The notes beneath the pieces were generated by a model. It was given only the letters and a program-made list of their open reading frames with translations. It made no database searches and was not told the origin of the DNA. Positions 1 to 64,000 of a stretch of DNA of 64,000 nucleotides are shown one piece after another. Source of the DNA: Citrifermentans bremense (GTDB lineage Bacteria; Desulfobacterota; Desulfuromonadia; Geobacterales; Geobacteraceae); assembly GCF_014218275.1 (NCBI RefSeq), contig NZ_AP023213.1:2830001-2894000 (forward strand), in the 5' to 3' direction. Made by a program: the position numbers and the translations under genes. Each line of letters begins with the position of its first letter. The first letter of the stretch is position 1.

Positions 1-87
1 TGGGCCGGGGCTCTGGTGCTCGTCACCGTCATGTTCGCCCTGAGCCTCACCGCCCGCTATTTCGGCAGGAGCAGGCACGCTAGATAG
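1..87 (+). CDS. pstA: phosphate ABC transporter permease PstA, C-terminal end (partial)
   Basis: Only the last 28 codons are in the window, read in frame from base 1 to a TAG stop. They encode the end of a hydrophobic segment followed by a short basic tail (RYFGRSRHAR). This fits the last membrane helix and cytoplasmic end of a binding-protein-dependent permease. The identity as PstA is inferred from pstB starting 40 bases downstream on the same strand; the residues alone would not prove it. Confidence 0.7.
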   Translation, partial: WAGALVLVTVMFALSLTARYFGRSRHAR

Positions 88-127
88 GTTAACTTACTGG
101 AACTAGAGATTTAAAAAAGAGGGAACG

Positions 128-886
128 ATGAACAACAAGGTACAACTCGAACAGGTCAACATACATTTCGGCAAGACCCACGCGGTGCGGGATATCAGCA
201 TGAACTTCCCCCAGAACAGCGTCACGGCCATCATCGGACCGTCCGGCTGCGGGAAATCCACACTGCTTAGATCGATGAACAGGATGCACGACCTGGTCCC
301 TTCGGCGCGGGTGACCGGCAAGATCCTCGTCGACAACGGCGACATCTACGACAGGGGCGTGGACCCGGTAGCCGTGAGGCGCCGAGTGGGGATGGTGTTC
401 CAGAAGCCGAACCCGTTCCCTGCCATGTCGATCTACGACAACGTCATCGCGGGGTACAAGTTGAACGGCCGCCTCCCCCGCGAAGAGGCCGACGAGATCG
501 TGGAAAGCTGCCTGAAACGTGTGGCCCTGTGGGACGAGGTTAAGGACCGGCTGAAAAGCAACGCCATGATGCTCTCCGGCGGCCAGCAGCAGCGCCTGTG
601 CATCGCCCGCACCGTCGCGGTTAAGCCGGAGGTGATCCTGATGGACGAGCCCGCCTCCGCCCTGGACCCCATCTCGACGCTGAAAATCGAGGAACTGATC
701 GAGGAGCTGAAGGAGCGCTACACCATCATCATCGTCACCCACAACATGCAGCAGGCGGCCCGCGTATCCGACTACACGGCGTTTCTGTACATGGGGGACC
801 TCGTCGAGTGCGGCGAGACCAAGAAGATCTTCACCACCCCCGAGGAAAAGCGGACCGAAGACTACATCACCGGCCGCTTCGGTTAA
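128..886 (+). CDS. pstB: phosphate ABC transporter ATP-binding protein PstB
   Basis: ATPase of the high-affinity phosphate importer PstSCAB, acting on the inner face of the cytoplasmic membrane. The 252-residue length is normal for the family. Walker A is at residues 37-45 (GPSGCGKST), the signature LSGGQQQR at about 149-156 and Walker B with DEP at about 169-175. A Q-loop FQKPNPFP lies near residue 91, which is typical of PstB. GAGGGA lies just before the ATG. It follows pstA and precedes phoU, the usual pst order; pstS is not in this run but 1.9 kb away on the other strand. Confidence 0.97.
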
Positions 887-902
887 CAGCTGCCAGAACC
901 TG

Positions 903-954
903 CGCCCCCTCTCCCACTTTGAGAGGATTTGGGGAGGGGGTTGGGGTGAGGGAG
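903..954. repeat. GC-rich palindromic intergenic repeat between pstB and phoU
   Basis: A pyrimidine-rich stretch (CCCCTCTCCC) is followed by purine-rich GGGGAGGGGG and GAGGGAG, so the segment can fold on itself. Similar C-run/G-run segments recur between genes elsewhere in the window (near 1790, 9320, 17535, 22905, 24105, 33845 and 50530). It has no coding sense. It may be a REP-like or miniature mobile element; this is inferred from recurrence only. Confidence 0.5.
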
Positions 955-1011
955 ACAGTGTTATCACCGCGACAGTATTGGAAATAACTTAATTGAGTAC
1001 CGGAGAAATAT

Positions 1012-1683
1012 ATGGAGAGAGAGCACTTCAGCAAGCAGTTTGACACCGAGCTGAACGAGATAAGGGAAAGGCTTCTTGAGATGGGGGGCAAGGTAGAGGT
1101 TATGATCGGCAACGCCATGCAGTCCCTGGTGGAGAGGGACACGGAGCTAGCCGAGCGGACCATCGCCTTCGACCACGAGATAAACGCGCTGGAGATGGTG
1201 ATCGACGAGAAGTGCCTGGAGGTGCTGGCGCGCAGGCAGCCTGCGGCGCGCGACCTGCGCTTCATCACGCTGGCGCTTAAAATCGTCACCGACCTGGAGC
1301 GGATCGGAGACCAGTGCGCCAACATCTGCAAGCGGGCACGGGAACTGAACCAGGAGCCGTCGCTCAAGCCCTACATCGACCTGCCGCGCATGGCGCAGGC
1401 CGCCTCCAACATGGTCACCAAGGCGCTGGATGCCTTCGTCCGCGGCGATGACGACCTGGCGATCAAGGTATGCGAAGACGACCAGTGCGTCGACGAACTG
1501 AACGAACAGATCCAGCGCGAGCTTTTGACCTTCATGATGGGGGATCCCAAGACCATCAGCCGCGCCATGAAGATCATCCAGGTCTCCAAGTGCCTGGAGC
1601 GCATCGCCGACCACGCCACGAACATCGCCGAAATGGTGATCTTCATGGTCAAGGGAAAGGACATCCGTCACACCATCGCCTGA
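1012..1683 (+). CDS. phoU: phosphate signalling complex protein PhoU
   Basis: Negative modulator that links the Pst transporter to the PhoR/PhoB two-component system. The 223 residues form two PhoU repeats, each with the family pattern RDLRFITLALKIVTDLERIGD (about residues 79-99 here) and later AMKIIQVSKCLERIADHATNIAE (about 188-210). These acidic Glu/Asp-containing helices bind metals in known structures. A GGAG element sits upstream of the ATG. Gene order pstA-pstB-phoU supports the call. A strong terminator follows. Confidence 0.96.
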   Translation: MEREHFSKQFDTELNEIRERLLEMGGKVEVMIGNAMQSLVERDTELAERTIAFDHEINALEMVIDEKCLEVLARRQPAARDLRFITLALKIVTDLERIGDQCANICKRARELNQEPSLKPYIDLPRMAQAASNMVTKALDAFVRGDDDLAIKVCEDDQCVDELNEQIQRELLTFMMGDPKTISRAMKIIQVSKCLERIADHATNIAEMVIFMVKGKDIRHTIA

Positions 1684-1710
1684 GCCTGCACTTGCCCATT
1701 CACACAAAAA

Positions 1711-1743
1711 AAGACAGGGACGCCGCTTCGGTCCCTGTCTTTT
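1711..1743 (+). terminator. rho-independent terminator after phoU
   Basis: AAGACAGGGAC and GTCCCTGTCTT form a perfect 11-bp stem around a 9-base loop, followed by a run of T. An A-run on the left side means it could also act on the minus strand. Confidence 0.9.
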
Positions 1744-1789
1744 TCGTTCGCGGTTGAGGTCCTAAGGTCAGCCTTGGGAACGCACCCAA

Positions 1790-1832
1790 AGCTCCCCTCC
1801 CTAGCCCTCCCCCTCCGGGGGCGGGGACTCAT
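1790..1832. repeat. GC-rich palindromic intergenic repeat
   Basis: CCCTCC blocks are followed by CCCCCTCCGGGGGCGGGG, a self-complementary segment. It belongs to the same loose family as the one between pstB and phoU and the near-identical CCCCCTCCGGGGGCGGG at about 24149-24164. Confidence 0.5.
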
Positions 1833-1869
1833 CAGATAACTCCCTGGCAGCGCAAATCGACGCTCAATC

Positions 1870-2172
1870 TCAAAAAAGAAGACCCTGTTGCCCGATGACC
1901 GAAGGCAACCGCTTCGGGGCCTTGATACGCAACTGCTTGTTGACGTTCATGCGGCCAAAGACCACCTCGATGTCGGAAACCGACACCTCGAATTCCTCCG
2001 CCAGAAACCGCACCATGTGGTCGGTGGCCCGCCCCGCGCGGGGAACTGCGGTGACGCTGATGCAGAGCTGGTGCCCCTTCGGCTTTCCAATCGCGTCCTT
2101 TTTGGCGTTCGGCGTACCGAGAACGTTGAGCACCAGCGTGTCGCCTTCCCAGAAGTAAAACGGCTTCTTCAC
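1870..2172 (-). CDS. DUF167 (YggU) family protein
   Basis: A 100-residue protein of the small DUF167/YggU family, whose molecular role is unknown. It shows the family pattern: an N-terminal strand region, PNAKKDAIG near residues 21-29, and the conserved AVPRAGRATDHMVRFLAEEF helix region around residues 42-61. The ATG overlaps the stop of the RidA gene upstream, so the two are probably translated as a pair. No terminator was recognised directly downstream. Confidence 0.85.
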   Translation of the reverse strand: MKKPFYFWEGDTLVLNVLGTPNAKKDAIGKPKGHQLCISVTAVPRAGRATDHMVRFLAEEFEVSVSDIEVVFGRMNVNKQLRIKAPKRLPSVIGQQGLLF

Positions 2173-2561
2173 TCTGACATCCTTTTCCTGCTGGCTACCA
2201 TTTCAATCTCGATTCTTGCTCGCAGAGGCAGCGACGCGACTCCAATGGTCGTTCGTGCAGGATAAGGCCGTTGGAACCGCTTTTCGTAGACTGCGTTCAT
2301 GGCTGAAAAATCGTCCATGTCGACGAGGAAAACGTTCACCTTGATGACGTTCCCTTCATCGAGGCCGGCTGCTCTAAGTACGGCAAAGAGGTTCTTGAAG
2401 CACTGCTCTGCCTGAATCGCAACGCCTCCATCCACAAGCTCGCCAGTGGCGGAATCTATCGGCGTCTGACCGGACAGGTAGATCGTGTCGCCGTCTTCCA
2501 CGGCATGCGAATAAGGGCCTACGGTCACGGCATTTTCGGCGGTTATTGCTTTTCGTGACAT
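2169..2561 (-). CDS. RidA family Rid/YjgF enamine/imine deaminase
   Basis: A 130-residue RidA-family protein. The family hydrolyses reactive 2-aminoacrylate and other enamine intermediates released by PLP enzymes. Diagnostic segments are GPYSHAV near the N-terminus, LSGQTPID near residue 29, and the C-terminal PARTTIGVASLPL with the conserved substrate-binding Arg. Length is typical. A good promoter lies upstream and the DUF167 gene overlaps its end, so this is a two-gene operon. Confidence 0.92.
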   Translation of the reverse strand: MSRKAITAENAVTVGPYSHAVEDGDTIYLSGQTPIDSATGELVDGGVAIQAEQCFKNLFAVLRAAGLDEGNVIKVNVFLVDMDDFSAMNAVYEKRFQRPYPARTTIGVASLPLRARIEIEMVASRKRMSE

Positions 2562-2615
2562 ACTACTTCCCCTTCCGTTGAACAGCGTATTTTGCGAGCA
2601 GACAATGAGTTTCGC

Positions 2616-2644
2616 ACTATAGAGACAACTACTGCCCTTGTCAA
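2616..2644 (-). promoter_or_regulatory. promoter of the RidA/DUF167 operon
   Basis: On the minus strand TTGACA (2639-2644) and TATAGT (2616-2621) are separated by exactly 17 bases, 55 bases upstream of the start codon. Confidence 0.65.
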
Positions 2645-2690
2645 AGGTGAAGCTAAAGCTTGTCGAAGGGACGGTACGAGTGGCGCAGAC

Positions 2691-2730
2691 AAAAAAATCC
2701 GGGTGCAGGCTTAGAGCCGATGCACCCGGA
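2691..2730 (-). terminator. rho-independent terminator after pstS
   Basis: TCCGGGTGCA (2698-2707) and TGCACCCGGA (2721-2730) form a perfect 10-bp stem. A run of seven T follows on the minus strand, directly downstream of pstS. Confidence 0.88.
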
Positions 2731-2759
2731 CGTTTCCAGATCCTTCTATGTCTTAAGCG

Positions 2760-3788
2760 TTATTTGATGGTCTTGATGGTCTTCTGAACCATCTTCACCA
2801 CGCTGTCCGGAAGCGGCGCGTACAGCATCGGGGCCGCCATCTTCTGACCTTTGGTCATGCTCCAGTTCAGGAACTCTACCAGTTTCTTCCCTTTGACCGG
2901 ATCCTTCTGCTTCTCGTAGACGAGCAGCCAGGTGAAGCCGACAACCGGGTAGGCGTCTTTGCCCGGCTGGTTCACCAGCGAGATGCGGTAGTCGGCGGGC
3001 ATCTTCTTGAGCGCTGCTGCCGCAGCAGCGCTCGTGGACTTGATGGACGGGGCTACGAAGACGCCGGCGCCGTTTTTCAGGGAGGCGAAGGGAAGCTTGT
3101 TTTCGAAGGCGTAGGCGAGTTCGACGTAGCCAATGGAGTAAGGAGTGGTCTTGATCTGTCCGGCAACGCCTTCGTTACCCTTGCCGCCGAGCCCTATCGG
3201 CCACTTGACCGATGCGCCCTTGCCGACCCGTTTCGCCCATTCGGCATTCACGCCGCTCAGGTAGTCCGTGAAGATGCTGGTGGTGCCGCTGCCGTCAGAG
3301 CGGTGCACGACGATGATCGGCTTGGCCGGGAGGTTGATCCCTTTGTTGTCGTCGGCGATCCTGGGATCGTTCCATTTGGTGATTTTACCGAGGTAGATGT
3401 TGGCCACGTCCTCGGAGTTGAGCTTGATACCGGAGGGGACCCCGGGGAGGTTGTAGGTGACCACGACAGCGCCCATGACGGTCGGGATGTGAAGCAGCTT
3501 GCCCGGGGCCGCGCTCAGTTCCTGATCGGAGAGGAACTTGTCGCTGGCGCCGAAGTCGACGGTCTGCGCCGTGATCTGCTTGATGCCGCCGCCGCTGCCG
3601 ATGGATTGGTAGTTGAACTTAACGCTTCTGTCCACTTTGGCGTACTCGCTGAACCACTTGGAGTAGAGGGGATACGGGAACGTTGCGCCCGCACCGTTAA
3701 CCAGGGTTTCCGCGGATGCCTGACCGGCGGCGCCAACAGTCGCCACGAGGGCCAGAGCCATGAATGCTTTTTTTATCTTCTGAATCAT
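2760..3788 (-). CDS. pstS: phosphate ABC transporter substrate-binding protein PstS
   Basis: Periplasmic phosphate-binding protein of the Pst importer, 342 residues. A Sec signal peptide covers about residues 1-26, ending at ASA. The mature start has the PstS pattern NGAGATFPYPLYSKW, followed by YQSIGSGGGIKQ and the phosphate-contact segment HRSDGSGTTSIF. GGAGGAAG precedes the ATG. It is transcribed away from phoB and has its own terminator. It is separated from the pst permease/ATPase genes by the RidA pair and inverted relative to them. Confidence 0.96.
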   Translation of the reverse strand: MIQKIKKAFMALALVATVGAAGQASAETLVNGAGATFPYPLYSKWFSEYAKVDRSVKFNYQSIGSGGGIKQITAQTVDFGASDKFLSDQELSAAPGKLLHIPTVMGAVVVTYNLPGVPSGIKLNSEDVANIYLGKITKWNDPRIADDNKGINLPAKPIIVVHRSDGSGTTSIFTDYLSGVNAEWAKRVGKGASVKWPIGLGGKGNEGVAGQIKTTPYSIGYVELAYAFENKLPFASLKNGAGVFVAPSIKSTSAAAAAALKKMPADYRISLVNQPGKDAYPVVGFTWLLVYEKQKDPVKGKKLVEFLNWSMTKGQKMAAPMLYAPLPDSVVKMVQKTIKTIK

Positions 3789-3815
3789 TTCTTCCTCCTT
3801 TTCGGTTTTGAAGCG

Positions 3816-3850
3816 ACTATAAGCCCGTAATGTTGCAGTAGGGTTACAAC
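3816..3850 (-). promoter_or_regulatory. Pho-box-like repeats and -10 of pstS
   Basis: On the minus strand TGTAAC (3843-3848) and TGCAAC (3832-3837) are direct repeats spaced 11 bases apart, as in PhoB boxes. A TATAGT -10 (3816-3821) lies 10 bases downstream of the second repeat, where a PhoB-dependent promoter would put it. The consensus differs from the E. coli CTGTCAT, so this is inference from spacing and context. Confidence 0.5.
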
Positions 3851-3943
3851 CGCCAGAAGAATTTGTGAAAATGATCCCTCCGATGCGATCGGTTCGCCCG
3901 CCCCCCCTCAGCTCATCCGGTCAGATAAGCCTCCCTGCGCCAC

Positions 3944-3984
3944 ATTTAACCGGTCTGTAACGATTCCTTCACAAACCATATGTA
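3944..3984 (+). promoter_or_regulatory. Pho-box-like repeats upstream of phoB
   Basis: ATTTAAC (3944-3950), CTGTAAC (3955-3961) and CCTTCAC (3966-3972) lie in phase at 11-base steps, reading toward phoB. A weak -10-like TATGTA follows at 3979. This suggests that PhoB activates its own gene. The last copy is a poor match. Confidence 0.4.
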
Positions 3985-4058
3985 AAAGAAAGAGCGAACT
4001 TTCTGAAACGAAACAGTAGCCAGTCCCACTTTTTTTACCAAAGAACAACAGAGGTGCC

Positions 4059-4736
4059 ATGCAGACCGTATTGATCATCGAAGACGAAAAAGACCTGGCC
4101 GACCTCATCGCCTTCAATCTTGAGAGAGAAGGATACCAGGCCATTGTAGCAACGAACGGATTCGAAGGGTTGGAGCAGGCAGCGACGAGCCGGCCAGACC
4201 TGATCCTTCTGGACCTCATGCTCCCCGGGATGCTTGGAACGGAGCTGTGCAAGAACATAAGGAAGTCGGAGAAGACCGCCGGCATACCGGTAATCATGCT
4301 TACAGCCAAAGGGGAAGAGATAGACAAAGTGGTCGGGTTCGAGGTGGGAGCCGACGACTACGTGGTGAAGCCGTTTTCTACAAGGGAGCTGCTACTGCGC
4401 GTGAAGGCAGTACTGAGGCGGTCGAAGAGCCGTCCCGGCGCGGCGGCGGTGTTGCAGGCAGGTCCCATCGCCATAGATGTAGAACGGCACTGCGTCCTGG
4501 TTGACGGCGAGGAGATCAGCTTCACCGGCACGGAATTCAAGCTCCTGCACACCCTGGCGCAAAGGACGGGAAGGGTCCAGAGCAGGGACGTGCTGCTGCG
4601 GGACGTCTGGGGGTACAACTTCGTGGATGACAGCCGGACCGTCGACACCCACATAACCCGCCTGCGCACCAAGCTGGGCAAGGCTGGCGACCTGATAAAA
4701 ACGGTTCGAGGCTTCGGCTACAAGATTGAGGTGTGA
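4059..4736 (+). CDS. phoB: phosphate regulon response regulator PhoB
   Basis: OmpR/PhoB-family regulator, 225 residues. The receiver domain (about 1-120) has the phosphoacceptor D52 in LILLDLMLPG and the conserved K in VVKPF. A winged-helix DNA-binding domain (about 128-225) contains TGTEFKLL and RTVDTHITRLRTKLG. GAGGTG precedes the ATG. Divergence from pstS across Pho-like boxes supports PhoB rather than another OmpR-type regulator. No PhoR kinase gene follows; the next gene encodes a c-di-GMP protein. Confidence 0.88.
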   Translation: MQTVLIIEDEKDLADLIAFNLEREGYQAIVATNGFEGLEQAATSRPDLILLDLMLPGMLGTELCKNIRKSEKTAGIPVIMLTAKGEEIDKVVGFEVGADDYVVKPFSTRELLLRVKAVLRRSKSRPGAAAVLQAGPIAIDVERHCVLVDGEEISFTGTEFKLLHTLAQRTGRVQSRDVLLRDVWGYNFVDDSRTVDTHITRLRTKLGKAGDLIKTVRGFGYKIEV

Positions 4737-4905
4737 CGGTTGACGGCTGCCTCAATGCGGACAACGCGACACCGGGAAAAAATCCTTTATAATAATTTCC
4801 TTTTAACGATCCACCCCATGAGTAGAGAGCGCCCAGTCTCTCGTCCGCCGACCAGACATCTGGCAGTTGCCGTGCCAGGAGCTGTTTTCATGGAGGCCGA
4901 AGATC

Positions 4906-7515
4906 ATGTCCACCAACTCGAACCCGCCACCGGCACAAGAGAGAGATCTAGTGGTGGTTGGTCGCAGAATACTCATAGTCGACGACAGCCCCACCCAGAC
5001 GATGTTCTTGAAACAGGTACTTGTGGCACAAGGGTACGGCGTGCTGATCGCGCAGAGCGCAGAAGAAGCCCTGGAGAGAATCACCGAACTCTCCCCGGAC
5101 CTGGTGATAAGCGACATCCTCATGCCCGGGATTGACGGTTTCGAGCTCTGCCGGCAAATACGCGCGCTGGACCAGATGGGCTCGCTGCCGGTCATCCTGC
5201 TGACCTACCTGAACGACCCGACCCACGTGCTGCACAGCCTAGAGGCGGGCGCCAACTACTTCATCACCAAGCCCTACAAAACGGAGTTGCTACTGTCACG
5301 AGTCGCTGCACTTCTGCACCGCGGAGAAGGGTGCTGCCAGATCCATGAAAACGGGGAGGTGGTCTGCAACTATTACGGCAGCAACTACGAGATAAAGGCG
5401 TCGAAGGCCCATGTCATCGACCTGCTGCTCGCGACGTATGAGCTCGCGTCGGAGAAGAACCAGGAAAACGAGGCGGCACAGGAAGCCCTGAGGAAGCTGA
5501 ACGAGGAGCTGGAAAACAGGGTTGCCGAGCGGACCGCGAAACTCCACAACACCATTTGCGAACTGCGCCAGGAGATCGCCGAACGGGAAAACGCGGAAGA
5601 GTGCGTGCGGCGCCTGAACAGGCTCCACTCGGTTTTGTCCGAAACCAGCAAGGCGGTGGCCCACACACGGGACCGCGGCTCCCTGTTCCATGATTTCTGC
5701 AGCATCGCGGTAGACCATGGCTGTTTCAAGCTCGCCTGGGTTGGCATATTGGATGCGCCTACCGGAATAGTTGCGGTAGCAGCCGCCAGGGGAACGACGG
5801 ACTACCTGGAGGACCTGACCGTGTGCCTTGACGAGGGACCTTCGGGAAACGGCCCTACCGGTATAGCGATACGGCAGGGAACCCACTACATCTGCAACGA
5901 CTTCCTGGGCGACTCCGTCACGCGACCCTGGCATGAGCGCGGCGAGACCTACGGCTTCCGCGCCTCCGCGAGCATAGCGCTCAAGCAGGAGGGGCACGTC
6001 ATCGGGGCACTCACCCTTTACGCCGACAAGAAGGACTACTTCGACCAGCCCCAAATCGAGCTTTTGCGACAGATGGGTGCGGACATCTCGTTTGCCTTGG
6101 GGAACATGGCGCGCGAGGAAAGGCGCCTGGAGGTGGAGCGGGCGTTACTGGAGGAAACGACCCAGAGGATGAACGAACAGGAAATGCACGAGCAGCGCAT
6201 CGAGTACCTGGCACATTACGACACGGTGACGAAGCTTCCCAACCGCTTCAGCCTGATGGCCCGGCTGGGGCAGGCCCTGGAGCTCGCCAAAAGGTTCTCG
6301 AGCCGGCTCGCCGTCATCTTCATCGACCTGGACCGCTTCAAGAACATCAACGATTCCCTCGGGCACCACATCGGCGACCGTCTGCTGTTCCAGGTGGCAG
6401 GGCGCCTCCAGGACACCATCCGCAGCGCCGACATCGTGGCGAGGCTCGGTGGCGACGAGTTCGTGGTGGTGCTGCCGCTGATCAACTCAAACGTCTCCGC
6501 CGCGCACGCCGTGCGCAAGATCCAGCAGACGCTGTCGCAGGGGTACACGGTCGAGTCCCACGAGCTGAACATCACGCCGAGCATAGGCATCAGCGTTTAT
6601 CCCAACGACGGGGAGACAGTCCAGGAACTGATGAAAAACGCGGACCTGGCCATGTACCACGCCAAGTCGGCGGGGCGCAACAGCTACCAGTTTTTTACCC
6701 AGGAGATGAATCTGACTGTGCAGGCGAGGCTGGTGTTGGAAAGCGATTTGAGGACGGCGCTGGAGCGGGATGAATTGACGCTGCATTACCAGCCGCAGAT
6801 CGATTTGAAGAGTGGGAATGTGGTCGGGGTCGAGGCACTGTTGCGCTGGAGGCATCCGGTGCGAGGACAGGTGGCGCCGGACGTCTTCATTCCGGTTGCC
6901 GAGGATACCGGGCTCATCCTCTCCATCGGCGAATTCGCCCTAAAAAGCGCCTGTGAGCAGCTTGCCCTGTGGATCTCGCAGGGGCTTCCACCGCTGCGGA
7001 TGGCGGTGAACCTCTCGGCGCGGCAGTTCAAGCAGAGCAACCTCCCGAGCCTTCTCGCCGACATCCTCGCGGTGACCGGCGTCGCCGCGCACCTTTTGGA
7101 ACTGGAGATCACCGAGAGCTCGGCCATGGACGATCCTAACTCCGCCATTTTGCATCTGCGCACGCTGAGGGAGATGGGGGTGGAGCTTGCCATCGACGAT
7201 TTCGGGACCGGCTATTCTTCCCTTAGCTACTTGAAGCTCTTCCCGGTAAACAGGCTGAAGATCGACCGTTCCTTCGTGCGCGGCATCGACACCGACTCCG
7301 AAGACGCCGAGATTGCAGCCGCCACCATCGCCCTGGCCCACAACCTGGGAAAGGAGGTGGTCGCGGAAGGGGTGGAAACGGAAGCGCAGTGCAGGTTCCT
7401 TGAGGGGCAGCAGTGCGACATCCTGCAGGGTTACTTCTTCAGCAAGCCACTCTCCGCCGCCGGCATCGCCTCCTACCTCGCTGCGAACCGGCGCCCCCCC
7501 ACCTTGATGAACTGA
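4906..7515 (+). CDS. response regulator with GAF, GGDEF and EAL domains (c-di-GMP turnover)
   Basis: Predicted soluble c-di-GMP enzyme of 869 residues. Order: receiver (about 20-140, with D in LVISDILMPG), coiled linker (about 170-215), GAF (about 225-390), GGDEF (about 410-570) and EAL (about 585-860). The GGDEF motif is intact at 515-519 and EAL is intact at 643-645, with DDFGTGYSS later, so both cyclase and phosphodiesterase activities are possible. The ATG at 4906 is chosen because GGAGG lies 9 bases upstream; a TTG at 4867 in the same frame is less likely. It follows phoB without a partner kinase. Confidence 0.9.
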   Translation: MSTNSNPPPAQERDLVVVGRRILIVDDSPTQTMFLKQVLVAQGYGVLIAQSAEEALERITELSPDLVISDILMPGIDGFELCRQIRALDQMGSLPVILLTYLNDPTHVLHSLEAGANYFITKPYKTELLLSRVAALLHRGEGCCQIHENGEVVCNYYGSNYEIKASKAHVIDLLLATYELASEKNQENEAAQEALRKLNEELENRVAERTAKLHNTICELRQEIAERENAEECVRRLNRLHSVLSETSKAVAHTRDRGSLFHDFCSIAVDHGCFKLAWVGILDAPTGIVAVAAARGTTDYLEDLTVCLDEGPSGNGPTGIAIRQGTHYICNDFLGDSVTRPWHERGETYGFRASASIALKQEGHVIGALTLYADKKDYFDQPQIELLRQMGADISFALGNMAREERRLEVERALLEETTQRMNEQEMHEQRIEYLAHYDTVTKLPNRFSLMARLGQALELAKRFSSRLAVIFIDLDRFKNINDSLGHHIGDRLLFQVAGRLQDTIRSADIVARLGGDEFVVVLPLINSNVSAAHAVRKIQQTLSQGYTVESHELNITPSIGISVYPNDGETVQELMKNADLAMYHAKSAGRNSYQFFTQEMNLTVQARLVLESDLRTALERDELTLHYQPQIDLKSGNVVGVEALLRWRHPVRGQVAPDVFIPVAEDTGLILSIGEFALKSACEQLALWISQGLPPLRMAVNLSARQFKQSNLPSLLADILAVTGVAAHLLELEITESSAMDDPNSAILHLRTLREMGVELAIDDFGTGYSSLSYLKLFPVNRLKIDRSFVRGIDTDSEDAEIAAATIALAHNLGKEVVAEGVETEAQCRFLEGQQCDILQGYFFSKPLSAAGIASYLAANRRPPTLMN

Positions 7516-7526
7516 TCCCCTGGGTT

Positions 7527-9146
7527 TTAGAGCATGTAGTCGGTGGAGAGGAAATGCGACTTCCTCTCCCTGACGATGCTGGTGATGATCTCGCGGTTGG
7601 CGTCAGTCTCCCGCGCCGCCACCACGATCCTGATGGAGAAGACCCTCAGCGCATCTGCCACCGACTGCGTCCCCTCGGCCGAATTCTTCCTGCCGTTGAA
7701 GGGGAAGCTGTCCGGGCTTCTCTGGCACTTGCTGTTGATGTTGATGCGGCAGACCTGGTTAACCAGTGCATCGATCAACTGCGCCAGGAGTTCGTCGTCC
7801 TGCCCGAAGATACTCGCCTGCTGCCCGTAGTTGGAATTGACCACGTAGTCGATGGTCTCCTTGATGTCGTCATAGACCACCACAGGGACCACCGGGCCGA
7901 ACTGCTCCTCGTGATAGACCCGCATCTCGGGCGTCACCGGGTACAAGAGCGCCGGGAAGAAGAAGGAACCGCACCTGGCGCCCCCCCCTTCGTTGACCAC
8001 CTGCGCCCCGTGCGCCTTGGCATCGGTCAAAAGACCTTCCAGGTATTCCGGCTTTTCCGGCTCGGGGAGCGCCGTGATCGCCACCCCTTCCTGCCAGGGG
8101 ACCCCACAGGGAAGAGCCGCTATTCCGGCCGCCATCCCCCTGATGAAGTCATCCGCTATGCTCCTGTGCACGAAGATGATCTTCAGCGCGGTGCAGCGCT
8201 GGCCGTTGAAGCTCAGCGCCCCCGACAGGCATTCTTCGACAGCAAGTTCCAGGTCCGCATCGGGAAGGATTATGGCGGGATTCTTGGCGTCGAGCCCCAG
8301 CACGCAGCGGAGCCGGTGCGGGCGCGGGTGGATGGCGCGCAGCGCGTCGGCAACCTTGTGGGTGCCGATGAAGCCGAGCACGTCGACACGCCCCGACGCC
8401 ATCAACGGCGGCAATACTTCTTCGCCGTCGCCGTACACCGTGTTCACCACTCCGGGGGGGAAGCAGTCGCGGAAAGCCTCCAGAAGCGGCGCGAAAAGCA
8501 GGATGCCGAAGCGCGGCGGCTTCAGCAGGATGGTGTTCCCCATGACCAGCGCGGGGATTAGGGTAGTGAAGGTCTCGTAGAGCGGGAAGTTGTAGGGCCC
8601 CATGCAGAGCACCACCCCGAGCGGGGCGCGGCGGATCTGCCCTATGATCCCCTGCTGGATGACGAAGCGAGAGGAGACACGGTCCAGCTCCTTGAGCGCC
8701 TCGACGGTGTCGCGGATGTAGGCTATGGCGCGGTCGAACTCCGCCTGCGCCTCCTTGAGCGACTTCCCTATCTCCCACATCAAGAGCTTCACCACCTCGT
8801 CGCGCTTTTCCTGCACGCAGCGGCTGAAGCGGGTGATGCACTGGATCCTCTCTCCGACCGACATGGTGGGCCAGGTGCCCCTGCCGTTATGGTAGGCGCT
8901 GACCGCGACATCTAACGCTTCCATCGCCGCCTCGACCGATAAGAGGGGCGCCTCCCCTACCCGCTCGTTCTCAAGCTTTCCGGCGTATTTCACCTGGACC
9001 GGCGAGACCACCTCCTGCAGCGGCCCGTCCCAGCGTCTCAGTTCGCCGTTGATCAGGTAGAAGTCCTGGCGGTTAGGGGGATCGATGCGGTAGGGAGCGG
9101 GAATCTCTTCATGCGACGGGGAAAAGCAGGCGATCTTGTTCTTCAC
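7527..9146 (-). CDS. aldehyde dehydrogenase family protein, GapN-like (NADP-dependent glyceraldehyde-3-phosphate dehydrogenase type)
   Basis: A 539-residue ALDH-superfamily enzyme. GapN-type enzymes oxidise glyceraldehyde 3-phosphate to 3-phosphoglycerate with NADP. Seen: GPYNFPLYE (about 183-191, cofactor/substrate region), LLKPPRFG, the catalytic Cys318 in FNGQRCTA, and EEQFGPVVPV near residue 410. Oddity: where ALDHs usually have ELGGKxP with a general-base Glu, this protein reads GLDAKNP (about 284-290), so that Glu appears to be Gly. Longer than typical GapN (about 475) with an N-terminal extension. The substrate is inferred from overall resemblance. Confidence 0.75.
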   Translation of the reverse strand: MKNKIACFSPSHEEIPAPYRIDPPNRQDFYLINGELRRWDGPLQEVVSPVQVKYAGKLENERVGEAPLLSVEAAMEALDVAVSAYHNGRGTWPTMSVGERIQCITRFSRCVQEKRDEVVKLLMWEIGKSLKEAQAEFDRAIAYIRDTVEALKELDRVSSRFVIQQGIIGQIRRAPLGVVLCMGPYNFPLYETFTTLIPALVMGNTILLKPPRFGILLFAPLLEAFRDCFPPGVVNTVYGDGEEVLPPLMASGRVDVLGFIGTHKVADALRAIHPRPHRLRCVLGLDAKNPAIILPDADLELAVEECLSGALSFNGQRCTALKIIFVHRSIADDFIRGMAAGIAALPCGVPWQEGVAITALPEPEKPEYLEGLLTDAKAHGAQVVNEGGGARCGSFFFPALLYPVTPEMRVYHEEQFGPVVPVVVYDDIKETIDYVVNSNYGQQASIFGQDDELLAQLIDALVNQVCRININSKCQRSPDSFPFNGRKNSAEGTQSVADALRVFSIRIVVAARETDANREIITSIVRERKSHFLSTDYML

Positions 9147-9316
9147 GTTTTTCTTCCTTACTGGCAGCGATCCGGCGCAACGACGCGGTTTTGCTCACTA
9201 CCGCAGTTCGGCGCAGGCTTCACATTGGGTGGGATAACTTTGAAGCTATACGCCAACACGAGCCGAGCGTCAACCTGTTAATGAACAAGTACAGCAGCGA
9301 GTGGTTGCTCCAGGTA

Positions 9317-9510
9317 ATCCCCCCTCCCAGCCTCCTCCCTTCAGGGGGAGGTGATCGGGATCTGCAGCGGTTGAGTTCCCCCCTCCAGGGGGAGGAGCAA
9401 AAGCGGTCCGATGCAAAGATATGCGCCCGACGGTTCCTGCCCCCGGAGGGGGGGCAAAGGTCATCGCACGTTCCCGCCCCCGGAGGGGGAGGGTCAGGGA
9501 GGGGGATTTC
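9317..9510. repeat. compound array of GC-rich palindromic repeats
   Basis: Four or more units pairing a CCCCTCC-like arm with a GGGGGAGG-like arm, in alternating orientation over 190 bases. Members resemble the single copies near 1790, 22905, 24105 and 50530. No transposase lies nearby. Confidence 0.55.
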
Positions 9511-9630
9511 AAGCCACCCATTCTGGATTTTGATACTGTGACAAAAAGCGGGTTCTGTCATGCCTAATCCGTCAGCGACATAGAAAACACGTACTCCAGT
9601 ATCGGCCCCAAGCTTTGCCTGCTGCTGCAT

Positions 9631-9658
9631 TTGCGCATCCAGTTACACCTTGTATACT
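9631..9658 (+). promoter_or_regulatory. putative promoter of the ferritin-like gene
   Basis: TTGCGC (9631-9636) and TATACT (9653-9658) with a 16-base spacer, 65 bases upstream of the ATG. Confidence 0.4.
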
Positions 9659-9722
9659 GCTACCATTCTTGCTTGCTATGCCTGTATTTCAGGTGAACTA
9701 AGACCATAACAGGAGACAGAAG

Positions 9723-10226
9723 ATGGGATCAAAGGGACGCGAAATTGTCGGAATGGACGTGGAGGAACTGCTGGGCCTTTTGCAGCGCGCCTACAGTGAC
9801 GAGTGGTTAGCCTATTACCAGTACTGGCTCGGCGCCAAGGTGGTGAAGGGGCCGATGAAGGACGCGGTGGGCGCGGAACTCCTGGTCCATGCCACCGAGG
9901 AGCTGGCGCACGCGGACCTCGTGGCGATGCGCATCATCCAGCTCGGCGGCACGCCGGTGACCCGCCCGGAAGACTGGTACAAGTTCACCAACTGCGGCTA
10001 CGACGCCCCCGACGACCCGTTCGTAAAGACCCTGCTGGAGCAGAACATCAAGGGAGAGCAGTGCGCGATCGGGGTCTACAAGAGGCTCTTGGACCTCACC
10101 CGGGAGAAGGACCCGGTGACCTACAACATGGTGCTCACCATCCTGCAGCAGGAGGTCGAGCATGAAGAGGACCTGCAGGCGCTGCTGGAGGATTACGAAC
10201 TTCTGGTGAACGCGCTGAAGGGATAA
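9723..10226 (+). CDS. ferritin-like diiron protein
   Basis: A 167-residue all-helical protein of the ferritin-like superfamily, probably cytoplasmic and involved in iron handling or oxidative-stress protection. Metal-ligand patterns are visible: SDEWLAYYQYW (about 24-34), ATEELAHADL (about 59-68, ExxH) and QQEVEHEEDL (about 142-151, ExxHEE). Length fits bacterioferritin/Dps-like proteins, but I cannot place it in a named subgroup; no heme-binding Met was assigned. AACAGGAGACAGAAG precedes the ATG. Single gene with its own promoter and terminator. Confidence 0.8.
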   Translation: MGSKGREIVGMDVEELLGLLQRAYSDEWLAYYQYWLGAKVVKGPMKDAVGAELLVHATEELAHADLVAMRIIQLGGTPVTRPEDWYKFTNCGYDAPDDPFVKTLLEQNIKGEQCAIGVYKRLLDLTREKDPVTYNMVLTILQQEVEHEEDLQALLEDYELLVNALKG

Positions 10227-10247
10227 CGCCGAAAGCACAACTACTGA

Positions 10248-10285
10248 AGGCCCGGAAGCGACCGCCTGCGCTCCGGGCCTTTTTT
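10248..10285 (+). terminator. rho-independent terminator after the ferritin-like gene
   Basis: AGGCCCGGA (10248-10256) pairs with TCCGGGCCT (10272-10280), followed by a T-run. Confidence 0.88.
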
Positions 10286-10391
10286 GTTTGAGCTCCGGGC
10301 GGATTGACTGAAACGGCGGCGACATCAGTATGGCAGGATCTGCTGGTCCATTGTCCTTGAACCTCAACTGACCTTGTGCAATTATCCCCCC

Positions 10392-11402
10392 ATGAAAAAG
10401 CCAACCAACATATCGGGCGCAGAGAGTACCCGGCGGCGCAGGATCGCGATAGCGGCATACCAGGGTGCCGAACTTCTCGATGTCACCGGCCCCATTGAGG
10501 TCTTTAACCTGCTGAACCGCTGCGTCGGAGAGGAAGAGGGCCGGAAGTGCGGCTACGAGGTGCTGCTGCTGGCGGAACATGCGGGTCCTTTTTCTACCTC
10601 TGCGGGGATAACGATGGTGGCGGACCTCGCCTGGCAGGAGCTTCAGGCTGAGACGGACACGGTCTTTGTGCCGGGGAGCCCGGATGGAGCCCTGGCGGCG
10701 GCACTCGAAAATGAAACTCTGCTGGAATGGCTGCGATCAACGCCAACCTTCTCCAGGCGCGTGGCATCGGTCTGCACCGGCGCCTTTCTCCTCGCCGAGG
10801 CTGGATTGCTCGATGGCCGTCGCGCCACCACCCACTGGATGGACCTGGAGCGGCTGGCCAGGGAATACCCGCAGGTCGTGGTAGAACAGGATGCCATCTA
10901 CACGAGGGATGCACACATCGCCACCTCGGCCGGGGTCACCGCGGGAATGGACCTCGCGCTGGCTCTGGTCGAGGAGGATTTCGGCAGGAAGATGGCGCTG
11001 ACGGTGGCCCGGCGTATGGTCATGTTCCTGAAGCGGCCGGGGGGGCAGGCCCAGTTCAGCACCCAGTTACGCGCCCAGATGGTGGAAGGGGGACAGCTCG
11101 GCCCCCTGCTCACCTGGCTCAGGGAGAACCACTGCGGGAAGGTGACTGTGGAAGAGCTGGCCGGGCGCGCTGCCATGAGCCCGCGCAATTTCGCCAGGGT
11201 ATTCCTGCGGGAAACGGGGAAGACACCGGCCAAGTACCTGGATCAACTGCGCCTGGAGCGCTCGATAAGCCTGATGGAGGATAACGCGCTATCCCTGGAC
11301 CGGGTCGCCGCAGAGAGCGGGTTCACCTGTGCCGAACAGATGAGGCGCGTCTTTATCCGCGAGATGGGGGTCACCCCACTCGCCTACCGGACGAGGTTTT
11401 GA
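10392..11402 (+). CDS. GlxA family transcriptional regulator (DJ-1/PfpI plus AraC HTH)
   Basis: A 336-residue regulator. The N-terminal DJ-1/PfpI-like domain (about 10-200) has the nucleophile-elbow region SVCTGAFLLAEAGLL and TTHW, typical of GlxA-like regulators, where the domain probably senses rather than catalyses. The C-terminal AraC domain (about 225-336) has AAMSPRNFARVFLRETGKTP and LRLERSISLME. Start at ATG 10392; an in-frame TTG at 10374 gives six more residues and no clear ribosome-binding site favours either. The downstream DUF2917 gene starts 14 bases after its stop, so the two are likely co-transcribed. Confidence 0.85.
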   Translation: MKKPTNISGAESTRRRRIAIAAYQGAELLDVTGPIEVFNLLNRCVGEEEGRKCGYEVLLLAEHAGPFSTSAGITMVADLAWQELQAETDTVFVPGSPDGALAAALENETLLEWLRSTPTFSRRVASVCTGAFLLAEAGLLDGRRATTHWMDLERLAREYPQVVVEQDAIYTRDAHIATSAGVTAGMDLALALVEEDFGRKMALTVARRMVMFLKRPGGQAQFSTQLRAQMVEGGQLGPLLTWLRENHCGKVTVEELAGRAAMSPRNFARVFLRETGKTPAKYLDQLRLERSISLMEDNALSLDRVAAESGFTCAEQMRRVFIREMGVTPLAYRTRF

Positions 11403-11416
11403 GAGGAGGAGGTCAC

Positions 11417-11686
11417 ATGAAGTACCTGCTCTGCAAGGGAGAACTGCTGGCATTCAAGGCAGGCGCCGCCGTCGAGGCGCTTATAGTCACCTCGGGAGAG
11501 GCATGGGTTACCAATGCTGAGGACACGCAGGACCACTGCCTGCAGCAAGGCGACAGGCTGGCGGTGGGCAAGGGGCAGAGGGTCGTGGTGGAAGCGCTGC
11601 AGCAGACCGAACTCACTCTCCTTCTCAGGAAATCCCGTGGCAACATCCGCATCACCCTCGCCTGCCCGCGCGAGGTACCGGCATAA
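11417..11686 (+). CDS. DUF2917-like small protein
   Basis: An 89-residue protein that reads as a small beta-rich domain (KYLLCKGELLAF..., EAWVTN, GDRLAVGKGQRVVVEAL), resembling the DUF2917 family of unknown function. The ATG at 11417 follows GAGGAGGAGG at a good distance; an in-frame TTG at 11399 overlaps the regulator stop but is less plausible. Tight spacing behind the GlxA-type regulator suggests a shared transcript. No target or partner can be named. Confidence 0.7.
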   Translation: MKYLLCKGELLAFKAGAAVEALIVTSGEAWVTNAEDTQDHCLQQGDRLAVGKGQRVVVEALQQTELTLLLRKSRGNIRITLACPREVPA

Positions 11687-11689
11687 GGG

Positions 11690-11952
11690 TCACCGAAGCG
11701 AAGTAGCTCCCCCTCCCTTCGAGGCGAGATCGGGGTCGGGATTGCTTCTCTTAAGCGGCCAGCTGATGATAACCACGCCCAGGATGCAGACCGCTATCCC
11801 CAAAAGCCTGAACCAGCGAATCTCGTCCCCCAGAAACCAGTAGGCCAAGAGCAACACCAGGGCGGATTGGCATCCGATGATAGCCAACGCATAGCCGGCG
11901 TTGGCGCTGGAAGAGGACGGATCCGAGTTCCATTGTCTTTTGCCCAATCATA
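11690..11952 (-). pseudogene. fragment of an EamA/DMT-family transporter (C-terminal end)
   Basis: The minus strand encodes about 70 residues resembling the last two or three helices of an EamA drug/metabolite transporter: AGYALAIIGCQSALVLLLAY, then WFLGDEIRWFRLLGIAVCILGV and VVIISW. Full-length members have about 290 residues and ten helices. Upstream sequence in the same frame has no further transporter similarity and soon meets the mntP terminator. An intact start is lacking (only a TTG at 11947). Best read as a truncated remnant; a functional mini-transporter is less likely. Confidence 0.5.
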
Positions 11953-11970
11953 AACAGACGACGCAGGAAA

Positions 11971-11999
11971 AAGAAAAGGCACGCTCTGTTGCGTGCCTT
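11971..11999 (-). terminator. rho-independent terminator after mntP
   Basis: AAGGCACGC (11976-11984) and GCGTGCCTT (11991-11999) form a 9-bp stem with a 6-base loop; on the minus strand a TTTCTTTTT run follows. Confidence 0.85.
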
Positions 12000-12022
12000 C
12001 AAAATGTCTCTTGTTTAGCTCC

Positions 12023-12589
12023 CTATTTGAATAGGGTATGTTCCAGCAGGATCTTGAGGCCTATGGCGCAGAGCACCAACCCGCCGCAGATCTCCACGCG
12101 CTTGCCCCAGCTTTCTCCCAGGCGCCGCCCCAAAAGCATCCCGACCACGGTGAGAACACCGGCCACAAGGCCGATGACCGCGGCGGGGAGCCAGACGCTT
12201 ACCCCCAGCATCGCGATACTCAACCCGACGGCGAAGGCGTCGATGCTGGTGGCGACAGACAGCATCACCATGGTCATCCCCTTCGTCGGGTCGGAGGGGG
12301 GCTTCTCCTCGTCGTCCTCTTCGAACGCCTCGTGCACCATCCTACCGCCGACGTAGGCCAGGAGGCCGAAAGCGATCCAGTGGTCATAGGCGGAGATCCA
12401 TTTTTGTACCGTCAAGCCGAGGAGCCAGCCTCCAACGGGCATCAACGCCTGGAACAGCCCGAAATGAAAGCCAAGGCGGAACAGGTGGCGCCCCGTGATA
12501 GGGCTGATTACTGCCCCTGCGGCCAAGGCTACGGCGAAAGCATCCATGGCCAAGGCCACGGAGATACCCAATATGGTCAACCAATCCAT
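12023..12589 (-). CDS. mntP: manganese efflux pump MntP
   Basis: Inner-membrane Mn(II) exporter of 188 residues with six predicted helices. The two family repeats each carry the conserved Asp motif: ALAMDAFAVALAAG (about residues 13-26) and SIDAFAVGLSIAMLG in the second half. Length is typical. A TATACT/TTGGGC promoter lies upstream. The leader is too short for the yybP-ykoY Mn riboswitch that controls mntP in some bacteria, and I see none of its conserved bases. Confidence 0.92.
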   Translation of the reverse strand: MDWLTILGISVALAMDAFAVALAAGAVISPITGRHLFRLGFHFGLFQALMPVGGWLLGLTVQKWISAYDHWIAFGLLAYVGGRMVHEAFEEDDEEKPPSDPTKGMTMVMLSVATSIDAFAVGLSIAMLGVSVWLPAAVIGLVAGVLTVVGMLLGRRLGESWGKRVEICGGLVLCAIGLKILLEHTLFK

Positions 12590-12629
12590 CCAAGTCCCTT
12601 TTCAATCAATAGCGGTAGGAGAGCTAAGC

Positions 12630-12658
12630 AGTATAGCCAACTAATCGTTTCCGCCCAA
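12630..12658 (-). promoter_or_regulatory. putative mntP promoter
   Basis: Minus-strand TTGGGC (12653-12658), 17-base spacer, TATACT (12630-12635), about 40 bases upstream of the ATG. It lies within 50 bases of the 3' end of the radical SAM gene. Confidence 0.5.
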
Positions 12659-12679
12659 GCATTTTCTACCGCAAGCCCG

Positions 12680-13954
12680 CTAGCCGATGCAGTACGGGCG
12701 GGTTTTCATCCAGTCGGCAAGCAGGGGCCCGAGCCACTCCTCCAACCCGGGGGTCTGGTAGAAGCGGGGAAGGAGCAGGTCGTCGCCTTCGGCAATCACT
12801 CCTTCCCTCCTGGCCACCTCCGCAAGAGGCGTCTCAGGGTAGATGCGGATCCCTGTGGAAAGCTTCAGCATGTCGAGCTGCAGGGATTCGGCGAAATCTA
12901 GGCTCTCCTGCACCGTCTCCCTTGTTTCTCCGGGGGCGCCGAACATGAGGAAGCCCATCCTGGCGATGCCGTGGCGCCGGAGCAGCTCGGAAGCCTGGCG
13001 GACCTGGTCCAGGTTGTACTTCTTGTTGAGGCTTTTCAGGATGCCGGGCGACCCGCTCTCGAAGCCGAGGCTCACCTCGACGCAGCCGGCGCGGGCCATC
13101 CTGGAGACCATCTCCTCGTCGACGAATCCAGGGTAGAGGATGCAGCGCCAGCGTATGCCGAGACCCGCCGAGAAGATGGCGTCGCACAGGCTCTTCGCGT
13201 ATTCGGGGGGGAAGTTGAAGGTGTTGTCGACGAAATAGAAGTTCTTGAACCCGGCGGCGACATGGCGGGAGAGCGCTTCCAGCACCGTCTCGACGGGATG
13301 CGTCCTGATTGCGGTCCCCTCCAGTGCCGGCGTCGAGCAGTAGCTGCATTTCATCGGGCAGCCGCGCCTGGTCTGCAGCGGGATCCAGAGCTCGTCCGCC
13401 CGCCCCGCCGGAACCGACCAAAGGGAAGGATCGGGAAAGGGAAGCTCTTCCAACCCGCCCCTCACGGCGGAGCCCATCTGCACCGGCTTCCCTGGGAGAC
13501 ACAGGCCTGCGATGCCGGAGAGGTCGGCTCCCGCTTTGAGTGCGTCGAGAAGCGCCGTGAAGGCAAGTTCGCCCTCGCCGCAGATTCCCATGTCGGCGCC
13601 GAGGTAGCCGAGCATCGCCTCGGGGAAGATGCTGAAGGCGGCGCCCCCCACGACCGTTGGCGCATCGGAGAGGGACCTGCAAAGCGCAACCGTTTCCCGA
13701 ACCGGCTCGAGGAGGAACTTCGGATCCGCCATGCTCTGGTTGTCGACGTTCCTGACCGAGATGCCGATAACCTCAGGGTTGAAGCTGGCGATGGCGTCCC
13801 GGATGAGCGACTGGTGGTCGCTTCCCCCCATCAGGTCGAGCAGGCGCACCTCGTGGCCGGCGTTGCGGGTGGCGACTGCGACGCAGTTGAGCCCCAAAGG
13901 TAGCGGCACCATGTTGATGGTTTCAGTATTCGCGGAAATTAACAGCACACGCAT
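12680..13954 (-). CDS. B12-binding domain radical SAM protein
   Basis: A 424-residue protein with an N-terminal cobalamin-binding-like Rossmann domain (about 1-150) and a radical SAM domain. The 4Fe-4S motif is RGCPMKCSYC with C199, C203 and C206 (CxxxCxxC). FESGSPGILKSLNKKY and GFLMFGAPGETRETV are typical of B12-dependent radical SAM enzymes, which include methyltransferases and ring-forming enzymes. The usual DxHxxG cobalamin-ligand motif is not obvious, so B12 may bind base-off without a His ligand. The substrate is unknown, and the neighbours do not indicate a pathway. Confidence 0.85.
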   Translation of the reverse strand: MRVLLISANTETINMVPLPLGLNCVAVATRNAGHEVRLLDLMGGSDHQSLIRDAIASFNPEVIGISVRNVDNQSMADPKFLLEPVRETVALCRSLSDAPTVVGGAAFSIFPEAMLGYLGADMGICGEGELAFTALLDALKAGADLSGIAGLCLPGKPVQMGSAVRGGLEELPFPDPSLWSVPAGRADELWIPLQTRRGCPMKCSYCSTPALEGTAIRTHPVETVLEALSRHVAAGFKNFYFVDNTFNFPPEYAKSLCDAIFSAGLGIRWRCILYPGFVDEEMVSRMARAGCVEVSLGFESGSPGILKSLNKKYNLDQVRQASELLRRHGIARMGFLMFGAPGETRETVQESLDFAESLQLDMLKLSTGIRIYPETPLAEVARREGVIAEGDDLLLPRFYQTPGLEEWLGPLLADWMKTRPYCIG

Positions 13955-13993
13955 CTCGCTGCTCCTCCAATACCTTCGCTTTTTAGTTCAGGA

Positions 13994-14332
13994 TCAAGCC
14001 TTCTTCACGAACTCGGATTTCAGCTGCATGGCGCCTATGCCGTCGATTTTGCAGTCGATGTCGTGGTCCCCGGAGACTATGCGGATGTTTCTTACCTTGG
14101 TGCCGACCTTCACCACCGAGGAGGAGCCTTTTATCTTCAGGTCCTTGATCACGGTTACGGAATCGCCGTCGTTTAGGACGTTGCCGAACGCGTCGCGCAC
14201 GACGCTGTCGGAGGCTTCGCTCTCCGCGGCTATCTGCGGCCACTCGTTGCCGCACTCGGGGCAGACGTACAGGCTCCCATCCTCGTAGGTGTATTCGGAC
14301 TTGCAGGAAGGGCATTGCGGCAGGTTGGACAT
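13994..14332 (-). CDS. PhnA/YjdM family zinc-ribbon protein
   Basis: A 112-residue protein with an N-terminal zinc ribbon (CPSC at about 7-10 and CPEC at about 24-27) followed by a small beta domain ([20 protein letters not shown], then [10 protein letters not shown]). This is the PhnA/YjdM family; the name came from phosphonate clusters but no phosphonatase role is established. Start at 14332 is preceded by AAGAGGAA. The function is unknown; the fold is confident. Confidence 0.88.
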
Positions 14333-14424
14333 TGGTATTCCTCTTTCTTCCATGGTTTTTACAGCAGGGCAGCAATATATAACCCCGAGGCCGTTTTTGC
14401 AAACCTCAAAAACAGAGGCAGAAG

Positions 14425-14630
14425 CTTTAACCACAGAGGACACAGAGGGTCACAGAGGAAAAACAGAAGCAGGAAAAACACAAGTCAAAAGCTTTACCAC
14501 AGAGGTCGCAGAGGAACACTGAGGTCACTAAGAGAAGCAAAAGACTTTCGGGGTGAACCCCAAAAGGCCGTTGTTTTTGCTTTCCTCAGATTTTCCTCTG
14601 TGTACCTCTGTGTCCTCTGTGGTGAGTGCT
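14425..14630. repeat. CACAGAGG repeat element with inverted ends
   Basis: Left arm: ACCACAGAGGACACAGAGG (from about 14431) with related copies at about 14452 and 14499 (ACCACAGAGGTCGCAGAGG). Right arm, inverted: CCTCTGTGTACCTCTGTGTC and CTCTGTGGT, ending near 14622. The two sides could fold into a long imperfect hairpin of about 190 bases. It fills most of the space between the zinc-ribbon gene and tupC. It looks like a dispersed palindromic repeat and not a gene. Confidence 0.7.
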
Positions 14631-14642
14631 TTGGGTTTTGGG

Positions 14643-15743
14643 TTAGGCGGCGCGCCTGCGGATCAAGTGAACTGAAGTCGCTTTGAAGGAGGCAAAAACC
14701 GGTCTCCCCTCGTAGAGGGCAAGTTCGGTGAAGGATTCGCGGGTTACATAAGAGGTCAAGTGGAAACCGCAGTCGAGCTGGAGCTTTAGGAAGGGCCCCA
14801 TCGAGGAGATCTCGGTGATGGTCCCCGGAAAGAGGTTCCTGACGCTGGTCTTTTCCGGAGCGGAATTGATGCTGACGCTGACATTCTCGGGCCTGATGCA
14901 GCAATACACGTTTTCGCCCGGTTCTGCATCCCCCACCGTGTCGATCTCTTGCCCGCACACCGCCACCGCCACCTGCTGATAACGGTTGCTTACCACTTCC
15001 CCTTCCAGGATGGTCTCCATCCCCACGAAGTTGGCTACAAACTCGTTGACAGGGTGGTTCATCACCGCGGCCGGGGTACCTTGCTGCACCAGCCTGCCGC
15101 TGTTCATGACCACGATCCGGTCCGACATCCTGAGCGCCTCGGACTGGTCGTGGGTGACCAGCACGGCGGAGATCCCGTTTTCCCGGATGATCCGGTCCAT
15201 GTCCTCGGTGAGCGCCTGCCTGGTGGGAGGGTCGAGGTTGGCGAACGGCTCGTCGAAGAAGATGAGTTCGGGCTCGACGGCGAAGGCGCGGGCGAGGCTG
15301 ACGCGGCGGGCCTCGCCGCCTGAGAGCTTGCGGGCGGAGCGCTGGGCCATGTCGGCCAGGTTGAAGCGCTCCAGGTAGGTCATCACCCGGCTGCGGATAT
15401 CGCCCCGCCCCATTCCCCTAAGCTTCAGCCCGCTCGCAACGTTGTCGTAGATGGTGCTGTCGAACAGAAGCGGTTCCTGGAGCACCATGGCCATCTTGCG
15501 GCGCAGTTGAAGGAAATCGGCATCGCTTACGATCTCCTCCCCTTGAAAACTGAGTCTGCCGCTTTTGCGCGGCATCAGCCCCATCAGGGAAAGAAGCAGA
15601 GTCGACTTACCAGCGCCGTTTGGCCCGATGAGAGAGACGAACTCGTTTTTGTACAAACAAAAAGAGGGTATGTCGAGTATCTGCACACCACCTCGATCTA
15701 CCCTCAAGTCTTTTTGTTCAAGCACTACTTGCTGCTGTGTCAT
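14643..15743 (-). CDS. tupC: tungstate ABC transporter ATP-binding protein TupC
   Basis: ATPase of a Tup-type tungstate importer, 366 residues. Walker A IGPNGAGKST at about 39-48, signature LSGGEARRVSLARA near 141, Walker B ELIFFDEPFANLDPP near 160, and a C-terminal TOBE/Mop-like oxyanion-sensing region (about 290-366). It overlaps the permease gene by 4 bases. The long form with C-terminal regulatory domain is also seen in molybdate ModC, so substrate choice rests on the partner TupA. Last gene of tupABC. Confidence 0.88.
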   Translation of the reverse strand: MTQQQVVLEQKDLRVDRGGVQILDIPSFCLYKNEFVSLIGPNGAGKSTLLLSLMGLMPRKSGRLSFQGEEIVSDADFLQLRRKMAMVLQEPLLFDSTIYDNVASGLKLRGMGRGDIRSRVMTYLERFNLADMAQRSARKLSGGEARRVSLARAFAVEPELIFFDEPFANLDPPTRQALTEDMDRIIRENGISAVLVTHDQSEALRMSDRIVVMNSGRLVQQGTPAAVMNHPVNEFVANFVGMETILEGEVVSNRYQQVAVAVCGQEIDTVGDAEPGENVYCCIRPENVSVSINSAPEKTSVRNLFPGTITEISSMGPFLKLQLDCGFHLTSYVTRESFTELALYEGRPVFASFKATSVHLIRRRAA

Positions 15744-16438
15744 CTAGGTCTTTCCCGCTGCTGGATGTAGGTCAGGACGATGTTGATCGCGAAGCAGAAT
15801 AGCAGAAGAATGACGGAGAGGGCAATCGCTATGTCGAAATTGCCCCTCCCGGTTTCCATCACAGTCGCCGTGGTGAGGACCCTGGTGTACCCCCTGACGT
15901 TGCCCCCCACCATGATCGAGGCGCCGACCTCGGAGATGACCCCGCCGAAACCGGCCATCACACCCGCCATAAGCGGGAGCCTCGCCTCCTTGACCAGCAT
16001 CCAGACCATCTGGACCCTCGTCGCCCCGAGGGCGAGGATCTGCAGCCTGAGGTTGGCCGGGAGGTTCTGCATGGCGCCGATGGTGATCCCCATGACGATG
16101 GGGGTGGCGATCACCGACTGGGCGATGACGATCGCCGTCGGCGTGTACAGGAGCTCCAGGAACCCCAGCGGCCCGTTTCTCCAGAGGAGGATGGAGACGA
16201 ACAGGCCGACGACGACCGGGGGAAGCCCCATGCCGGTGTTGACCACGCTGACCAGGATCTTCTTCCCCGGGAAGCGGGTCAGGGCGACGAGGGTGCCGAT
16301 CGAGATGCCGAGCACCAGGCTTATCAGCGTCGCCAGCCCCGAAACCTTGAGCGAGAGCAGGGCGATATCCAGCACCTCGCCATCGAGCGAGACGAGGAGC
16401 TGGAACGCCTTGATTACCCCTTCAAGAATGATGTCCAT
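15740..16438 (-). CDS. tupB: tungstate ABC transporter permease TupB
   Basis: Membrane permease of 232 residues with five to six predicted helices. The binding-protein-dependent transport motif region EARLPLMAGVMAGFGGVISEVG (EAA loop) contacts the ATPase. ATPIVMGITIGAMQNLP and GASIMVGGN are typical of TupB. The start codon touches the tupA stop at 16438 and its end overlaps tupC by 4 bases, giving tight translational coupling. Confidence 0.88.
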   Translation of the reverse strand: MDIILEGVIKAFQLLVSLDGEVLDIALLSLKVSGLATLISLVLGISIGTLVALTRFPGKKILVSVVNTGMGLPPVVVGLFVSILLWRNGPLGFLELLYTPTAIVIAQSVIATPIVMGITIGAMQNLPANLRLQILALGATRVQMVWMLVKEARLPLMAGVMAGFGGVISEVGASIMVGGNVRGYTRVLTTATVMETGRGNFDIAIALSVILLLFCFAINIVLTYIQQRERPR

Positions 16439-17286
16439 TACTCAGGCTTGCCGGCATCGGCGAAGAAGAGCGGGGAGCCGAACTCCTTCTTGCCGAAGGT
16501 GCTGATGACCTGCTGCGCTTTCTTGGAGACGATGAAGTCGGAGAAGGCCTTCGCCCCTGCGCTGTTCACCTTGGGCCACTTGGCGGGGTTCACTTCGATG
16601 ACGTGGTAGATGTTGAGGAGCTTCGGCTCGCCCTGCACCATGATCTCGAGGCCCAGGTGCGCCTTCTTGTTGAGCGCCAAGTAGGTGCCGCGGTCGGCCA
16701 GGAGGTACCCCTTCTTCTCGGCGGCCACGTTCAGGGTCTCACCCATGCCAAGGCCGGTCTGCTGGAACCATTTCTGCCCCTCGGGGTTCATCCCCGCCGC
16801 CTTGAAAAGCCCTTTCTCTTTGGCGTGGGTCCCGGAGTTGTCGCCCCTGGAGAGGAAGAGGGAGTTGGAAGCTGCGATCGCCTTGAGCGCGTCCGCTGCG
16901 GTCTTGGCGCCGCGGATCTTCGCAGGGTCGCCGGCAGGTCCGAGGAGGATGAAGTCGTTGTGCATAACGAGCTTCCTGTTCACGCCAAACCCACCCGCCA
17001 TGAACGTCTTTTCAGCCTCAGGAGAGTGAACCAGCAGCACGTCGGCCTCCCCCTTCTCACCCATCTTCATGGCCTGGCCGCTCCCCACGGAAATGGTTTT
17101 CACGAAGTAGCCGGTCTGCTTCTCGAACATGGGAATGAGCACGTCCAGAAGCCCGGAATCCTGGGTGCTGGTGGTGGTGGCGAGGATCACCGCTTTCTCG
17201 GCCGCCCACCCGGAGGGGACGGAGGCTACGGCGGTGAGCACGAAGAGTGCGGCGAAAAGGGACATCATCTTGGCGAAACGCTTCAT
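16438..17286 (-). CDS. tupA: tungstate-binding protein TupA
   Basis: Periplasmic oxyanion-binding protein, 282 residues, with a signal peptide to about residue 29 (SGWAA). The mature N-terminus carries the TupA/WtpA-distinguishing segment TTTSTQDSGLLD (37-48), whose Thr/Ser residues bind tungstate in characterised TupA proteins. SVGSGQAMKMGEKGEADVLL and SRGDNSGTHAKEK follow. AAAGGAGAAAG precedes the ATG. First gene of tupABC. Tungsten would serve enzymes such as aldehyde:ferredoxin oxidoreductase or formate dehydrogenase, none of which is in the window. Confidence 0.92.
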   Translation of the reverse strand: MKRFAKMMSLFAALFVLTAVASVPSGWAAEKAVILATTTSTQDSGLLDVLIPMFEKQTGYFVKTISVGSGQAMKMGEKGEADVLLVHSPEAEKTFMAGGFGVNRKLVMHNDFILLGPAGDPAKIRGAKTAADALKAIAASNSLFLSRGDNSGTHAKEKGLFKAAGMNPEGQKWFQQTGLGMGETLNVAAEKKGYLLADRGTYLALNKKAHLGLEIMVQGEPKLLNIYHVIEVNPAKWPKVNSAGAKAFSDFIVSKKAQQVISTFGKKEFGSPLFFADAGKPE

Positions 17287-17534
17287 AAACTTTCTCCTTT
17301 GATCATATTTACTGATACCTGTTGGCGAAATCTTCAGTCACTGCTTGGTTCAACGGGCGGCCAGCCCCCGTGTTCCCTCGAAGGACCTGGCGAGGCTATT
17401 GCTACCCTAGCGAAAGAGGCTATTTGTCCCCCCTTGAGAGTGAGGTCATTACGTTCCCCACTTTGTGAAGGTTCATCGAAGGATTCCGGGATACCTGGAG
17501 TATGTTGCCACCAAGCGCTGCACGAGAACTGAAG

Positions 17535-17570
17535 TTCCCCCCTTTGCGAAGGGGGGACAGGGGGGATTTG
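17535..17570. repeat. palindromic C-run/G-run repeat
   Basis: CCCCCCTTTGCGAAGGGGGG is a near-perfect 20-base palindrome followed by ACAGGGGGGATT. It sits between the ModE-like site and tupA. Confidence 0.55.
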
Positions 17571-17591
17571 CCTTTGTCAGCACATTGCCCG

Positions 17592-17615
17592 CGCTATAGC
17601 GAATCAGATATAACG
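17592..17615. promoter_or_regulatory. ModE-type operator upstream of tupABC
   Basis: CGCTATA (17592-17598), 10 bases, TATAACG (17609-17615). Half-sites and spacing match the known ModE operator form CGnTATA-N10-TATAnCG. It lies about 310 bases upstream of tupA and just beyond the 3' end of modE. Confidence 0.6.
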
Positions 17616-17625
17616 AATGGCCGCG

Positions 17626-17653
17626 AAAAAGGGAACAGCCGGGCCGTTCCCTT
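17626..17653 (-). terminator. rho-independent terminator after modE
   Basis: AAGGGAAC with inner CC pairs with GTTCCCTT across a short loop; T5 follows on the minus strand, 11 bases beyond the modE stop. Confidence 0.85.
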
Positions 17654-17663
17654 CTTCGCGCGA

Positions 17664-18479
17664 CTAGCTCACGCCCAAGATGACACTGGAGGCCTTGAAG
17701 AGTGTGCAGGCATGCCCCCCAACCTTGAGACCCAGGTTTTGGGAGCTTCCGTGCGTGATGACGGCGCTGATGGTGTTGCCGCCCCCCACTTCGACATCGA
17801 CCTCGGTGGAGACAGGCCCCTCGATGATTTTGGCGACCGTGCCGCACATGACGTTGCGGGCGCTGATCTTCGCGTCGTGCAGGTCGCTCCCCACCATCAC
17901 CGAGCTGGCCTTGATGATGGCGTAGGCGCTTGCGCCCTCTTTGAGGGCAAGGTTCTCGACGGCTGCGTTGGTGACCACCGCAATAAGCGGGGCGCCGCCG
18001 CCGGTAAGTGAAAGGGCGACCTCAGAGTTGACGGCACCCTTGGTGATCTTCGTTACGGTTCCTGCCAGGACGTTACGGGCACTTACTTTCATGGATATCC
18101 TCCTCAAAAGCTGGTAGAGGCTTTGGGTGTCCCCCAGCCTCACCTCAAGATTCTCCAGGAATTTCCTGTGTTCTTCCTGGAGTACGCCGTACTGCCTAAC
18201 CACCTCTTTGCCATATCCGGTGAGGGTAGTGCCACCCCCACCCTTCCCCCCGGTCACCCGCTCTACCAGCGGCTGATCGGCGAGGTTGTTGATCATGTTG
18301 ACCAGGTCCCAGGCGTTCTTGTAGCTGATGCCGACCGCCTTGGCCGCCTTGGTGATTGAACCGACCTCGTCGATACTCTTAAGAAGCGCGATCCGGTCAC
18401 CGCCCAGGAATTTCTGCTCGTCCTTTTGAAACCAAAGGGAACCGTCGAGTTCCATGCCCCCCTGCTTTTTACGGCTCAA
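17664..18479 (-). CDS. modE: molybdate/tungstate-responsive regulator ModE
   Basis: A 271-residue transcription factor. The N-terminal winged helix (about 18-115, SITKAAKAVGISYKNAWDLV) is the LysR-like ModE DNA-binding domain. Two C-terminal Mop domains follow: SARNVLAGTVTKITKGAVNS (about 132-151) and a second copy SARNVMCGTVAKIIEGPVST (about 203-222), which bind molybdate or tungstate. Two matching operators lie at 17592 and 18562, the second across its own promoter, which predicts autorepression and control of tupABC. Confidence 0.92.
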   Translation of the reverse strand: MSRKKQGGMELDGSLWFQKDEQKFLGGDRIALLKSIDEVGSITKAAKAVGISYKNAWDLVNMINNLADQPLVERVTGGKGGGGTTLTGYGKEVVRQYGVLQEEHRKFLENLEVRLGDTQSLYQLLRRISMKVSARNVLAGTVTKITKGAVNSEVALSLTGGGAPLIAVVTNAAVENLALKEGASAYAIIKASSVMVGSDLHDAKISARNVMCGTVAKIIEGPVSTEVDVEVGGGNTISAVITHGSSQNLGLKVGGHACTLFKASSVILGVS

Positions 18480-18550
18480 ATCTCACCTCGTCGTGCAGTC
18501 GCACTCTGGTAGAAGCGGTTATTGAGGCCGTTCGACTCGCGCCGGCCAAC

Positions 18551-18602
18551 GTATACAACGTCGTTATAGCACAACATATATAGCGTTGAACAGCTTGTAT
18601 AC
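18551..18602 (-). promoter_or_regulatory. modE promoter with overlapping ModE operator
   Basis: Minus-strand TTCAAC (18585-18590), 16-base spacer, TATAAC (18563-18568) form a promoter. The ModE-type palindrome CGTTATA-N10-TATAGCG (18562-18585) covers the spacer and -10. Outer arms GTATACAA (18551-18558) and TTGTATAC (18595-18602) form a second, wider inverted repeat of unknown meaning. Confidence 0.6.
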
Positions 18603-18721
18603 GCAATCATCATTGGAGCATCGAATAACGGTCATGCCGGGCATAAAACCTGATATTGAGTATAACCGATTGGGGAATAATTAAAGCGGAAATTTTTGAG
18701 ACAGAAAATTTGCTGGTTCTG

Positions 18722-19510
18722 TCAGAGGTCGTCTTTTTGTGCCTGTACGGCGGAGAGGTATTCTGACCGATTCCAGGTGGTCATGCAGGAAGGTTTCTCC
18801 GGGTCGGGCTCGCAGAGGTAGATCTCGTCGCCGGGGTGTCCGGTGATGCGCATGCCGGCCGAGCGGAGCATCGCTTCGACCGCGGCATGGTTTGCGATCC
18901 ACCAGTTGGTGGGATCTCCTGCAAATCGCTCTTCTATGAAGGCCAGCTTCGGCCATCCCTTCTCAAGCAAGGCATCGCGCTCGTTGATCCAGAAGTCGGA
19001 CTGCCCCGCCACCTCGCGTCCTGGCATGGTGACGGTCTGGAAGAGCATCATCCCCGCCGTCTTCTGGGCCACGATGTCGAGCGCCAGCATGGGGTAGCGC
19101 AGGTGGTAGAAGACCCCCATGAAGAGCACCAGGTCGAATTTCCCGGTGAGGCGCGCCAGGTCGTAGACCTGCATCTGGCGGAAATCGACCAGCCCCTCCA
19201 GCCCGTACTGCCCTGCCGCCCAGCGCGCCTGGTCCAGGTAGTGCGAGTCGCAGTCGATGCCCAAGACCCGCGCCCCACGGCGCGCCAGCTCGAAGCTGTA
19301 GAAACCGGCGTTGCAGCCGATGTCGAGCGCGCTCCAGCCGGAAAGGTCGTCGGGGATGCTGGGAGCGATCTCGCGCCACTTGAAGCTGGGGAAATCCCCC
19401 AGGAAGTGGTCGGGCGCGGTTTCCCTCCCATCGGGGAGGTGCAGGTTGTGGAACCAGGGGGAAAGCTCCCTTATTTCATCGTCAATGGATCTCATTTTGG
19501 TCTCGGGCAT
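18722..19510 (-). CDS. class I SAM-dependent methyltransferase of the glycan cluster
   Basis: A 262-residue methyltransferase resembling the CmoB-like/TIGR04290-type group. The N-terminal pattern SPWFHNLHLPDG (about 17-28) and GDFPSFKW precede the SAM-binding motif ALDIGCNAGF (61-70); VLFMGVFYHLRYP follows. CmoB modifies tRNA, but this gene is last in a nine-gene glycan cluster, so a sugar or aglycone substrate is more likely (inference). An alternative start is Met6 (19495). Neither start has a strong ribosome-binding site. Confidence 0.8.
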   Translation of the reverse strand: MPETKMRSIDDEIRELSPWFHNLHLPDGRETAPDHFLGDFPSFKWREIAPSIPDDLSGWSALDIGCNAGFYSFELARRGARVLGIDCDSHYLDQARWAAGQYGLEGLVDFRQMQVYDLARLTGKFDLVLFMGVFYHLRYPMLALDIVAQKTAGMMLFQTVTMPGREVAGQSDFWINERDALLEKGWPKLAFIEERFAGDPTNWWIANHAAVEAMLRSAGMRITGHPGDEIYLCEPDPEKPSCMTTWNRSEYLSAVQAQKDDL

Positions 19511-19599
19511 ACCTTGGCACCGTCCATTTCATCAAATGATGCAGCTGACATGTTCACTTCGCCGCCTTGCTGCCCAGTTTCCCTTCGCGCCTCAACAGA

Positions 19600-20655
19600 T
19601 CACCTGGAGGTCAGATACTCCTCGAGTTCCTCGGCGCGGCAGGCGGCGGAATGGGAGCGGAGCACCCTTTGGCGGGCGCGCTCGCCGATGGCCCGGCGCT
19701 CATCCTCGGGGAAGCGCTGCAGGATGCGGAGCATCTGCTGATAGTCGAAAGCGAGCAGGATCTCTTCGCCCGGTAGGAAGAACTGATCCAGGCCGGGCCA
19801 ATGGTCGCTCACCACCGGCACCGCGCAGGATGCGGCCTCGAAAAGCCTGACGCTCGGCGAATAGCCTGCCAGGAGCATCTGCTTCCGGGTGAGGTTCAGG
19901 GTGAAGCGCTGGGAGCTGTAAAACTCGCTGTGGCACTCGGGAGGGAGGTGCTCGATGCGGTGCGTGTTTTCGGTCCAGGCGACGTCGGCGGGGTACTGCG
20001 CGCCGGCGACCGCGAAGCGCCCTTTTTTCCAGGAGCGCGCCGGCCTGATCAAGAGCTCCTCCAGGCCGGGCTGCCGGTCCGGGCTGTAGGTCCCCAGATA
20101 CCCCAGGTCCCAGCGCGGCGTGACCGGCATCGGGTAGTGCACCAGAGGGTCGACCGAGCAGTATAGGGCGCGGGCGGCCGGGGAGCCGTACTCGCGTTCG
20201 ATCTGGTCCAAGGTTGGGCCGCCGGTGAAGGAGAGGTAGAGGTCGTAGTGCGGGACCAGCTCCCGGTTCAGGTACTTGCACTCACCCCTGGCCAGGGACG
20301 CGAGGGTGACCGGGGTGTCGATGTCGTAGAACGCGGTGATCCCCTTGGCGTTCTTCGTCACCCACTTACCCACCTCGATCCCCTGGTGCACGTAGGAGCC
20401 GACGATGACGCAGTCGGCATCGCAGATTTCCGGCCCGTACTCGCCCAAGAGCCTTTCCAGGGAGTCGTAGATTATCGTGCTGCAGAAGGAGGGCTCGGGG
20501 AGGTCGCGGTTGGAGGCGTACCACTTCGCGTCGCGCTCCAGAAACAGCACCTCATGGCCGCGCCGGTCCATCTCGCGCAGAAGCCCGCGGTAGGTGGTGG
20601 CATGACCGTTGCCCCAGGACGAGGTGATCGAAAGGCCGAAGATCACGATCTTCAT
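19600..20655 (-). CDS. CgeB-like glycosyltransferase family protein (copy 3)
   Basis: A 351-residue protein of the CgeB/DUF3880 group, GT-B-like proteins that include the Bacillus spore-surface protein CgeB. It begins MKIVIFGLSITSSWGNGHAT, has YLGTYSPDRQPGLEELL in the middle, and a C-terminal donor-site-like segment RLFEAASCAVPVVSDHWPGL followed by FFLPGEEILLAFD. The ATG overlaps the stop of the preceding paralogue (ATGA), which fixes the start at 20655. Donor and acceptor are unknown. Confidence 0.82.
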   Translation of the reverse strand: MKIVIFGLSITSSWGNGHATTYRGLLREMDRRGHEVLFLERDAKWYASNRDLPEPSFCSTIIYDSLERLLGEYGPEICDADCVIVGSYVHQGIEVGKWVTKNAKGITAFYDIDTPVTLASLARGECKYLNRELVPHYDLYLSFTGGPTLDQIEREYGSPAARALYCSVDPLVHYPMPVTPRWDLGYLGTYSPDRQPGLEELLIRPARSWKKGRFAVAGAQYPADVAWTENTHRIEHLPPECHSEFYSSQRFTLNLTRKQMLLAGYSPSVRLFEAASCAVPVVSDHWPGLDQFFLPGEEILLAFDYQQMLRILQRFPEDERRAIGERARQRVLRSHSAACRAEELEEYLTSR

Positions 20656-21761
20656 AACGTCCCCCCCGTAGATGGCTTTCCCTTGGCTCCGGCAGAGAAG
20701 ATCTCCTGGAACTGCCGGGCGCGGTGGGCGTAGGTGTGCTGCGCCCGCACCCGGGTGAGGGCCCGCGACCCGACCGCCGCGGCGAGCGACGGGGTGAGCC
20801 GGTCCATGATCTCGGCGACCTCCTCGCCGCTTGCCGCGACGTAGATCTCGCGCTCCGGCTCGAAGAACTGCTCCACCCCTTCCCACTGGTCCGTGATCAT
20901 GCAGGCCCCGGCGCCGGCGGCCTCGAAGACGCGGGTCGCTGGCGAGAAGCCGTTTCTCGCCATGCCGTCGCGGCTCACGTTGAGCACCGCCATCGGGCTG
21001 CAGTTGAAGGCGTTGTGGTCGCAGGTCCCCAGGTGCCCCAGGTACTTCACGTTGCCGGACCTCTCCTTGTCGTCCCAGCCGCTTCCGGCAAGAAGGAAGC
21101 TGCGCTCCGGCAGGCGCTTGGCCACGGCGAGGAAGAATTCCTCCACCCGCCGCTCCCGGTCCGGGAGCCGGTTCCCCAGAAACGAAAGGTCCGCCTCCAG
21201 TCGCGGCTCGGAATGCACCGGGTAATGGGTTTCGGGATCGAGCGCGTTGTAGATGGGGATGCAGGTGCGCGCGCCGAAGCTTGTGTAGCGGCGGACGATG
21301 GGGTCGCCACCGCCATAGGTGAGGACGAGGTCGTACTGGGGGATCAGCGCGCGGAAGGGATCATTGGTGTTGGCGGCGATACGCTCCAGGGTGGCAGGGG
21401 CGTCGACGTCCCAGAAGATCACCTGGGTCCCCTCGTTCTTGAGCCGCAGCACCTCGCGCTCCAGCAGTTCATCGAAGACGCCGACGCCGCTTGCCTTGAT
21501 GACCAGGTCTGATCCCTTGGCAGCCTCCAGCGAACGCATCACCCCTGACTCGGTAGCCGGGTAGACCACCACCTTCGCCCAGTCGGGGTCATCCATATCC
21601 CGGTGCGACTGCCGCTCGTAGGCGTCCGGTTCGTAGAAGACGATGCGGTGCCCCAGGCCCGCCAGGGCCCGGACCATGCCGCGGTAATAGGTGGCGGCGC
21701 CGTTCCAGTAGGCTGAAACGAGGCTCGAGGCGAAAAAGGCGATGGAAAGAGGTGCGCCCAT
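20652..21761 (-). CDS. CgeB-like glycosyltransferase family protein (copy 2)
   Basis: A 369-residue paralogue of its two neighbours. It begins LSIAFFASSLVSAYWNGAAT, carries DLSFLGNRLPDRERRVEEFF and ends with RVFEAAGAGACMITDQWEG followed by FFEPEREIYVA, the same layout as copy 3. Start at 21761 is chosen for AAAAGGA just upstream; an in-frame Met 11 codons earlier would run into the intergenic space. Its stop overlaps the next start by 4 bases. Confidence 0.82.
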   Translation of the reverse strand: MGAPLSIAFFASSLVSAYWNGAATYYRGMVRALAGLGHRIVFYEPDAYERQSHRDMDDPDWAKVVVYPATESGVMRSLEAAKGSDLVIKASGVGVFDELLEREVLRLKNEGTQVIFWDVDAPATLERIAANTNDPFRALIPQYDLVLTYGGGDPIVRRYTSFGARTCIPIYNALDPETHYPVHSEPRLEADLSFLGNRLPDRERRVEEFFLAVAKRLPERSFLLAGSGWDDKERSGNVKYLGHLGTCDHNAFNCSPMAVLNVSRDGMARNGFSPATRVFEAAGAGACMITDQWEGVEQFFEPEREIYVAASGEEVAEIMDRLTPSLAAAVGSRALTRVRAQHTYAHRARQFQEIFSAGAKGKPSTGGTL

Positions 21762-21790
21762 GGTCGTTCCTTTTCTGGTTCGTGGTCCGT

Positions 21791-22888
21791 TCAAGCGTTA
21801 AGCCCCAACTCGCTGCAGATCTGCAAAAGCTCATCTATACGGTGGCCGCAGGTGTGCCGCGCCAGGATGGTGCCACGGCCGTGGCTGGCCAGGCGTCCGG
21901 CGCGGGCGGGGTCATCCAGAAGAAGGCGCATCTGCCGCTGCATCTGCTCTCCGCTGTCGGCGAAGATGAAGTCGTCGTCGGGGGAAAAGAGCTCGTCGCA
22001 GTCGTCCCAGGGTGCCGAGATGAGGGGGATGCCGCAGGCCAGTGCCTCGAAGGGGCGGATGGTCGGAATTCCCGGGAGCGCGGTGACGTAAGGGCGGCGC
22101 GGGATGTGGACGGTGAGCCGGAAGCGGCTGAAGACCCTGGGAACCTCGAAGTTGGGGAGCCAGCCGCCGTAGGTGATCCCCGCCTCCTGCAGCAGTTTCA
22201 AAGCGTGTTTAGGATAGCGGACGCCGTAGACCGTCGCCTTCAGCCCCAGCCGCCGCACCGGTTCCACCAAGAACTCGCGGATCTCCTTGCTCCTCTCGTC
22301 GTCCCCCCAGTTGCCGATCCACACCACGTCCCCCGACTTCTGCGCGGCCCCCACAGGTTTGAAGACCCTGACGTCCGCGGCCTCGTGCCAGATCCAGACC
22401 CGCTCCGCCCAGCTGTTTTGCAGGTATATCTCCCTGATCTTGCCGCCGTAGGCCAGGACCCCGTCGAACCCGGAGAGATCGTAGGCGTCCATGGCCTTCG
22501 TGTTGGTGACGCTGCGGTGATGGGTGTCGTGAAAGAGCAGGCGGTAGTTCCCCTTGGATTTTCGGTGCTCCCCGACCCTTTGCACCAGCTCGTGCTCGTT
22601 CCATTCGTGCACGATGACCAGGTCCGCCCCGGAGAGCGCCTGGTCGAGGTACAGCTGCTTGAGCTCGTAAGGTATCCCCGAAAGACCCGGATACACCTCC
22701 TTGAAGCGCCGCAGGGCATCTACCCGTTTTTCACGCAGAAGGTTCTCGTAGCTCCAGCCGTTCTTCGGCTCGTAGACGCGGACCTCGTGCCCCCTGTGGC
22801 GCAGCTCGGTCGCGACGCCGCGCAGGAAGTGGGCGTTGCCGTGGTTCCAGTCCGAAACCAGGGAGTGATAAAACATGACTACACGCAT
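21791..22888 (-). CDS. CgeB-like glycosyltransferase family protein (copy 1)
   Basis: A 365-residue protein of the same type, somewhat more diverged. It begins MRVVMFYHSLVSDWNHGNAH, has VVWIGNWGDDERSKEIREFL and the donor-site-like IRPFEALACGIPLISAPWDD followed by LFSPDDDFIFAD. GAGGA precedes the ATG at 22888. A 30-base gap separates it from copy 2. Three tandem relatives with different middle regions suggest three successive sugar transfers, though this is inference. Confidence 0.82.
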   Translation of the reverse strand: MRVVMFYHSLVSDWNHGNAHFLRGVATELRHRGHEVRVYEPKNGWSYENLLREKRVDALRRFKEVYPGLSGIPYELKQLYLDQALSGADLVIVHEWNEHELVQRVGEHRKSKGNYRLLFHDTHHRSVTNTKAMDAYDLSGFDGVLAYGGKIREIYLQNSWAERVWIWHEAADVRVFKPVGAAQKSGDVVWIGNWGDDERSKEIREFLVEPVRRLGLKATVYGVRYPKHALKLLQEAGITYGGWLPNFEVPRVFSRFRLTVHIPRRPYVTALPGIPTIRPFEALACGIPLISAPWDDCDELFSPDDDFIFADSGEQMQRQMRLLLDDPARAGRLASHGRGTILARHTCGHRIDELLQICSELGLNA

Positions 22889-22899
22889 CGGGCAATCCT

Positions 22900-22947
22900 C
22901 TGGTTGTCCCACTCCCCAGCGGGGGAGGGTCGGGATGGGGGAACGGT
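22900..22947. repeat. GC-rich palindromic repeat inside the glycan operon
   Basis: CCCACTCCCCAGCGGGGGAGGG can fold into a hairpin (CTCCCC/GGGGAG). It lies in the 59-base gap between the GT4 gene and CgeB copy 1. Its effect on transcription is unknown; no T-run follows on the minus strand. Confidence 0.45.
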
Positions 22948-24075
22948 TCAGCTCTCCCGGCACAACTGGCGGTACAGCGCCAGGTATCCCGCCACCATCT
23001 TGGCCGCCGTGAATTTGCGGCTTTGCGCCAGCGCCTTGTTTCCCAGGCTCTCCTGCCTCGGGCGGTCCGTGCAGAGCCGGCAGAGTTCCTCCTGGAGCCG
23101 GTCCGGGGAGTTCGGGTCGACGAAGATGGCGGCGCCGTCCCAGAGTTCGCGCAGGCTGGGGATGTCGCCCAGCACCAGGGCGCATCCGGAGAGCGCCGCC
23201 TCCAGGACGGTAAGCCCGAAGGGCTCGTAGCGCGCGGGCAGCGCGTACACGGACGCCGCCGCGTACCAGGGGGCAAGTTCGTCCGAGGAAAGGAAACCGA
23301 GTCGGTTCACCCCCTCCATGGTCACGCTCCCCCCGCCGGGATGGTTGATCTCCCCCGCCACGTACACCGGCCAGGGGAGGTCGTAGGCGTTGCGCACCAG
23401 TGCGCCGATGTTCTTCGCCTCGTCCCACACCCGCCCAACCGACAGGATGAAGTCCTGCTTGTGTCCGGGGCGGAACCTGGTGCGGCTGCGGGCGTTGTGG
23501 ACCACCCTCCCCTCGGGAAGGGGGAGGTACAGCTTCTGGATGTTTTGGAGCATGGCGGCCGACGGGGCCGCAACGAGGTCGGCGGCGGCGAGCCCCTGAG
23601 CCACGCGCTCCCGGTACTTATGGTACCGGGACGGGAGTTCCTCCCGCCGCACCGCCTGCCACCAGGAAAGGAGACAGGAGTGCGCGACCACGAGGCAGGG
23701 GCTTTGCCAGGGGAGCGCGGCGTGCGCGTATCCGTTCAGGTGCACCAGGTCCGGGCGCAGTCGGTTTTCCAGCTCCAGGAGCCAGGCGCCGCTTTGCTCC
23801 ACGTCGGCCCAGGGGTCGTCCATCCACTCCAGCCGGTAACGGCTTTCATACAGGGTGACGTTCCCTTCGTCCGCCACCTCGCGGCGCTGCTCCTGGGAAA
23901 GGGGCTGCCCCATGGTGGCCAGGGCCACTTCCACCCCGAAGACGGAAAGGCCGCGCGCAAGCTCCAGCACGTAGGTCCAGACGCCGCCGATGGGATCGGC
24001 GGTCATCAGGACCAGTCGCGGCGGAACCGAGGCAGCGGCCTCGTCACACCCCTTGCTGCAATCCGAATCGGTCAT
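22948..24075 (-). CDS. GT4-type glycosyltransferase
   Basis: A 375-residue GT-B glycosyltransferase. The N-terminal acceptor domain begins LVLMTADPIGGVWTYVLELA (glycine-rich loop). The C-terminal donor domain has LSVGRVWDEAKN and the family E-x7-E motif PARYEPFGLTVLEAALSG (280-297), then DIPSLRELWDGAAIFVDP. Start at 24075 is preceded by GTAGGAGGAAAG. It retains the canonical nucleotide-sugar site, unlike the CgeB-like neighbours, and may add the first sugar (inference). Confidence 0.88.
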   Translation of the reverse strand: MTDSDCSKGCDEAAASVPPRLVLMTADPIGGVWTYVLELARGLSVFGVEVALATMGQPLSQEQRREVADEGNVTLYESRYRLEWMDDPWADVEQSGAWLLELENRLRPDLVHLNGYAHAALPWQSPCLVVAHSCLLSWWQAVRREELPSRYHKYRERVAQGLAAADLVAAPSAAMLQNIQKLYLPLPEGRVVHNARSRTRFRPGHKQDFILSVGRVWDEAKNIGALVRNAYDLPWPVYVAGEINHPGGGSVTMEGVNRLGFLSSDELAPWYAAASVYALPARYEPFGLTVLEAALSGCALVLGDIPSLRELWDGAAIFVDPNSPDRLQEELCRLCTDRPRQESLGNKALAQSRKFTAAKMVAGYLALYRQLCRES

Positions 24076-24102
24076 GGCTACTGCTTTCCTCCTACTTCTC
24101 CT

Positions 24103-24170
24103 CCACCCGGAGGGGGGACGGGCATGGGCGGTCCCCCTCCCGACCCTCCCCCTCCGGGGGCGGGAACTCA
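24103..24170. repeat. GC-rich palindromic repeat between oxidoreductase and GT4 genes
   Basis: Units CCCGGAGGGGGGACGGG and CCCCCTCCGGGGGCGGG lie in tandem, the second nearly identical to the copy at about 1808. They fill most of the 157-base gap between the two operon genes. Confidence 0.5.
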
Positions 24171-24232
24171 AGCTGCAGACTTCATTTTTTCACCAGCGAA
24201 GACCTTGGCGCCATCGCCACCGCTCCAGCCTG

Positions 24233-25234
24233 TTACCTGCCATAGGCCGCGTCCAAGACCGCCGCCACCTGGATCAGGTTCTCCGCTTGCGGGTCATAGC
24301 TCCCCGACCCGGCCCTCAACTGCCGCACCCACTCTACGGCGCACCTCCCCCCCCAGTCGTCCGGCGGGGTGGCGATGGTTTCGGTGTGGGTGCCGTGGAA
24401 GCGCTCGGCGACGAAGTCGTAGAAGGAACCCTGGACGTTCCTGAAGGCGACCCCACCCTGGGTCCCGTAGAAGCTCGACTCGATCACCGCGTCCCTCCCC
24501 GCGGAGACGTTCCAGGAGCAGGCCACCCGCACAGCGTGCCCGTTTCCCAATACGAGCGAGACGACGGCGTAGTCCTCAACCTTGCCCGATCCCCCCTTGA
24601 GCCTCTGCCCCCCGGAGAAGATCGAGCTGGAGACGCTGCGCACCTGCGGGTACCCGAAGAACCAGAGGGCAAGATCGACCAGGTGGCTCCCAAGGTCCAT
24701 GAGGCACCCGCCCCCCGAGAGTTCGGCGTCGTAGAACCAGGCCTTGTCCGGGCCGTAGGCGTTATGGAAGACGAGGTCGGCGGCGTAGACTTCGCCCAGT
24801 TCTCCCGAGCTGACCAGCTGATACATCTTCTGTATGGCGTCGGTAAAGCGGTAGGAGAAGTCGACGCCCAAAAGGCGGTTGGCGGCCCGGGCGGTGTTCA
24901 CCACCATCTGAGCTTCATAGGCGCTTCTGCCCAGGGGTTTCTGGCAAAAGACGGAGAGACCCGCCTCCAGTGCCCGTACCGCCTGCGAGCAGTGCCCGGC
25001 GCTGGGGGTGGCTATGACCACCGCGTCGAGCCCAAGCTCCAGTAGCGCGTCCAGCGATTCGACCACCGCGGCGCCGGGAGCGAGCTTTGCCGCCTCGGCG
25101 GCGTTTTCCCGGCAGACGTCGGCTATGGCGGCCACCTCGGCCTCTTTGCTGTCCAGTATCGCCTGCAGACGATGGCGACCGATCCAGCCGGTCCCCAAAA
25201 ACCCGATCCTTGGCAGTGCTTGCTTTTTCTTCAT
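24233..25234 (-). CDS. Gfo/Idh/MocA family oxidoreductase
   Basis: A 333-residue NAD(P)-dependent sugar dehydrogenase-type protein. The N-terminal Rossmann motif is GFLGTGWIGRH (11-21); CQKPLGRS stands where the family has its EKP motif with the catalytic Lys. The second domain has GGCLMDLGSHLVDLALWFFG with the Gly-His pair usual in the family. Members oxidise or isomerise sugar C-OH groups. Position in the glycan operon suggests action on a nucleotide-sugar or cyclitol; substrate unknown. Confidence 0.87.
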   Translation of the reverse strand: MKKKQALPRIGFLGTGWIGRHRLQAILDSKEAEVAAIADVCRENAAEAAKLAPGAAVVESLDALLELGLDAVVIATPSAGHCSQAVRALEAGLSVFCQKPLGRSAYEAQMVVNTARAANRLLGVDFSYRFTDAIQKMYQLVSSGELGEVYAADLVFHNAYGPDKAWFYDAELSGGGCLMDLGSHLVDLALWFFGYPQVRSVSSSIFSGGQRLKGGSGKVEDYAVVSLVLGNGHAVRVACSWNVSAGRDAVIESSFYGTQGGVAFRNVQGSFYDFVAERFHGTHTETIATPPDDWGGRCAVEWVRQLRAGSGSYDPQAENLIQVAAVLDAAYGR

Positions 25235-25247
25235 CGCTTCCCCTTTT

Positions 25248-26219
25248 TCAGTGATCGATGCGGATGATTCCCTTCAGGAAGCCGTCCGGCCGCTGGTCCA
25301 GCGCCCGGTACGCCTCCCCCAGATGCTCCAGCGCATAGGTGTGCGTGATCAGCTCTTCGAGGGCAAAAAGGCCGGCATCGACGGCCTCGATCCCGGCCAG
25401 CATCCCCTCCAGGTACACCTTCGGGTCCCGCTCATGGGCGTTGATGACGTCCACCCCCTTCCAGTTCCATAGCTGCACGTTCACCTGGCGCAGACCATCC
25501 TGGTGGAACCCCGCGATGATGATCTTCCCCCGCTCGCGCACCAGTTCGCCGGCCACGTCGAGGGGCCACTGGTGCCCGGTCGCCTCCATGACCCGGTCGC
25601 ACCCCTTTCCTGCAGTCAGCTCCCGTACCCGCTCCAGGACCTTCTGGTGATCGTCCAGCGGCACGACCTCAGAGGCGCCGCAGCGCCTGGCCAGCTCCAG
25701 CGCGTATCCGCGGCGCGACAGCGCCAGCACCCTCGCCCCCCGTGCCGCGGCCAGCGAAATGAAGATGGCCCCCAGGAACCCGACGCCGATCACCGCAACC
25801 GTCTGCCCCGGCTCGATGGAGCTGCGCCGAAAGACGTTCATGGCGCAGCCGAGCGGCTCGCCCGGAAAGGGGAATCCGTCCAAAGACGAGGGAATCGGCA
25901 CCAGCGCCTGTGCCTGCACCTTGTCGTACTGGGCGAAGGCGTTGTAGGAGAGAAAGGTCACCCGGTCACCGACACGCAGCCCCTCCACCCCCTCGCCCAG
26001 CTGGTGCACCCTCCCCCACCCCTCGTGCCCGGGAGAACCGGGCTTGGCCGGGTAGTCGAACCAGGATCTTCCCTGCCAAAGCGGGAGGTTCGAGGCGCAG
26101 ACGCCGCAACCCTCAACCCGCACCACGACTTCCCCCCTACCCGCCTCCGGACGCGCCACCTCTTCCACCCACGCTTTCCCCGGACCGGTGATCACCGCAG
26201 CCTTCATCACATCGCTCAT
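25248..26219 (-). CDS. MDR-family zinc-type alcohol dehydrogenase
   Basis: A 323-residue medium-chain dehydrogenase. GCGVCASN (about 36-43, catalytic Cys) and GHEGWG supply the usual catalytic zinc region; IGVGFLGA is the NAD(P) Rossmann motif. The four-Cys structural-zinc lobe of classic ADHs is missing. It starts one base into the stop of the fused epimerase gene (TGATG), so the two are translationally coupled; Met5 (26207) is an alternative start. It may work with the Gfo/Idh protein in making an unusual sugar (inference). Confidence 0.85.
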   Translation of the reverse strand: MSDVMKAAVITGPGKAWVEEVARPEAGRGEVVVRVEGCGVCASNLPLWQGRSWFDYPAKPGSPGHEGWGRVHQLGEGVEGLRVGDRVTFLSYNAFAQYDKVQAQALVPIPSSLDGFPFPGEPLGCAMNVFRRSSIEPGQTVAVIGVGFLGAIFISLAAARGARVLALSRRGYALELARRCGASEVVPLDDHQKVLERVRELTAGKGCDRVMEATGHQWPLDVAGELVRERGKIIIAGFHQDGLRQVNVQLWNWKGVDVINAHERDPKVYLEGMLAGIEAVDAGLFALEELITHTYALEHLGEAYRALDQRPDGFLKGIIRIDH

Positions 26220-28270
26220 CAGATCGCCTCCACCCCCGTTGCCGGGTACCTTTGCTTTTTGAAGCTCCCGGCGCGCGCCGGGTATTGCATGGTTTCAGTG
26301 AGCCAGTCGTACAGCCTGCGCACCCCCTCGGCCACCGAGTGCCGCGGCGTCCATCCGGTCGCCTTGCAGAACTTCCTGGTGTCGGAGACGTAATACCTCT
26401 GGTCGCCGGTGCGCCAGTCGTCGCGCAGGATGGAGGGGAGGTCGCCGTGCAGCTCGCGCAGGAGCTCCAAAAGCTCCAGGAGACTGATGGTGCGGGCAGG
26501 ACCGCCGCCGATGTTGAACGCCTCTCCCGCTATGCGCGGCATGATGTCACGCGCCCGGCACATAGCGTCAACCAGGTCCTCAACGAAGAGGAGGTCCCTG
26601 ATCTGGCAGCCGTCACCGTAGAGGGTGATCGGCTCCCCCTTGAGGGTCTGGATGGCGAAGTGCGCCACCCACCCCTGGTCCTCGGTGCCGTACTGGTGCG
26701 GGCCGTAGATGCAGCTCATCCGGAAGACCGCGGCCGCGATGCCGTAGCTGCGGGCGTAATCGAGGACGTACTGGTCGGCTGAACCCTTGGAGCAGCCGTA
26801 GGGGCTCAGGAAGTCGAGCGGGGTTCCTTCCCCCAGGCCGTGGGAGCGGAGCTGCGGGTCGAGCGGCTCGTAACGCACCCCGTTTTTCCGGACGCCGCAC
26901 CCCTCGATGGCCCCGTACACCTTGTTGGTGGAGGTGTAGAGGAGCGAGGGAGGGTTCTTCGCCTTGCGGATCGCCTCAAGGAGCGTGAAGGTCCCCTGGG
27001 CGTTAATGGCGAAATCGTTGGCAGGGTTGTCGATGCTGGTTGTGACGGCGACCTGGGCCGCGAAGTGGAAGACCTGCTTCGCCTCCCCTACCGCCTGCTC
27101 CAATAGGAACTGGTTGCGGGTGTCCCCTATCACCACCTGCAGCCTCTCGCCGCAGTTGTCCATGAGCCAGAGGAGGTTCTTCTCCACCCCTGCCCGGGAG
27201 AGGTTGTCATACAGGATCACCCTCTCCCCCTGCGCCACCAGGTGCTGCACCAGGTTGGTCCCGATGAAGCCGGCCCCGCCGGTGACGAGCACCGCCTTTT
27301 CCGTGCCGCCCCTTTCGACCCTGGCGGCGCTCCCGGCGCCGACCACCCGCTTCAGCGAGGAGAGCGTCTTCTCCTGGAGCAGGCGGTAGAGGAGCTTGGG
27401 CGTACCGTCCGCCTTCCTCAGGCCGAAGAAGTACTCGCGCTCGTCCAGGTGGTAGCGGTCCACCGCGGAGAGCGAAGGATCGAGGTCGTCGACGCCGTAC
27501 CAGTAGACCCGCTGCGCCGGGGCGCCTAGGAAGTCGAGGAACACCCTGGCCTGCTTGAACTCGTCGTGCTGCCAGGTGGAGAAACCCGCCTCGGTGACCC
27601 AGATCTCGCAGGCGCAGTGCCTCTTGTCGAGGATCTCCCGCACCATGGCGATGTTGCGATGCCACCCCTTCCAGGTGTAGTCGAAGATGTCCGGAAAGCC
27701 GTGGATCCCCACCACGTCGATGTAATCCATCACCCCCAGCTCGAACATCCGGCAGAGCCAGTGTCCGTCGATGGGGCTCATCCCGCCCAGGACGGTCTTC
27801 TTGCCGCGCTTTCTGGCCCAGTAGGCCGCCCCCCCGATCATCTCGCCGAAGGAGGTCCAGTGTGGGTCCAGGGTCCAGTCCCACTCGCTCAGGTTGTTCG
27901 GCTCGTTCCAGAGCTCTAGGTACTCGAAGTGCTCACCGAAGGAGGTGATGAAGAGATCGATGAAGTCGGCGTAATCCTTGGGATGACGCGGCGGTGACGA
28001 GGTTTTGGCCTCGATCCCGATCGAGGGGGGGGTGTACAGCACGCAAGGGAGGAGCTCCACCTCCTGCGCCAGCCGCGGGATGAGCCAGTCGTACCACTTC
28101 TTCCCCTCGCTGGTGTACCAGTCCGCCCAGGAGATCCCGGTCCTCAGGCTCTTGGCGCCGACGGCCTTCATGTCGGAGAGGACCCTCTCCACCCGTTCCC
28201 GCTCGCCCGGCCGGAACCACTCCACGATGCCGAAGGATCCCGGAACTGATTCGCTGCTGGCCCTTTTCAT
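26219..28270 (-). CDS. fusion protein: clan GH-A-like glycoside hydrolase domain plus NAD-dependent epimerase
   Basis: A 683-residue two-domain protein. Residues about 10-305 look like a (beta/alpha)8 glycoside hydrolase of clan GH-A: acid/base Glu123 in LELWNEPN and probable nucleophile Glu227 in WVTEAG. Residues about 325-683 are an extended SDR epimerase: GGAGFIG (331-337), TSTNKVYG, and catalytic Y491/K495 in YGCSK; VAVTTSIDNP and QYGTEDQGWVAHF resemble CDP-paratose 2-epimerases. There is no frameshift between them. The start at 28270 overlaps the upstream stop (ATGA). Neither substrate is known. An additional 230 codons open upstream are shadow sequence of the next gene. Confidence 0.85.
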   Translation of the reverse strand: MKRASSESVPGSFGIVEWFRPGERERVERVLSDMKAVGAKSLRTGISWADWYTSEGKKWYDWLIPRLAQEVELLPCVLYTPPSIGIEAKTSSPPRHPKDYADFIDLFITSFGEHFEYLELWNEPNNLSEWDWTLDPHWTSFGEMIGGAAYWARKRGKKTVLGGMSPIDGHWLCRMFELGVMDYIDVVGIHGFPDIFDYTWKGWHRNIAMVREILDKRHCACEIWVTEAGFSTWQHDEFKQARVFLDFLGAPAQRVYWYGVDDLDPSLSAVDRYHLDEREYFFGLRKADGTPKLLYRLLQEKTLSSLKRVVGAGSAARVERGGTEKAVLVTGGAGFIGTNLVQHLVAQGERVILYDNLSRAGVEKNLLWLMDNCGERLQVVIGDTRNQFLLEQAVGEAKQVFHFAAQVAVTTSIDNPANDFAINAQGTFTLLEAIRKAKNPPSLLYTSTNKVYGAIEGCGVRKNGVRYEPLDPQLRSHGLGEGTPLDFLSPYGCSKGSADQYVLDYARSYGIAAAVFRMSCIYGPHQYGTEDQGWVAHFAIQTLKGEPITLYGDGCQIRDLLFVEDLVDAMCRARDIMPRIAGEAFNIGGGPARTISLLELLELLRELHGDLPSILRDDWRTGDQRYYVSDTRKFCKATGWTPRHSVAEGVRRLYDWLTETMQYPARAGSFKKQRYPATGVEAI

Positions 28271-29388
28271 AGCGTCAACCCCCGCTGGGTGAGCTCGGCA
28301 TGCGCCTCGGAAACCCGGTCGATGGCGACCTCCCCTTCCAGCCACCCCGCCAGCTCGGCGAGCCCCTCGTCGAAGGAGACCCTCGGGGCGTAGCCGAGTG
28401 CGGAGCGGGCGGAACTTATGTCCGCGAAGCAGTGCCGGATGTCTCCGGCCCGGTAGCTGCCGGTGATCTCCGGCTCGATCTCCTCGCAGTTGAGCACCCG
28501 GCGGAAACGCTTGAGCACCTCGAGGACGCTGATGTTGGCCCCGCTCCCTATGTTGAAGAGCTGCTCCTGCTGCTGGTCCACCTGGAGCGCGAGCCGGCAG
28601 GCCGTCACCACGTCGTGCACGCTGACGAAGTCCCGCTGCTGCAGCCCGTCCTCGTAGATGCGCGGCGGGTTCCCGTTCATGAGCCTGGAGGCGAAGATGG
28701 CGAGCACACCGGTGTAGGGGTTGGAGAGCGCCTGCCTGGTACCGTAGACGTTGAAAAAGCGCAGGGCGATCACCGGTATGTGGTAGCAGCTCCCCACGAT
28801 CAGCGCCATCCGCTCCTGGTCGTACTTGGAAAGCGCGTAGACCGATGCCAGCGACGGCGACTTGTCCTCGGGCGTCGCGACCGGGCGCAGCGGCTCGCTC
28901 CTGCGGTTGAAAGGCTCCCAGCGCCCCCGCTGCAACTGCTCCAGGGGGCGACTCACGTCGTCGTAGCAAAGGCCGTCGGCGTCGCGGTAGCGCCCTTCGC
29001 CGTAGATACTCATGCTGGAGGCGACAATCAGCTTGCGGTGCCCCTTGGCGTGGGCCATCGCTTCAAGGAGCACGGCGGTGCCGCAGTTGTTGACCGAGGT
29101 GTACTGCTCGATCTCATACATGCTCTGCCCGACCCCGACCATGGCGGCCAGGTGGAATACCGCTTCTGTCCCCGAAAGCGCCCTTTGCACCGCGGCCTGG
29201 TCCCGCACGTCCCCTTTGATCAGCTCAACCTCAGGATCCAGGTACCTCGGACGGTTTCCCTCCGGCCCGTGCACTTGCGGCACCAGGCTGTCCAGAACCC
29301 GGACGCGGTAACCGTGACGAAGAAGCTCATCCGCCAAGTGAGATCCAATGAATCCGGCTCCCCCTGTGATTAGAACGCTCCCTGCCAT
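28267..29388 (-). CDS. NAD-dependent epimerase/dehydratase (UDP-glucose 4-epimerase-like)
   Basis: A 373-residue extended short-chain dehydrogenase acting on nucleotide sugars. Rossmann motif GGAGFIGSH (9-17), FHLAAMVGVGQS, SSMSIYG and a YALSK active-site motif, then RFFNVYGTRQALSNPYTG, which is typical of UDP-sugar 4-epimerases/decarboxylases. First gene of the nine-gene operon, with a promoter about 90 bases upstream. A roughly 45-residue insertion around residues 140-185 is longer than in standard GalE. Exact product sugar cannot be read from sequence. Confidence 0.88.
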   Translation of the reverse strand: MAGSVLITGGAGFIGSHLADELLRHGYRVRVLDSLVPQVHGPEGNRPRYLDPEVELIKGDVRDQAAVQRALSGTEAVFHLAAMVGVGQSMYEIEQYTSVNNCGTAVLLEAMAHAKGHRKLIVASSMSIYGEGRYRDADGLCYDDVSRPLEQLQRGRWEPFNRRSEPLRPVATPEDKSPSLASVYALSKYDQERMALIVGSCYHIPVIALRFFNVYGTRQALSNPYTGVLAIFASRLMNGNPPRIYEDGLQQRDFVSVHDVVTACRLALQVDQQQEQLFNIGSGANISVLEVLKRFRRVLNCEEIEPEITGSYRAGDIRHCFADISSARSALGYAPRVSFDEGLAELAGWLEGEVAIDRVSEAHAELTQRGLTL

Positions 29389-29743
29389 AAGGCCCTCCTT
29401 GGGTTGACGAGATCTGCTGCTGCGCGATTATCTAATTAACACAAAGTTAATCCTTTTAAATTAACAAATGTCAATACTAGCAGTGCCATTTTTCATGTCA
29501 AACGTTTTTTGCAGCTGTTAATGGAAAATCACCCTGTAACTTGGCAGACATCCGCGCTGCCCCCCTCTTTCCGGTCCCGGTTTTCCACTTCGCCGCCAAT
29601 GAGTCGAGGCCCCCCCATGAGGCTCATGCTTAAGTCTCAGATGAACCTCGGCATGAAGCTGCTGCCGCAGTTTTAAAACGGACGAACTATGTTATTTTTA
29701 GAGCCTGTTAATTTTACTGAAGGAGAGCCGAACGGAGGTGGCG
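29389..29743. other. 355-base divergent region between glycan operon and treZ
   Basis: No gene. It is AT-rich near 29425-29530 compared with its neighbours and holds the operon promoter and a TTAAC-N5-GTTAA palindrome. The treZ-proximal half (29540-29735) shows no clear promoter pair by eye. Confidence 0.6.
29436..29501 (-). promoter_or_regulatory. promoter of the nine-gene glycan operon with operator-like palindrome
   Basis: Minus-strand TTGACA (29496-29501), 16-base spacer, TAGTAT (29474-29479) preceded by TGC as in extended -10 elements. Downstream of the expected start site is TTAAC-ACAAA-GTTAA in plus-strand order (29436-29450), a possible repressor site. Confidence 0.55.
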
Positions 29744-31624
29744 ATGACCGAGCTGCAAAGACGACTACCCATCGGAGCGGAGATTGTCCCGGATGGTGTC
29801 CACTTCCGTGTCTGGGCACCGGCGCACCGGAAGGTGGAGGTAGTGCTGGAGGGGGGAGTCGGCCAGGGAAGCTCCGTGGAGCTGGAATCGGAGGAGGAAG
29901 GCTTCTTCGCCGGGGTCGCAAGCCAGGCGCGGGTGGGGTCCTTGTACCGCTTCCGGCTGGACCAGGGGGAAAACCTGCACCCCGACCCAGCCTCGCGCTT
30001 CCAGCCCGACGGCCCGCACGGCCCTTCCCGGGTGGTCGACCCCTCCAGGTACAGGTGGAGCGACGGCGACTGGCCCGGCATCCTGCGCGAGGGGCACGTG
30101 ATCTACGAAATGCACCTGGGGACCTACACCAGGGAGGGGAGTTGGCGGGCCGCGGCGGAACAGCTCCAGGAACTGAAAGACTTGGGGATCACGCTGGTAG
30201 AGGTGATGCCGGTGGCGGACTTTCCCGGCAGGTTCGGCTGGGGGTACGACGGGGTGAACCACTTCGCCCCTTCGAGGCTCTACGGCGAGCCCGACGACAT
30301 GCGCAGTTTCGTGGACCAGGCGCACCGCCTGGGACTTGGGGTGTTGCTGGACGTGGTCTACAACCACTTCGGCCCGGAAGGGAACTACCTGGCCCAGTTC
30401 TCTCAGTACTATTACGCCGAGGAGGAGGGCGAGTGGGGCAAGGCGATGAACTTCGACGGCAGGCGCAGCCGCCCGGTACGGGAGTTCTTCGCCGCCAACG
30501 CAGGGTATTGGATCGACGAGTTCCACCTGGACGGCCTGCGCTTCGACGCCACCCACGCGATTCACGACGACTCCCCCGTCCATGTCCTTGGGGAGATCAC
30601 CGAAATGGCGCGGGCGGCCTCCGGCAAGCGCAGCATCCTCCTGGTGGCGGAGAACGAGAACCAGGACGCCCGCTGCCTGCGCCCGAAGGAATCTGGCGGC
30701 TTCGGCATGGACGCCGTCTGGAACGACGACTTCCACCACAGCGCCTACGTGGCGCTCACCGGCTACCACGACGCCTACTATTCCGAGTACTTCGGCACTC
30801 CGCAGGAGCTGATCTCGACGGCCAAGTGGGGCTACCTGTACCAGGGGCAGTTCTACTTCTGGCAGGGGAAAAGGCGCGGCTCCCCCACCATCGGCGTGAG
30901 CCCCTCCTGCTTCATCAACTACATCCAAAACCACGACCAGATAGGCAACTCGGCCTGGGGGATGAGGATCGACAGGCTCACCAACCCGGCGGCGCTCAGG
31001 ACCATGACCGCGCTCCTGATGCTCTCTCCGCAGACCCCGATGATCTTCCAGGGGCAGGAGTTCTCCGCCAGCTCACCTTTTCTCTACTTCGCGGACCTGA
31101 GCCAGGAGATATCGCAGGCGGTGCATTCCGGCCGCATAGAGTACCTGAAGCAGTTCACCAACATAGACGCCCCCGAGATCATCGACTCAATAGACAAGCC
31201 CTACGAGGTGGAGACCTTCGAACAGTCGCGGCTCCACCTGAAAGAGCGCGAGCGCCACGCAAAGACCTACGCCCTCTACCGCGATCTGATCCGGCTGCGG
31301 CGCGAGGACCCGGTCTTCAGCCGTGCCTATGCCTGCCACGTAGAGGGGGCGGTGCTTGGGACGAACGCCTTCCTGCTCCGCTACTTCCTGGAGGGTGACC
31401 AGCGCCTGCTCCTGATCAACCTTGGGCGCGAACTGCACCTGGTCCCCATCCCCGAGCCGATGCTGGCGCCGCCTGAGGGGTGCAACTGGGAGATCCTTTG
31501 GACCAGCGAGAAACTTGAGTTCGGCGGTTCCGGAACGCCCAAGCTCGACACGGAGAAGTTCTGGCGCATACAGGGGAACGCGGCGGTGGTGCTGATTCCG
31601 GTCCGCCAGGGAGAAGAGCCATGA
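29744..31624 (+). CDS. treZ: malto-oligosyltrehalose trehalohydrolase TreZ
   Basis: GH13 enzyme of 626 residues that releases trehalose from the end of maltooligosyltrehalose. An N-terminal E-set domain (about 1-100, DGVHFRVWAPAHRKVEVVLE) precedes the barrel. The GH13 triad is visible: D268 (GLRFDATHA), E303 (LVAENEN), D398 (NHDQIGN). The ATG at 29744 is chosen because GGAGG ends 5 bases upstream; a GTG at 29738 sits inside it. Coupled to the debranching enzyme by an ATGA overlap. The usual partner TreY is not in the window. Confidence 0.92.
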   Translation: MTELQRRLPIGAEIVPDGVHFRVWAPAHRKVEVVLEGGVGQGSSVELESEEEGFFAGVASQARVGSLYRFRLDQGENLHPDPASRFQPDGPHGPSRVVDPSRYRWSDGDWPGILREGHVIYEMHLGTYTREGSWRAAAEQLQELKDLGITLVEVMPVADFPGRFGWGYDGVNHFAPSRLYGEPDDMRSFVDQAHRLGLGVLLDVVYNHFGPEGNYLAQFSQYYYAEEEGEWGKAMNFDGRRSRPVREFFAANAGYWIDEFHLDGLRFDATHAIHDDSPVHVLGEITEMARAASGKRSILLVAENENQDARCLRPKESGGFGMDAVWNDDFHHSAYVALTGYHDAYYSEYFGTPQELISTAKWGYLYQGQFYFWQGKRRGSPTIGVSPSCFINYIQNHDQIGNSAWGMRIDRLTNPAALRTMTALLMLSPQTPMIFQGQEFSASSPFLYFADLSQEISQAVHSGRIEYLKQFTNIDAPEIIDSIDKPYEVETFEQSRLHLKERERHAKTYALYRDLIRLRREDPVFSRAYACHVEGAVLGTNAFLLRYFLEGDQRLLLINLGRELHLVPIPEPMLAPPEGCNWEILWTSEKLEFGGSGTPKLDTEKFWRIQGNAAVVLIPVRQGEEP

Positions 31625-33660
31625 CCACAGTGACACGAGACTTCCATTTCGACCGCCATGACGAAAAGGCGAAGACCCGGCAGCTCCTGGAACAGGAGTG
31701 GCTTCTCACCAACGGGCTGGGAGGCTACGCCTCCGGCACCGTCTGCGGCGCCCTCACCCGCCGCTATCACGGGCTCCTCATCGCGGCCTTCCCCTCGCCG
31801 CTTGGGCGCATGGTGATGCTGAACCGACTCACCGAGGCGATCCGCTTCCCCGATGGAAGCACGGTCCGCTTCGGCGGCGACCAAAGGGAGGGTGGGCGGC
31901 TCGACTTCGAGGGGATCGACTACCTGACCGGGTTCCGCCTGGAAGACGGGCTACCGGTCTGGCGCTACGAGATCATGGGAAGCGTGATCGAGAAGCAGCT
32001 GGTGATGGTGCACAAGCAGAACACGGTGCACCTGATCTACCGCCTTATCTCTGGCGAGCAGAAGGTGAGGCTCAAGCTGCAGCCCTACCTGCAGTTCCGC
32101 CCCCACGACGCCTCGGTGGACCAGGTGGTGGACGACCCGTACATGTTCACCGCGGTGCAAAACCGCTACCAGATCTCCATCGGGAGCCATTCGCCGCAGT
32201 TGAGGCTCGTCATCAACGGGGGACGCGGCAACTTCACCCTGGAGGAGAAGCAGAGCACAGACATCTTCTACGACGTTGAAAACGCCCGCGGCTACGACGC
32301 CCTGGGGACGCTTTGGACCGCCGGGTACTTCGCGGTCGACCTCGCGGCGGACCAGGACGCGGCGCTCACCGCTTCCACGGAGAGCTGGGAGACCCTGGCC
32401 GCGCTCCCCCCCGAGGCGGCGCTCGCCATGGAGCGCGAGCGGCGCAGGCTCCTTCTGGCAGCTGCAGACCCGAAAGCCAGACAGGGGCTCGCGGCAGAGC
32501 TCGTACTCGCCACGGACCAGTTCATCATTACCCCGGCCGGCAGGCACAAGGACAGCGTGCGCGCCCACGCCATGGGGGACGAGGTCTGCACCGTGATCGC
32601 CGGCTACCACTGGTTCACCGACTGGGGGCGCGACACCATGATCTCGCTGGAGGGGCTGACCCTCGCCACCGGCCGCCACATGGAGGCCGGCTGGATCCTG
32701 CGCACCTTCGCCCACTACGTGAGAAACGGGCTGATACCGAACCTCTTCCCGGAAGGTCACAACGACGGTCTCTACCACACCGCGGACGCGAGCCTCTGGT
32801 TCTTCCATGCCGTCAACCGCTACCTGAACCATACCGGCGACGACGCGACGCTGCAGATGATCATGCCCCAGCTGCGGCAGATCATCGACAAGCACCTCTC
32901 CGGCACCAGCTTCGGCATCGGGGTGGATCCAGGCGACGGCCTGCTCCGGCAGGGGGCCGAGGGGTACCAGCTCACCTGGATGGACGCGAAAGTCGGCGAC
33001 TGGGTGGTGACCCCGCGCCGCGGGAAGGCGGTGGAGCTGAACGCCCTGTGGTACAACGCGCTCAGGCTGATGCAGCAGTGGACCGAAAAGGACGACCCCG
33101 CCTATTCGCGCCAGCTGGGATCCTTCGCCGAGCAGACCTGCCGCTCCTTCAACAGCCGTTTCTGGTACCAGGAAGGGGGCTATCTTTACGACCTGGTGGA
33201 CGGCGAGCAGGGGGACGACGACGCCTGCCGCCCGAACCAGCTCTTCGCCATCTCCCTGGAGCACCCGGTGCTGGATCGGGAGAAGTGGTCCCCGGTGCTG
33301 GAGACGGTGCGCAAGCGCCTGCTCACCCCGGTCGGTCTGCGCACGCTCGCCCACGGGCACCCCGACTACAAGCCGACCTACCACGGCGACCTAAGGGCCC
33401 GTGACGCGGCCTACCATCAGGGGACCGTCTGGCCCTGGCTGATCGGCACCTTCATCGACTCATGGTTGAAGCTCTACCCCGACCAGGTCCCGACTGCGCA
33501 CAGCTTCCTGGACGGGCTGGCAAGCCAGATGAGCCAGCAGTGCATGGGCTCCATCAGCGAGATCTTCGACGCCGAAAAGCCCTACCTTCCCAAGGGGTGC
33601 ATCGCCCAGGCCTGGAGCGTGGCGGAGATGCTCAGGTGCTGGCTGAAGACCGCGCCCTGA
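31621..33660 (+). CDS. amylo-alpha-1,6-glucosidase (glycogen debranching enzyme)
   Basis: A 679-residue GH133-type debranching enzyme that removes alpha-1,6-linked glucose from glycogen. The N-terminal GDE domain (about 20-250) has EWLLTNGLGGYASGTVCG and RRYHGLL; the C-terminal (alpha/alpha)6 domain has the diagnostic WGRDTMISLEGL and later GTVWPWLIGTF. Its ATG overlaps the treZ stop. Together the two enzymes would feed on glycogen-like glucan; their divergence from the glycan operon may reflect shared sugar supply. Confidence 0.93.
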   Translation: MTTVTRDFHFDRHDEKAKTRQLLEQEWLLTNGLGGYASGTVCGALTRRYHGLLIAAFPSPLGRMVMLNRLTEAIRFPDGSTVRFGGDQREGGRLDFEGIDYLTGFRLEDGLPVWRYEIMGSVIEKQLVMVHKQNTVHLIYRLISGEQKVRLKLQPYLQFRPHDASVDQVVDDPYMFTAVQNRYQISIGSHSPQLRLVINGGRGNFTLEEKQSTDIFYDVENARGYDALGTLWTAGYFAVDLAADQDAALTASTESWETLAALPPEAALAMERERRRLLLAAADPKARQGLAAELVLATDQFIITPAGRHKDSVRAHAMGDEVCTVIAGYHWFTDWGRDTMISLEGLTLATGRHMEAGWILRTFAHYVRNGLIPNLFPEGHNDGLYHTADASLWFFHAVNRYLNHTGDDATLQMIMPQLRQIIDKHLSGTSFGIGVDPGDGLLRQGAEGYQLTWMDAKVGDWVVTPRRGKAVELNALWYNALRLMQQWTEKDDPAYSRQLGSFAEQTCRSFNSRFWYQEGGYLYDLVDGEQGDDDACRPNQLFAISLEHPVLDREKWSPVLETVRKRLLTPVGLRTLAHGHPDYKPTYHGDLRARDAAYHQGTVWPWLIGTFIDSWLKLYPDQVPTAHSFLDGLASQMSQQCMGSISEIFDAEKPYLPKGCIAQAWSVAEMLRCWLKTAP

Positions 33661-33661
33661 C

Positions 33662-33837
33662 ATGGGTTATTTCGAGATCACGGCGTTCCTCACCACGCTC
33701 ACCGCCACCTTCGCCTATATAAATTACCGTTACCTGAAGCTCCCGGATGACGGTGGGGCTCATGCTGCAGAGCCTGCTCTTTTCACTGCTGCTCGCCTTT
33801 TCCATGCGTCTTGAGGTCGACGTGATGACCCTATGGC
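33662..33837 (+). pseudogene. frameshifted N-terminal remnant of a CPA1-type cation/H+ antiporter
   Basis: An ATG at 33662 opens a frame encoding ITAFLTTLTATFAYINYRYL then KLP, the typical first helix and loop of NhaP-like Na+/H+ antiporters. After KLP (about 33743) the antiporter similarity continues in another frame as TVGLMLQSLLFSLLLAF, consistent with a single-base indel. The remainder (over 300 residues expected) is absent; a GC-rich repeat and terminator follow. It starts one base after the debranching-enzyme stop. Confidence 0.6.
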
Positions 33838-33841
33838 GCTT

Positions 33842-33906
33842 AGCCCCCTCCCAAGGGAGGGGGTTTTCACCTGAAACGAAAAAACCCGCCGAAGCGGGTT
33901 TTTTTG
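33842..33906. terminator. GC-rich repeat and bidirectional terminator
   Basis: CCCCCTCCCAAGGGAGGGGG (33845-33864) is a palindromic repeat. It is followed by AAAACCCGC (33881-33889) pairing with GCGGGTTTT (33894-33902), flanked by A and T runs, which can end both the plus-strand operon and the BON gene. Confidence 0.85.
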
Positions 33907-33923
33907 TGGGTGCAGGTGGTGGG

Positions 33924-34241
33924 CTACTTGGCGATCAGGTCGTTTCTCACCTCTTTTACCCCCTTGACGCCGCGGGCGATCTCCCCTGCCCGCCTGGCGT
34001 TCTCGGCCGAGTCCACGAACCCGCTCAATTGCACCACGCCCTGGAAGGTAGTGACGTTGATCTGGAAGGTCTTCAGCGCCAACTCGTCGAAGATAGCCGC
34101 TTTCACGCGGGTGGTAATCACGGTGTCGTCGACGTACTCCCCAGCGCTGTCGTGTTTGGGCGTGGTCCTGCAGCCCGTGGTGAAGGAGGCCATCATGCAG
34201 GCACAAAGGATAACCATTGCCATCCGTCGAAACTTTGCCAT
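33924..34241 (-). CDS. BON-domain lipoprotein
   Basis: A 105-residue secreted protein. The signal peptide ends in a lipobox-like FTTGC at about residue 24, so it is probably lipid-anchored. The rest is one BON domain (VDDTVITTRVKAAIFDELAL, then INVTTFQGVVQLSGFVDS and VKGVKEVRNDL), as in OsmY-type envelope-stress proteins that bind membranes. Start 34241 is set by GGAG six bases upstream. A good promoter lies 45 bases upstream. Confidence 0.9.
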   Translation of the reverse strand: MAKFRRMAMVILCACMMASFTTGCRTTPKHDSAGEYVDDTVITTRVKAAIFDELALKTFQINVTTFQGVVQLSGFVDSAENARRAGEIARGVKGVKEVRNDLIAK

Positions 34242-34287
34242 ATCCATCTCCTTTTCCTTTGAGGATGTAGCTGCCTGAAGCGCATTA

Positions 34288-34315
34288 ATGGTATCCAATA
34301 CTATTTATGTGTCAA
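34288..34315 (-). promoter_or_regulatory. promoter of the BON lipoprotein gene
   Basis: Minus-strand TTGACA (34310-34315), 16-base spacer, TACCAT (34288-34293). Confidence 0.5.
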
Positions 34316-34414
34316 GACCGGGGGGAAGAGCGTATAAAATTTGAAAGGACTCATTTTACCACTATACTTGGCGGGTGTTTCCAGCCAGCAACAAGTTGCA
34401 GCGGGGAGGGGTCA

Positions 34415-34831
34415 ATGAAGCTCATACTGCTCGCCTTAAGCCTGTTTCTCACCATCTGGACCGGGACAGCTCTCGGTGTCGACGCATCGATCTGCAACCC
34501 CGGTGGGACGGTGATTTATTACCCCAACGGCGAGCTTAAGTCCTGTCCGCTGAAGGACATCACCCTTTTGAGCGGCGTGAGATGCAACATGTACGCTGAG
34601 GCGGAATTCTACGAACTGGGAACACTGAAAAGCTGCATCACCAGGGATTTCTTCTACTATGAAGAGCTGACCTGCAACGAGTACAGCACCATCAGCTTCT
34701 ATGTCTCCGGCAAACTACAGGGATGCGTCCTCGCCACCCGGGTCGAGGTCGACGGCAAGGTCTGCGTCGAGCTGCAGCCCATCGAGCTCTTCGAGAACGG
34801 GAGGCTCAAGGCCTGCAGCGCTCCGCACTAA
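34415..34831 (+). CDS. secreted Cys-containing repeat protein, function unknown
   Basis: A 138-residue protein with a signal peptide (about 1-21, ending TALG). The mature part is built of four copies of a unit about 26-29 residues long, with the core [YF]xxGxLKxC: YPNGELKSC, YELGTLKSC, YVSGKLQGC and FENGRLKAC. Each of the first three is followed about 15 residues later by another Cys (VRCN, LTCN, KVCV). The units resemble MORN-type repeats but with paired cysteines, probably disulphide-bonded outside the cytoplasm. GGGGAGGGG precedes the ATG. I do not recognise a named family. Confidence 0.75.
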   Translation: MKLILLALSLFLTIWTGTALGVDASICNPGGTVIYYPNGELKSCPLKDITLLSGVRCNMYAEAEFYELGTLKSCITRDFFYYEELTCNEYSTISFYVSGKLQGCVLATRVEVDGKVCVELQPIELFENGRLKACSAPH

Positions 34832-35484
34832 CGCCCTTTCCCCAGACGCCCCATGACCTTTTGCATGTCGTTCCATGCGTCCCGTTTCAGCCCCTGGTTT
34901 TCCAGCATCGCCTCGGGGTGGTGCGTCGGCATGAGCGGTATTCCAGCCAGGTCGTGGAACCTGCCGCGCAGCCGCTGCAATGGGGCCTCGCTTTGGAGCA
35001 GCAGGGAGGTAGCCTCCTCCCCCATGCTTACCACCACCTCCGGGGCCAGGGATGCGATCCGGCCGGCGAGGGCGGCGCGCGAAACCCCGCCTGGGGGAAG
35101 GCTGAAGAGGCAGACCTCTTCCTTGCTGAACCCCATGGCGGCGACGATCTTCTCCAGGAGACCTCCCGCCTCACCGCTGAATCCTGATCCGTGCATGACG
35201 AAGAGAAGCCGGGCTTGCGGGTCCCCCTCGATGCGGCAGGGCTCCTCCGGTGCTGTGACGCCTTCCCTTTCTTCTGGAGCGGGGGGCGCCGGAACAGTCT
35301 CCGGGCGAGGGGGCGGCGGCGCTTCCGCGCGAGCCTCCTGGGACCGAGGGGCGACGCTCCTAGCCCTCTCTGCGGCAACCGGCTGAGCCGTGAGGGGGAG
35401 TTCGTCCACGCCGCTCTCCAAAAGCTCGGCCAGGTAACCTTTCAGCGAGCCAAGCACGGTTTCCCTTTCGTCCATCTCGACCAT
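34828..35484 (-). CDS. uracil-DNA glycosylase-superfamily protein, apparently degenerate
   Basis: A 218-residue protein. After a Pro/Ala-rich linker (about 35-80) the domain resembles family 4 UDGs: LLFVMHGSGFSGEAGGLLEK aligns with the GEAPG region, VVVSMGEEATSLLL with the central strand, and THHPEAMLEN with the C-terminal HPS motif. The catalytic GEAPG is replaced by GSGFSG, and the four Fe-S cysteines of family 4 are absent. It may be an inactive or repurposed UDG fold. Start at 35484 (AAAGGGG upstream); its 3' end overlaps the Cys-repeat gene by 4 bases, tail to tail. Confidence 0.65.
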   Translation of the reverse strand: MVEMDERETVLGSLKGYLAELLESGVDELPLTAQPVAAERARSVAPRSQEARAEAPPPPRPETVPAPPAPEEREGVTAPEEPCRIEGDPQARLLFVMHGSGFSGEAGGLLEKIVAAMGFSKEEVCLFSLPPGGVSRAALAGRIASLAPEVVVSMGEEATSLLLQSEAPLQRLRGRFHDLAGIPLMPTHHPEAMLENQGLKRDAWNDMQKVMGRLGKGR

Positions 35485-35518
35485 CCCAAACCCCTTTACT
35501 TTTTCAGCCTCATTAACT

Positions 35519-36439
35519 ATGCTCGACCACATGTGGATACTAGCTGCAGCAACACTCTTCCTGGTCATAGCGGTACCCGAACAGGCCTACGCCTGGGGCG
35601 CCGGAATCCATCTTCAGCTCGGCATGAACGTCCTCGCCAACCTCGACGCGCTGAAACCTGCCGTTGCGGCCGTCATCTCGGCGCACCCCTACGACTTTCT
35701 CTACGGCACCATCGCGGCGGACATCACCCTCGGCAAGAAGTTCACCCACTACCTGCAGCACTGCCACCGCTGGCGCATCGGCCACCGGGTGCTGGACAAG
35801 GCGGGGGACGCCGCGCAACAGGCCTGCGCCTACGGCTACCTGAGCCATCTCGCCGCGGACTGCATCGCACACAACTATTACGTCCCCTACAAGGTGATGA
35901 GGAGCTTCTCCTCCCTCACCTTGAAGCACGCCTACTGGGAGATGCGCTTCGAGAACTTCGTGGAAAAGGAGATCTGGGAGACGGCGAAGAAGGTGTCCCT
36001 GGAACACTTCAGCTCCAACGACCAGCTTTTGCGCAAGGTCCTTTCCGACACCATCTTCTCCTTCGGCACCAACAAGCGGATCTTCAACTCGATCCTGCTG
36101 GTGAGCCGCCTGGAGAAATGGCAAAGCCTTTTGCAGACGCTCTCTGAATCCTCCCGCTACGTGCTGGAGGAGGACGACCGGGAGGAGTACATGCAGCTCG
36201 CCCAGGAGGCGGTGTTCGACTTCCTGAACAACGACGAGGAGTCCCGCTACTACTTCGCCGACCCCACCGGGGAGCGGGCTCTGGCCGCAGCGGAAGCGGT
36301 GCGCAAGAACCTGAGGCTTTTGTACCGGACCGGAAAGCTCACCAAGCCCCAGGCGATAGCCGAGCTGGAAGAGCTGAAGCCGAAGCTGAAGGAAGCCATC
36401 TGCCGCCCCGAGCTCCTCTTGGAGATCCTATCGGCTTGA
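35519..36439 (+). CDS. zinc-dependent phospholipase C-like protein
   Basis: A 306-residue protein of the Zn-dependent phospholipase C family. A signal-like hydrophobic segment (about 5-21) ends at AYAWG, which places Trp at the mature N-terminus, as in bacterial PLCs where that Trp is a zinc ligand. Metal-binding His/Asp follow: IHLQLG, FTHYLQHCHRW, GYLSHLAADCIAHNYYVP. Secreted role in phospholipid hydrolysis is inferred from family. Met5 (35531) is another possible start. Its end overlaps coaBC by 12 bases tail to tail. Confidence 0.82.
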   Translation: MLDHMWILAAATLFLVIAVPEQAYAWGAGIHLQLGMNVLANLDALKPAVAAVISAHPYDFLYGTIAADITLGKKFTHYLQHCHRWRIGHRVLDKAGDAAQQACAYGYLSHLAADCIAHNYYVPYKVMRSFSSLTLKHAYWEMRFENFVEKEIWETAKKVSLEHFSSNDQLLRKVLSDTIFSFGTNKRIFNSILLVSRLEKWQSLLQTLSESSRYVLEEDDREEYMQLAQEAVFDFLNNDEESRYYFADPTGERALAAAEAVRKNLRLLYRTGKLTKPQAIAELEELKPKLKEAICRPELLLEILSA

Positions 36440-37654
36440 CGAGGCGTCCCCCTTCCCTGCCGTGGCCCCGCGCAGAACTTCCACGCGCTCCAGTATCTCC
36501 CCTGCCAATTCATCCTTCCCCATCATGGGGAGCTCCTCTACCCGGCCATCCCGGTACAGGAGCTTGACGATGTTGGTGTCGACGTTGAACCCGGCCCCCT
36601 CCTGGGAGACGTCGTTCGCCACCACCAGGTCGAGGTTCTTCGCCTTGAGCTTGGCGCCGGCATTTTTCACCAGTTCCTGGGTCTCGGCCGCGAACCCCAC
36701 CAGGAGCCGTCCACCCTTCATGGCCCCTATCTCGGCCAGGATGTCCGGGTTTTTCTCGAGCTCGATGCAAAGCTCCGCCTCGCTCTTCTTCATCTTCTGG
36801 CCGCTGCGGGACCTCGGGCGGTAATCGGCCACAGCCGCCGCCTTGATCACGATATCGGTTCGCTCCAGGGCATCCAGCACGGCGTCCCGCATCTCGGTCG
36901 CGCTCTGCACCCGGACCAGCTTCACCCCGTGCGGCGCAGAAAGCGCGGCAGGCCCTGTCACCAGGGTGACCTCCGCTCCCCTCAAGCGCGCCTGCCTCGC
37001 GATGGCGTACCCCATCTTGCCGGAGGAGTGGTTGCTGATGAAGCGCACCGGGTCGATCTCCTCCAGGGTCGGGCCCGCCGTCACCAGGACCCGCTCCCCC
37101 TTGAGCCTCTTGGGGGTCAAGGCCGCCACCGCCTCCTCCAGGATCACCTCGGGGGCCTGCAGTTTCCCCTCACCCTCGTAGCCGCAGGCGAGCATGCCGC
37201 AGGCAGGCGCCACGAAGAGGTAGCCGTGTTTCTTCAGGCGCTCTTCGTTCTCGCGGTAGATGGGGTTGTGGTACATGTTGACGTTCATGGCCGGGGCGAT
37301 CAGGACCGGCGCCCTGGTGGCCATCACGGTGGTGGTCAGAAGATCGTCGGCGATGCCGCAGGCGAGCTTCCCGATGCAGTTGGCCGTGGCGGGGGCGACG
37401 ATGAAGAGGTCGGCCCGCTCGGCCAGCGAGATGTGCCCAATCTCCTGCTCCGAGATCAGGTTGAAGAGCTCGCTGTGCACCGGGTTCCCCGAAAGGGTCT
37501 GGAAGGTGAGCGGCGTGACGAACTGCTTCGCTCCTTTAGTCATCACCACGTGGACCGTCGCCCCGGCCTTGACCAGAAGGCGCAACAGCTCGACGGCCTT
37601 GTATACCGCGATCCCGCCGGTTACCCCTAGAACGATCTCCTTCCCTTTCAGCAT
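36428..37654 (-). CDS. coaBC: bifunctional phosphopantothenoylcysteine synthetase/decarboxylase CoaBC
   Basis: A 408-residue enzyme for two steps of coenzyme A synthesis: CTP-dependent ligation of cysteine to phosphopantothenate, then FMN-dependent decarboxylation. The CoaC domain (1-185) has GITGG-like GVTGGIAVYK, PAMNVNMYHNP and the substrate-clamp ACGMLACGYEGEGKL. The CoaB domain (190-400) has VTAGPTLEEIDPVRFISNHSSGKMG and KAAAVADYRP. Length is typical. First of a minus-strand run downstream of an MBL hydrolase, 9 bases apart. Confidence 0.96.
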   Translation of the reverse strand: MLKGKEIVLGVTGGIAVYKAVELLRLLVKAGATVHVVMTKGAKQFVTPLTFQTLSGNPVHSELFNLISEQEIGHISLAERADLFIVAPATANCIGKLACGIADDLLTTTVMATRAPVLIAPAMNVNMYHNPIYRENEERLKKHGYLFVAPACGMLACGYEGEGKLQAPEVILEEAVAALTPKRLKGERVLVTAGPTLEEIDPVRFISNHSSGKMGYAIARQARLRGAEVTLVTGPAALSAPHGVKLVRVQSATEMRDAVLDALERTDIVIKAAAVADYRPRSRSGQKMKKSEAELCIELEKNPDILAEIGAMKGGRLLVGFAAETQELVKNAGAKLKAKNLDLVVANDVSQEGAGFNVDTNIVKLLYRDGRVEELPMMGKDELAGEILERVEVLRGATAGKGDASSSR

Positions 37655-37663
37655 CGCCTCCTC

Positions 37664-38293
37664 CTATTCGTTGATGTAGGGGTTGCTGCGCCTCTCGCGC
37701 CCGATGGTGCTGGAGGGGCCGTGGCCGGGCCAGACGGTGGTGTCGTCGGGAAGCGGCATCAGTTTCGCCTTGATGGAGGCCATCAGCTGCTCGTGGGAGC
37801 CGCCGGGCAGGTCGGTGCGCCCTACCGAATCGGCGAAAAGGGTGTCGCCCGTGATCACCAGCTTCTCGTGGGCCAGAAGCAGGCAGCACCCCCCCTGGGT
37901 GTGCCCAGGGGTGTGCAGCACCTCGATGGAGCGCCTGCCGAACTCGAGCTTCATGCCGTCCTCAAGGAACCTCGTCGGGGCCGGGGAGTCCTCGACGCTC
38001 AGGCCGTACTTCTGCGCGCTTTTGGCGGCCAGCTCCAGAAGCTTCTGGTCTCCCTGGTGGATCAAAAGCTCGGCGCCGGTCTTCTCCTTGAGGCTGCGGT
38101 TGCAGCCGACGTGGTCGAAGTGGCCGTGGGTGTTGACGATGTACTTGATCTTGATCCCGAAGCGCGTGACGGCGTCGAGGATCAGGTCGCAGTCTGCGCC
38201 CGGATCCACCACCACCCCTTCGTTGCTCTGCTTGTCTCCCAGTATGAAGCAGTTGACGCCTAGCGCGCCGACCACTATGGTCTCGAACAACAT
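37664..38293 (-). CDS. MBL-fold metallohydrolase (glyoxalase II-like)
   Basis: A 209-residue metallo-beta-lactamase-fold hydrolase. The metal motif is HGHFDHVG (HxHxDH) near residue 55; GHTQGG near 130 and a C-terminal WPGHGPSSTIGRERRSNPY are typical of the YcbL/GloB-like group. Probably cytoplasmic, cleaving a thioester such as S-lactoylglutathione analogues, though the true substrate is unknown. It sits 9 bases upstream of coaBC and 67 bases downstream of the YhaM-like gene. Confidence 0.88.
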   Translation of the reverse strand: MLFETIVVGALGVNCFILGDKQSNEGVVVDPGADCDLILDAVTRFGIKIKYIVNTHGHFDHVGCNRSLKEKTGAELLIHQGDQKLLELAAKSAQKYGLSVEDSPAPTRFLEDGMKLEFGRRSIEVLHTPGHTQGGCCLLLAHEKLVITGDTLFADSVGRTDLPGGSHEQLMASIKAKLMPLPDDTTVWPGHGPSSTIGRERRSNPYINE

Positions 38294-38360
38294 GCCATTT
38301 CCTCCCTGCGGTGCCGGGCGCCTAGGCTGCGGCCGGGAACCCGCTTCGATGCATCGAAAG

Positions 38361-39521
38361 TTATTCCCTGCCGTTTTTCAGCGCGGCGAAGGGGTTGTTG
38401 CTGAAGCTCTTGCGCTCCTGGCCGCCCCGGGGAGCGTCCGTGCGTTCACGGCGCGGCGCCCCCTGCTCCGGCGCGCCCGCCAGTGGCGGCGCCGGGGCCG
38501 CCACCGTCTGCGGCAAAAGCTCGGACGGCTCCAGGCACGCCTCGGGGGCGAGATCCTGCTCCTCCTCGAAGAGGCCGTTCTCCTTGAAGAAGTAGCGGTC
38601 GTAGAGGCGGTGGTACGAGGTCCAGCGCGAGGGGTTGTCCGGCTCCTTGCGGATGTGGGTCCTGATGCCGTTGATCTTGGAGTCAAGGTCGTCCAGGTAG
38701 TTGAGGATGGTCGCCTCCAGCGTTTTAGGGCGCTTGGGGGAGCCGTATTCGTACTGGCCGTGGTGCGACAGGATCATGTGCTTCAAGAGCATGGCGAGCT
38801 CGGCGGGAAAGCCCGGGAGCGCCGTGATCCGCTCGTGCAGCATCTCGGCCCCGATGGTGATGTGGCCGATCAGCTTCCCCTCGTCGGAGTAGTCGAAGCA
38901 GCGCAGGTAGGTCATCTCGCGCACCTTCCCCACGTCGTGCAAAAGCGCGCCCGCGATCAGGAGGTCGCGGTTCAGCCCAGGGTAGAGCGGGACCATGGCG
39001 TCGACCAGCTTCGCCACGGCAAGCGAGTGCTCCAAAAGCCCCCCCAGGTAGACGTGGTGCATCCCCTTGGCCGCCGGCGCTACGCGGTACTGGGCCAGGA
39101 GTTCGGGGTCGTGGAAGAAGGAGGACAAAAGCCTGGAAAGGTCCGGGTCCTTCACCCCGGCGATGAGAGCGTGCAGCTCCTCGACCATGGAGTTTATGTC
39201 CCGGTTCGTTTCCGGAAGGAAGTCGGCCAGATCCACCGTCTCCTCGGGAACCTTCTTCAGCTCCGAGACGATCAACTGCATCTTGCCCAGGTAGACGCTC
39301 GCCTTGGCGCGCACGGAGAGAAAGTCGTTGCGGTCGAAGAGCGCGCCCACCTGGTCCGCGTTGTCCCAGACCTTGGCGTCGACCTCGCCGCTTTTGTCCA
39401 TAAGCTTCAGGGTGAGGTACGGCTTGCCGTTCTTCGCCATGGCCACGATCTTCTCCTTGACCAGGAAGACCGCCTCCACCAGGTCGCGGTCCTTTATCTC
39501 GGCAACGCATTTCTTTTTCAC
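38361..39521 (-). CDS. YhaM-like 3'-5' exonuclease/HD domain protein
   Basis: A 386-residue protein. An N-terminal OB-fold nucleic-acid-binding domain (about 10-85, LTLKLMDKSGEVDAKVWDNA) is followed by an HD domain (about 145-300) with HHVYLGGLLEHS, LLHDVGKV and HHGQYEYGSPKRP. This layout matches YhaM exoribonucleases. The C-terminal 65 residues are Pro/Ala-rich and probably disordered, longer than in Bacillus YhaM. A GTG start at 39521 is chosen since AAGGAG lies 8 bases upstream; no ATG fits. Confidence 0.85.
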   Translation of the reverse strand: MKKKCVAEIKDRDLVEAVFLVKEKIVAMAKNGKPYLTLKLMDKSGEVDAKVWDNADQVGALFDRNDFLSVRAKASVYLGKMQLIVSELKKVPEETVDLADFLPETNRDINSMVEELHALIAGVKDPDLSRLLSSFFHDPELLAQYRVAPAAKGMHHVYLGGLLEHSLAVAKLVDAMVPLYPGLNRDLLIAGALLHDVGKVREMTYLRCFDYSDEGKLIGHITIGAEMLHERITALPGFPAELAMLLKHMILSHHGQYEYGSPKRPKTLEATILNYLDDLDSKINGIRTHIRKEPDNPSRWTSYHRLYDRYFFKENGLFEEEQDLAPEACLEPSELLPQTVAAPAPPLAGAPEQGAPRRERTDAPRGGQERKSFSNNPFAALKNGRE

Positions 39522-39582
39522 TTGAAGCTCCTTGTAGGCCGCGCCTCCCCTTAGGGGCGCCGCGGCGTTGAACCGTTTGTTG

Positions 39583-41166
39583 TTACACCTCTGGTTTCCC
39601 GGCACCGAGCCGCGCCGCGATGGCGTCGGCGACGCGAATCCCGTCGAGGGCGGCGCTCATGATGCCGCCGGCGTACCCCGCCCCCTCGCCGGTCGGGTAG
39701 AGTCCCGGGTGGGAGACCGACTGCAGGTCGGGGCCCCGCAGGATGCGCAGGGGGGCCGAGGTCCTGGTCTCGACCGCGGTGAGGGTCGCCTCGGCGCTCA
39801 CGAAGCCGCGCATCTTCCTGTCGAAATGGCGGATCCCCTCCTTAAGCGTCGCGGCGACGGCCGCGGGTAGAAGTGGGGTCAGCTCGCACTCGACCACGCC
39901 GGGGCGGTAGCTGGAAGCGACCCTCCCCTTCCCCTCCCCCAGAAAGGCGAGTAGGCTCTGCGCCGGCGCCAGGTATCCCCCTCCCCCGGCCGCATAGGCG
40001 CTCCGCTCCAGGTCGCGCTGAAACTCGATCCCGGAAAGAGGCGACTCCCCCGGAAAGTCCGCAGGCCCAACGGTGGCGACGAGCGCGCTGTTGGCGCCGG
40101 GGCCGTTGCGGCGGTAGCCGCTCATGCCGTTCACCACTACCCCGCCCGCCTCGGAGGCGGCGGCGACCACCACCCCGCCGGGGCACATGCAGAAGGAATA
40201 GGCGGAGCGACCCGTCTTCTCGTTGTTGTAGGCCTGCGCGTACTCGGCAGGCGGGAGCTCCGGGTGCGGGTTCCTGCCGTACTGGATCTCGTCGATCAGG
40301 GCCTGCGGGTGCTCCACCCTGAGCCCCACCGCGAAAGGCTTCGCCTCCAGCGATACCTTTGCCCGGTGCAGCATGGCGTAGGTGTCGCGCGCGCTGTGCC
40401 CTGGCGCCAGGATCAGCGCATCGCAGGGGTGCTCCGAGGTCTCGTTCACTACCACGGCGTTCACCCGTACGCCGGAGAGCCCGATCCCGCTCACCCTGCT
40501 CTCGAAGCGGATCTCGAAACCCGCCTCGATGAGCCGCTCCCTGATCCCCTTCACCACGGCGCGCAGCCGGTCGGTCCCTATGTGCGGCTTCGCCAGGTAG
40601 AGGATCTCCGGCGGGGCCCCGAACTGGACCAGCTGCCTCAGCACCCAGCCGCAGTTCTCGTCCTTCACCCGCGTGGTCAGCTTGCCGTCGGAGAAGGTCC
40701 CCGCCCCACCCTCGCCGAACTGGACGTTGCTCTCGGGGAGGAGCTCCCCCGCGCGCCAGAAGCGGGCGACGTCTGTGCCGCGTCGCTCCACCTCCCGCCC
40801 GCGCTCGAGGACCAGGGCGCTGAGCCCGTACTCGGCGAGCCTCAGCGCCGCGAAGAGCCCGGCCGGCCCCATGCCGACGATGACGATACGCTCCTTCGAC
40901 GCGATCCTGGGAAACTGCTCCTTTCGAGCCGGCTCGACCCGGGAAACGTCCCCCCCCTCCTTGACCCGGGTCTCGTCGGAAAGCGTCACCTGCACTGTAT
41001 AGACCAGCTTGATCTTACCCTTCTTGCGGGCGTCGACCCCCTTTCGCACCAGCGAGATGGAGGTGATGGAGCTCTCGGGGACGCCTAGCTTGGCCGCGGC
41101 CATAGGACGCAAAAGGCGCTCCTCTTCTCCGGGAGAAAGGGCGAGGTTTCTTAGCAGAAATGGCAT
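39583..41166 (-). CDS. FAD-dependent dehydrogenase (NAD(P)/FAD oxidoreductase)
   Basis: A 527-residue flavoprotein. An N-terminal about 90-residue ferredoxin-like region (SITSISLVRKGVDARKKGKI) precedes the FAD-binding Rossmann motif GMGPAGLFAALRLAEYG (about 98-114). SNVQFGEGGAGTFSDGKL, CMCPGGVVVAAASE and YPTGEGAGYAGGI are hallmarks of the uncharacterised dehydrogenase family related to YhiN/HI0933-like proteins. No membrane segment. The physiological substrate is unknown. Confidence 0.88.
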   Translation of the reverse strand: MPFLLRNLALSPGEEERLLRPMAAAKLGVPESSITSISLVRKGVDARKKGKIKLVYTVQVTLSDETRVKEGGDVSRVEPARKEQFPRIASKERIVIVGMGPAGLFAALRLAEYGLSALVLERGREVERRGTDVARFWRAGELLPESNVQFGEGGAGTFSDGKLTTRVKDENCGWVLRQLVQFGAPPEILYLAKPHIGTDRLRAVVKGIRERLIEAGFEIRFESRVSGIGLSGVRVNAVVVNETSEHPCDALILAPGHSARDTYAMLHRAKVSLEAKPFAVGLRVEHPQALIDEIQYGRNPHPELPPAEYAQAYNNEKTGRSAYSFCMCPGGVVVAAASEAGGVVVNGMSGYRRNGPGANSALVATVGPADFPGESPLSGIEFQRDLERSAYAAGGGGYLAPAQSLLAFLGEGKGRVASSYRPGVVECELTPLLPAAVAATLKEGIRHFDRKMRGFVSAEATLTAVETRTSAPLRILRGPDLQSVSHPGLYPTGEGAGYAGGIMSAALDGIRVADAIAARLGAGKPEV

Positions 41167-41175
41167 GGGGTTCCG

Positions 41176-41583
41176 TCAGGCGGCGCTGGAGCCGCGCCTC
41201 TTTCTTTCCAGAAGCTGCTCGACGATGATGACGATGTCCAGCGGTGGGGTTGATTTCGGTATGTGCACCTTGGCGCCCATCTCGGCGATCGGGTGTTCGT
41301 GCGGGGCGCCCTGGAACATGGAGGTCAGGAGGATGATGACGGGGTCCGGGTCTTCCGAGAGCCGGATGATCTCGAGAGAGGCGCTCACCCCCCCCATCCT
41401 GGGCATGACGAGGTCCAAAATGACGGCGTCGAATTCCCCCTGGCCGTAGGCCTCCACGCCGGCCTGGCCGTCATCGGCGGTGACCACAGCGAAGCCGGCG
41501 CTCTCAAAGGCGTCCGACATCACCTTCTGGAAGAACTTGTCGTCGTCCACCAGGAGGATCTTTCTCCGGTTTTCTGCTGTCAT
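41176..41583 (-). CDS. single-domain response regulator
   Basis: A 135-residue receiver domain without an output domain. Conserved acidic pair in LLVDDDK, phosphoacceptor D57 in AVILDLVMPRMGG, and K in VHIPKSTP near residue 107. The TS segment LLTSMF fits position beta-4. It lies 74 bases downstream of a hybrid kinase on the same strand, which is its likely partner (inference). Confidence 0.9.
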   Translation of the reverse strand: MTAENRRKILLVDDDKFFQKVMSDAFESAGFAVVTADDGQAGVEAYGQGEFDAVILDLVMPRMGGVSASLEIIRLSEDPDPVIILLTSMFQGAPHEHPIAEMGAKVHIPKSTPPLDIVIIVEQLLERKRRGSSAA

Positions 41584-41656
41584 TTCAACCTCAAAGCGCG
41601 ATGGGATGCGCCATCATACAAAAATGCGCCCCAAAAGGGAAGGGAGAATCCTCCCG

Positions 41657-42847
41657 CTACCTCGGCGCGGCAAGCGGCAGGCGCACCAGGAAGGTGGTCC
41701 CCGAGTTGTCGCTTTTCTCCACCTCGATCTTCCCCTTGTAAGTCTTCACGATGCGCAGGACCACGGAGAGCCCGAGCCCGGTGCCGCGGCTGTTGGTGGT
41801 GAAGAACGGGTCGAAGATGTTGGGGAGGTTCTCGGGCGGGATCCCCGGGCCGGTATCGGAGACCCGCACCGTGAGCCACTGCTCGTCCCCTTCCAGCTCT
41901 ACGGTCAGGGTCCCCTCTTCCGGCATCACGTGGATGGAGTTCAAAAAGAGGTTGGTGAAGATCTGCTCGATCTCCATCGGGTCCGCCTTGATGGCGGGGG
42001 GGATGTTCTTGAAGTCGGTGACGGCGCGGATCTTCTTCTGGCGCAGCTGCGGGGTGAAGGCGTCCAGGGTGTGCTCCAGGACCCGGTCGACCCGCACCTC
42101 GCTGATCTCGAACTTGGGGCGTTTGGAGGCGTCCAGAAGCTTCCCCAGGATGTTGTCGATCCGGTCCACCTCCTTGAGGATCTTCTCCACGTAGTCCAGG
42201 CGCTCGTGCTCGTCGAGGCCGCTTTTGATGAGCTGCACGAAAAGCGCGATGGAGTTCAGCGGGTTCCTGATCTCGTGCGCCATCCCGGCGGAAAGGTAGC
42301 CGAGCGAGGCGAGCTTCTCGGACTGCACCACCTCCACCTGGGCCCGGCGCAGCGCCTCGCTTTTTTCCTGCACCCGGCGCTCCAGTTCGCGGTTCCAGTC
42401 CGCGATCTCGGCCAGAAGCCGCTCCCGTTCGCTCAAAAGGGCGCGGTTTTGCAGCTCGATCCCCCGCAGCTTCAGGACGCTCTCGATCCTGTCGACCAGG
42501 TCCTGGTTGTTGAAAGGCTTCAGGATGTAGTCGGAGGCCCCCGCCTTCATCAACTCGACGGCGATCTCCTCGCTCCCCTTGCCGGTGAACATGATCACGT
42601 AGGTGTCGGGGTAGCTCCGCTTGATCTCCTTGAGCGCGGTGAGGCCGTCCATGTTCGGCATCATGTAGTCCAGAAGCACGAGCTCCGGGCTTTGCTTCTC
42701 GATGCAGTCGAGCCCCTCCTGGGCGGAAAGGGCGGTGAACACCTGGTAGCCTCGGTTTTTGAGGATGATGGCGGTAAGGTCGAGGATGACCTTCTCGTCG
42801 TCGACTATCAGCACGCGGCCGCGCGGCTCTTTATCCTGTTGGGACAT
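41657..42847 (-). CDS. receiver-linked histidine kinase
   Basis: A 396-residue cytoplasmic kinase. Receiver domain 10-125 with D60 in LVLLDYMMPNMDG, a coiled-coil linker (about 130-178), HisKA with His191 in GMAHEIRNPLNSI, and a HATPase domain (about 285-392) with DTGPGIPPENL and GTGLGLSVV. No membrane segment or periplasmic sensor, so its input probably comes through the receiver from another kinase. Flanked by two single-domain receivers and a universal stress protein, all on the minus strand. Confidence 0.93.
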   Translation of the reverse strand: MSQQDKEPRGRVLIVDDEKVILDLTAIILKNRGYQVFTALSAQEGLDCIEKQSPELVLLDYMMPNMDGLTALKEIKRSYPDTYVIMFTGKGSEEIAVELMKAGASDYILKPFNNQDLVDRIESVLKLRGIELQNRALLSERERLLAEIADWNRELERRVQEKSEALRRAQVEVVQSEKLASLGYLSAGMAHEIRNPLNSIALFVQLIKSGLDEHERLDYVEKILKEVDRIDNILGKLLDASKRPKFEISEVRVDRVLEHTLDAFTPQLRQKKIRAVTDFKNIPPAIKADPMEIEQIFTNLFLNSIHVMPEEGTLTVELEGDEQWLTVRVSDTGPGIPPENLPNIFDPFFTTNSRGTGLGLSVVLRIVKTYKGKIEVEKSDNSGTTFLVRLPLAAPR

Positions 42848-42883
42848 GACGGGCGTTCCTGTTCTTTAGGGATTGTGCTCTTC

Positions 42884-42911
42884 AAAAAAAAGGGGCAGCA
42901 AACGCTGCCCC
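42884..42911 (-). terminator. rho-independent terminator after the universal stress gene
   Basis: GGGGCAGC (42892-42899) and GCTGCCCC (42904-42911) form an 8-bp stem with a 4-base loop; on the minus strand a run of eight T follows. It separates the kinase gene from the upstream genes. Confidence 0.9.
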
Positions 42912-42934
42912 GCAGAAGTCTTATGGCGCCGCAA

Positions 42935-43378
42935 TCAGGCGAGCCGTACGGTTACAACCGGGCAGAGCGCCTTTCTAACCACGCGCTCGGCGGTGCTGCC
43001 GAACAGCAGGTGGTCAATCCCGCTTCTCCCCTGGGTCCCCATGACGATGCAGGAAGAATGGTCGCTCTCGGCCCGCTTCAGGATCTCCTCCCAGGGGACG
43101 CCGGTGACGATGGAGCACTGGTAGTTGGCAAAGCCGGAGAGGCGGCTCTCACAGAACTTCCCCATCATCTTCTCGGCCCCCTCTTCGATCTCCTTTTCCA
43201 GGTTCTCGAAGGAGATGTGCGGCACGTAGAAGCCGCGCAGGTCCACCGGTTCGTTGATGACGTGCAGGATGGTCAGCTGGCTGTCGAACTGCTTGGCCAG
43301 GGTGAGCGCGTACTCGAACGCGTGGTCCGAGCTCTCGGAAAAATCGGTGGCAAACAGAATCTTGTCGAAGCTTCTCAT
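42935..43378 (-). CDS. universal stress protein (UspA family)
   Basis: A 147-residue UspA-fold protein. It begins FDKILFATDFSESSDHAFEY and has the ATP-binding G-x2-G-x9-G-[ST] motif in GTQGRSGIDHLLFGST (about 120-135), so it belongs to the ATP-binding class. Its partner is unknown. It lies 26 bases downstream of a receiver gene and is followed by a strong terminator, so the two likely share a transcript. Confidence 0.93.
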   Translation of the reverse strand: MRSFDKILFATDFSESSDHAFEYALTLAKQFDSQLTILHVINEPVDLRGFYVPHISFENLEKEIEEGAEKMMGKFCESRLSGFANYQCSIVTGVPWEEILKRAESDHSSCIVMGTQGRSGIDHLLFGSTAERVVRKALCPVVTVRLA

Positions 43379-43404
43379 CCCGCCTCCCCGTGAACTGTTC
43401 TGAG

Positions 43405-43785
43405 TCAGTGGCTGGTTTCCTTGAAGATCTTTTTCAGGATCGATTTGAGCTCGTCTATCTTCACCGGCTTGTTGATGTATTCGAAGGCGCCAAGGTTCAT
43501 CGCCTCGATATAGGACTCGACACCGCCGTAGGCGGTAATCATGATCACGTTGCTGGAGGGATAGCTCCGGTTGAGTTCCTTCAAGAAGGTGATGCCATTC
43601 ATCTCCGGCATGTTGATGTCGGTCACGATCAGGTTCACTTCCTGCTCGCGCAGGTAGTTCAGAGCCTCGAAACCGTTGGCAACGCTGTCAACCAGGAACC
43701 CTTCCTTCGCCAGCAACCGGGAGAGACCGATGCGCGCGTTCTCCTCGTCATCTACCACCAATATTCGCTTGGGCTGCTTTGGCAA
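43405..43785 (-). CDS. single-domain response regulator
   Basis: A 126-residue receiver domain. Acidic pair in ILVVDDEEN, phosphoacceptor D56 in LIVTDINMPEMNG, T in VIMITAYG and K in YINKPVKIDEL. No output domain. It closely resembles NtrC-type receivers but stands alone. Upstream of the universal stress gene and probably co-transcribed. Confidence 0.9.
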   Translation of the reverse strand: MPKQPKRILVVDDEENARIGLSRLLAKEGFLVDSVANGFEALNYLREQEVNLIVTDINMPEMNGITFLKELNRSYPSSNVIMITAYGGVESYIEAMNLGAFEYINKPVKIDELKSILKKIFKETSH

Positions 43786-44049
43786 GATCGGCTCCGATTC
43801 GTTTATTAAAAATGCAGCTTTGATTCTAGCACCGCCCCCCGGGGTGTCAAGCCGCCCCTTCTTTCCCCAAGAGGTAATCTTTTACGCAGCTTACCGGAAG
43901 TCGGCATCACTCTGCGCCCGGGGAGACGGGTCTGCTTTCAGCACAGGGAAAAAGCTCCTCATTGAAATGCCGGGGCTTTTAATGACCTTCGCCCCTTCCC
44001 AAAGCCTCGGCCCCAAGTTTCTGCCATGGAAGTCTTGCGCCAGCTTGAA

Positions 44050-44871
44050 CTATTGTTCCGCCTTCAGCTCCACGTGCGCAGGCTGTCCGGCCTGCCCAAG
44101 CGCCTGCAGCGGCCGGCCGTTGAATTCGCCTTCGACGGCGCCGCCGTCGCCAAGCTCAAGCGAGAAGGAGCGCTGCCCCTTCCACTCGATGATGTCGCCG
44201 GCCTTCAGGTCGTAGCGCTGGGATATGCTGTCGTCTATGGTGATGCTGAGCCAGCTGTCCCGGTTGAAACGCAGCTTAAGGACCACACCCTTCTGTCTCC
44301 CGGCGGGGGCGGCGTCCAGGGAAGGCTCGGCCGCAGGCTCCGCCAAAGGTGCGGGGCGCGCCGAACTGAGCTGCTTTTGCACCGGGGAGGTCATGGGAGC
44401 CAGAACCGGGGCGGGGAGCGGAGCCGGGGGCGCCGGCCGCGGCAAGGGGGGAGGCTCGTCGGCGTCGGAGTAAAAAAGCGCAGTGATGACGACCAGGACC
44501 AGCAAAAAGGCGGGGATGATCCAGCGCCCGGGGCCGGCAAGCTTCGCCTTTTCGACAGTCTTCATACCCGGGCGCGGCTGCGCGGGCTCCGCCTGCGGCT
44601 TCGCTGCCGGGGCCAGTTCGCGCTCATACCTTGCCACCACCTCGTCTCCGGAAAGGGAGAGGTAGCCGGCGTAGAGCCTCAAAAATCCCTTGATGTAGGC
44701 GACGTTGGGGAGCTTTTCGAACTGCCCCTCCTCGATCGCCACCAGGTAGTTCTTGCCGATCTTCGTTACCTGGGAGGCGTCTTCGAGCTTGAGCCCGCGC
44801 GCTTCTCGCACCCCCTTCAGGTACCTCCCTACCGGCACCTCCGCGTCCATGTTCTGCTCTGGATCAGACAC
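44050..44871 (-). CDS. RodZ-like helix-turn-helix membrane protein (DUF4115)
   Basis: A 273-residue single-pass protein. An N-terminal HTH_25 domain (about 10-75, GRYLKGVREARGLKLEDASQ) is cytoplasmic. A transmembrane segment follows at about 112-131 (WIIPAFLLVLVVITALFY), then a Pro/Ala-rich linker, and a C-terminal DUF4115 domain (about 190-270, LKLRFNRDSWLSITIDD, YDLKAGDIIEWKG). This matches RodZ, which anchors MreB in rod-shaped cells. It starts one base after the TPR lipoprotein stop. Not near mreB here. Confidence 0.85.
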   Translation of the reverse strand: MSDPEQNMDAEVPVGRYLKGVREARGLKLEDASQVTKIGKNYLVAIEEGQFEKLPNVAYIKGFLRLYAGYLSLSGDEVVARYERELAPAAKPQAEPAQPRPGMKTVEKAKLAGPGRWIIPAFLLVLVVITALFYSDADEPPPLPRPAPPAPLPAPVLAPMTSPVQKQLSSARPAPLAEPAAEPSLDAAPAGRQKGVVLKLRFNRDSWLSITIDDSISQRYDLKAGDIIEWKGQRSFSLELGDGGAVEGEFNGRPLQALGQAGQPAHVELKAEQ

Positions 44872-44872
44872 G

Positions 44873-45634
44873 TCACCTCACCTTGAGCAGGTCCAGGTAC
44901 TCCCTGGAGAGCTGCCCGATATCGGAATCGGGGGCCAGACGAACCACGTCCTGGAAGGCGCTCTTGGCCGCCTCGGCGTCCTTGAGCTTCATCTGCGCGA
45001 GCCCCAGGTAGTAATGGGCGGTCGCGTAGGAGCGGTTCAGCTGCAGGGCCTTTTGGTACTCTTCGACCGCGAGTTCGGTCTTTTCGAGGGCGAAATAGAC
45101 CCGGCCCAGGTTGAGCCGGATGCGGGGGTCGCTGCCGTTTTTGGCGGCGGCGTTGCGCAAGACGGTCAGGGCCTGCTGGTACTCCCCTTTGCCCAGATAG
45201 GCAAGCCCCAGGTTGATGGCGACGCCGTCCTGCCCCTGGTAGAAGATGTCGTCCTGCACCAGCTTGAACTGCTCGATGGCGTCGTCCCAGCGCTTCATCT
45301 CCAGGTAGTTGACCCCAAGGTTGTTGCGGGCGTCGGAGAAGCGCTCCTTGTTGGCGATCGCCTTCAGGTACTTCTCTTCGGCAAGGTCGTAGCGCCCCTT
45401 GCGGTAACAGGTGAGCCCCAGAAGGTTCAGCAGATCCGGGTCCTTCGGGGTGAGCTTCTCGGCTTCGCTCAGCTCCAGGAGGGCGCCGGTGTAGTTGTTC
45501 TCGGCGTAAAAGGACTGCCCCATCTGGTAGTGGTAGATGGATCGGTTCTTGTCCCCCTGGCTCAGGGCGCATCCCGTGGTGAGCAAAAGGGCTAGGGACA
45601 GCATGATCGGAATCTGACGGGACATAAGCCTCAC
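44873..45634 (-). CDS. TPR lipoprotein, PilW/PilF-like
   Basis: A 253-residue lipoprotein. The signal peptide ends in lipobox LTTGC with Cys22. About five or six TPR units follow (for example AEEKYLKAIANKERFSDARNNLG). The layout is that of PilW/PilF, the outer-membrane pilotin that helps type IV pilus secretins assemble; Geobacter pili matter in extracellular electron transfer, but no pil gene is in the window. Met4 is an alternative start. Has its own strong promoter. Confidence 0.82.
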   Translation of the reverse strand: MRLMSRQIPIMLSLALLLTTGCALSQGDKNRSIYHYQMGQSFYAENNYTGALLELSEAEKLTPKDPDLLNLLGLTCYRKGRYDLAEEKYLKAIANKERFSDARNNLGVNYLEMKRWDDAIEQFKLVQDDIFYQGQDGVAINLGLAYLGKGEYQQALTVLRNAAAKNGSDPRIRLNLGRVYFALEKTELAVEEYQKALQLNRSYATAHYYLGLAQMKLKDAEAAKSAFQDVVRLAPDSDIGQLSREYLDLLKVR

Positions 45635-45661
45635 TTCTTGGCTGCCGGTAGGTACCGGGGG

Positions 45662-45690
45662 AAATTAGCAGATTAGCGAGTGGTTGTCAA
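45662..45690 (-). promoter_or_regulatory. promoter of the TPR lipoprotein/RodZ-like pair
   Basis: Minus-strand TTGACA (45685-45690), 17-base spacer, TAATTT (45662-45667) with TGC before it (extended -10). Confidence 0.6.
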
Positions 45691-45728
45691 TGAGGAGCCC
45701 TTCAGCCGACGGGGTGCCTGCGCCCCGG

Positions 45729-46646
45729 TCAGAGCTCCCCTACCCCCTGAAAATGCGTCATCTTCTTGAAGCTGCGGTAACGGGACTCGATCTCGGCGTA
45801 GGAGAGCGTCTTCAGGCGGTCGAGGCTGAAGGCCTCGACGTTGAAGGAGGCCATCACCGAGCCGAAGATCACCGCCTGGCGCACCCCCTGCTCGGAGACG
45901 TCGCCGGTGTTGGCCAGGTACCCCATGAAGCCGCCGGCGAAGGTGTCGCCCGCGCCCGTGGGGTCGAAGACCTCCTCAAGCGGAAAGGCCGGCGCCGCGA
46001 ACACCGAGTGCCCGTTGAACATGAGCACGCCGTACTCCCCGCGCTTCACGATCAGGTTCTTCACCCCCATGCCGATGATGGCCCGTGCCGCCCGCACCAG
46101 GTTAGCCTCCCCGGAAAGCTGGCGCGCCTCACCCTCGTTGATGATGAGGAAGTCGACCCGGCTGATCACCTTCTTGAGCGCCTCGGGCTTCGAGGAGATC
46201 CAGAAGTTCATGGTGTCCAGCGCCACCACCTTGGGGTTCGGCACTTGGTTCAGCACCTCCATCTGCAGTTCCGGGTCGATGTTGGCGAGTATCAGGTAGT
46301 CGGCGTCGGCATAGGAGGGGGGGATCACCGGCTTGAAGCTCTCGAAGACATTCAGGTGCGTCTCCAGGGTCTGCGCCTCGTTCAGGTCGTAGCCGTAGCG
46401 CCCTTTCCAGTGGAAGGTCTTTCCCGGGACCCTGGAGAGGCCGGTGAGATCGATGTTCCTGGAGGCGAGGAACGTGGTGTGCTCCTCGGGGAAGTCCTCG
46501 CCCACCACCGCCACGAGGTTGACGTCGGTGAAGAAGCTGGCGGAGGTGGAAAAGTAGGTGGCGGAACCGCCGAGAACGCGCTCCCTCTCTCCGAAAGGGG
46601 TCTCGACGGAATCAAGGGCCACGGAACCGACAACGAGTATGCTCAT
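45729..46646 (-). CDS. PfkB family carbohydrate/nucleoside kinase
   Basis: A 305-residue ribokinase-like enzyme. GGSATYFSTSASFF near residue 26 is the PfkB signature 1 region; DPTGAGDTFAGGFMGYLA near 235 is signature 2 with the catalytic Asp and anion hole. AGGAGGTTTT precedes the ATG at 46646. It follows mtnP, so it may phosphorylate a ribose-containing salvage product, but methylthioribose kinase is a different family; the substrate is open. Confidence 0.88.
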   Translation of the reverse strand: MSILVVGSVALDSVETPFGERERVLGGSATYFSTSASFFTDVNLVAVVGEDFPEEHTTFLASRNIDLTGLSRVPGKTFHWKGRYGYDLNEAQTLETHLNVFESFKPVIPPSYADADYLILANIDPELQMEVLNQVPNPKVVALDTMNFWISSKPEALKKVISRVDFLIINEGEARQLSGEANLVRAARAIIGMGVKNLIVKRGEYGVLMFNGHSVFAAPAFPLEEVFDPTGAGDTFAGGFMGYLANTGDVSEQGVRQAVIFGSVMASFNVEAFSLDRLKTLSYAEIESRYRSFKKMTHFQGVGEL

Positions 46647-46725
46647 AAAACCTCCTGGAAGCGATAAGGGATGAGGTACGGCAGGGTCCATCTGTTTCTG
46701 GTCTGCCGGCAGCGCGGACAGCCGT

Positions 46726-47589
46726 CTAGAGGTATTTCCCCATGATAAGCTCCAGGTTCTCGCGGGTCTCCACCGGGATCACGGAGGTGTCGCTGATGAT
46801 GGCGTACTTAAGCGCCTCGCCGCAGGCGCAGGCGCGTCCAGCGGCCACCCTGGAGACGGCCTGGCGGATGATCTTCTTCGCGCTGGCGACGTTCGACTTG
46901 ATGATGGCGATGATGGCCTCCACCGAGACGTCGGCATGGGCGTCGTGCCAGCAGTCGTAGTCGGTGGAAAGCGCTATGACGCCGTAGCAGATCTCCGCCT
47001 CGCGCGCGAGCTTCGCCTCGGTCAGGTTGGTCATGCCGATCACCGACGCCCCGAAGGAGCGGTACAGGTGGCTCTCGGCGCGGGTGGAGAAGGCCGGTCC
47101 CTCCATGCAGACGTAGCACCCGCCGCGGTGGACGACTGCGCCCACCTCGACTGCGGCTGCGTGCAAAAGCCCGGAGAGTTCGCCGCAGACCGGGTCGGCG
47201 AACTGCACGTGACCAACCACGCCGTTGCCGAAGAAGGTGTCCTTTCGGAAGCCGCGGGTGCGGTCGATGAACTGGTCGGGGATCACGATGTGCCCCGGGA
47301 CGATCTCCTCCCTGAGGCTTCCCACCGCCGACACCGAGATGATGCGGGTGACCCCCAGCTTCTTCATGCCGTAGATGTTGGCGCGGTAGTTCACCTCGCT
47401 GGGGGTGAAGCGGTGCCCCTTGCCGTGCCGCGGCAGGAACACCATGCGGACGCCGTCCAGCGTCCCGGTCACGTACTCGTCGCTCGGCCTGCCGAAGGGG
47501 GTATCCACCGTCACCTGGGCGACGTCGGTCATCCCCTCCATCTCGTAGAGCCCGCTGCCTCCGATAACACCGATTACCTCGTTTGCCAT
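46726..47589 (-). CDS. mtnP: S-methyl-5'-thioadenosine phosphorylase MtnP
   Basis: A 287-residue enzyme that splits methylthioadenosine with phosphate into adenine and methylthioribose-1-phosphate. Phosphate site GGSGLYEMEG (about 9-18), FLPRHGKGHRFTPSEVNYRAN, VSAVGSLREE, and the purine site CMEGPAFSTRAESHLYR and GMTNLTEAKLAREAEICY are all typical. Located between rlmN and the PfkB kinase gene on one strand. Confidence 0.95.
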   Translation of the reverse strand: MANEVIGVIGGSGLYEMEGMTDVAQVTVDTPFGRPSDEYVTGTLDGVRMVFLPRHGKGHRFTPSEVNYRANIYGMKKLGVTRIISVSAVGSLREEIVPGHIVIPDQFIDRTRGFRKDTFFGNGVVGHVQFADPVCGELSGLLHAAAVEVGAVVHRGGCYVCMEGPAFSTRAESHLYRSFGASVIGMTNLTEAKLAREAEICYGVIALSTDYDCWHDAHADVSVEAIIAIIKSNVASAKKIIRQAVSRVAAGRACACGEALKYAIISDTSVIPVETRENLELIMGKYL

Positions 47590-47623
47590 CTCTACCTCCA
47601 GCGATTGAATTTCAGTTCTTGCG

Positions 47624-48679
47624 TTACCCTTCGCAGCCGCATTCCTTGGGCGCGGCGCCCGCCTGATCCAGCCTTCCCTTGAGCTGGCCGCAGGCGGCGG
47701 AGATGTCGCTGCCGCGGGAAGAGCGGGTGATCACGGTGACGTTTTTGTCCAACAGGTACTTGTGGAAGCGGTCGATCGATTCCTGGGTGGGGCATTTGAA
47801 ATCGCACCCCTCGTGCTCGTTGAACGGGATCAGGTTCACCTTCGACGGGATGTTGCTGATCAGACGCACCAACCTCTTCGCGTCGTCAAGCGAATCGTTC
47901 AGATCCCGGATCATCACGTACTCCATGGTGATCCAGCGCCGGGACGGCAGCGGGAACGCCTTGCAGGCGGCAAGGAGCTCGGCCAGCGGGTAGCGGCGGT
48001 TAACCGGCATGATCCGGTTCCTCACCTCGTCAGTGGTGGCGTTCAGCGACACGGCTAAGTTCACGGTGCAGCCGCGCCCAAGCTCCGCCATCTCCGGTAC
48101 CAGCCCCGAGGTGGAGACGGTGACCTTCCTGGTGGAGAACTGGAAGCCGTCCGGGTCGGTGAGGATCTGCACCGCCGGGATCACGGCCTTCAGGTTCGCC
48201 AAAGGCTCCCCCATACCCATGAAGACGATGTTGCTCACCGGCTGGTCGCGCTTCACAGCGCAGACCTGGTTCACGATCTCGGCCGTAGTAAGGTTGCGGG
48301 AAAGCCCGAAGCTGCCGGTAAGGCAGAAGGCGCACCCCATGGCGCAGCCGACCTGGCTCGAGATGCAGAGCGTGTTGCGCCCTTCGTCGGGGATGAGGAC
48401 GCTTTCCACGGCGCTGCCGTCCGAGAGGCGGAATAGGTACTTCCTGGTCCCGTCCTCGCTCGCCTCCACCACCTCGGGCGTCAAGTTGCTGATCTGGGCG
48501 ATCTCACCCAGCATCACCCGGAACTCCTTGGAGACGTTGGTCATCTCCTCGAAGCTTCCGGCGTCCATCTGGTAGAGCCACTTGAAGATCTGCTTGGCGC
48601 GGAAGCGCTCCTTGCCAAGTCCTGATATGTACGACTCGAGCCCCTGCAGGGTCAAATTCTTGATGTCTGTTTTCAGCAT
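47624..48679 (-). CDS. rlmN: dual-specificity RNA methyltransferase RlmN
   Basis: Radical SAM enzyme of 351 residues that makes 2-methyladenosine at 23S rRNA A2503 and tRNA A37. The 4Fe-4S motif is CAMGCAFC (about 111-118, CxxxCxxC). [10 protein letters not shown] follows, and the methyl-carrier Cys is expected in the C-terminal [10 protein letters not shown]. Length is typical. It sits 66 bases downstream of ndk, with the ndk terminator between them. Confidence 0.96.
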
Positions 48680-48694
48680 TGCCTTTTTGGATAT

Positions 48695-48718
48695 AAAAAA
48701 GCCCTTCTAGCGAAGGGC
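48695..48718 (-). terminator. rho-independent terminator after ndk
   Basis: GCCCTTC (48701-48707) pairs with GAAGGGC (48712-48718); six T follow on the minus strand. It lies between ndk and rlmN, so read-through or a separate promoter must drive rlmN-mtnP. Confidence 0.82.
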
Positions 48719-48745
48719 TCTTGATCTGCCTCGACCAGTTGCGGC

Positions 48746-49159
48746 TTAGACCAGCTCGAGCTGGTTGAAGAAATAAGGGATCTCGTAGGAAGCGGACTCC
48801 GGGGAGTCGGAGCCGTGCACCGTGTTCTCCTCGATGCTGACGCCCAGCGCCTTGCGGATGGTCCCTTCCTCGGCGTTTGCCGGGTTGGTGGCGCCCATCA
48901 GGCCACGCCAGTCGGCGATGGCGTTCTCTTTCTCCAGCACCAGTGCGATCACCGGGCCGCGGGACATGAAGGCGCAGAGGTCGCCGAAGAAGGGACGCTC
49001 TTTGTGCACGTAGTAGAAACCCTCAGCCTGGCACTTGGAGAGGCGGATCTTCTTCATGCCAACGATCTTGAACCCGCCCTCTTCTATCATCGCCAGGACC
49101 TTCCCGGTGACGTTCCTCTCGACTGCATCAGGCTTTATGATGGCAAATGTTCTTTCCAT
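48746..49159 (-). CDS. ndk: nucleoside diphosphate kinase
   Basis: A 137-residue housekeeping enzyme that transfers the gamma phosphate between nucleotides through a phosphohistidine. The active-site segment is [12 protein letters not shown] (about 114-125, catalytic His in VHGSDS). [16 protein letters not shown] opens the protein and [15 protein letters not shown] contacts nucleotide. GGAGGAAGC precedes the ATG at 49159. Own promoter and terminator. Confidence 0.97.
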
Positions 49160-49195
49160 TGCTTCCTCCGGATTCATTGTAGTAGACGACCGTTC

Positions 49196-49225
49196 TAATT
49201 AGCATTCCCGCCTCCCCGTTGTCAA
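49196..49225 (-). promoter_or_regulatory. ndk promoter
   Basis: Minus-strand TTGACA (49220-49225), 18-base spacer, TAATTA (49196-49201) with TGC before it. The spacer ends in GCGGGAATGC, also found in the promoter of the neighbouring lipoprotein gene. Confidence 0.55.
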
Positions 49226-49247
49226 GGCAAATAGGCGGGAGCAAATA

Positions 49248-49279
49248 CAAAAAAAGCCCACAGATGACTCTGTGGGCTT
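49248..49279 (-). terminator. rho-independent terminator after the Ala/Pro lipoprotein
   Basis: AAGCCCACAGA (49254-49264) and TCTGTGGGCTT (49269-49279) form an 11-bp stem with a 4-base loop; a T-run follows on the minus strand. Confidence 0.9.
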
Positions 49280-49306
49280 CGTGAAACAGGGCGGCCCTGT
49301 TCCGAA

Positions 49307-49510
49307 TTACTTGTGCTCAGCCGGTGCGGCCGGAGCTGCCGGAGCAGCCGGAGCGGTGGCGGAGGACATCGGAGCCTGTGCCGGTGCAGCCGGTGCAGCC
49401 GGTGCAGCCTGCTCAGCAGCCGGAGCCGGAGCCTCTTCCTTCTTCTTGCAGCCAGCAGCAAAGGACAGAGCCAGAGCCAGGCAAAGTGCCAAGGAGATCA
49501 GTTTTTTCAT
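49307..49510 (-). CDS. small Ala/Pro-rich lipoprotein
   Basis: A 67-residue lipoprotein. The signal peptide (LISLALCLALALSF) ends at AAGC, giving lipidated Cys21, followed by KKKEE. The rest is repeats of APAAPA and similar, ending in HK; probably disordered and envelope-anchored. GAGGTGAT precedes the ATG at 49510. It has its own promoter and a strong terminator, signs of a real, highly expressed small gene. Function unknown. Confidence 0.75.
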   Translation of the reverse strand: MKKLISLALCLALALSFAAGCKKKEEAPAPAAEQAAPAAPAAPAQAPMSSATAPAAPAAPAAPAEHK

Positions 49511-49590
49511 TGACGATATCACCTCTTTTCTTTTTAGATTTACCATTACTGCGCGAAGCGCACTGGTTTTTTGTGTCACAACAAAGGGCG

Positions 49591-49618
49591 AATATACTAG
49601 CATTCCCGCAAAAGTCAA
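49591..49618 (-). promoter_or_regulatory. promoter of the Ala/Pro lipoprotein gene
   Basis: Minus-strand TTGACT (49613-49618), 16-base spacer, TATATT (49591-49596). The spacer carries GCGGGAATGCTA, shared with the ndk promoter. Confidence 0.55.
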
Positions 49619-49970
49619 TACTTTTTAAAGGAAAGAAACGCAAAAAATTATTAAAGGACTCTGTCCCGGCTCATGGCGGCGAAAGTATGCGAACCGCCGT
49701 GCTTTTAGCGTCACCCCGGAGGCCGGCGCCGCCGGGACTCTCCGCGTTGCAGGATGCGGCTGGCGGGGGAAAAACGATGGTGGCGCAGGCCGGATCCCGC
49801 GCCACAGGCCGAACGACATATGCAGTACCCGCCGCTTCCCCCCCGGTTCGCGGCGCAGCCGCCGGAGAGTCCCGGAGAGCAAGGTTAATGCTTGTAAACT
49901 ACGGGTAAATATATTATTTTAGGCAAATTAATTTCCGGCACCGGGTAGCCAGCGCCGTTAAGGGGGGCTC
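49619..49970. other. 352-base intergenic region with a potential nested RNA/DNA fold
   Basis: No credible gene. CCGGGACTCTCCG (49732-49744) is perfectly complementary to CGGAGAGTCCCGG (49863-49875). Nested inside are GGGGGAA (49765-49771) with TTCCCCC (49836-49842) and TGGCGC (49781-49786) with GCGCCA (49799-49804). Either a structured RNA or a GC-rich palindromic element. Confidence 0.45.
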
Positions 49971-50522
49971 GTGAACGAAATGCTCAATTCCGCAGATAAA
50001 AAACTCCTTTTGCACCTAGCCAGGGAAGCCGTGACTTCCGCCGTCGAAACCGGGAAGGTGAAAGTCCAGCAGGTGACCGAGGCGCACCTGCAGGAACCCA
50101 AAGGGTGCTTCGTCACCATCAAGCGGCAGGGGGCGCTCAGGGGGTGCATCGGCAACTTCAACTCGGAGCAGCCGCTCTACCTGCTGGTGCAGGAGATGGC
50201 AGCATCGGCCGCCACCAGGGACCCACGCTTCTACCCCATGAAGCAAGAGGACCTGGCCGACTTCGAGCTGGAGATATCGGTGCTCTCGCCGCTGCAAAAG
50301 ATCGAGACCCCCGAGGAGGTCGTAGTGGGAAGACATGGCCTGTACCTGGAGAAAAACTTCTCGCGCGGCGTGCTGCTGCCGCAGGTGGCAGTCGAGCACG
50401 GCTGGGACCGGGAGACCTTCCTGAGCCAGACAGCGCTCAAGGCGGGGCTTAAGAAGGAGGATTGGAAAGAGGGGGCGGATCTCTACGTCTTCACCGCGCA
50501 GATCCTCGCGGAGCGTCACTAA
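49971..50522 (+). CDS. AMMECR1 domain protein (AmmeMemoRadiSam system protein A type)
   Basis: A 183-residue protein of the AMMECR1 family. The family hallmark is present as LRGCIGNF (about 56-63). FYPMKQEDLADFELEISVLSP and GVLLPQVAVEHGWDRETFL follow. In many prokaryotes it is encoded with a Memo-like protein and a radical SAM enzyme; neither is next to it here. GTG start at 49971 follows AAGGGGGG; an ATG at 49980 is possible. Biochemical role unknown. Confidence 0.87.
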   Translation: MNEMLNSADKKLLLHLAREAVTSAVETGKVKVQQVTEAHLQEPKGCFVTIKRQGALRGCIGNFNSEQPLYLLVQEMAASAATRDPRFYPMKQEDLADFELEISVLSPLQKIETPEEVVVGRHGLYLEKNFSRGVLLPQVAVEHGWDRETFLSQTALKAGLKKEDWKEGADLYVFTAQILAERH

Positions 50523-50526
50523 AGGC

Positions 50527-50592
50527 AAGTCCCCCCTCCCCCAGCGGGAGGGGGGAAGCGGGTGGGAGAAGGCGCCATCACCGGAGGGGGCT
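50527..50592. repeat. GC-rich palindromic repeat
   Basis: CCCCCCTCCCCCAGCGGGAGGGGGG is a near-perfect palindrome just after the AMMECR1 stop; a second unit GGAGGGGG follows. It could also weaken transcription beyond the gene. Confidence 0.5.
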
Positions 50593-50650
50593 AAAACCCG
50601 GGAAGAGCCTTTCCAAGGCGGGGCATCCTTGTCATTACTATATTAGATAC

Positions 50651-50685
50651 AAAAAAAGGGGGCGCCATGAGCGCCCCCTTTTTTG
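50651..50685. terminator. bidirectional rho-independent terminator between AMMECR1 and gltA
   Basis: AAAAGGGGGCGC pairs with GCGCCCCCTTTT around CATGA; A-run on one side, T-run on the other. It serves the convergent AMMECR1 and gltA genes. Confidence 0.9.
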
Positions 50686-50702
50686 TTTCTGCAGCTTCCT
50701 GC

Positions 50703-52028
50703 TTACATCTTCCTGCCGCCCTCGGCAGCCCACTTCTCGAGCATGTCGGTGGTGACGGACTTCGGACGCTCGATGGCGTAGCCCAAGCCGCGGTCCCAGG
50801 TGATGTTCGCCATGCAGCCCAGGGCGCGCCCCACACCGAAGAGAACGGTGTAGAAGTCCCACTCCTTGAGGCCGTAGTACCACTGGATGACGCCGGACTG
50901 CGCGTCGACGTTCGGCCAGGGGTTCTTGGTCTTGCCGTGCTCGGTGAGGACGCCCGGTGCGGTCTCGAAGATCATTGCGACCAGCTTGAACAGCGGATCG
51001 TCCTTGAGGCCCGGGGTCTTGAGGCAGAACTCGCGCTGCGCGGTGTAGCGCGGGTCGGTCTTCCTGAGAACGGCGTGGCCGTAGCCCGGAACGACCTGGC
51101 CTGCGTTGAGGGTATCCCAGAGAGCCTTGGTGACGTTCTCTTTGGTCGGCTCTGCGCCGTTGAGCTTCTTCTGGAACTCCATGATCCAGCCGAGAACTTC
51201 CTGGTTGGCCAGGCCGTGCAGCGGGCCTGCCAGGCCGTTGAGGCCTGCGGAGTAAGCGTAGTACGGGTCGGAGAGAGCGGAGTGCACCAGGTGAGTGGTG
51301 TGAGCCGAGACGTTGCCGGACTCGTGGTCGGAGTGGAGGATGAAGTACATCCTTGCCACGTCCTTGTACTGCTCGCTCTGGCCGATCATGTGGGCGAAGT
51401 TAGCGCCCATGTCGAGCTTCGGATCGATGCTGATCTGCTTGTCGCCGCGGTATTTGAGGTTGTAGATGAATGCGGCGAGAACCGGGATACGGGCGACGAT
51501 GTCGCTTGCGTCCTCGTAGACGTACTCCCAGGCGTCCATCTTGTTGAACTTGCCGCCGCTGTAGAACGCAGCGAACTTGGAGTCTTTCTGCATCGCCATG
51601 ATACCGACGGAGAGCATGACCATCGGGTGGCTCTCTTTCGGCAGCGCGCGGACTGCGGCGTAGACGTACTCGGGAACGACCTGACGGGTCTTGAACTCGG
51701 CCTCAACTGCTGCGACCTGAGCCGGGGTCGGGACTTCGCCGGTCAAAAGGAAGTACCAGAAAGACTCGACGGTCGGATACTCGGAGCCGGCAGCTTTGGG
51801 CAGCGCTTCGAAGGTCTCCGGGATGGTCTTGCCGCGGAAACGGATACCTTCCTGCGGGTCGAGGTAGGAGATGTCGGTGACCAGCGACCTGATGTCGCGG
51901 GCGCCGCCGATGCACTGACCGATGTCCACCTTGTCGATGACCACCGAGCCGAACTCTTTGGTCAGGCGGGTGATACGGGGACGGTGGGCTTGGATCTTCT
52001 CAAACAATTTCTCTTTTAATTGCGTCAT
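50703..52028 (-). CDS. gltA: citrate synthase, eukaryote-like type
   Basis: A 441-residue enzyme that condenses acetyl-CoA with oxaloacetate at the entry to the TCA cycle. YLDPQEGIRFRGKTIPE (about 55-71), GLAGPLHGLANQEVL, the catalytic-His segment VPGYGHAVLRKTDPR and HSDHESGNVSAHT resemble mitochondrial citrate synthases. Geobacteraceae are known to have this eukaryote-like form. AAGGAGA precedes the ATG at 52028. Promoter and operator-like palindrome lie 120-170 bases upstream. Confidence 0.96.
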   Translation of the reverse strand: MTQLKEKLFEKIQAHRPRITRLTKEFGSVVIDKVDIGQCIGGARDIRSLVTDISYLDPQEGIRFRGKTIPETFEALPKAAGSEYPTVESFWYFLLTGEVPTPAQVAAVEAEFKTRQVVPEYVYAAVRALPKESHPMVMLSVGIMAMQKDSKFAAFYSGGKFNKMDAWEYVYEDASDIVARIPVLAAFIYNLKYRGDKQISIDPKLDMGANFAHMIGQSEQYKDVARMYFILHSDHESGNVSAHTTHLVHSALSDPYYAYSAGLNGLAGPLHGLANQEVLGWIMEFQKKLNGAEPTKENVTKALWDTLNAGQVVPGYGHAVLRKTDPRYTAQREFCLKTPGLKDDPLFKLVAMIFETAPGVLTEHGKTKNPWPNVDAQSGVIQWYYGLKEWDFYTVLFGVGRALGCMANITWDRGLGYAIERPKSVTTDMLEKWAAEGGRKM

Positions 52029-52144
52029 GTGCCAGATCTCCTTTTCTGTTGGGGTTGAGGTACACAATCTTTGAATTAAAACGATCGAATCGCCCGCTGA
52101 CACCGTGCCGGTCGAATGAAACCTCGGCCGGATGCGCTCGGAAG

Positions 52145-52200
52145 GTATACTGTATACAAAGAGTTTTCAAATGTATACCAAAGCCAACCGCCAATTTCAA
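52145..52200 (-). promoter_or_regulatory. gltA promoter and GTATAC palindromic operator
   Basis: Minus-strand TTGAAA (52195-52200), 17-base spacer, TATACA (52172-52177). Just downstream of the expected start is GTATACTGTATAC (52145-52157), a 13-base palindrome of two GTATAC units; a third GTATAC (52173-52178) overlaps the -10. A repressor site is likely. In Geobacter sulfurreducens HgtR represses gltA; whether this is its site is inference. Confidence 0.6.
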
Positions 52201-52245
52201 TACAAAAAATCCTGTTTTACTATTTTGCATACATTTTAATTGAAG

Positions 52246-53439
52246 TCAGAGCAGCACCAGCTCCTGTCTGGAGAAGGTCAGCCTCTTAAGTCCCTGTTCC
52301 GAGAGATAAAAGGAGTTTTCTATGCCGACGGCCCCTTCCCCGGGAAACACCAGTTTCGGCTCGAAGGCAAACGCCATCCCGACCTGGAGCGTCTCCGCTT
52401 CGAAGCCGCGGGCGATGAAGGGGTACTCGTCGATCTCTACGCCGAGCCCGTGGCCGATGAAGGGGACCTGGCTTCCGGGTGTCCCCATGAAGTTGTCCGC
52501 GTACCCCATTTCGCGGGCAAGATCGAGGCAGGCGTGGTAGATCCCCCCCCAGCTCCCTCCAACCTCGGCCATCTGCACCATCAGTTCCTCTATGCGCAGC
52601 ATGTCTTCATACCCGCGCCGCATCCGGTCGGAGACGGAGCCCAGGGCGAAGACCCTGGTCTGGTCCACCAGGTAACCGTCGAAGCAGCTGGCGAAGTCGA
52701 CCACGACCGGCTCGCCGCGCCGGATCCTGTTGTAGCTTGCCCCGTGGCCGAAGGCGGGGGTAAGTCCCATACCCCCAAGGGGGGTGTTGCTCGCGGCGGG
52801 CGCCGCGGCATCAGGACCGGCCAAGACCTGGAAACCGCCCACCTCGCCGTTGAAGGCCCGCATGCGCACGTACCCCTGGTGCCCCTCCAGGCGCGAAAAG
52901 CGCTCAAGTTCCGCGGCAAGCTCCACCTCGCAGATCCCCTCGCGGATGTACTCGGCCGCCTTCTTGTACACCTTGTCCGCCTGGTTGCCGGCGTCCTGCA
53001 TGATATGGATCTCGTAATGCGACTTCACCATGCGCACCCGGCGGATCAGGGGCGAGGCGTCGACCAGTTCGGCCTCGGGGTAGAGGGCGCGGTATTTCAG
53101 GTAGAGGTTGACCGGGAGGACGTCGAGCTCGAGTCCGAGCCTTTTCGGGGCTTTGTGACCGTGGTCCGATACCAGGCCTGGGAGGTCGTTCAGGGAGGGT
53201 GCAGGAAACACTTCGGCCAGCGCGCTTTCCATGCGGGCCCGGAGGTAGTTCCTGCGTACAAGGTACAAGGGGCGGCCGGAGACGGGAACGTAGAGGTTCC
53301 CCGCCTGCGCCGTGCCGGTGAAATAGAAGAGGTCCGCATTCTGGACCATGATGACCGCGTCGAGTCCCGCGCCGGCCATCTCGCTTTGCAGCTTTCTGTA
53401 GCGGTACTCCAGCTCGTTTTTTGGCGTCAGCCGCATCAC
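52246..53439 (-). CDS. M24 family metallopeptidase (Xaa-Pro peptidase-like)
   Basis: A 397-residue creatinase/prolidase-type protein. The N-terminal creatinase-like domain (about 1-150) precedes the pita-bread domain. Metal ligands: two Asp in VDFASCFDGYLVDQTR, His in IGHGLGVEIDE, Glu in FAFEPKLVFPG and in IENSF. Probably cytoplasmic cleavage of N-terminal residues before Pro; the true substrate is unknown. A TTGACG/TTATCT promoter is upstream. Confidence 0.9.
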   Translation of the reverse strand: MMRLTPKNELEYRYRKLQSEMAGAGLDAVIMVQNADLFYFTGTAQAGNLYVPVSGRPLYLVRRNYLRARMESALAEVFPAPSLNDLPGLVSDHGHKAPKRLGLELDVLPVNLYLKYRALYPEAELVDASPLIRRVRMVKSHYEIHIMQDAGNQADKVYKKAAEYIREGICEVELAAELERFSRLEGHQGYVRMRAFNGEVGGFQVLAGPDAAAPAASNTPLGGMGLTPAFGHGASYNRIRRGEPVVVDFASCFDGYLVDQTRVFALGSVSDRMRRGYEDMLRIEELMVQMAEVGGSWGGIYHACLDLAREMGYADNFMGTPGSQVPFIGHGLGVEIDEYPFIARGFEAETLQVGMAFAFEPKLVFPGEGAVGIENSFYLSEQGLKRLTFSRQELVLL

Positions 53440-53483
53440 TTCCTCCTTCTCCTTTCCATGATGTTCATGAAAAGGAGAAGGAA

Positions 53484-53511
53484 AGATAACTCACAAAGCC
53501 CCCGCCGTCAA
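53484..53511 (-). promoter_or_regulatory. putative promoter of the M24 peptidase gene
   Basis: Minus-strand TTGACG (53506-53511), 16-base spacer, TTATCT (53484-53489). Confidence 0.4.
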
Positions 53512-53558
53512 CAGATGGCCAGTGATACCGGGAGGTTATTGGTTCGACGCCCCGTTTT

Positions 53559-55208
53559 TCACTGGTTTTCCTCAAGTTGCAGTTCCCGTATCGCCATTTC
53601 CCGCAGCTTGAACTTCTGGATCTTGCCGCTGGCGGTCATCGGGTAGGAATCGACGAAGCGGACGTACTTCGGGATCTTGTAGTTGGCGATCCGGCCGCGG
53701 CAGAACTCCTTTACCTCCGCCTCGGTCATCTCGCTCCCCTGTTTCAGGACGATGGCCGCCATCACCTGCTCGCCGTACTTGCGGTCCGGCACCCCGTAGA
53801 CCTGGACGTCCGAGATCTTCGGGTGGGTGTAGAGGAATTCCTCGATCTCGCGCGGGTAGATGTTCTCGCCGCCGCGGATGATCATGTTCTTGATCCTGCC
53901 GGTGATCTTGCAGTAGCCGTTTTCGTCCATGACGGCCAGGTCGCCTGTGTGCAGCCAGCCGTCGGCGTCGATCGCCTTGGAGGTCTCCTCGGGCATCTTG
54001 TAGTACCCCTTCATCACCAGGTAGCCGCGGGTGCAAAGCTCCCCCTGCTTCCCCGGCGGGAGCTCCTGCCCGCTTTCGATATCCACGATCTTCAGTTCCA
54101 CGTTGGGGAGCACCCTACCCACGGTGGAGACCTTGAGCTCGATGGGGTCGTCGGTGCGGGTCTGGGTGATGACCGGCGAGGACTCGGTCTGGCCGTAGGC
54201 GATGGTGATCTCGCTGGCGTGCATGTCCCGGATCACCCGGCGCATCACCTCGATGGGGCAGTTGGAGCCGGCCATGATCCCGGTCCGAAGCGAGGTGAGG
54301 TCGAACTCGGAGAAGCGGGGGTGTTCGAGCTCGGCGATGAACATGGTGGGAACCCCGTGCAGCGCGGTGCAGCGCTCCTTTTCCACCGCCTGGAGCACCT
54401 TCAAAGGATCGAAGATCTCGACGGGGACCATGGTGGAGCCGTGGGTGACGCAGGCCATGACGGCTAAGACGCAGCCGAAGCAGTGGAAGAAGGGAACCGG
54501 GATGCAGAGCCGGTCCTTCTCGGTGAAGCGCATGCACTCGCCGATGTTGAAGCCGTTGTTCACGATGTTGTGGTGGGTCAGCATCACCCCTTTCGGGAAG
54601 CCGGTGGTGCCGGAGGTGTACTGCATGTTGATCACGTCGTGCACCGAGAGGGTCTTTTCCACCGCGGCAAGCTCCGCGTCCGGGACCTCGCGGCCTAGTT
54701 CCACGATGCTCTCGAAGTTGATGGTCCCGGCGGGGGCGCCTTCCTCCAGGAAGACCACGTGCTTCAAAAACGGCAGCGCCGCGCTTTTGAGCTTTCCCGG
54801 CTCGCTTTGGGCAAGCTCCGGCACCACGTCGGCCAGGGTCTGGATGTAGTCGGTGTCCTTGAACCCCTGCACCAGGAACAGGAAGCTGGAATCGGACTGC
54901 TTCATGATGTACTCGAGCTCCGCCGACTTGTAGCTCGTGTTGACGGTGACGAGGACGGCCCCGATCTTCGCGCTGGCGAACTGCAAAAGGATCCATTCGG
55001 GAACGTTGTAGGCCCAGATGGCGAGATGGTCCCCCTTCTTCACCCCCATGCGCAAAAGCCCCTTGGCAATCTGCCGGCAGCGCTCGTTGAACTCGCGATA
55101 GCTGTAGCGCAATCCCCTTTCCACGTAGATCAGCGCCTCATTGTCGGGGAACTTCCCCGCAATGTCGTCCAGCAACGCCCCGACCGTCAACTCTATCTGT
55201 TGCGACAT
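53559..55208 (-). CDS. AMP-binding acyl-CoA synthetase
   Basis: A 549-residue adenylate-forming ligase. P-loop-like [16 protein letters not shown] (about 182-197), A5-type YGQTESSPV, and the hinge and C-terminal core [21 protein letters not shown], with the catalytic Lys in [11 protein letters not shown]. Resembles FadD/YngI-type medium- to long-chain fatty-acyl-CoA synthetases; substrate length cannot be read. GGAGGGTTTCCC precedes the ATG at 55208. Has a clear promoter. Confidence 0.92.
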
Positions 55209-55848
55209 GGGAAACCCTCCTTGTAACCTTGCGGCACACCTCATCAGGAAATCAAGTTCCTGTAATAAAAAGGTTTTACCAATTAACACAGCGTCTACGG
55301 CATGTCAAGACATAGAATGGGGGCAGCCCCCGCGGAAAGGCGGGCGCCATCTCCGGCCAGGCCGGGACCCTTTATCCGCGAGCCGCAGAAAAAGCTTGAC
55401 AGAATTTCCCGCGGCCACGACCCACTTTACGCTAAGCAGCTGAAATCATTAAGGCAGTGTTTGCAACAGCGTTACATTTTCGCTGTCTATTTTTTAGGCA
55501 ATCTGCAGATGCTGGCAATTTGAAAACATTTTTCCCGTCTCTCCACCCCTTTTCCACAGCGCTATCCACAAACGATGTGGACGCCAGGCGGCTCACCCAC
55601 TTTCTTGCAGTCAAACCGGCGACTTGGATCAAAAAAGGGCGCTGCCGGCGCTCCCGCGGCAGGGGACCATGACGTATACGGTGTTCGAAACCCCGCCCCG
55701 GCAGTGCGACCGGCGGGTCGTTAAGGAAGGGTACTCTGATAACCTGCGGGAGTTCATTTCGGTGAGGTCCGGATACTCACGGCCACAAAATCCCAGGGTG
55801 GGGAAAAACGCGCGGGACTGCGCCTGGAGAAGCGGGGGGAGGGAGTTT
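55209..55848. other. 640-base intergenic region without a recognisable gene
   Basis: Apart from the acyl-CoA synthetase promoter at its left end I see no gene, repeat or strong hairpin. Short frames within it lack family resemblance. It is the largest non-coding gap in the window and includes TTTTCCACA and CTATCCACA near 55550-55570, chance-level DnaA-box-like words. Confidence 0.55.
55280..55308 (-). promoter_or_regulatory. promoter of the acyl-CoA synthetase gene
   Basis: Minus-strand TTGACA (55303-55308), 17-base spacer, TAATTG (55280-55285), 72 bases upstream of the ATG. Confidence 0.55.
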
Positions 55849-56814
55849 TTACAGCACCCCGTTCACCACGTTCTGCGGTTTGCCCGAGAGGAAGGAGGCT
55901 ATGTTGGCGGCGGTCACCGCCATGAGCCTGCGCCGGGCGGATAAAGTGGCCCAGGCTACATGCGGGGTGATGATGCAGTTTCTTGCGGTAAGGAGCGGGC
56001 TGTCCGCAGGTATCGGTTCGCTCGCGGCGACGTCGACCGCGGCGCCGGCGATGCTCCCGCTGTTCAGGGCCTCTGCCAGGTCCCGCTCGACGACGAGCCC
56101 GCCGCGCGAGGTGTTGAGAAAAAGCGCGTGCGGCTGCATCAGCGCGAGCATCCTTTGGTTCACCATCCCTTCGTTCTCGGCGCTCAGCGGGCAGTGCAGG
56201 CTCACCACGTCTGCCTCTTTGAAAAGCTCCTCAAGGCCGAGCCAGCGCAAAGAGACCCCCTCGGGCGCCACCCGGCGCCTCGGGTTGTGGGCGAGCACCT
56301 CCATCCCCAGCGCATTGGCGATCTGCGCCACCCTTCCCCCGATCCTCCCCAGCCCTACGATACCGATCTTCCTGCCGCTAAGTTCCGTCAAAGGCTCGCC
56401 CACCAGGGTGAAATCCGGGGAGGAGGACCACTCGCCGCGCGCCACCGCCTCATGATAGCTGGCCACCTTGTTGGTGAGCTCCAAAAGGAGGGCGATGGCG
56501 TGCTGGGCCACCGAATCGCTGCCGTACTCAGGGACGTTGACCACCGGGATACCGAGCTGTGCGCTTTTTTCCAGGTCCACCACGTTGTACCCGGTAGCCA
56601 GGACGCAGATGAGCCTCAGTTCCGGCAGCGCCTCCAGGGAGGCCGCGGTAAGCCGCGTCTTGTTGGTGAGCAGTATCTGCGCCCCGCGGGAGCGCTCCAC
56701 TACGAGCTCCGAAGGGGTGCGGTCGTAGAGCGTCAGCTCGCCTAAGGCCGCCACCTCGTCCCAGGGGTTGTCGCCCGGGTTCAGCGTGTATCCGTCCAGG
56801 ACCACTATCTTCAT
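55849..56814 (-). CDS. D-2-hydroxyacid dehydrogenase
   Basis: A 321-residue NAD-dependent dehydrogenase of the glycerate/hydroxypyruvate-reductase type. Rossmann motif GIVGLGRIGGRV (about 147-158), substrate Arg in LNTSRGGLV, Glu in ASEPIP and catalytic His in ITPHVAWATLSARRR. GGGAGGAGCCC precedes the ATG at 56814. It starts 12 bases after the DUF502 gene, so the two probably form an operon. The substrate may be glycerate or hydroxypyruvate (family-based). Confidence 0.92.
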   Translation of the reverse strand: MKIVVLDGYTLNPGDNPWDEVAALGELTLYDRTPSELVVERSRGAQILLTNKTRLTAASLEALPELRLICVLATGYNVVDLEKSAQLGIPVVNVPEYGSDSVAQHAIALLLELTNKVASYHEAVARGEWSSSPDFTLVGEPLTELSGRKIGIVGLGRIGGRVAQIANALGMEVLAHNPRRRVAPEGVSLRWLGLEELFKEADVVSLHCPLSAENEGMVNQRMLALMQPHALFLNTSRGGLVVERDLAEALNSGSIAGAAVDVAASEPIPADSPLLTARNCIITPHVAWATLSARRRLMAVTAANIASFLSGKPQNVVNGVL

Positions 56815-56825
56815 GGGCTCCTCCC

Positions 56826-57416
56826 TCACTGCACCACGGCACCGCCAGAAACCACGAACTTGACGGCATCCTCAACCGTCATGCCGCAGTCGTGCACCTC
56901 GGCTTCCTTGAAAAAGAGGGCGAAACCCGAGGTCGGGTTGGGCATGGTCGGGACGTACACCACCACGAGCTTCTCCCCCTGGCGCTCCACCTCTGCGGTC
57001 ACGAACCCCACCGCGCGGACCCCGGGTCTGGGCCATTCCACGAACACCGCGCGCCGGTAGGATGATTTCCCCTCCTTGAACACCTGCGTCAACTGCTTGC
57101 TGGAGCCGTAGATGGACTTAACCACGGGGATCCTGGAGAGGAGCTGGTCCCACCACCTGATGATCCTGGTCCCCATGACGTTCGTGGCGAGCGCCCCGGA
57201 AAAGTAGATGACGATGGCGCCGGTCAGCATCCCCAGACCCGGGATGTGGTACGGGTTGTCCAGAAAGACCGACAAAAGCGAGTCGAGATAGGTGCCGAGT
57301 ATGCCGTCGGCGAAGTTGAAGAGGAACTTCAGTATGAATATGGTGATGCCGAGCGGAACCACGACGAAGAGCCCGGTGATGAACCGCCCCTTGAAGTGCC
57401 TGATTATTTTCTCCAT
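56826..57416 (-). CDS. DUF502 family membrane protein
   Basis: A 196-residue protein with two predicted helices: GLFVVVPLGITIFILKFLF (about 15-33) and GMLTGAIVIYFSGALATNVM (about 58-77). VKSIYGSSKQLTQVF and TMPNPTSGFALFF are hallmarks of DUF502, widespread in bacteria and plants with no firm molecular role. GGAGGCGGTA precedes the ATG at 57416. Own promoter. Confidence 0.9.
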   Translation of the reverse strand: MEKIIRHFKGRFITGLFVVVPLGITIFILKFLFNFADGILGTYLDSLLSVFLDNPYHIPGLGMLTGAIVIYFSGALATNVMGTRIIRWWDQLLSRIPVVKSIYGSSKQLTQVFKEGKSSYRRAVFVEWPRPGVRAVGFVTAEVERQGEKLVVVYVPTMPNPTSGFALFFKEAEVHDCGMTVEDAVKFVVSGGAVVQ

Positions 57417-57448
57417 TACCGCCTCCAAAGCTTCGGGTTTGCGTTTGG

Positions 57449-57478
57449 GTTATGCATCAAAAGCAGACGCAATGTCAA
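57449..57478 (-). promoter_or_regulatory. promoter of the DUF502/dehydrogenase pair
   Basis: Minus-strand TTGACA (57473-57478), 18-base spacer, CATAAC (57449-57454), 33 bases upstream of the start codon. Confidence 0.45.
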
Positions 57479-57553
57479 TGGGTTTCCCAACCGGCTCCTC
57501 CAGGTGAGGCGAAGGCTTTGCTCCGGCTCGACTCCCCTTCCCCCCAATAGCAG

Positions 57554-57582
57554 TTGACATCTCCCTCGGCAGAAATTACAGT
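57554..57582 (+). promoter_or_regulatory. promoter of the S41 protease gene
   Basis: TTGACA (57554-57559), 17-base spacer, TACAGT (57577-57582), 48 bases upstream of the ATG. Confidence 0.6.
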
Positions 57583-57630
57583 ATCAGGCTCCCCACTATC
57601 CGCGCGATTTTACAGATAAAGGCTCTACCG

Positions 57631-59013
57631 ATGTCAAAAAAGGTCTTCGCCGCATTTGCAGCACTCTTCCTCCTCCTTTCGCTCGTCTTGATGCTCCCCC
57701 TTTTGGACCGGGAGGAGCGGGCCAAAAGAAGCGAGGCGGAATACCTCGAGATGTTCCGCGAGGTGGTCGGCATCGTCAAGCAAAGCTACGTGGACAAGGT
57801 CGACGACAAGAAGCTCATGGCCGGCGCCATCAACGGCATGCTGGCGGCGCTCGACCCCCACAGCCTCTACCTCCCCGCCACCGACTACACCGAGATGAAG
57901 GTGCACATGGCAGGCGCCTTCGGCGGCCTCGGCATCGAGCTCGAGATGCGCAACGGCAAGCTCATGGTGAACGCCCCCATCGAGGATACCCCCGCCTTCC
58001 GGGCCGGGATCCAGTCCGGCGACCATATATGGACCATCGACGGCAAGCCCACCGCGGACCTTAACATCAACCAGTGCGTGAGCCGGATGCGCGGGACTCC
58101 GGGAACCTCGGTCACCCTCGGCATCCTGCGCGAGGGAAACCCTGCCCCGCTCACTTTCCGCCTGGTGCGCGCCGTCATCAAGACAAAGAGCCTGAAAGGG
58201 AGGCTTTTAGAGCCCGGCTACGGCTACATCCGGATCGCAGAGTTCCAGGAGCGTACCGGCGAAGACTTCGAGAGGGCCTTGAAGACGCTTGCAGCCGACA
58301 ATGGAGGCCCGCTCTCCGGTCTCGTGCTGGACCTGCGCTTCAACCCGGGAGGGCTCGTGGACCAGGCCTACCGCGTCGCCAACCGCTTCATCGGCGAAGG
58401 GCTCTCCTCGGGGGTCATCGTCACCACCAAGGGGCGCGACCCCTCGATGGAGAGAAGCCTCACCGCGACCATCGGCGACAAGGAACCCGGCTACCCCATG
58501 GTCGTGCTCATAAACGGCGGCAGTGCCAGCGCCTCGGAGATCGTCGCCGGCGCGCTGCAGGACCACAAGAGGGCCGTGATCATGGGAACCCAGAGCTTCG
58601 GCAAGGGAAGCGTGCAGTCGGTGATGACCCTGGAGAACGGGGACGGCCTCAAACTCACCACGGCACGCTACTACACCCCCAGCGGGCGCTCCATCCAGGC
58701 CAAGGGGATCACGCCGGACATCGTGGTGGAGTTCGCGAAGCCTGCCTCCAAAGATAAAGAGAAGGAAAAGGGCGCCGGGAAGGAGCCGGAGATCCGCGAG
58801 GAGAACCTTGAGGGGCACATGGGCGAGGCACCGGCGCGCCCGGCGAAGCAGCCCCCCGCCAACCCGCACCACGGCATACCTGCCGCTCCGCAGCAAAAGC
58901 AAAGCGGCAAGGAGGTGAAGGAGCAGGATCTCTTGAAGGGGGACAACCAGCTGGCCCGGGCGCTAGACCTCCTCAGGGGAGTGAACCTCATCAAAGCGAG
59001 CGGCCGGCGTTGA
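57631..59013 (+). CDS. S41 family carboxy-terminal processing peptidase
   Basis: A 460-residue CtpA-type protease, anchored by an N-terminal helix (about 7-25) with its body in the periplasm. A PDZ domain (about 85-165) follows; catalytic Ser is in NGGSASASEIVAGAL and the Lys in GTQSFGKGSVQ. The last 90 residues are charged and Pro-rich and may be disordered. It cleaves C-termini or degrades misfolded envelope proteins in related bacteria. Its stop overlaps the miaA start. Confidence 0.93.
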   Translation: MSKKVFAAFAALFLLLSLVLMLPLLDREERAKRSEAEYLEMFREVVGIVKQSYVDKVDDKKLMAGAINGMLAALDPHSLYLPATDYTEMKVHMAGAFGGLGIELEMRNGKLMVNAPIEDTPAFRAGIQSGDHIWTIDGKPTADLNINQCVSRMRGTPGTSVTLGILREGNPAPLTFRLVRAVIKTKSLKGRLLEPGYGYIRIAEFQERTGEDFERALKTLAADNGGPLSGLVLDLRFNPGGLVDQAYRVANRFIGEGLSSGVIVTTKGRDPSMERSLTATIGDKEPGYPMVVLINGGSASASEIVAGALQDHKRAVIMGTQSFGKGSVQSVMTLENGDGLKLTTARYYTPSGRSIQAKGITPDIVVEFAKPASKDKEKEKGAGKEPEIREENLEGHMGEAPARPAKQPPANPHHGIPAAPQQKQSGKEVKEQDLLKGDNQLARALDLLRGVNLIKASGRR

Positions 59014-59933
59014 CGGCCGATCTCGACCTGGCGGGCCGGACCCCGGACCTGCTCGTCATCCTGGGCGCCACCGCCTCCGGCAAGACCAGGCTCGGGGTGC
59101 AGCTGGCAGGGGTGCTGAACGGCGAGATCATCTCCGCCGATTCGCGCCAGGTCTATTGCGGCATGGACCTTGGCACCGGGAAGGACCTGCACGAGTACCA
59201 GGGAATCCCCTACCACTTGATCGACGTGGCCCAGGCGGGGGAGGAATTCAACCTCTTCCGGTTCCAGCGGCTCTTCCTCACAGCCTTCACCGACGTCAAA
59301 AGCCGCGGCGCCTTCCCCATCCTCGTGGGTGGGAGCGGCATGTACCTCGACTGCGTGCTGCGCGGCTACCGCCTCCCCGAAGTGCCGCAGGACCCGGCAT
59401 TAAGGGAGGAGCTGGCGTCCCTCACCATGGAAGAGCTCGCCGCGCGGCTGGTCCGCTCCAACCCAAGGCTCCACAACAGCACCGACCTCACCGAACGCGC
59501 CCGCCTGATAAGGGCGATAGAGATAGCCGAGCACCAAGGCGGGGGAAGCGACGACTGGCCCGTGCTCACCCCCTTAACCGTGGGGATCAGGTGGGAGCGA
59601 GGAGAGTTGAGAAAGCGGATCACGCAAAGGCTCCAAGAGCGGCTGGAGCAAGGGATGGTCGAGGAGGTGGCAAGGCTGCACGCCCTTGGCGTCACCTGGG
59701 AACAGCTCGAGTTCTACGGGCTCGAGTACCGCTACCTCGCGCGCTACCTGAAGGGCGAACTCCCCAGAAACGACATGTTCCATAAGCTCAACAGCGCCAT
59801 ACACGACTTTGCCAAGAAGCAGGAGAACTGGTTCAGGAAGATGCAGACAAAGGGGACCGTCATCAACTGGGTCGAAGGTGGCGGCGATCCTTTGGCAGAG
59901 GCACTGGAGCTGATCAGGAGGGCGGGACTCTAG
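59010..59933 (+). CDS. miaA: tRNA dimethylallyltransferase MiaA
   Basis: A 307-residue enzyme that adds the isopentenyl group to A37 of tRNAs reading UNN codons. P-loop GATASGKTRLG (about 19-29), SADSRQVYCGMDLGTGK (about 41-57) and YHLIDV are typical. The start must be non-ATG: TTG at 59010 overlaps the protease stop (TTGA). The C-terminal KKQENWFRKM matches the family's KRQ-TWFR motif. Confidence 0.95.
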   Translation: MTADLDLAGRTPDLLVILGATASGKTRLGVQLAGVLNGEIISADSRQVYCGMDLGTGKDLHEYQGIPYHLIDVAQAGEEFNLFRFQRLFLTAFTDVKSRGAFPILVGGSGMYLDCVLRGYRLPEVPQDPALREELASLTMEELAARLVRSNPRLHNSTDLTERARLIRAIEIAEHQGGGSDDWPVLTPLTVGIRWERGELRKRITQRLQERLEQGMVEEVARLHALGVTWEQLEFYGLEYRYLARYLKGELPRNDMFHKLNSAIHDFAKKQENWFRKMQTKGTVINWVEGGGDPLAEALELIRRAGL

Positions 59934-59947
59934 CTGACACATAATTA

Positions 59948-59976
59948 TTGACGTAAACAGTGTGGTATGCTACGAC
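59948..59976 (+). promoter_or_regulatory. putative cysE promoter
   Basis: TTGACG (59948-59953), 17-base spacer, TACGAC (59971-59976) preceded by TGC. The -10 is weak but the extended TG element matches other promoters in this window. Confidence 0.4.
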
Positions 59977-60033
59977 AAAAAGCGGACGGAGTTGTAGTTG
60001 TTCTCCTCCGTACTGAAGCCCAGGGGGGTACCG

Positions 60034-60702
60034 ATGTTTTCAAGGATCAAATCGGACATACAGGCAGTATTTGACAGAGATCCGGCGGCAAGAAGCGTGC
60101 TGGAGGTGATCTTCTGTTACCCCGGGCTCCACGCGATCTGGTTCCACAGGATCTCGCACTGGTTCTGGAAGCACGAGCTCTGGTTCCTGGGACGCTTCAC
60201 CTCCCACATCGGCCGCTTCCTGACCGGCGTCGAGATACACCCGGGCGCGACGATAGGCAAAGGTTTCTTCATCGACCACGGCATGGGGGTGGTGATCGGG
60301 GAGACCGCCGAGATAGGGGACAACGTCACCCTGTACCACGGCGTCACCCTGGGGGGGGTCAGCTGGGAGAAGGTGAAGAGGCACCCGACATTGATGGACA
60401 ACGTGGTGATCGGCTCAGGCGCCAAGATCCTCGGTCCCTTCACCGTCGGGAAAGACAGCAAGGTGGGGTCGAACTCGGTGGTGGTGAAGGAAGTCCCCCC
60501 GAACTCCACCGTGGTGGGTATCCCCGGCCGCGTGGTGATGGCCACCGAGAAGCCGCAGGAGCGCCTGGACCTGGAACACGGCAAGATGCCCGACCCGGAG
60601 GCCAAAGCCATCTCCTGCCTCTTCGACCAGATCCGCGAGCTGGAAAGGAAATACGCGGCGCTCGCCGCCGAGCACGAGCAGCTCAAGAAGAAGCTGGGGT
60701 AA
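60034..60702 (+). CDS. cysE: serine O-acetyltransferase CysE
   Basis: A 222-residue hexapeptide-repeat acyltransferase, the first step of cysteine synthesis (serine plus acetyl-CoA). [32 protein letters not shown] and [22 protein letters not shown] form the left-handed helix and active site. The C-terminus is extended by a coiled coil (about 190-222). AGGGGGGT precedes the ATG at 60034. The start at 59998 (TTG) is unlikely. Confidence 0.94.
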
Positions 60703-60726
60703 AGCAACTCACCGTTCGCTGCGCTC

Positions 60727-60865
60727 ACTTGAAGACGCAAAGCCGCAAACAGCACACACCAAAAGATAACGCAGAGCATGTCAACAACGGCCAAGGCGAT
60801 AAAGAGGATGGAAACCGTCTCTGTTTCCATCTTTTCTTTGCGCCTTGGCGTCTTTGCGTGAGACA
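60727..60865. repeat. CGCAAAGACGCCAAGGCG-type intergenic repeat
   Basis: GACGCAAAGCCGCAAA (from about 60732) on the left and TCTTTGCGCCTTGGCGTCTTTGCGTGA (about 60836-60862) on the right are inverted relatives; ACCGTCTCTGTTTCCATC in the middle also pairs with itself in part. The segment fills the cysE-mtaB gap and recalls the CACAGAGG element near 14430 in layout. Confidence 0.5.
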
Positions 60866-60873
60866 AAGGATTT

Positions 60874-62163
60874 ATGAGTAAGACAATCGCCATCACCACC
60901 CTCGGCTGCAAGATCAACCAGTTCGAATCGGCCGCCATGACCCAGGCGCTGGAGCAAAACGGCTACAGCATGGTCCCCTTCTCTGAGAAGGCGGAAATCT
61001 ACGTCATCAACAGCTGCACCGTGACGGCGAAGACCGATGCCGAATCGCGCCGGCTGATCAGGCGGGCCACCCGAATGAACCCGCAGGCGCGCGTGGTCGT
61101 CACCGGCTGCTACGCGCAGATGAACGGCGAGGAACTGCTGAAGCTGGCCGGGGTGAACCTGATCCTCGGCAACAGCGAGAAGAAGGGGATCGTCTCCTTC
61201 CTCGAAGGGCTCGACGGGGAACCGCGGGCCGTGGTGAGCGACATCTCGCTTGAAAAGACCGGGGAGACCGCCCCCCTGGAAAGCTTCGCCGAGCACACGC
61301 GAGCCTTTTTGCAGGTTCAAAACGGCTGCGACGCACGCTGTGCCTACTGCATCGTCCCTTACGCCAGGGGGGCCAGCAGGAGCGTCGCCGTCAAGGAAGC
61401 ACTCGACGGCATGGCCGCCTTCGCCGCCCAGGGTTTCCAGGAGGTGGTCCTGACCGGCATCCACCTGGGGGCCTACGGCCTCGACCTCGCCCCGCCGACG
61501 GACTTATTGGGGCTGATGGAAAAGGCGCAAGAACAGGGGCTGGTGCGGCGCTTGCGCATCGGCTCGGTTGAGCCGACCGAGGTATCGCGGCCAATGATCG
61601 ACTTCATGGCCCGCTCCCCCATGGTCTGCCCGCACCTGCACCTGCCGCTGCAAAGCGGCTCGGACAGCGTCCTCGCCCGCATGAACCGCGGCTACGACAC
61701 CGCCCTCTTCCGGCAGGTGGTGCAGTCGCTCGTGTCGGCGCTGCCTGAGGTCTGCATCGGCTCCGACGTGATCGCCGGGTTCCCCGGAGAGAGCGAGGAG
61801 GAGTTCGAGGCGACCTACCGCTTCATCGAATCGCTGCCGCTTGCCTACCTGCATGTCTTCCCCTTCTCGCAGCGCCCGGGGACCCCGGCTGCGACCATGA
61901 CCCCGCAGCTAAACCCCAGGGTGATCAAGGAGCGTGCCGAGGCGCTCAGGGCACTGTCGGAGCAAAAGAAAACTGACTACGCCGCGGGGTTTGTCGGTAG
62001 CGAGCTGAAGGTGCTGGTGCAAAAAGGGGAGAAGGGGCTTTCCAGGAACTACCTGACGGTGCTGCTCGAAGAAAGCCAGGGGCTGGTGAACCGCGAGGTG
62101 ACGGTACGGGTGACCGGCGCCAAGGGGGGCGAGCTTTTGGGGCGGGTGTTCAAGGAAAGCTAG
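60874..62163 (+). CDS. mtaB: tRNA (N6-threonylcarbamoyladenosine-37)-C2-methylthiotransferase MtaB
   Basis: A 429-residue radical SAM methylthiotransferase that makes ms2t6A37 in tRNA. The N-terminal UPF0004 domain has TTLGCKINQFES with a cluster Cys at about 12, then NSCTV and TGCYAQ. The radical SAM motif is CDARCAYC (about 152-159). A C-terminal TRAM domain (about 367-427) binds tRNA. LGCKxNxxE separates MtaB from MiaB/RimO. Together with miaA it makes this a tRNA A37-modification neighbourhood. Confidence 0.95.
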   Translation: MSKTIAITTLGCKINQFESAAMTQALEQNGYSMVPFSEKAEIYVINSCTVTAKTDAESRRLIRRATRMNPQARVVVTGCYAQMNGEELLKLAGVNLILGNSEKKGIVSFLEGLDGEPRAVVSDISLEKTGETAPLESFAEHTRAFLQVQNGCDARCAYCIVPYARGASRSVAVKEALDGMAAFAAQGFQEVVLTGIHLGAYGLDLAPPTDLLGLMEKAQEQGLVRRLRIGSVEPTEVSRPMIDFMARSPMVCPHLHLPLQSGSDSVLARMNRGYDTALFRQVVQSLVSALPEVCIGSDVIAGFPGESEEEFEATYRFIESLPLAYLHVFPFSQRPGTPAATMTPQLNPRVIKERAEALRALSEQKKTDYAAGFVGSELKVLVQKGEKGLSRNYLTVLLEESQGLVNREVTVRVTGAKGGELLGRVFKES

Positions 62164-63380
62164 ACGGCGAAGGTGAAGGTAGCCCCCTTCCCCAGTTCGG
62201 CCTTGGCCTCGATCTTCCCTCCGTGACGGGTGATTATCCTCCTGGCTATGGCAAGGCCGATCCCCCGGCCCGGAAATTCGTTCTGGGCGTGCAGCCTCTG
62301 GAAGGGGGAGAAGAGCTTGTCCGCATAACCCATCTCGAAGCCGACCCCGTTGTCCCTGACCGCGCAGGCGGGACGGCCGTCGAGCTCGGTGGCGAATACC
62401 TCGACCAGCGCCTCGTCGCCGCGGGGTTCGGTGAACTTCCAGGCGTTGCCGATAAGCTGCTCCAGCACCACCTTCAATAACCGCGCGTCCCCGCGCACCA
62501 TCATCCCCTCCGCCACCTCGAAGGAAACCTTTCGCTCCGGCTGGGACCGTGCCAGCTGTGCCGCAACCTCTCCAGCCAGTGAGCTCAGGTCCATGCTCTC
62601 CTTGACCAGCTTTCCCCTGCTGTGACGCGACAGCTCCAAAAGCGCGTCGATCATGTCCGTGAGACGCAGGGCCGACTTCCTGAGCCGCTCCAGGTACTCC
62701 TTCCCGGTATGGTTCAGCTTCGCGGCGTACTCCTCGATCAGCGCCTGGCTGAACCCCTCCAAGTGCCGCAAGGGGGCGCGCAAATCGTGGGATATCGAGT
62801 AGCTGAACATGTCGAGCTCCCGGTTGGCGGCCTCCAGTTGCGAAGTACGTTCCACCACCCTGCGCTCAAGTTCTCCGTTCAGCCTGAGCAGGCTTTCGTT
62901 GGTTTCGGAAAGCTCACGGACCATCTCCTCAAGCTTCCCTGCCACGAGCTGGCTGTAGTTCCTGAGGAATTCCTCCTCCCGCCACGGCTTTTGCTCCTCG
63001 GCAGGTTCGGCTGGCTCCGCCGCCAGGAGCCTTCCCACCTCATCCCAAAGCTCCTCGGGACGCATGGGCTTTACCAGGAAGGCGCGGGCCCCGAGCGAAG
63101 TCGCCATTTCCGCCTCGCGGCTCCCGGTGTAGACGGCGGAATAGAAGATGAAGGGGATGGACCTGAGATCCTGGAACTCCTTGATCTCGTGAAGGAATTG
63201 AAACCCGTCCATGACAGGCATGAGGCAGTCTGAGATGATCAGGTCCGGCCTCTCCGCCGCAGCCAGTTCCAGCCCTTTTTTGCCGTTGGAGGCCTCCACG
63301 ACCTGGCAGCCGTGCCATTCGAAGTTGTAGCGGATGATCTTGCGATCGTTGCGGGAATCGTCGACGACTAGCACCTTCAT
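62160..63380 (-). CDS. hybrid sensor histidine kinase with N-terminal receiver
   Basis: A 406-residue cytoplasmic kinase. Receiver 1-118 with D51 in LIISDCLMPVMDG; coiled-coil (about 150-192); HisKA with His198 in SISHDLRAPLRHLEGF, the bacteriophytochrome-like subtype; HATPase (about 300-405) with DNGVGFEMGYADKLF and GRGIGLAIARRI. No membrane segment. Its end overlaps mtaB tail to tail by 4 bases. Start at 63380 follows GGGGGTAC. Output partner not in the window. Confidence 0.92.
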   Translation of the reverse strand: MKVLVVDDSRNDRKIIRYNFEWHGCQVVEASNGKKGLELAAAERPDLIISDCLMPVMDGFQFLHEIKEFQDLRSIPFIFYSAVYTGSREAEMATSLGARAFLVKPMRPEELWDEVGRLLAAEPAEPAEEQKPWREEEFLRNYSQLVAGKLEEMVRELSETNESLLRLNGELERRVVERTSQLEAANRELDMFSYSISHDLRAPLRHLEGFSQALIEEYAAKLNHTGKEYLERLRKSALRLTDMIDALLELSRHSRGKLVKESMDLSSLAGEVAAQLARSQPERKVSFEVAEGMMVRGDARLLKVVLEQLIGNAWKFTEPRGDEALVEVFATELDGRPACAVRDNGVGFEMGYADKLFSPFQRLHAQNEFPGRGIGLAIARRIITRHGGKIEAKAELGKGATFTFAV

Positions 63381-63637
63381 CCGTACCCCCGATACCCCCC
63401 TGTCCAGGCCACCCGTCAGCGGTCCTCTCAAGGCAAGCTTTGGAGGCATCCGGAGCGGCAGGTGACAAAACCGCGCAGATACCGCGCCGCGGCCGATCAA
63501 CAAATGTTAAAGATGATACCAATGGGTTATTGATTTGCAATTGAAGAGGCGCCAAAGGGGGGCGCATGCATCGGGGGAAGCGGCCCCCTTCCCTCCGGGA
63601 TGCGAAGGAAAGGGGCCAGGGGAATAAGCTTGAGGGT

Positions 63638-64000
63638 TTACGGCTTCAGCTGGTTCAGCATGTCGGCTGTGCGCTCAAGGTCGGAAAGATCCCTGAACTC
63701 GCGGTAACCGTCGACCCCGTCCGGGTCCAATCCGCGATAGAACCGGGGGCGCTTGGCCTTGAGCCCCCCGAGGAGCTTTCCGGTAGCGTAGTCTGCCGTC
63801 TCTAGCTCCTGCGCCCTGAACTTCAACTGCAGCACCAGGCTGTAGCCCAGTTGGAAAAGCCTCTTCAACTGCTCGCTTGCCAGTATCCCGGCGGCCTTCT
63901 GCTCGTCTCCAGGCGCCAGCCTCTCCAGCGCAATGTTCAGGTAGCCGCTTACCCTGTGCAATACCTCCAGCATCGCTTCGGGCTCTTGGAACGCCTTTCC
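63638..64000 (-). CDS. hypothetical protein, C-terminal part (cut by window edge)
   Basis: The frame is open from the right edge of the window to a stop at 63638, giving 120 visible residues. A Met at 63973 has no ribosome-binding site, and the frame continues upstream with KAFQEPEA, so it is an internal residue. The segment is mainly helical (LNIALERLAPGDEQKAAGIL) and ends RGLDPDGVDGYREFRDLSDL. It may belong to DUF6178, but I am not sure. No motif gives a function. Confidence 0.6.
   Translation of the reverse strand, partial: GKAFQEPEAMLEVLHRVSGYLNIALERLAPGDEQKAAGILASEQLKRLFQLGYSLVLQLKFRAQELETADYATGKLLGGLKAKRPRFYRGLDPDGVDGYREFRDLSDLERTADMLNQLKP

Follow-up and report, generated by a model that had tools for sequence, protein, structure and literature searches.

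Several components of the locus analysed here have described counterparts. The solved protein most similar to its glycoside hydrolase (GH) domain is PslG, which belongs to the exopolysaccharide (Psl) locus. Both forms of the domain are very distant from PslG. The one studied here is fused to an epimerase and lacks a signal-like N-terminus, and the stand-alone one of other phyla is circularly permuted. The epimerase half of the fusion protein shares the STNKVYG and SPYGCSKGAADQY blocks with the CDP-tyvelose (CDP-paratose) 2-epimerases 1orr and 9rl0, from which it differs by its fusion to the hydrolase. Among redox enzymes, the solved proteins closest to the Gfo/Idh/MocA oxidoreductase of the locus are the glycoside dehydrogenase DgpA (7xr9) and 6jw6, the kanamycin enzyme KanD2, but only at 137 and 125 bits; both rank ahead of inositol dehydrogenases. 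The cgeB gene of Bacillus subtilis, which gave the CgeB-like proteins their name, probably acts on a surface or spore-type protein. The methylmannose polysaccharide of mycobacteria is a cytosolic glycan whose cluster has a glycosyltransferase, a methyltransferase and a dedicated hydrolase; in these features the present operon may be likened to it.

Two NCBIfam models of the 'hypoth_equivalog' type, TIGR04290 and TIGR04295, show that curators had already noticed parts of the system, and in our reading the 'oligo' in the name of the latter, 'B12_rSAM_oligo', suggests that they suspected oligosaccharide synthesis. In the open-access literature, which leaves most subscription papers outside its scope, we recognised no paper treating the operon, no mention of TIGR04290 and no product assigned to the operon. 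The portions consulted of PMC3616915, PMC8877191, PMC3596328, PMC6599016 and PMC6180224 name no gene that could be tied to it, which, the comparison having been made without the Sinorhizobium meliloti locus tags of the operon, is no evidence of absence.

Gene content of the operon in Citrifermentans bremense

The window, a 64-kb stretch of the C. bremense genome, contains nine open reading frames (ORFs) running on one strand from position 29388 to 18722. The operon, its promoter and two divergent neighbours are as follows:

29474..29501, minus strand: sigma-70-type promoter upstream (5') of gene 1, TTGACA-16-TAGTAT with TG before the second hexamer (motif scan and conservation)
28267..29388, minus strand: SDR1, NAD-dependent nucleotide-sugar 4-epimerase-type SDR, 373 aa (Pfam Epimerase; best PDB relatives UDP-glucose 4-epimerase-type chains, 4zrm at 193 bits)
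26219..28270, minus strand: gene 2, GH-SDR2 fusion, 683 aa (GH-like residues 1 to ~320, SDR2 residues ~325-670)
25248..26219, minus strand: MDR, zinc-type medium-chain polyol dehydrogenase, 323 aa (Pfam; nearest solved relatives ketose reductase 1e3j and sorbitol dehydrogenase 1pl6)
24233..25234, minus strand: GFO, Gfo/Idh/MocA oxidoreductase, 333 aa (Pfam; nearest solved relative DgpA)
22948..24075, minus strand: GT4 glycosyltransferase, 375 aa, start corrected (Pfam)
21791..22888, minus strand: CgeB-like glycosyltransferase 1 (CgeB1), 365 aa (PF13524, 131 bits)
20652..21761, minus strand: CgeB-like glycosyltransferase 2 (CgeB2), 369 aa (PF13524, 139 bits)
19600..20655, minus strand: CgeB-like glycosyltransferase 3 (CgeB3), 351 aa (PF13524, 125 bits)
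18722..19510, minus strand: TIGR04290-family SAM methyltransferase, 262 aa (371 bits, cut-off 300)
29738..31624, plus strand: alpha-amylase-family enzyme, TreZ-like, outside the operon (39% to the annotated treZ in L104)
31621..33660, plus strand: glycogen debranching enzyme (GDE_C/GDE_N), outside the operon

The starts of GT4 (24075), CgeB1 (22888), CgeB2 (21761) and CgeB3 (20655) are the probable ones; the mechanical ORFs open earlier for GT4 (24171) and CgeB2 (21794). SDR1 overlaps gene 2 by 4 nt, gene 2 overlaps MDR by 1 nt and CgeB2 overlaps CgeB3 by 4 nt; with the starts used here, the remaining gaps between the genes measure 13, 157, 59, 29 and 89 nt. The ORFs and junctions thus agree with the initial annotation, which described nine same-strand genes with overlapping start and stop codons. 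Of its two epimerase-type proteins, one is indeed a free epimerase (SDR1), and the other is a hydrolase-epimerase fusion. Its gene list overlooked the hydrolase-like half of gene 2, probably because this half has no Pfam match of its own, and also the circularly permuted counterpart of this domain. The label CgeB stems from the same source; the family tested for the three genes is PF13524. A family search found no flippase, polymerase or exporter among the nine genes, as had been stated, and for the window the initial annotation was right to set the locus apart from standard O-antigen and capsule loci, the nine genes including no Wzx, Wzy or ABC exporter. By simple hydropathy, none of the nine proteins has an N-terminal signal-like stretch, and the only strongly hydrophobic stretch, from residue 141 of MDR on, lies in its nucleotide-binding part; all nine proteins look soluble.

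The promoter match alone means little, a scan of both strands giving 2 sites versus 1.4 in shuffled sequences. The blocks TTTGACA and CTG(N)TA are, however, kept in all 19 of the 19 aligned Geobacteraceae upstream regions, and the nine genes are therefore likely to form one transcription unit. Two intergenic gaps (24076-24232 and 22889-22947) hold inverted copies of a GC-rich element, possibly a REP-like repeat, with arms of 27 nt that are 89% complementary. Beyond the operon, the translations of 14643-18479 (minus strand) point to ABC transporter genes and a ModE-like regulator, seemingly for tungstate or molybdate uptake and unrelated to the operon.

Among the NCBIfam models, GFO scores highest with inositol 2-dehydrogenase (104 bits; cut-off 355). 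The nearest solved relatives of the methyltransferase are tRNA-modifying CmoB-type enzymes (60 bits), so that methylation of a sugar is an assumption.

Conservation in Geobacteraceae and distant phyla

The methyltransferase scores above the TIGR04290 cut-off in 21 of the 58 genomes around the window, its own included. The other 20 constitute our set of Geobacteraceae relatives, and 18 of them have the full nine-gene order. The SDR1-to-MDR half is absent from the remaining two operons (L119 and L124), and one further genome (G004) has only a 37-residue methyltransferase match, which we read as an operon remnant; such half-deleted and remnant copies suggest loss of the operon. The full-length fusion protein is encoded in 19 of the 58 genomes, the window's own among them. 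With the operon in only part of these genomes, its distribution is patchy and it is dispensable.

For comparison across phyla, we used 80 distant loci in named genomes, the best of 581 listed matches to the fusion protein, a set that is biased toward the operon. Phylum labels were assigned by us from record titles, and for the order counts, SDR matches below 40%, MDR or GFO matches below 44% and CgeB matches below 49% identity were dropped; L031 falls outside the eight-gene count through these filters, though it has the full set. Among these best 80 of 581 loci, SDR1 and SDR2 are adjacent in 68, the order GT4-CgeB1-CgeB2-CgeB3 occurs in 52, the eight-gene order in 32 and all nine genes in 18, at roughly 40-65% identity across phyla. 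The 52 loci bear twelve phylum labels, one of them an unplaced 'Deltaproteobacteria' assembly. The glycosyltransferase block is absent from the locus stretch in the other 28 of the 80, some of which lie at contig ends and others of which are plain epimerase loci; MDR and GFO are missing or moved in some.

The operon genes seem to be inherited together, as a unit. Over the 51 of the best 80 loci that have six core genes, gene-gene distances correlate at 0.59-0.80, and at 0.47-0.75 for cross-phylum pairs. The mean distance within phyla (0.402) is close to that between phyla (0.434), as repeated transfer of the whole unit would produce, and for 19 of the 51 the nearest neighbour comes from another phylum. 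The initial annotation had proposed a dedicated pathway and a search of complete genomes for conservation of the nine-gene order. The pathway proposal is supported: the order is kept in the Geobacteraceae and much of it in distant phyla, the gene distances are correlated, and one promoter is conserved.

Glycoside hydrolase domain and its circular permutant

The glycoside-hydrolase-like half of gene 2 carries the pair WNEPN...TEAG. Its fold was assigned by sequence profiles only, by which it is predicted to be a PslG-like clan-A glycoside hydrolase. As in retaining enzymes of this clan, two glutamates of catalytic type are present, E123 (in WNEPN, after strand 4) and E227 (strand 7). PslG is the best solved relative of both the fused and the separate form, and both catalytic Glu positions align (PDB 5bx9/4zn2). 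The fused domain aligns with it colinearly (positions 11-292 to 29-326, E 7e-6), whereas the permutant aligns in swapped pieces (2-153 to 131-301 and 197-294 to 21-129; E 2e-7), the second of which is weak by itself (10 bits, i-E 3.2).

In many other phyla, the same domain is encoded near the operon as a separate gene with its halves swapped: the WNEPN strand comes first in the protein, and the sequence that opens the fused form comes last. By sequence, the separate domain is a circular permutant of the fused one, as seen mainly from comparing the two forms with each other. Other arrangements include an unfused domain whose halves are not swapped (L070) and triple SDR1-GH-SDR2 fusions of 1,097 aa (P0039) and 1,076 aa (P0043), in both of which the two catalytic positions are Gly.

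The SDR2 half, aligned over its full length, scores 374 bits with 1orr and 367 bits with 9rl0, versus 166 for the next chain, and has the STNKVYG and YGCSKGAADQY blocks of the family; it is therefore classified as a putative CDP-tyvelose 2-epimerase-like SDR. Because no CDP-glucose 4,6-dehydratase or paratose gene is found among the nine operon genes, its substrate is probably another NDP-sugar.

Of the 26 fused loci (from the best 80 of 581), 19 retain both catalytic glutamates, as do 112 of the 120 fused proteins (the best of 5,194 matches); at least one is lost in the other 7 loci and 8 proteins. The permutants keep both in 25 of 25 aligned sequences (of 27 permutants, two being cut by contig ends) and in 9 of 9 from a later set. 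In a survey of 29 whole genomes, picked by hydrolase state from the best 80 of 581 loci, a permutant is present in 6 of the 7 genomes with a broken fused hydrolase, versus 1 of the 12 with an intact one (Fisher p 0.0017, a test that ignores shared ancestry). The exceptions are L063, which has a broken copy only, and L026, which has two intact copies. All five non-actinobacterial genomes without the fused domain have a permutant, and the five actinobacterial operon genomes gave no match to the hydrolase. Apart from these exceptions, one candidate working hydrolase per genome thus appears to be the rule outside Actinomycetota.

The permutant is also tied to the pathway where the two are unlinked. 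Among 82 genomes of the order of Skermanella, a permutant occurs in 37 and CgeB2 in 39, all 37 being within the 39, and in several genomes the two genes lie hundreds of kilobases apart. G131 and G162 have CgeB2 without a permutant, only these two markers having been scored. As an element of the pathway explanation, we consider it fairly probable that in most lineages the pathway requires the hydrolase.

Accessory genes

Flanking genes of the 80 loci were accepted on homology support. A gene for a B12-binding radical-SAM protein, usually between SDR2 and GT4, was found in 15 of the best 80 of 581 loci, and neither MDR nor GFO occurs in the locus stretches of these 15. The protein of L102 belongs to TIGR04295 (715 bits). 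By its distribution, the radical-SAM protein takes the place of the two dehydrogenases in some lineages.

A second module recurs in many lineages, a gene row made up of the permutant, inositol-3-phosphate synthase (MIPS), a histidine phosphatase and a methyltransferase relative; in variants, a fourth CgeB-like gene and a nucleotidyltransferase gene are added or replace MIPS. MIPS lies near the operon in 11 of the best 80 of 581 loci and often accompanies the alphaproteobacterial versions. We infer that MIPS and the phosphatase supply myo-inositol. The idea of inositol as the universal acceptor rested on these neighbours and on weak IolG/IolM-like scores far below the cut-offs. It was rejected for Geobacteraceae: MIPS was found in 0 of the 58 genomes around the window, the own genome included, and the acceptor there is therefore something else, or inositol is imported.

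UDP-xylose synthase (UXS) is encoded in 23 of the best 80 of 581 loci at 42% identity or more; as an operon marker it was discarded as uninformative, being present in 57 of the 58 relatives with or without the operon. An ABC transporter gene is near the operon in 6 of the best 80 of 581 loci by loose clustering and in 3 at 40% identity or more. Genes for a pyruvyltransferase and an F420H2-dehydrogenase-like protein are near the operon in 2 of the same best 80 and in L101; near the permutant, this pair stands in L101 (2115-4590), L026, L056 and L135. A small protein of ~94 aa without a Pfam match, s96, is found in 15 of the best 80 of 581 loci (for example L042:14465-14749), and in L035, L042, L058, L076 and L083 its gene separates the dehydrogenase genes from GT4; the gaps of the window operon, at most 157 nt, leave no room for it. 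In Bradyrhizobium (L087, L088, L093, L094, L098 and L102), a phosphopentomutase gene stands between the permuted hydrolase gene and SDR1.

Stress-type promoters in Alphaproteobacteria

An EcfG-type motif, GGAAC-N15-18-(C/G)GTT, was noticed upstream of alphaproteobacterial copies and then tested, in this one form, on a freshly fetched set. A site 20-320 bp upstream of SDR1 was found in 11 of the 14 test operons and in all 3 Rhizobiaceae, of which two are sister species. The density of the motif in the loci tested, 0.168 per kb on both strands, gives ~0.025 expected sites per upstream interval of that size. In Bradyrhizobium, the site precedes MIPS in 6 of 6 cases and not SDR1, and separate MIPS modules have it in 3 of 4; no site was found for the alphaproteobacterial operons L049 and L149-L151. 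These counts point to membership in the EcfG general stress regulon for the alphaproteobacterial relatives only, a candidate promoter being present in most of those examined. This link was missed in the initial annotation.

The same motif form also occurs in RpoE2 promoters, according to the portion consulted of PMC6180224. In Sphingomonas, EcfG-dependent glycosyltransferase genes are listed (PMC6599016), and the portion of that source consulted establishes no tie between them and the operon genes. Near the S. meliloti copy lie, among others, genes for DUF1003, BON, DUF4142 and nutrient-deprivation proteins, and near the window operon those for TreZ-like, debranching and BON proteins; the TreZ-like and debranching genes adjoin the operon in 15 of the 20 Geobacteraceae relatives. 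Stress control in C. bremense is only suggested, because the window promoter is of the ordinary sigma-70 type.

Pathway reconstruction and alternative explanations

We consider it fairly probable that the operon encodes a horizontally spread, dedicated cytosolic pathway for a small oligosaccharide or glycoside, which in many alphaproteobacterial lineages would belong to the general stress response. The best reading of the product class is a stress-linked, small or lipid-linked oligosaccharide. The initial annotation had offered a soluble or lipid-linked small glycoside, or else an altered cell-surface structure, either of which may apply. In the proposed scheme, (i) SDR1 and SDR2 would provide the special nucleotide sugars, epimerising them at C4 and C2, (ii) GT4 and the three CgeB-like enzymes would add one sugar each onto an acceptor (in MIPS-bearing lineages perhaps inositol), (iii) GFO and MDR, or elsewhere one TIGR04295-type B12 radical-SAM protein, would make a redox change on a product sugar, as the simple reading of these families has it, (iv) the methyltransferase would cap a hydroxyl, and (v) the hydrolase, by a retaining two-glutamate mechanism of clan A, would trim, transfer or recycle a glycosyl unit. 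The cytosolic site is proposed from hydropathy only.

Alternatively, the four glycosyltransferases could decorate the cell surface by adding a side chain or cap to an existing polysaccharide or lipid that a general transporter encoded elsewhere flips. The pyruvyltransferase, F420H2-dehydrogenase-like and ABC transporter genes near some relatives would fit this, as would the kinship of the hydrolase to PslG of an exopolysaccharide locus. We nevertheless hold surface decoration to be unlikely, though it deserves consideration: the core lacks a flippase, polymerase or export gene, its proteins look soluble, and the hydrolase, fused to an epimerase, shows no signal-like N-terminus. A target among surface or spore-type proteins, as the PF13524 matches of the three CgeB-like genes might imply, seems decidedly improbable, since no conserved acceptor protein is seen in the operon, the recurrent s96 is confined to 15 of the best 80 loci, and redox and methylation genes suit the tailoring of small molecules better.

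The loss of catalytic glutamates from some fused proteins raises the further idea that the fused hydrolase domain is no enzyme and serves the epimerase only as a scaffold or as a platform for binding sugars. The permutant present in nearly all genomes with a broken domain and in only one with an intact domain, together with the intact glutamates of every permutant aligned, makes this improbable. That the nine genes are a chance row of sugar genes without a common product is hardly credible: dehydrogenases that are missing or moved and the 28 of the best 80 loci lacking the glycosyltransferase block could be cited for it, but the gene order recurs in many phyla with correlated distances, and even unlinked parts, the permutant and CgeB2, are distributed alike.

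A more specific form of the dedicated-pathway reading is tentative, and we put it just short of an even chance. The product would belong to a new class of general-stress glycosides, an oligosaccharide that is cytosolic, methylated and redox-modified, with an inositol head in the MIPS-bearing lineages, and made by a unit spread through at least 11 phyla. Its near-obligatory hydrolase or transglycosylase would have been switched between a fused and a permuted stand-alone form, the replaced copy decaying within a working epimerase. The pair of hydrolase forms would then be a natural experiment in which a catalytic barrel was circularly permuted, the permuted form took over the function and the original decayed inside a fusion protein. 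A pathway of conserved order that spans Geobacteraceae, rhizobial plasmids and phyla as far apart as Actinomycetota and Bacteroidota, at ~40-65% identity, presumably yields something useful to many bacteria.

Plasmid-borne copies

CgeB2-like genes are present on 148 of 72,556 plasmid records. A phage origin was rejected, because a tblastn search of 50,697 phage records with CgeB2 gave no match at 1e-10. The operon lies in the annotated plasmid stretches L101-L104, in each of which one or both dehydrogenase genes are moved, lacking or unlisted, and also on L105. Positions 245375-250964 of pSymB of S. meliloti 1021 match the L101 operon at 99% DNA identity, and a genetic model is thus at hand.
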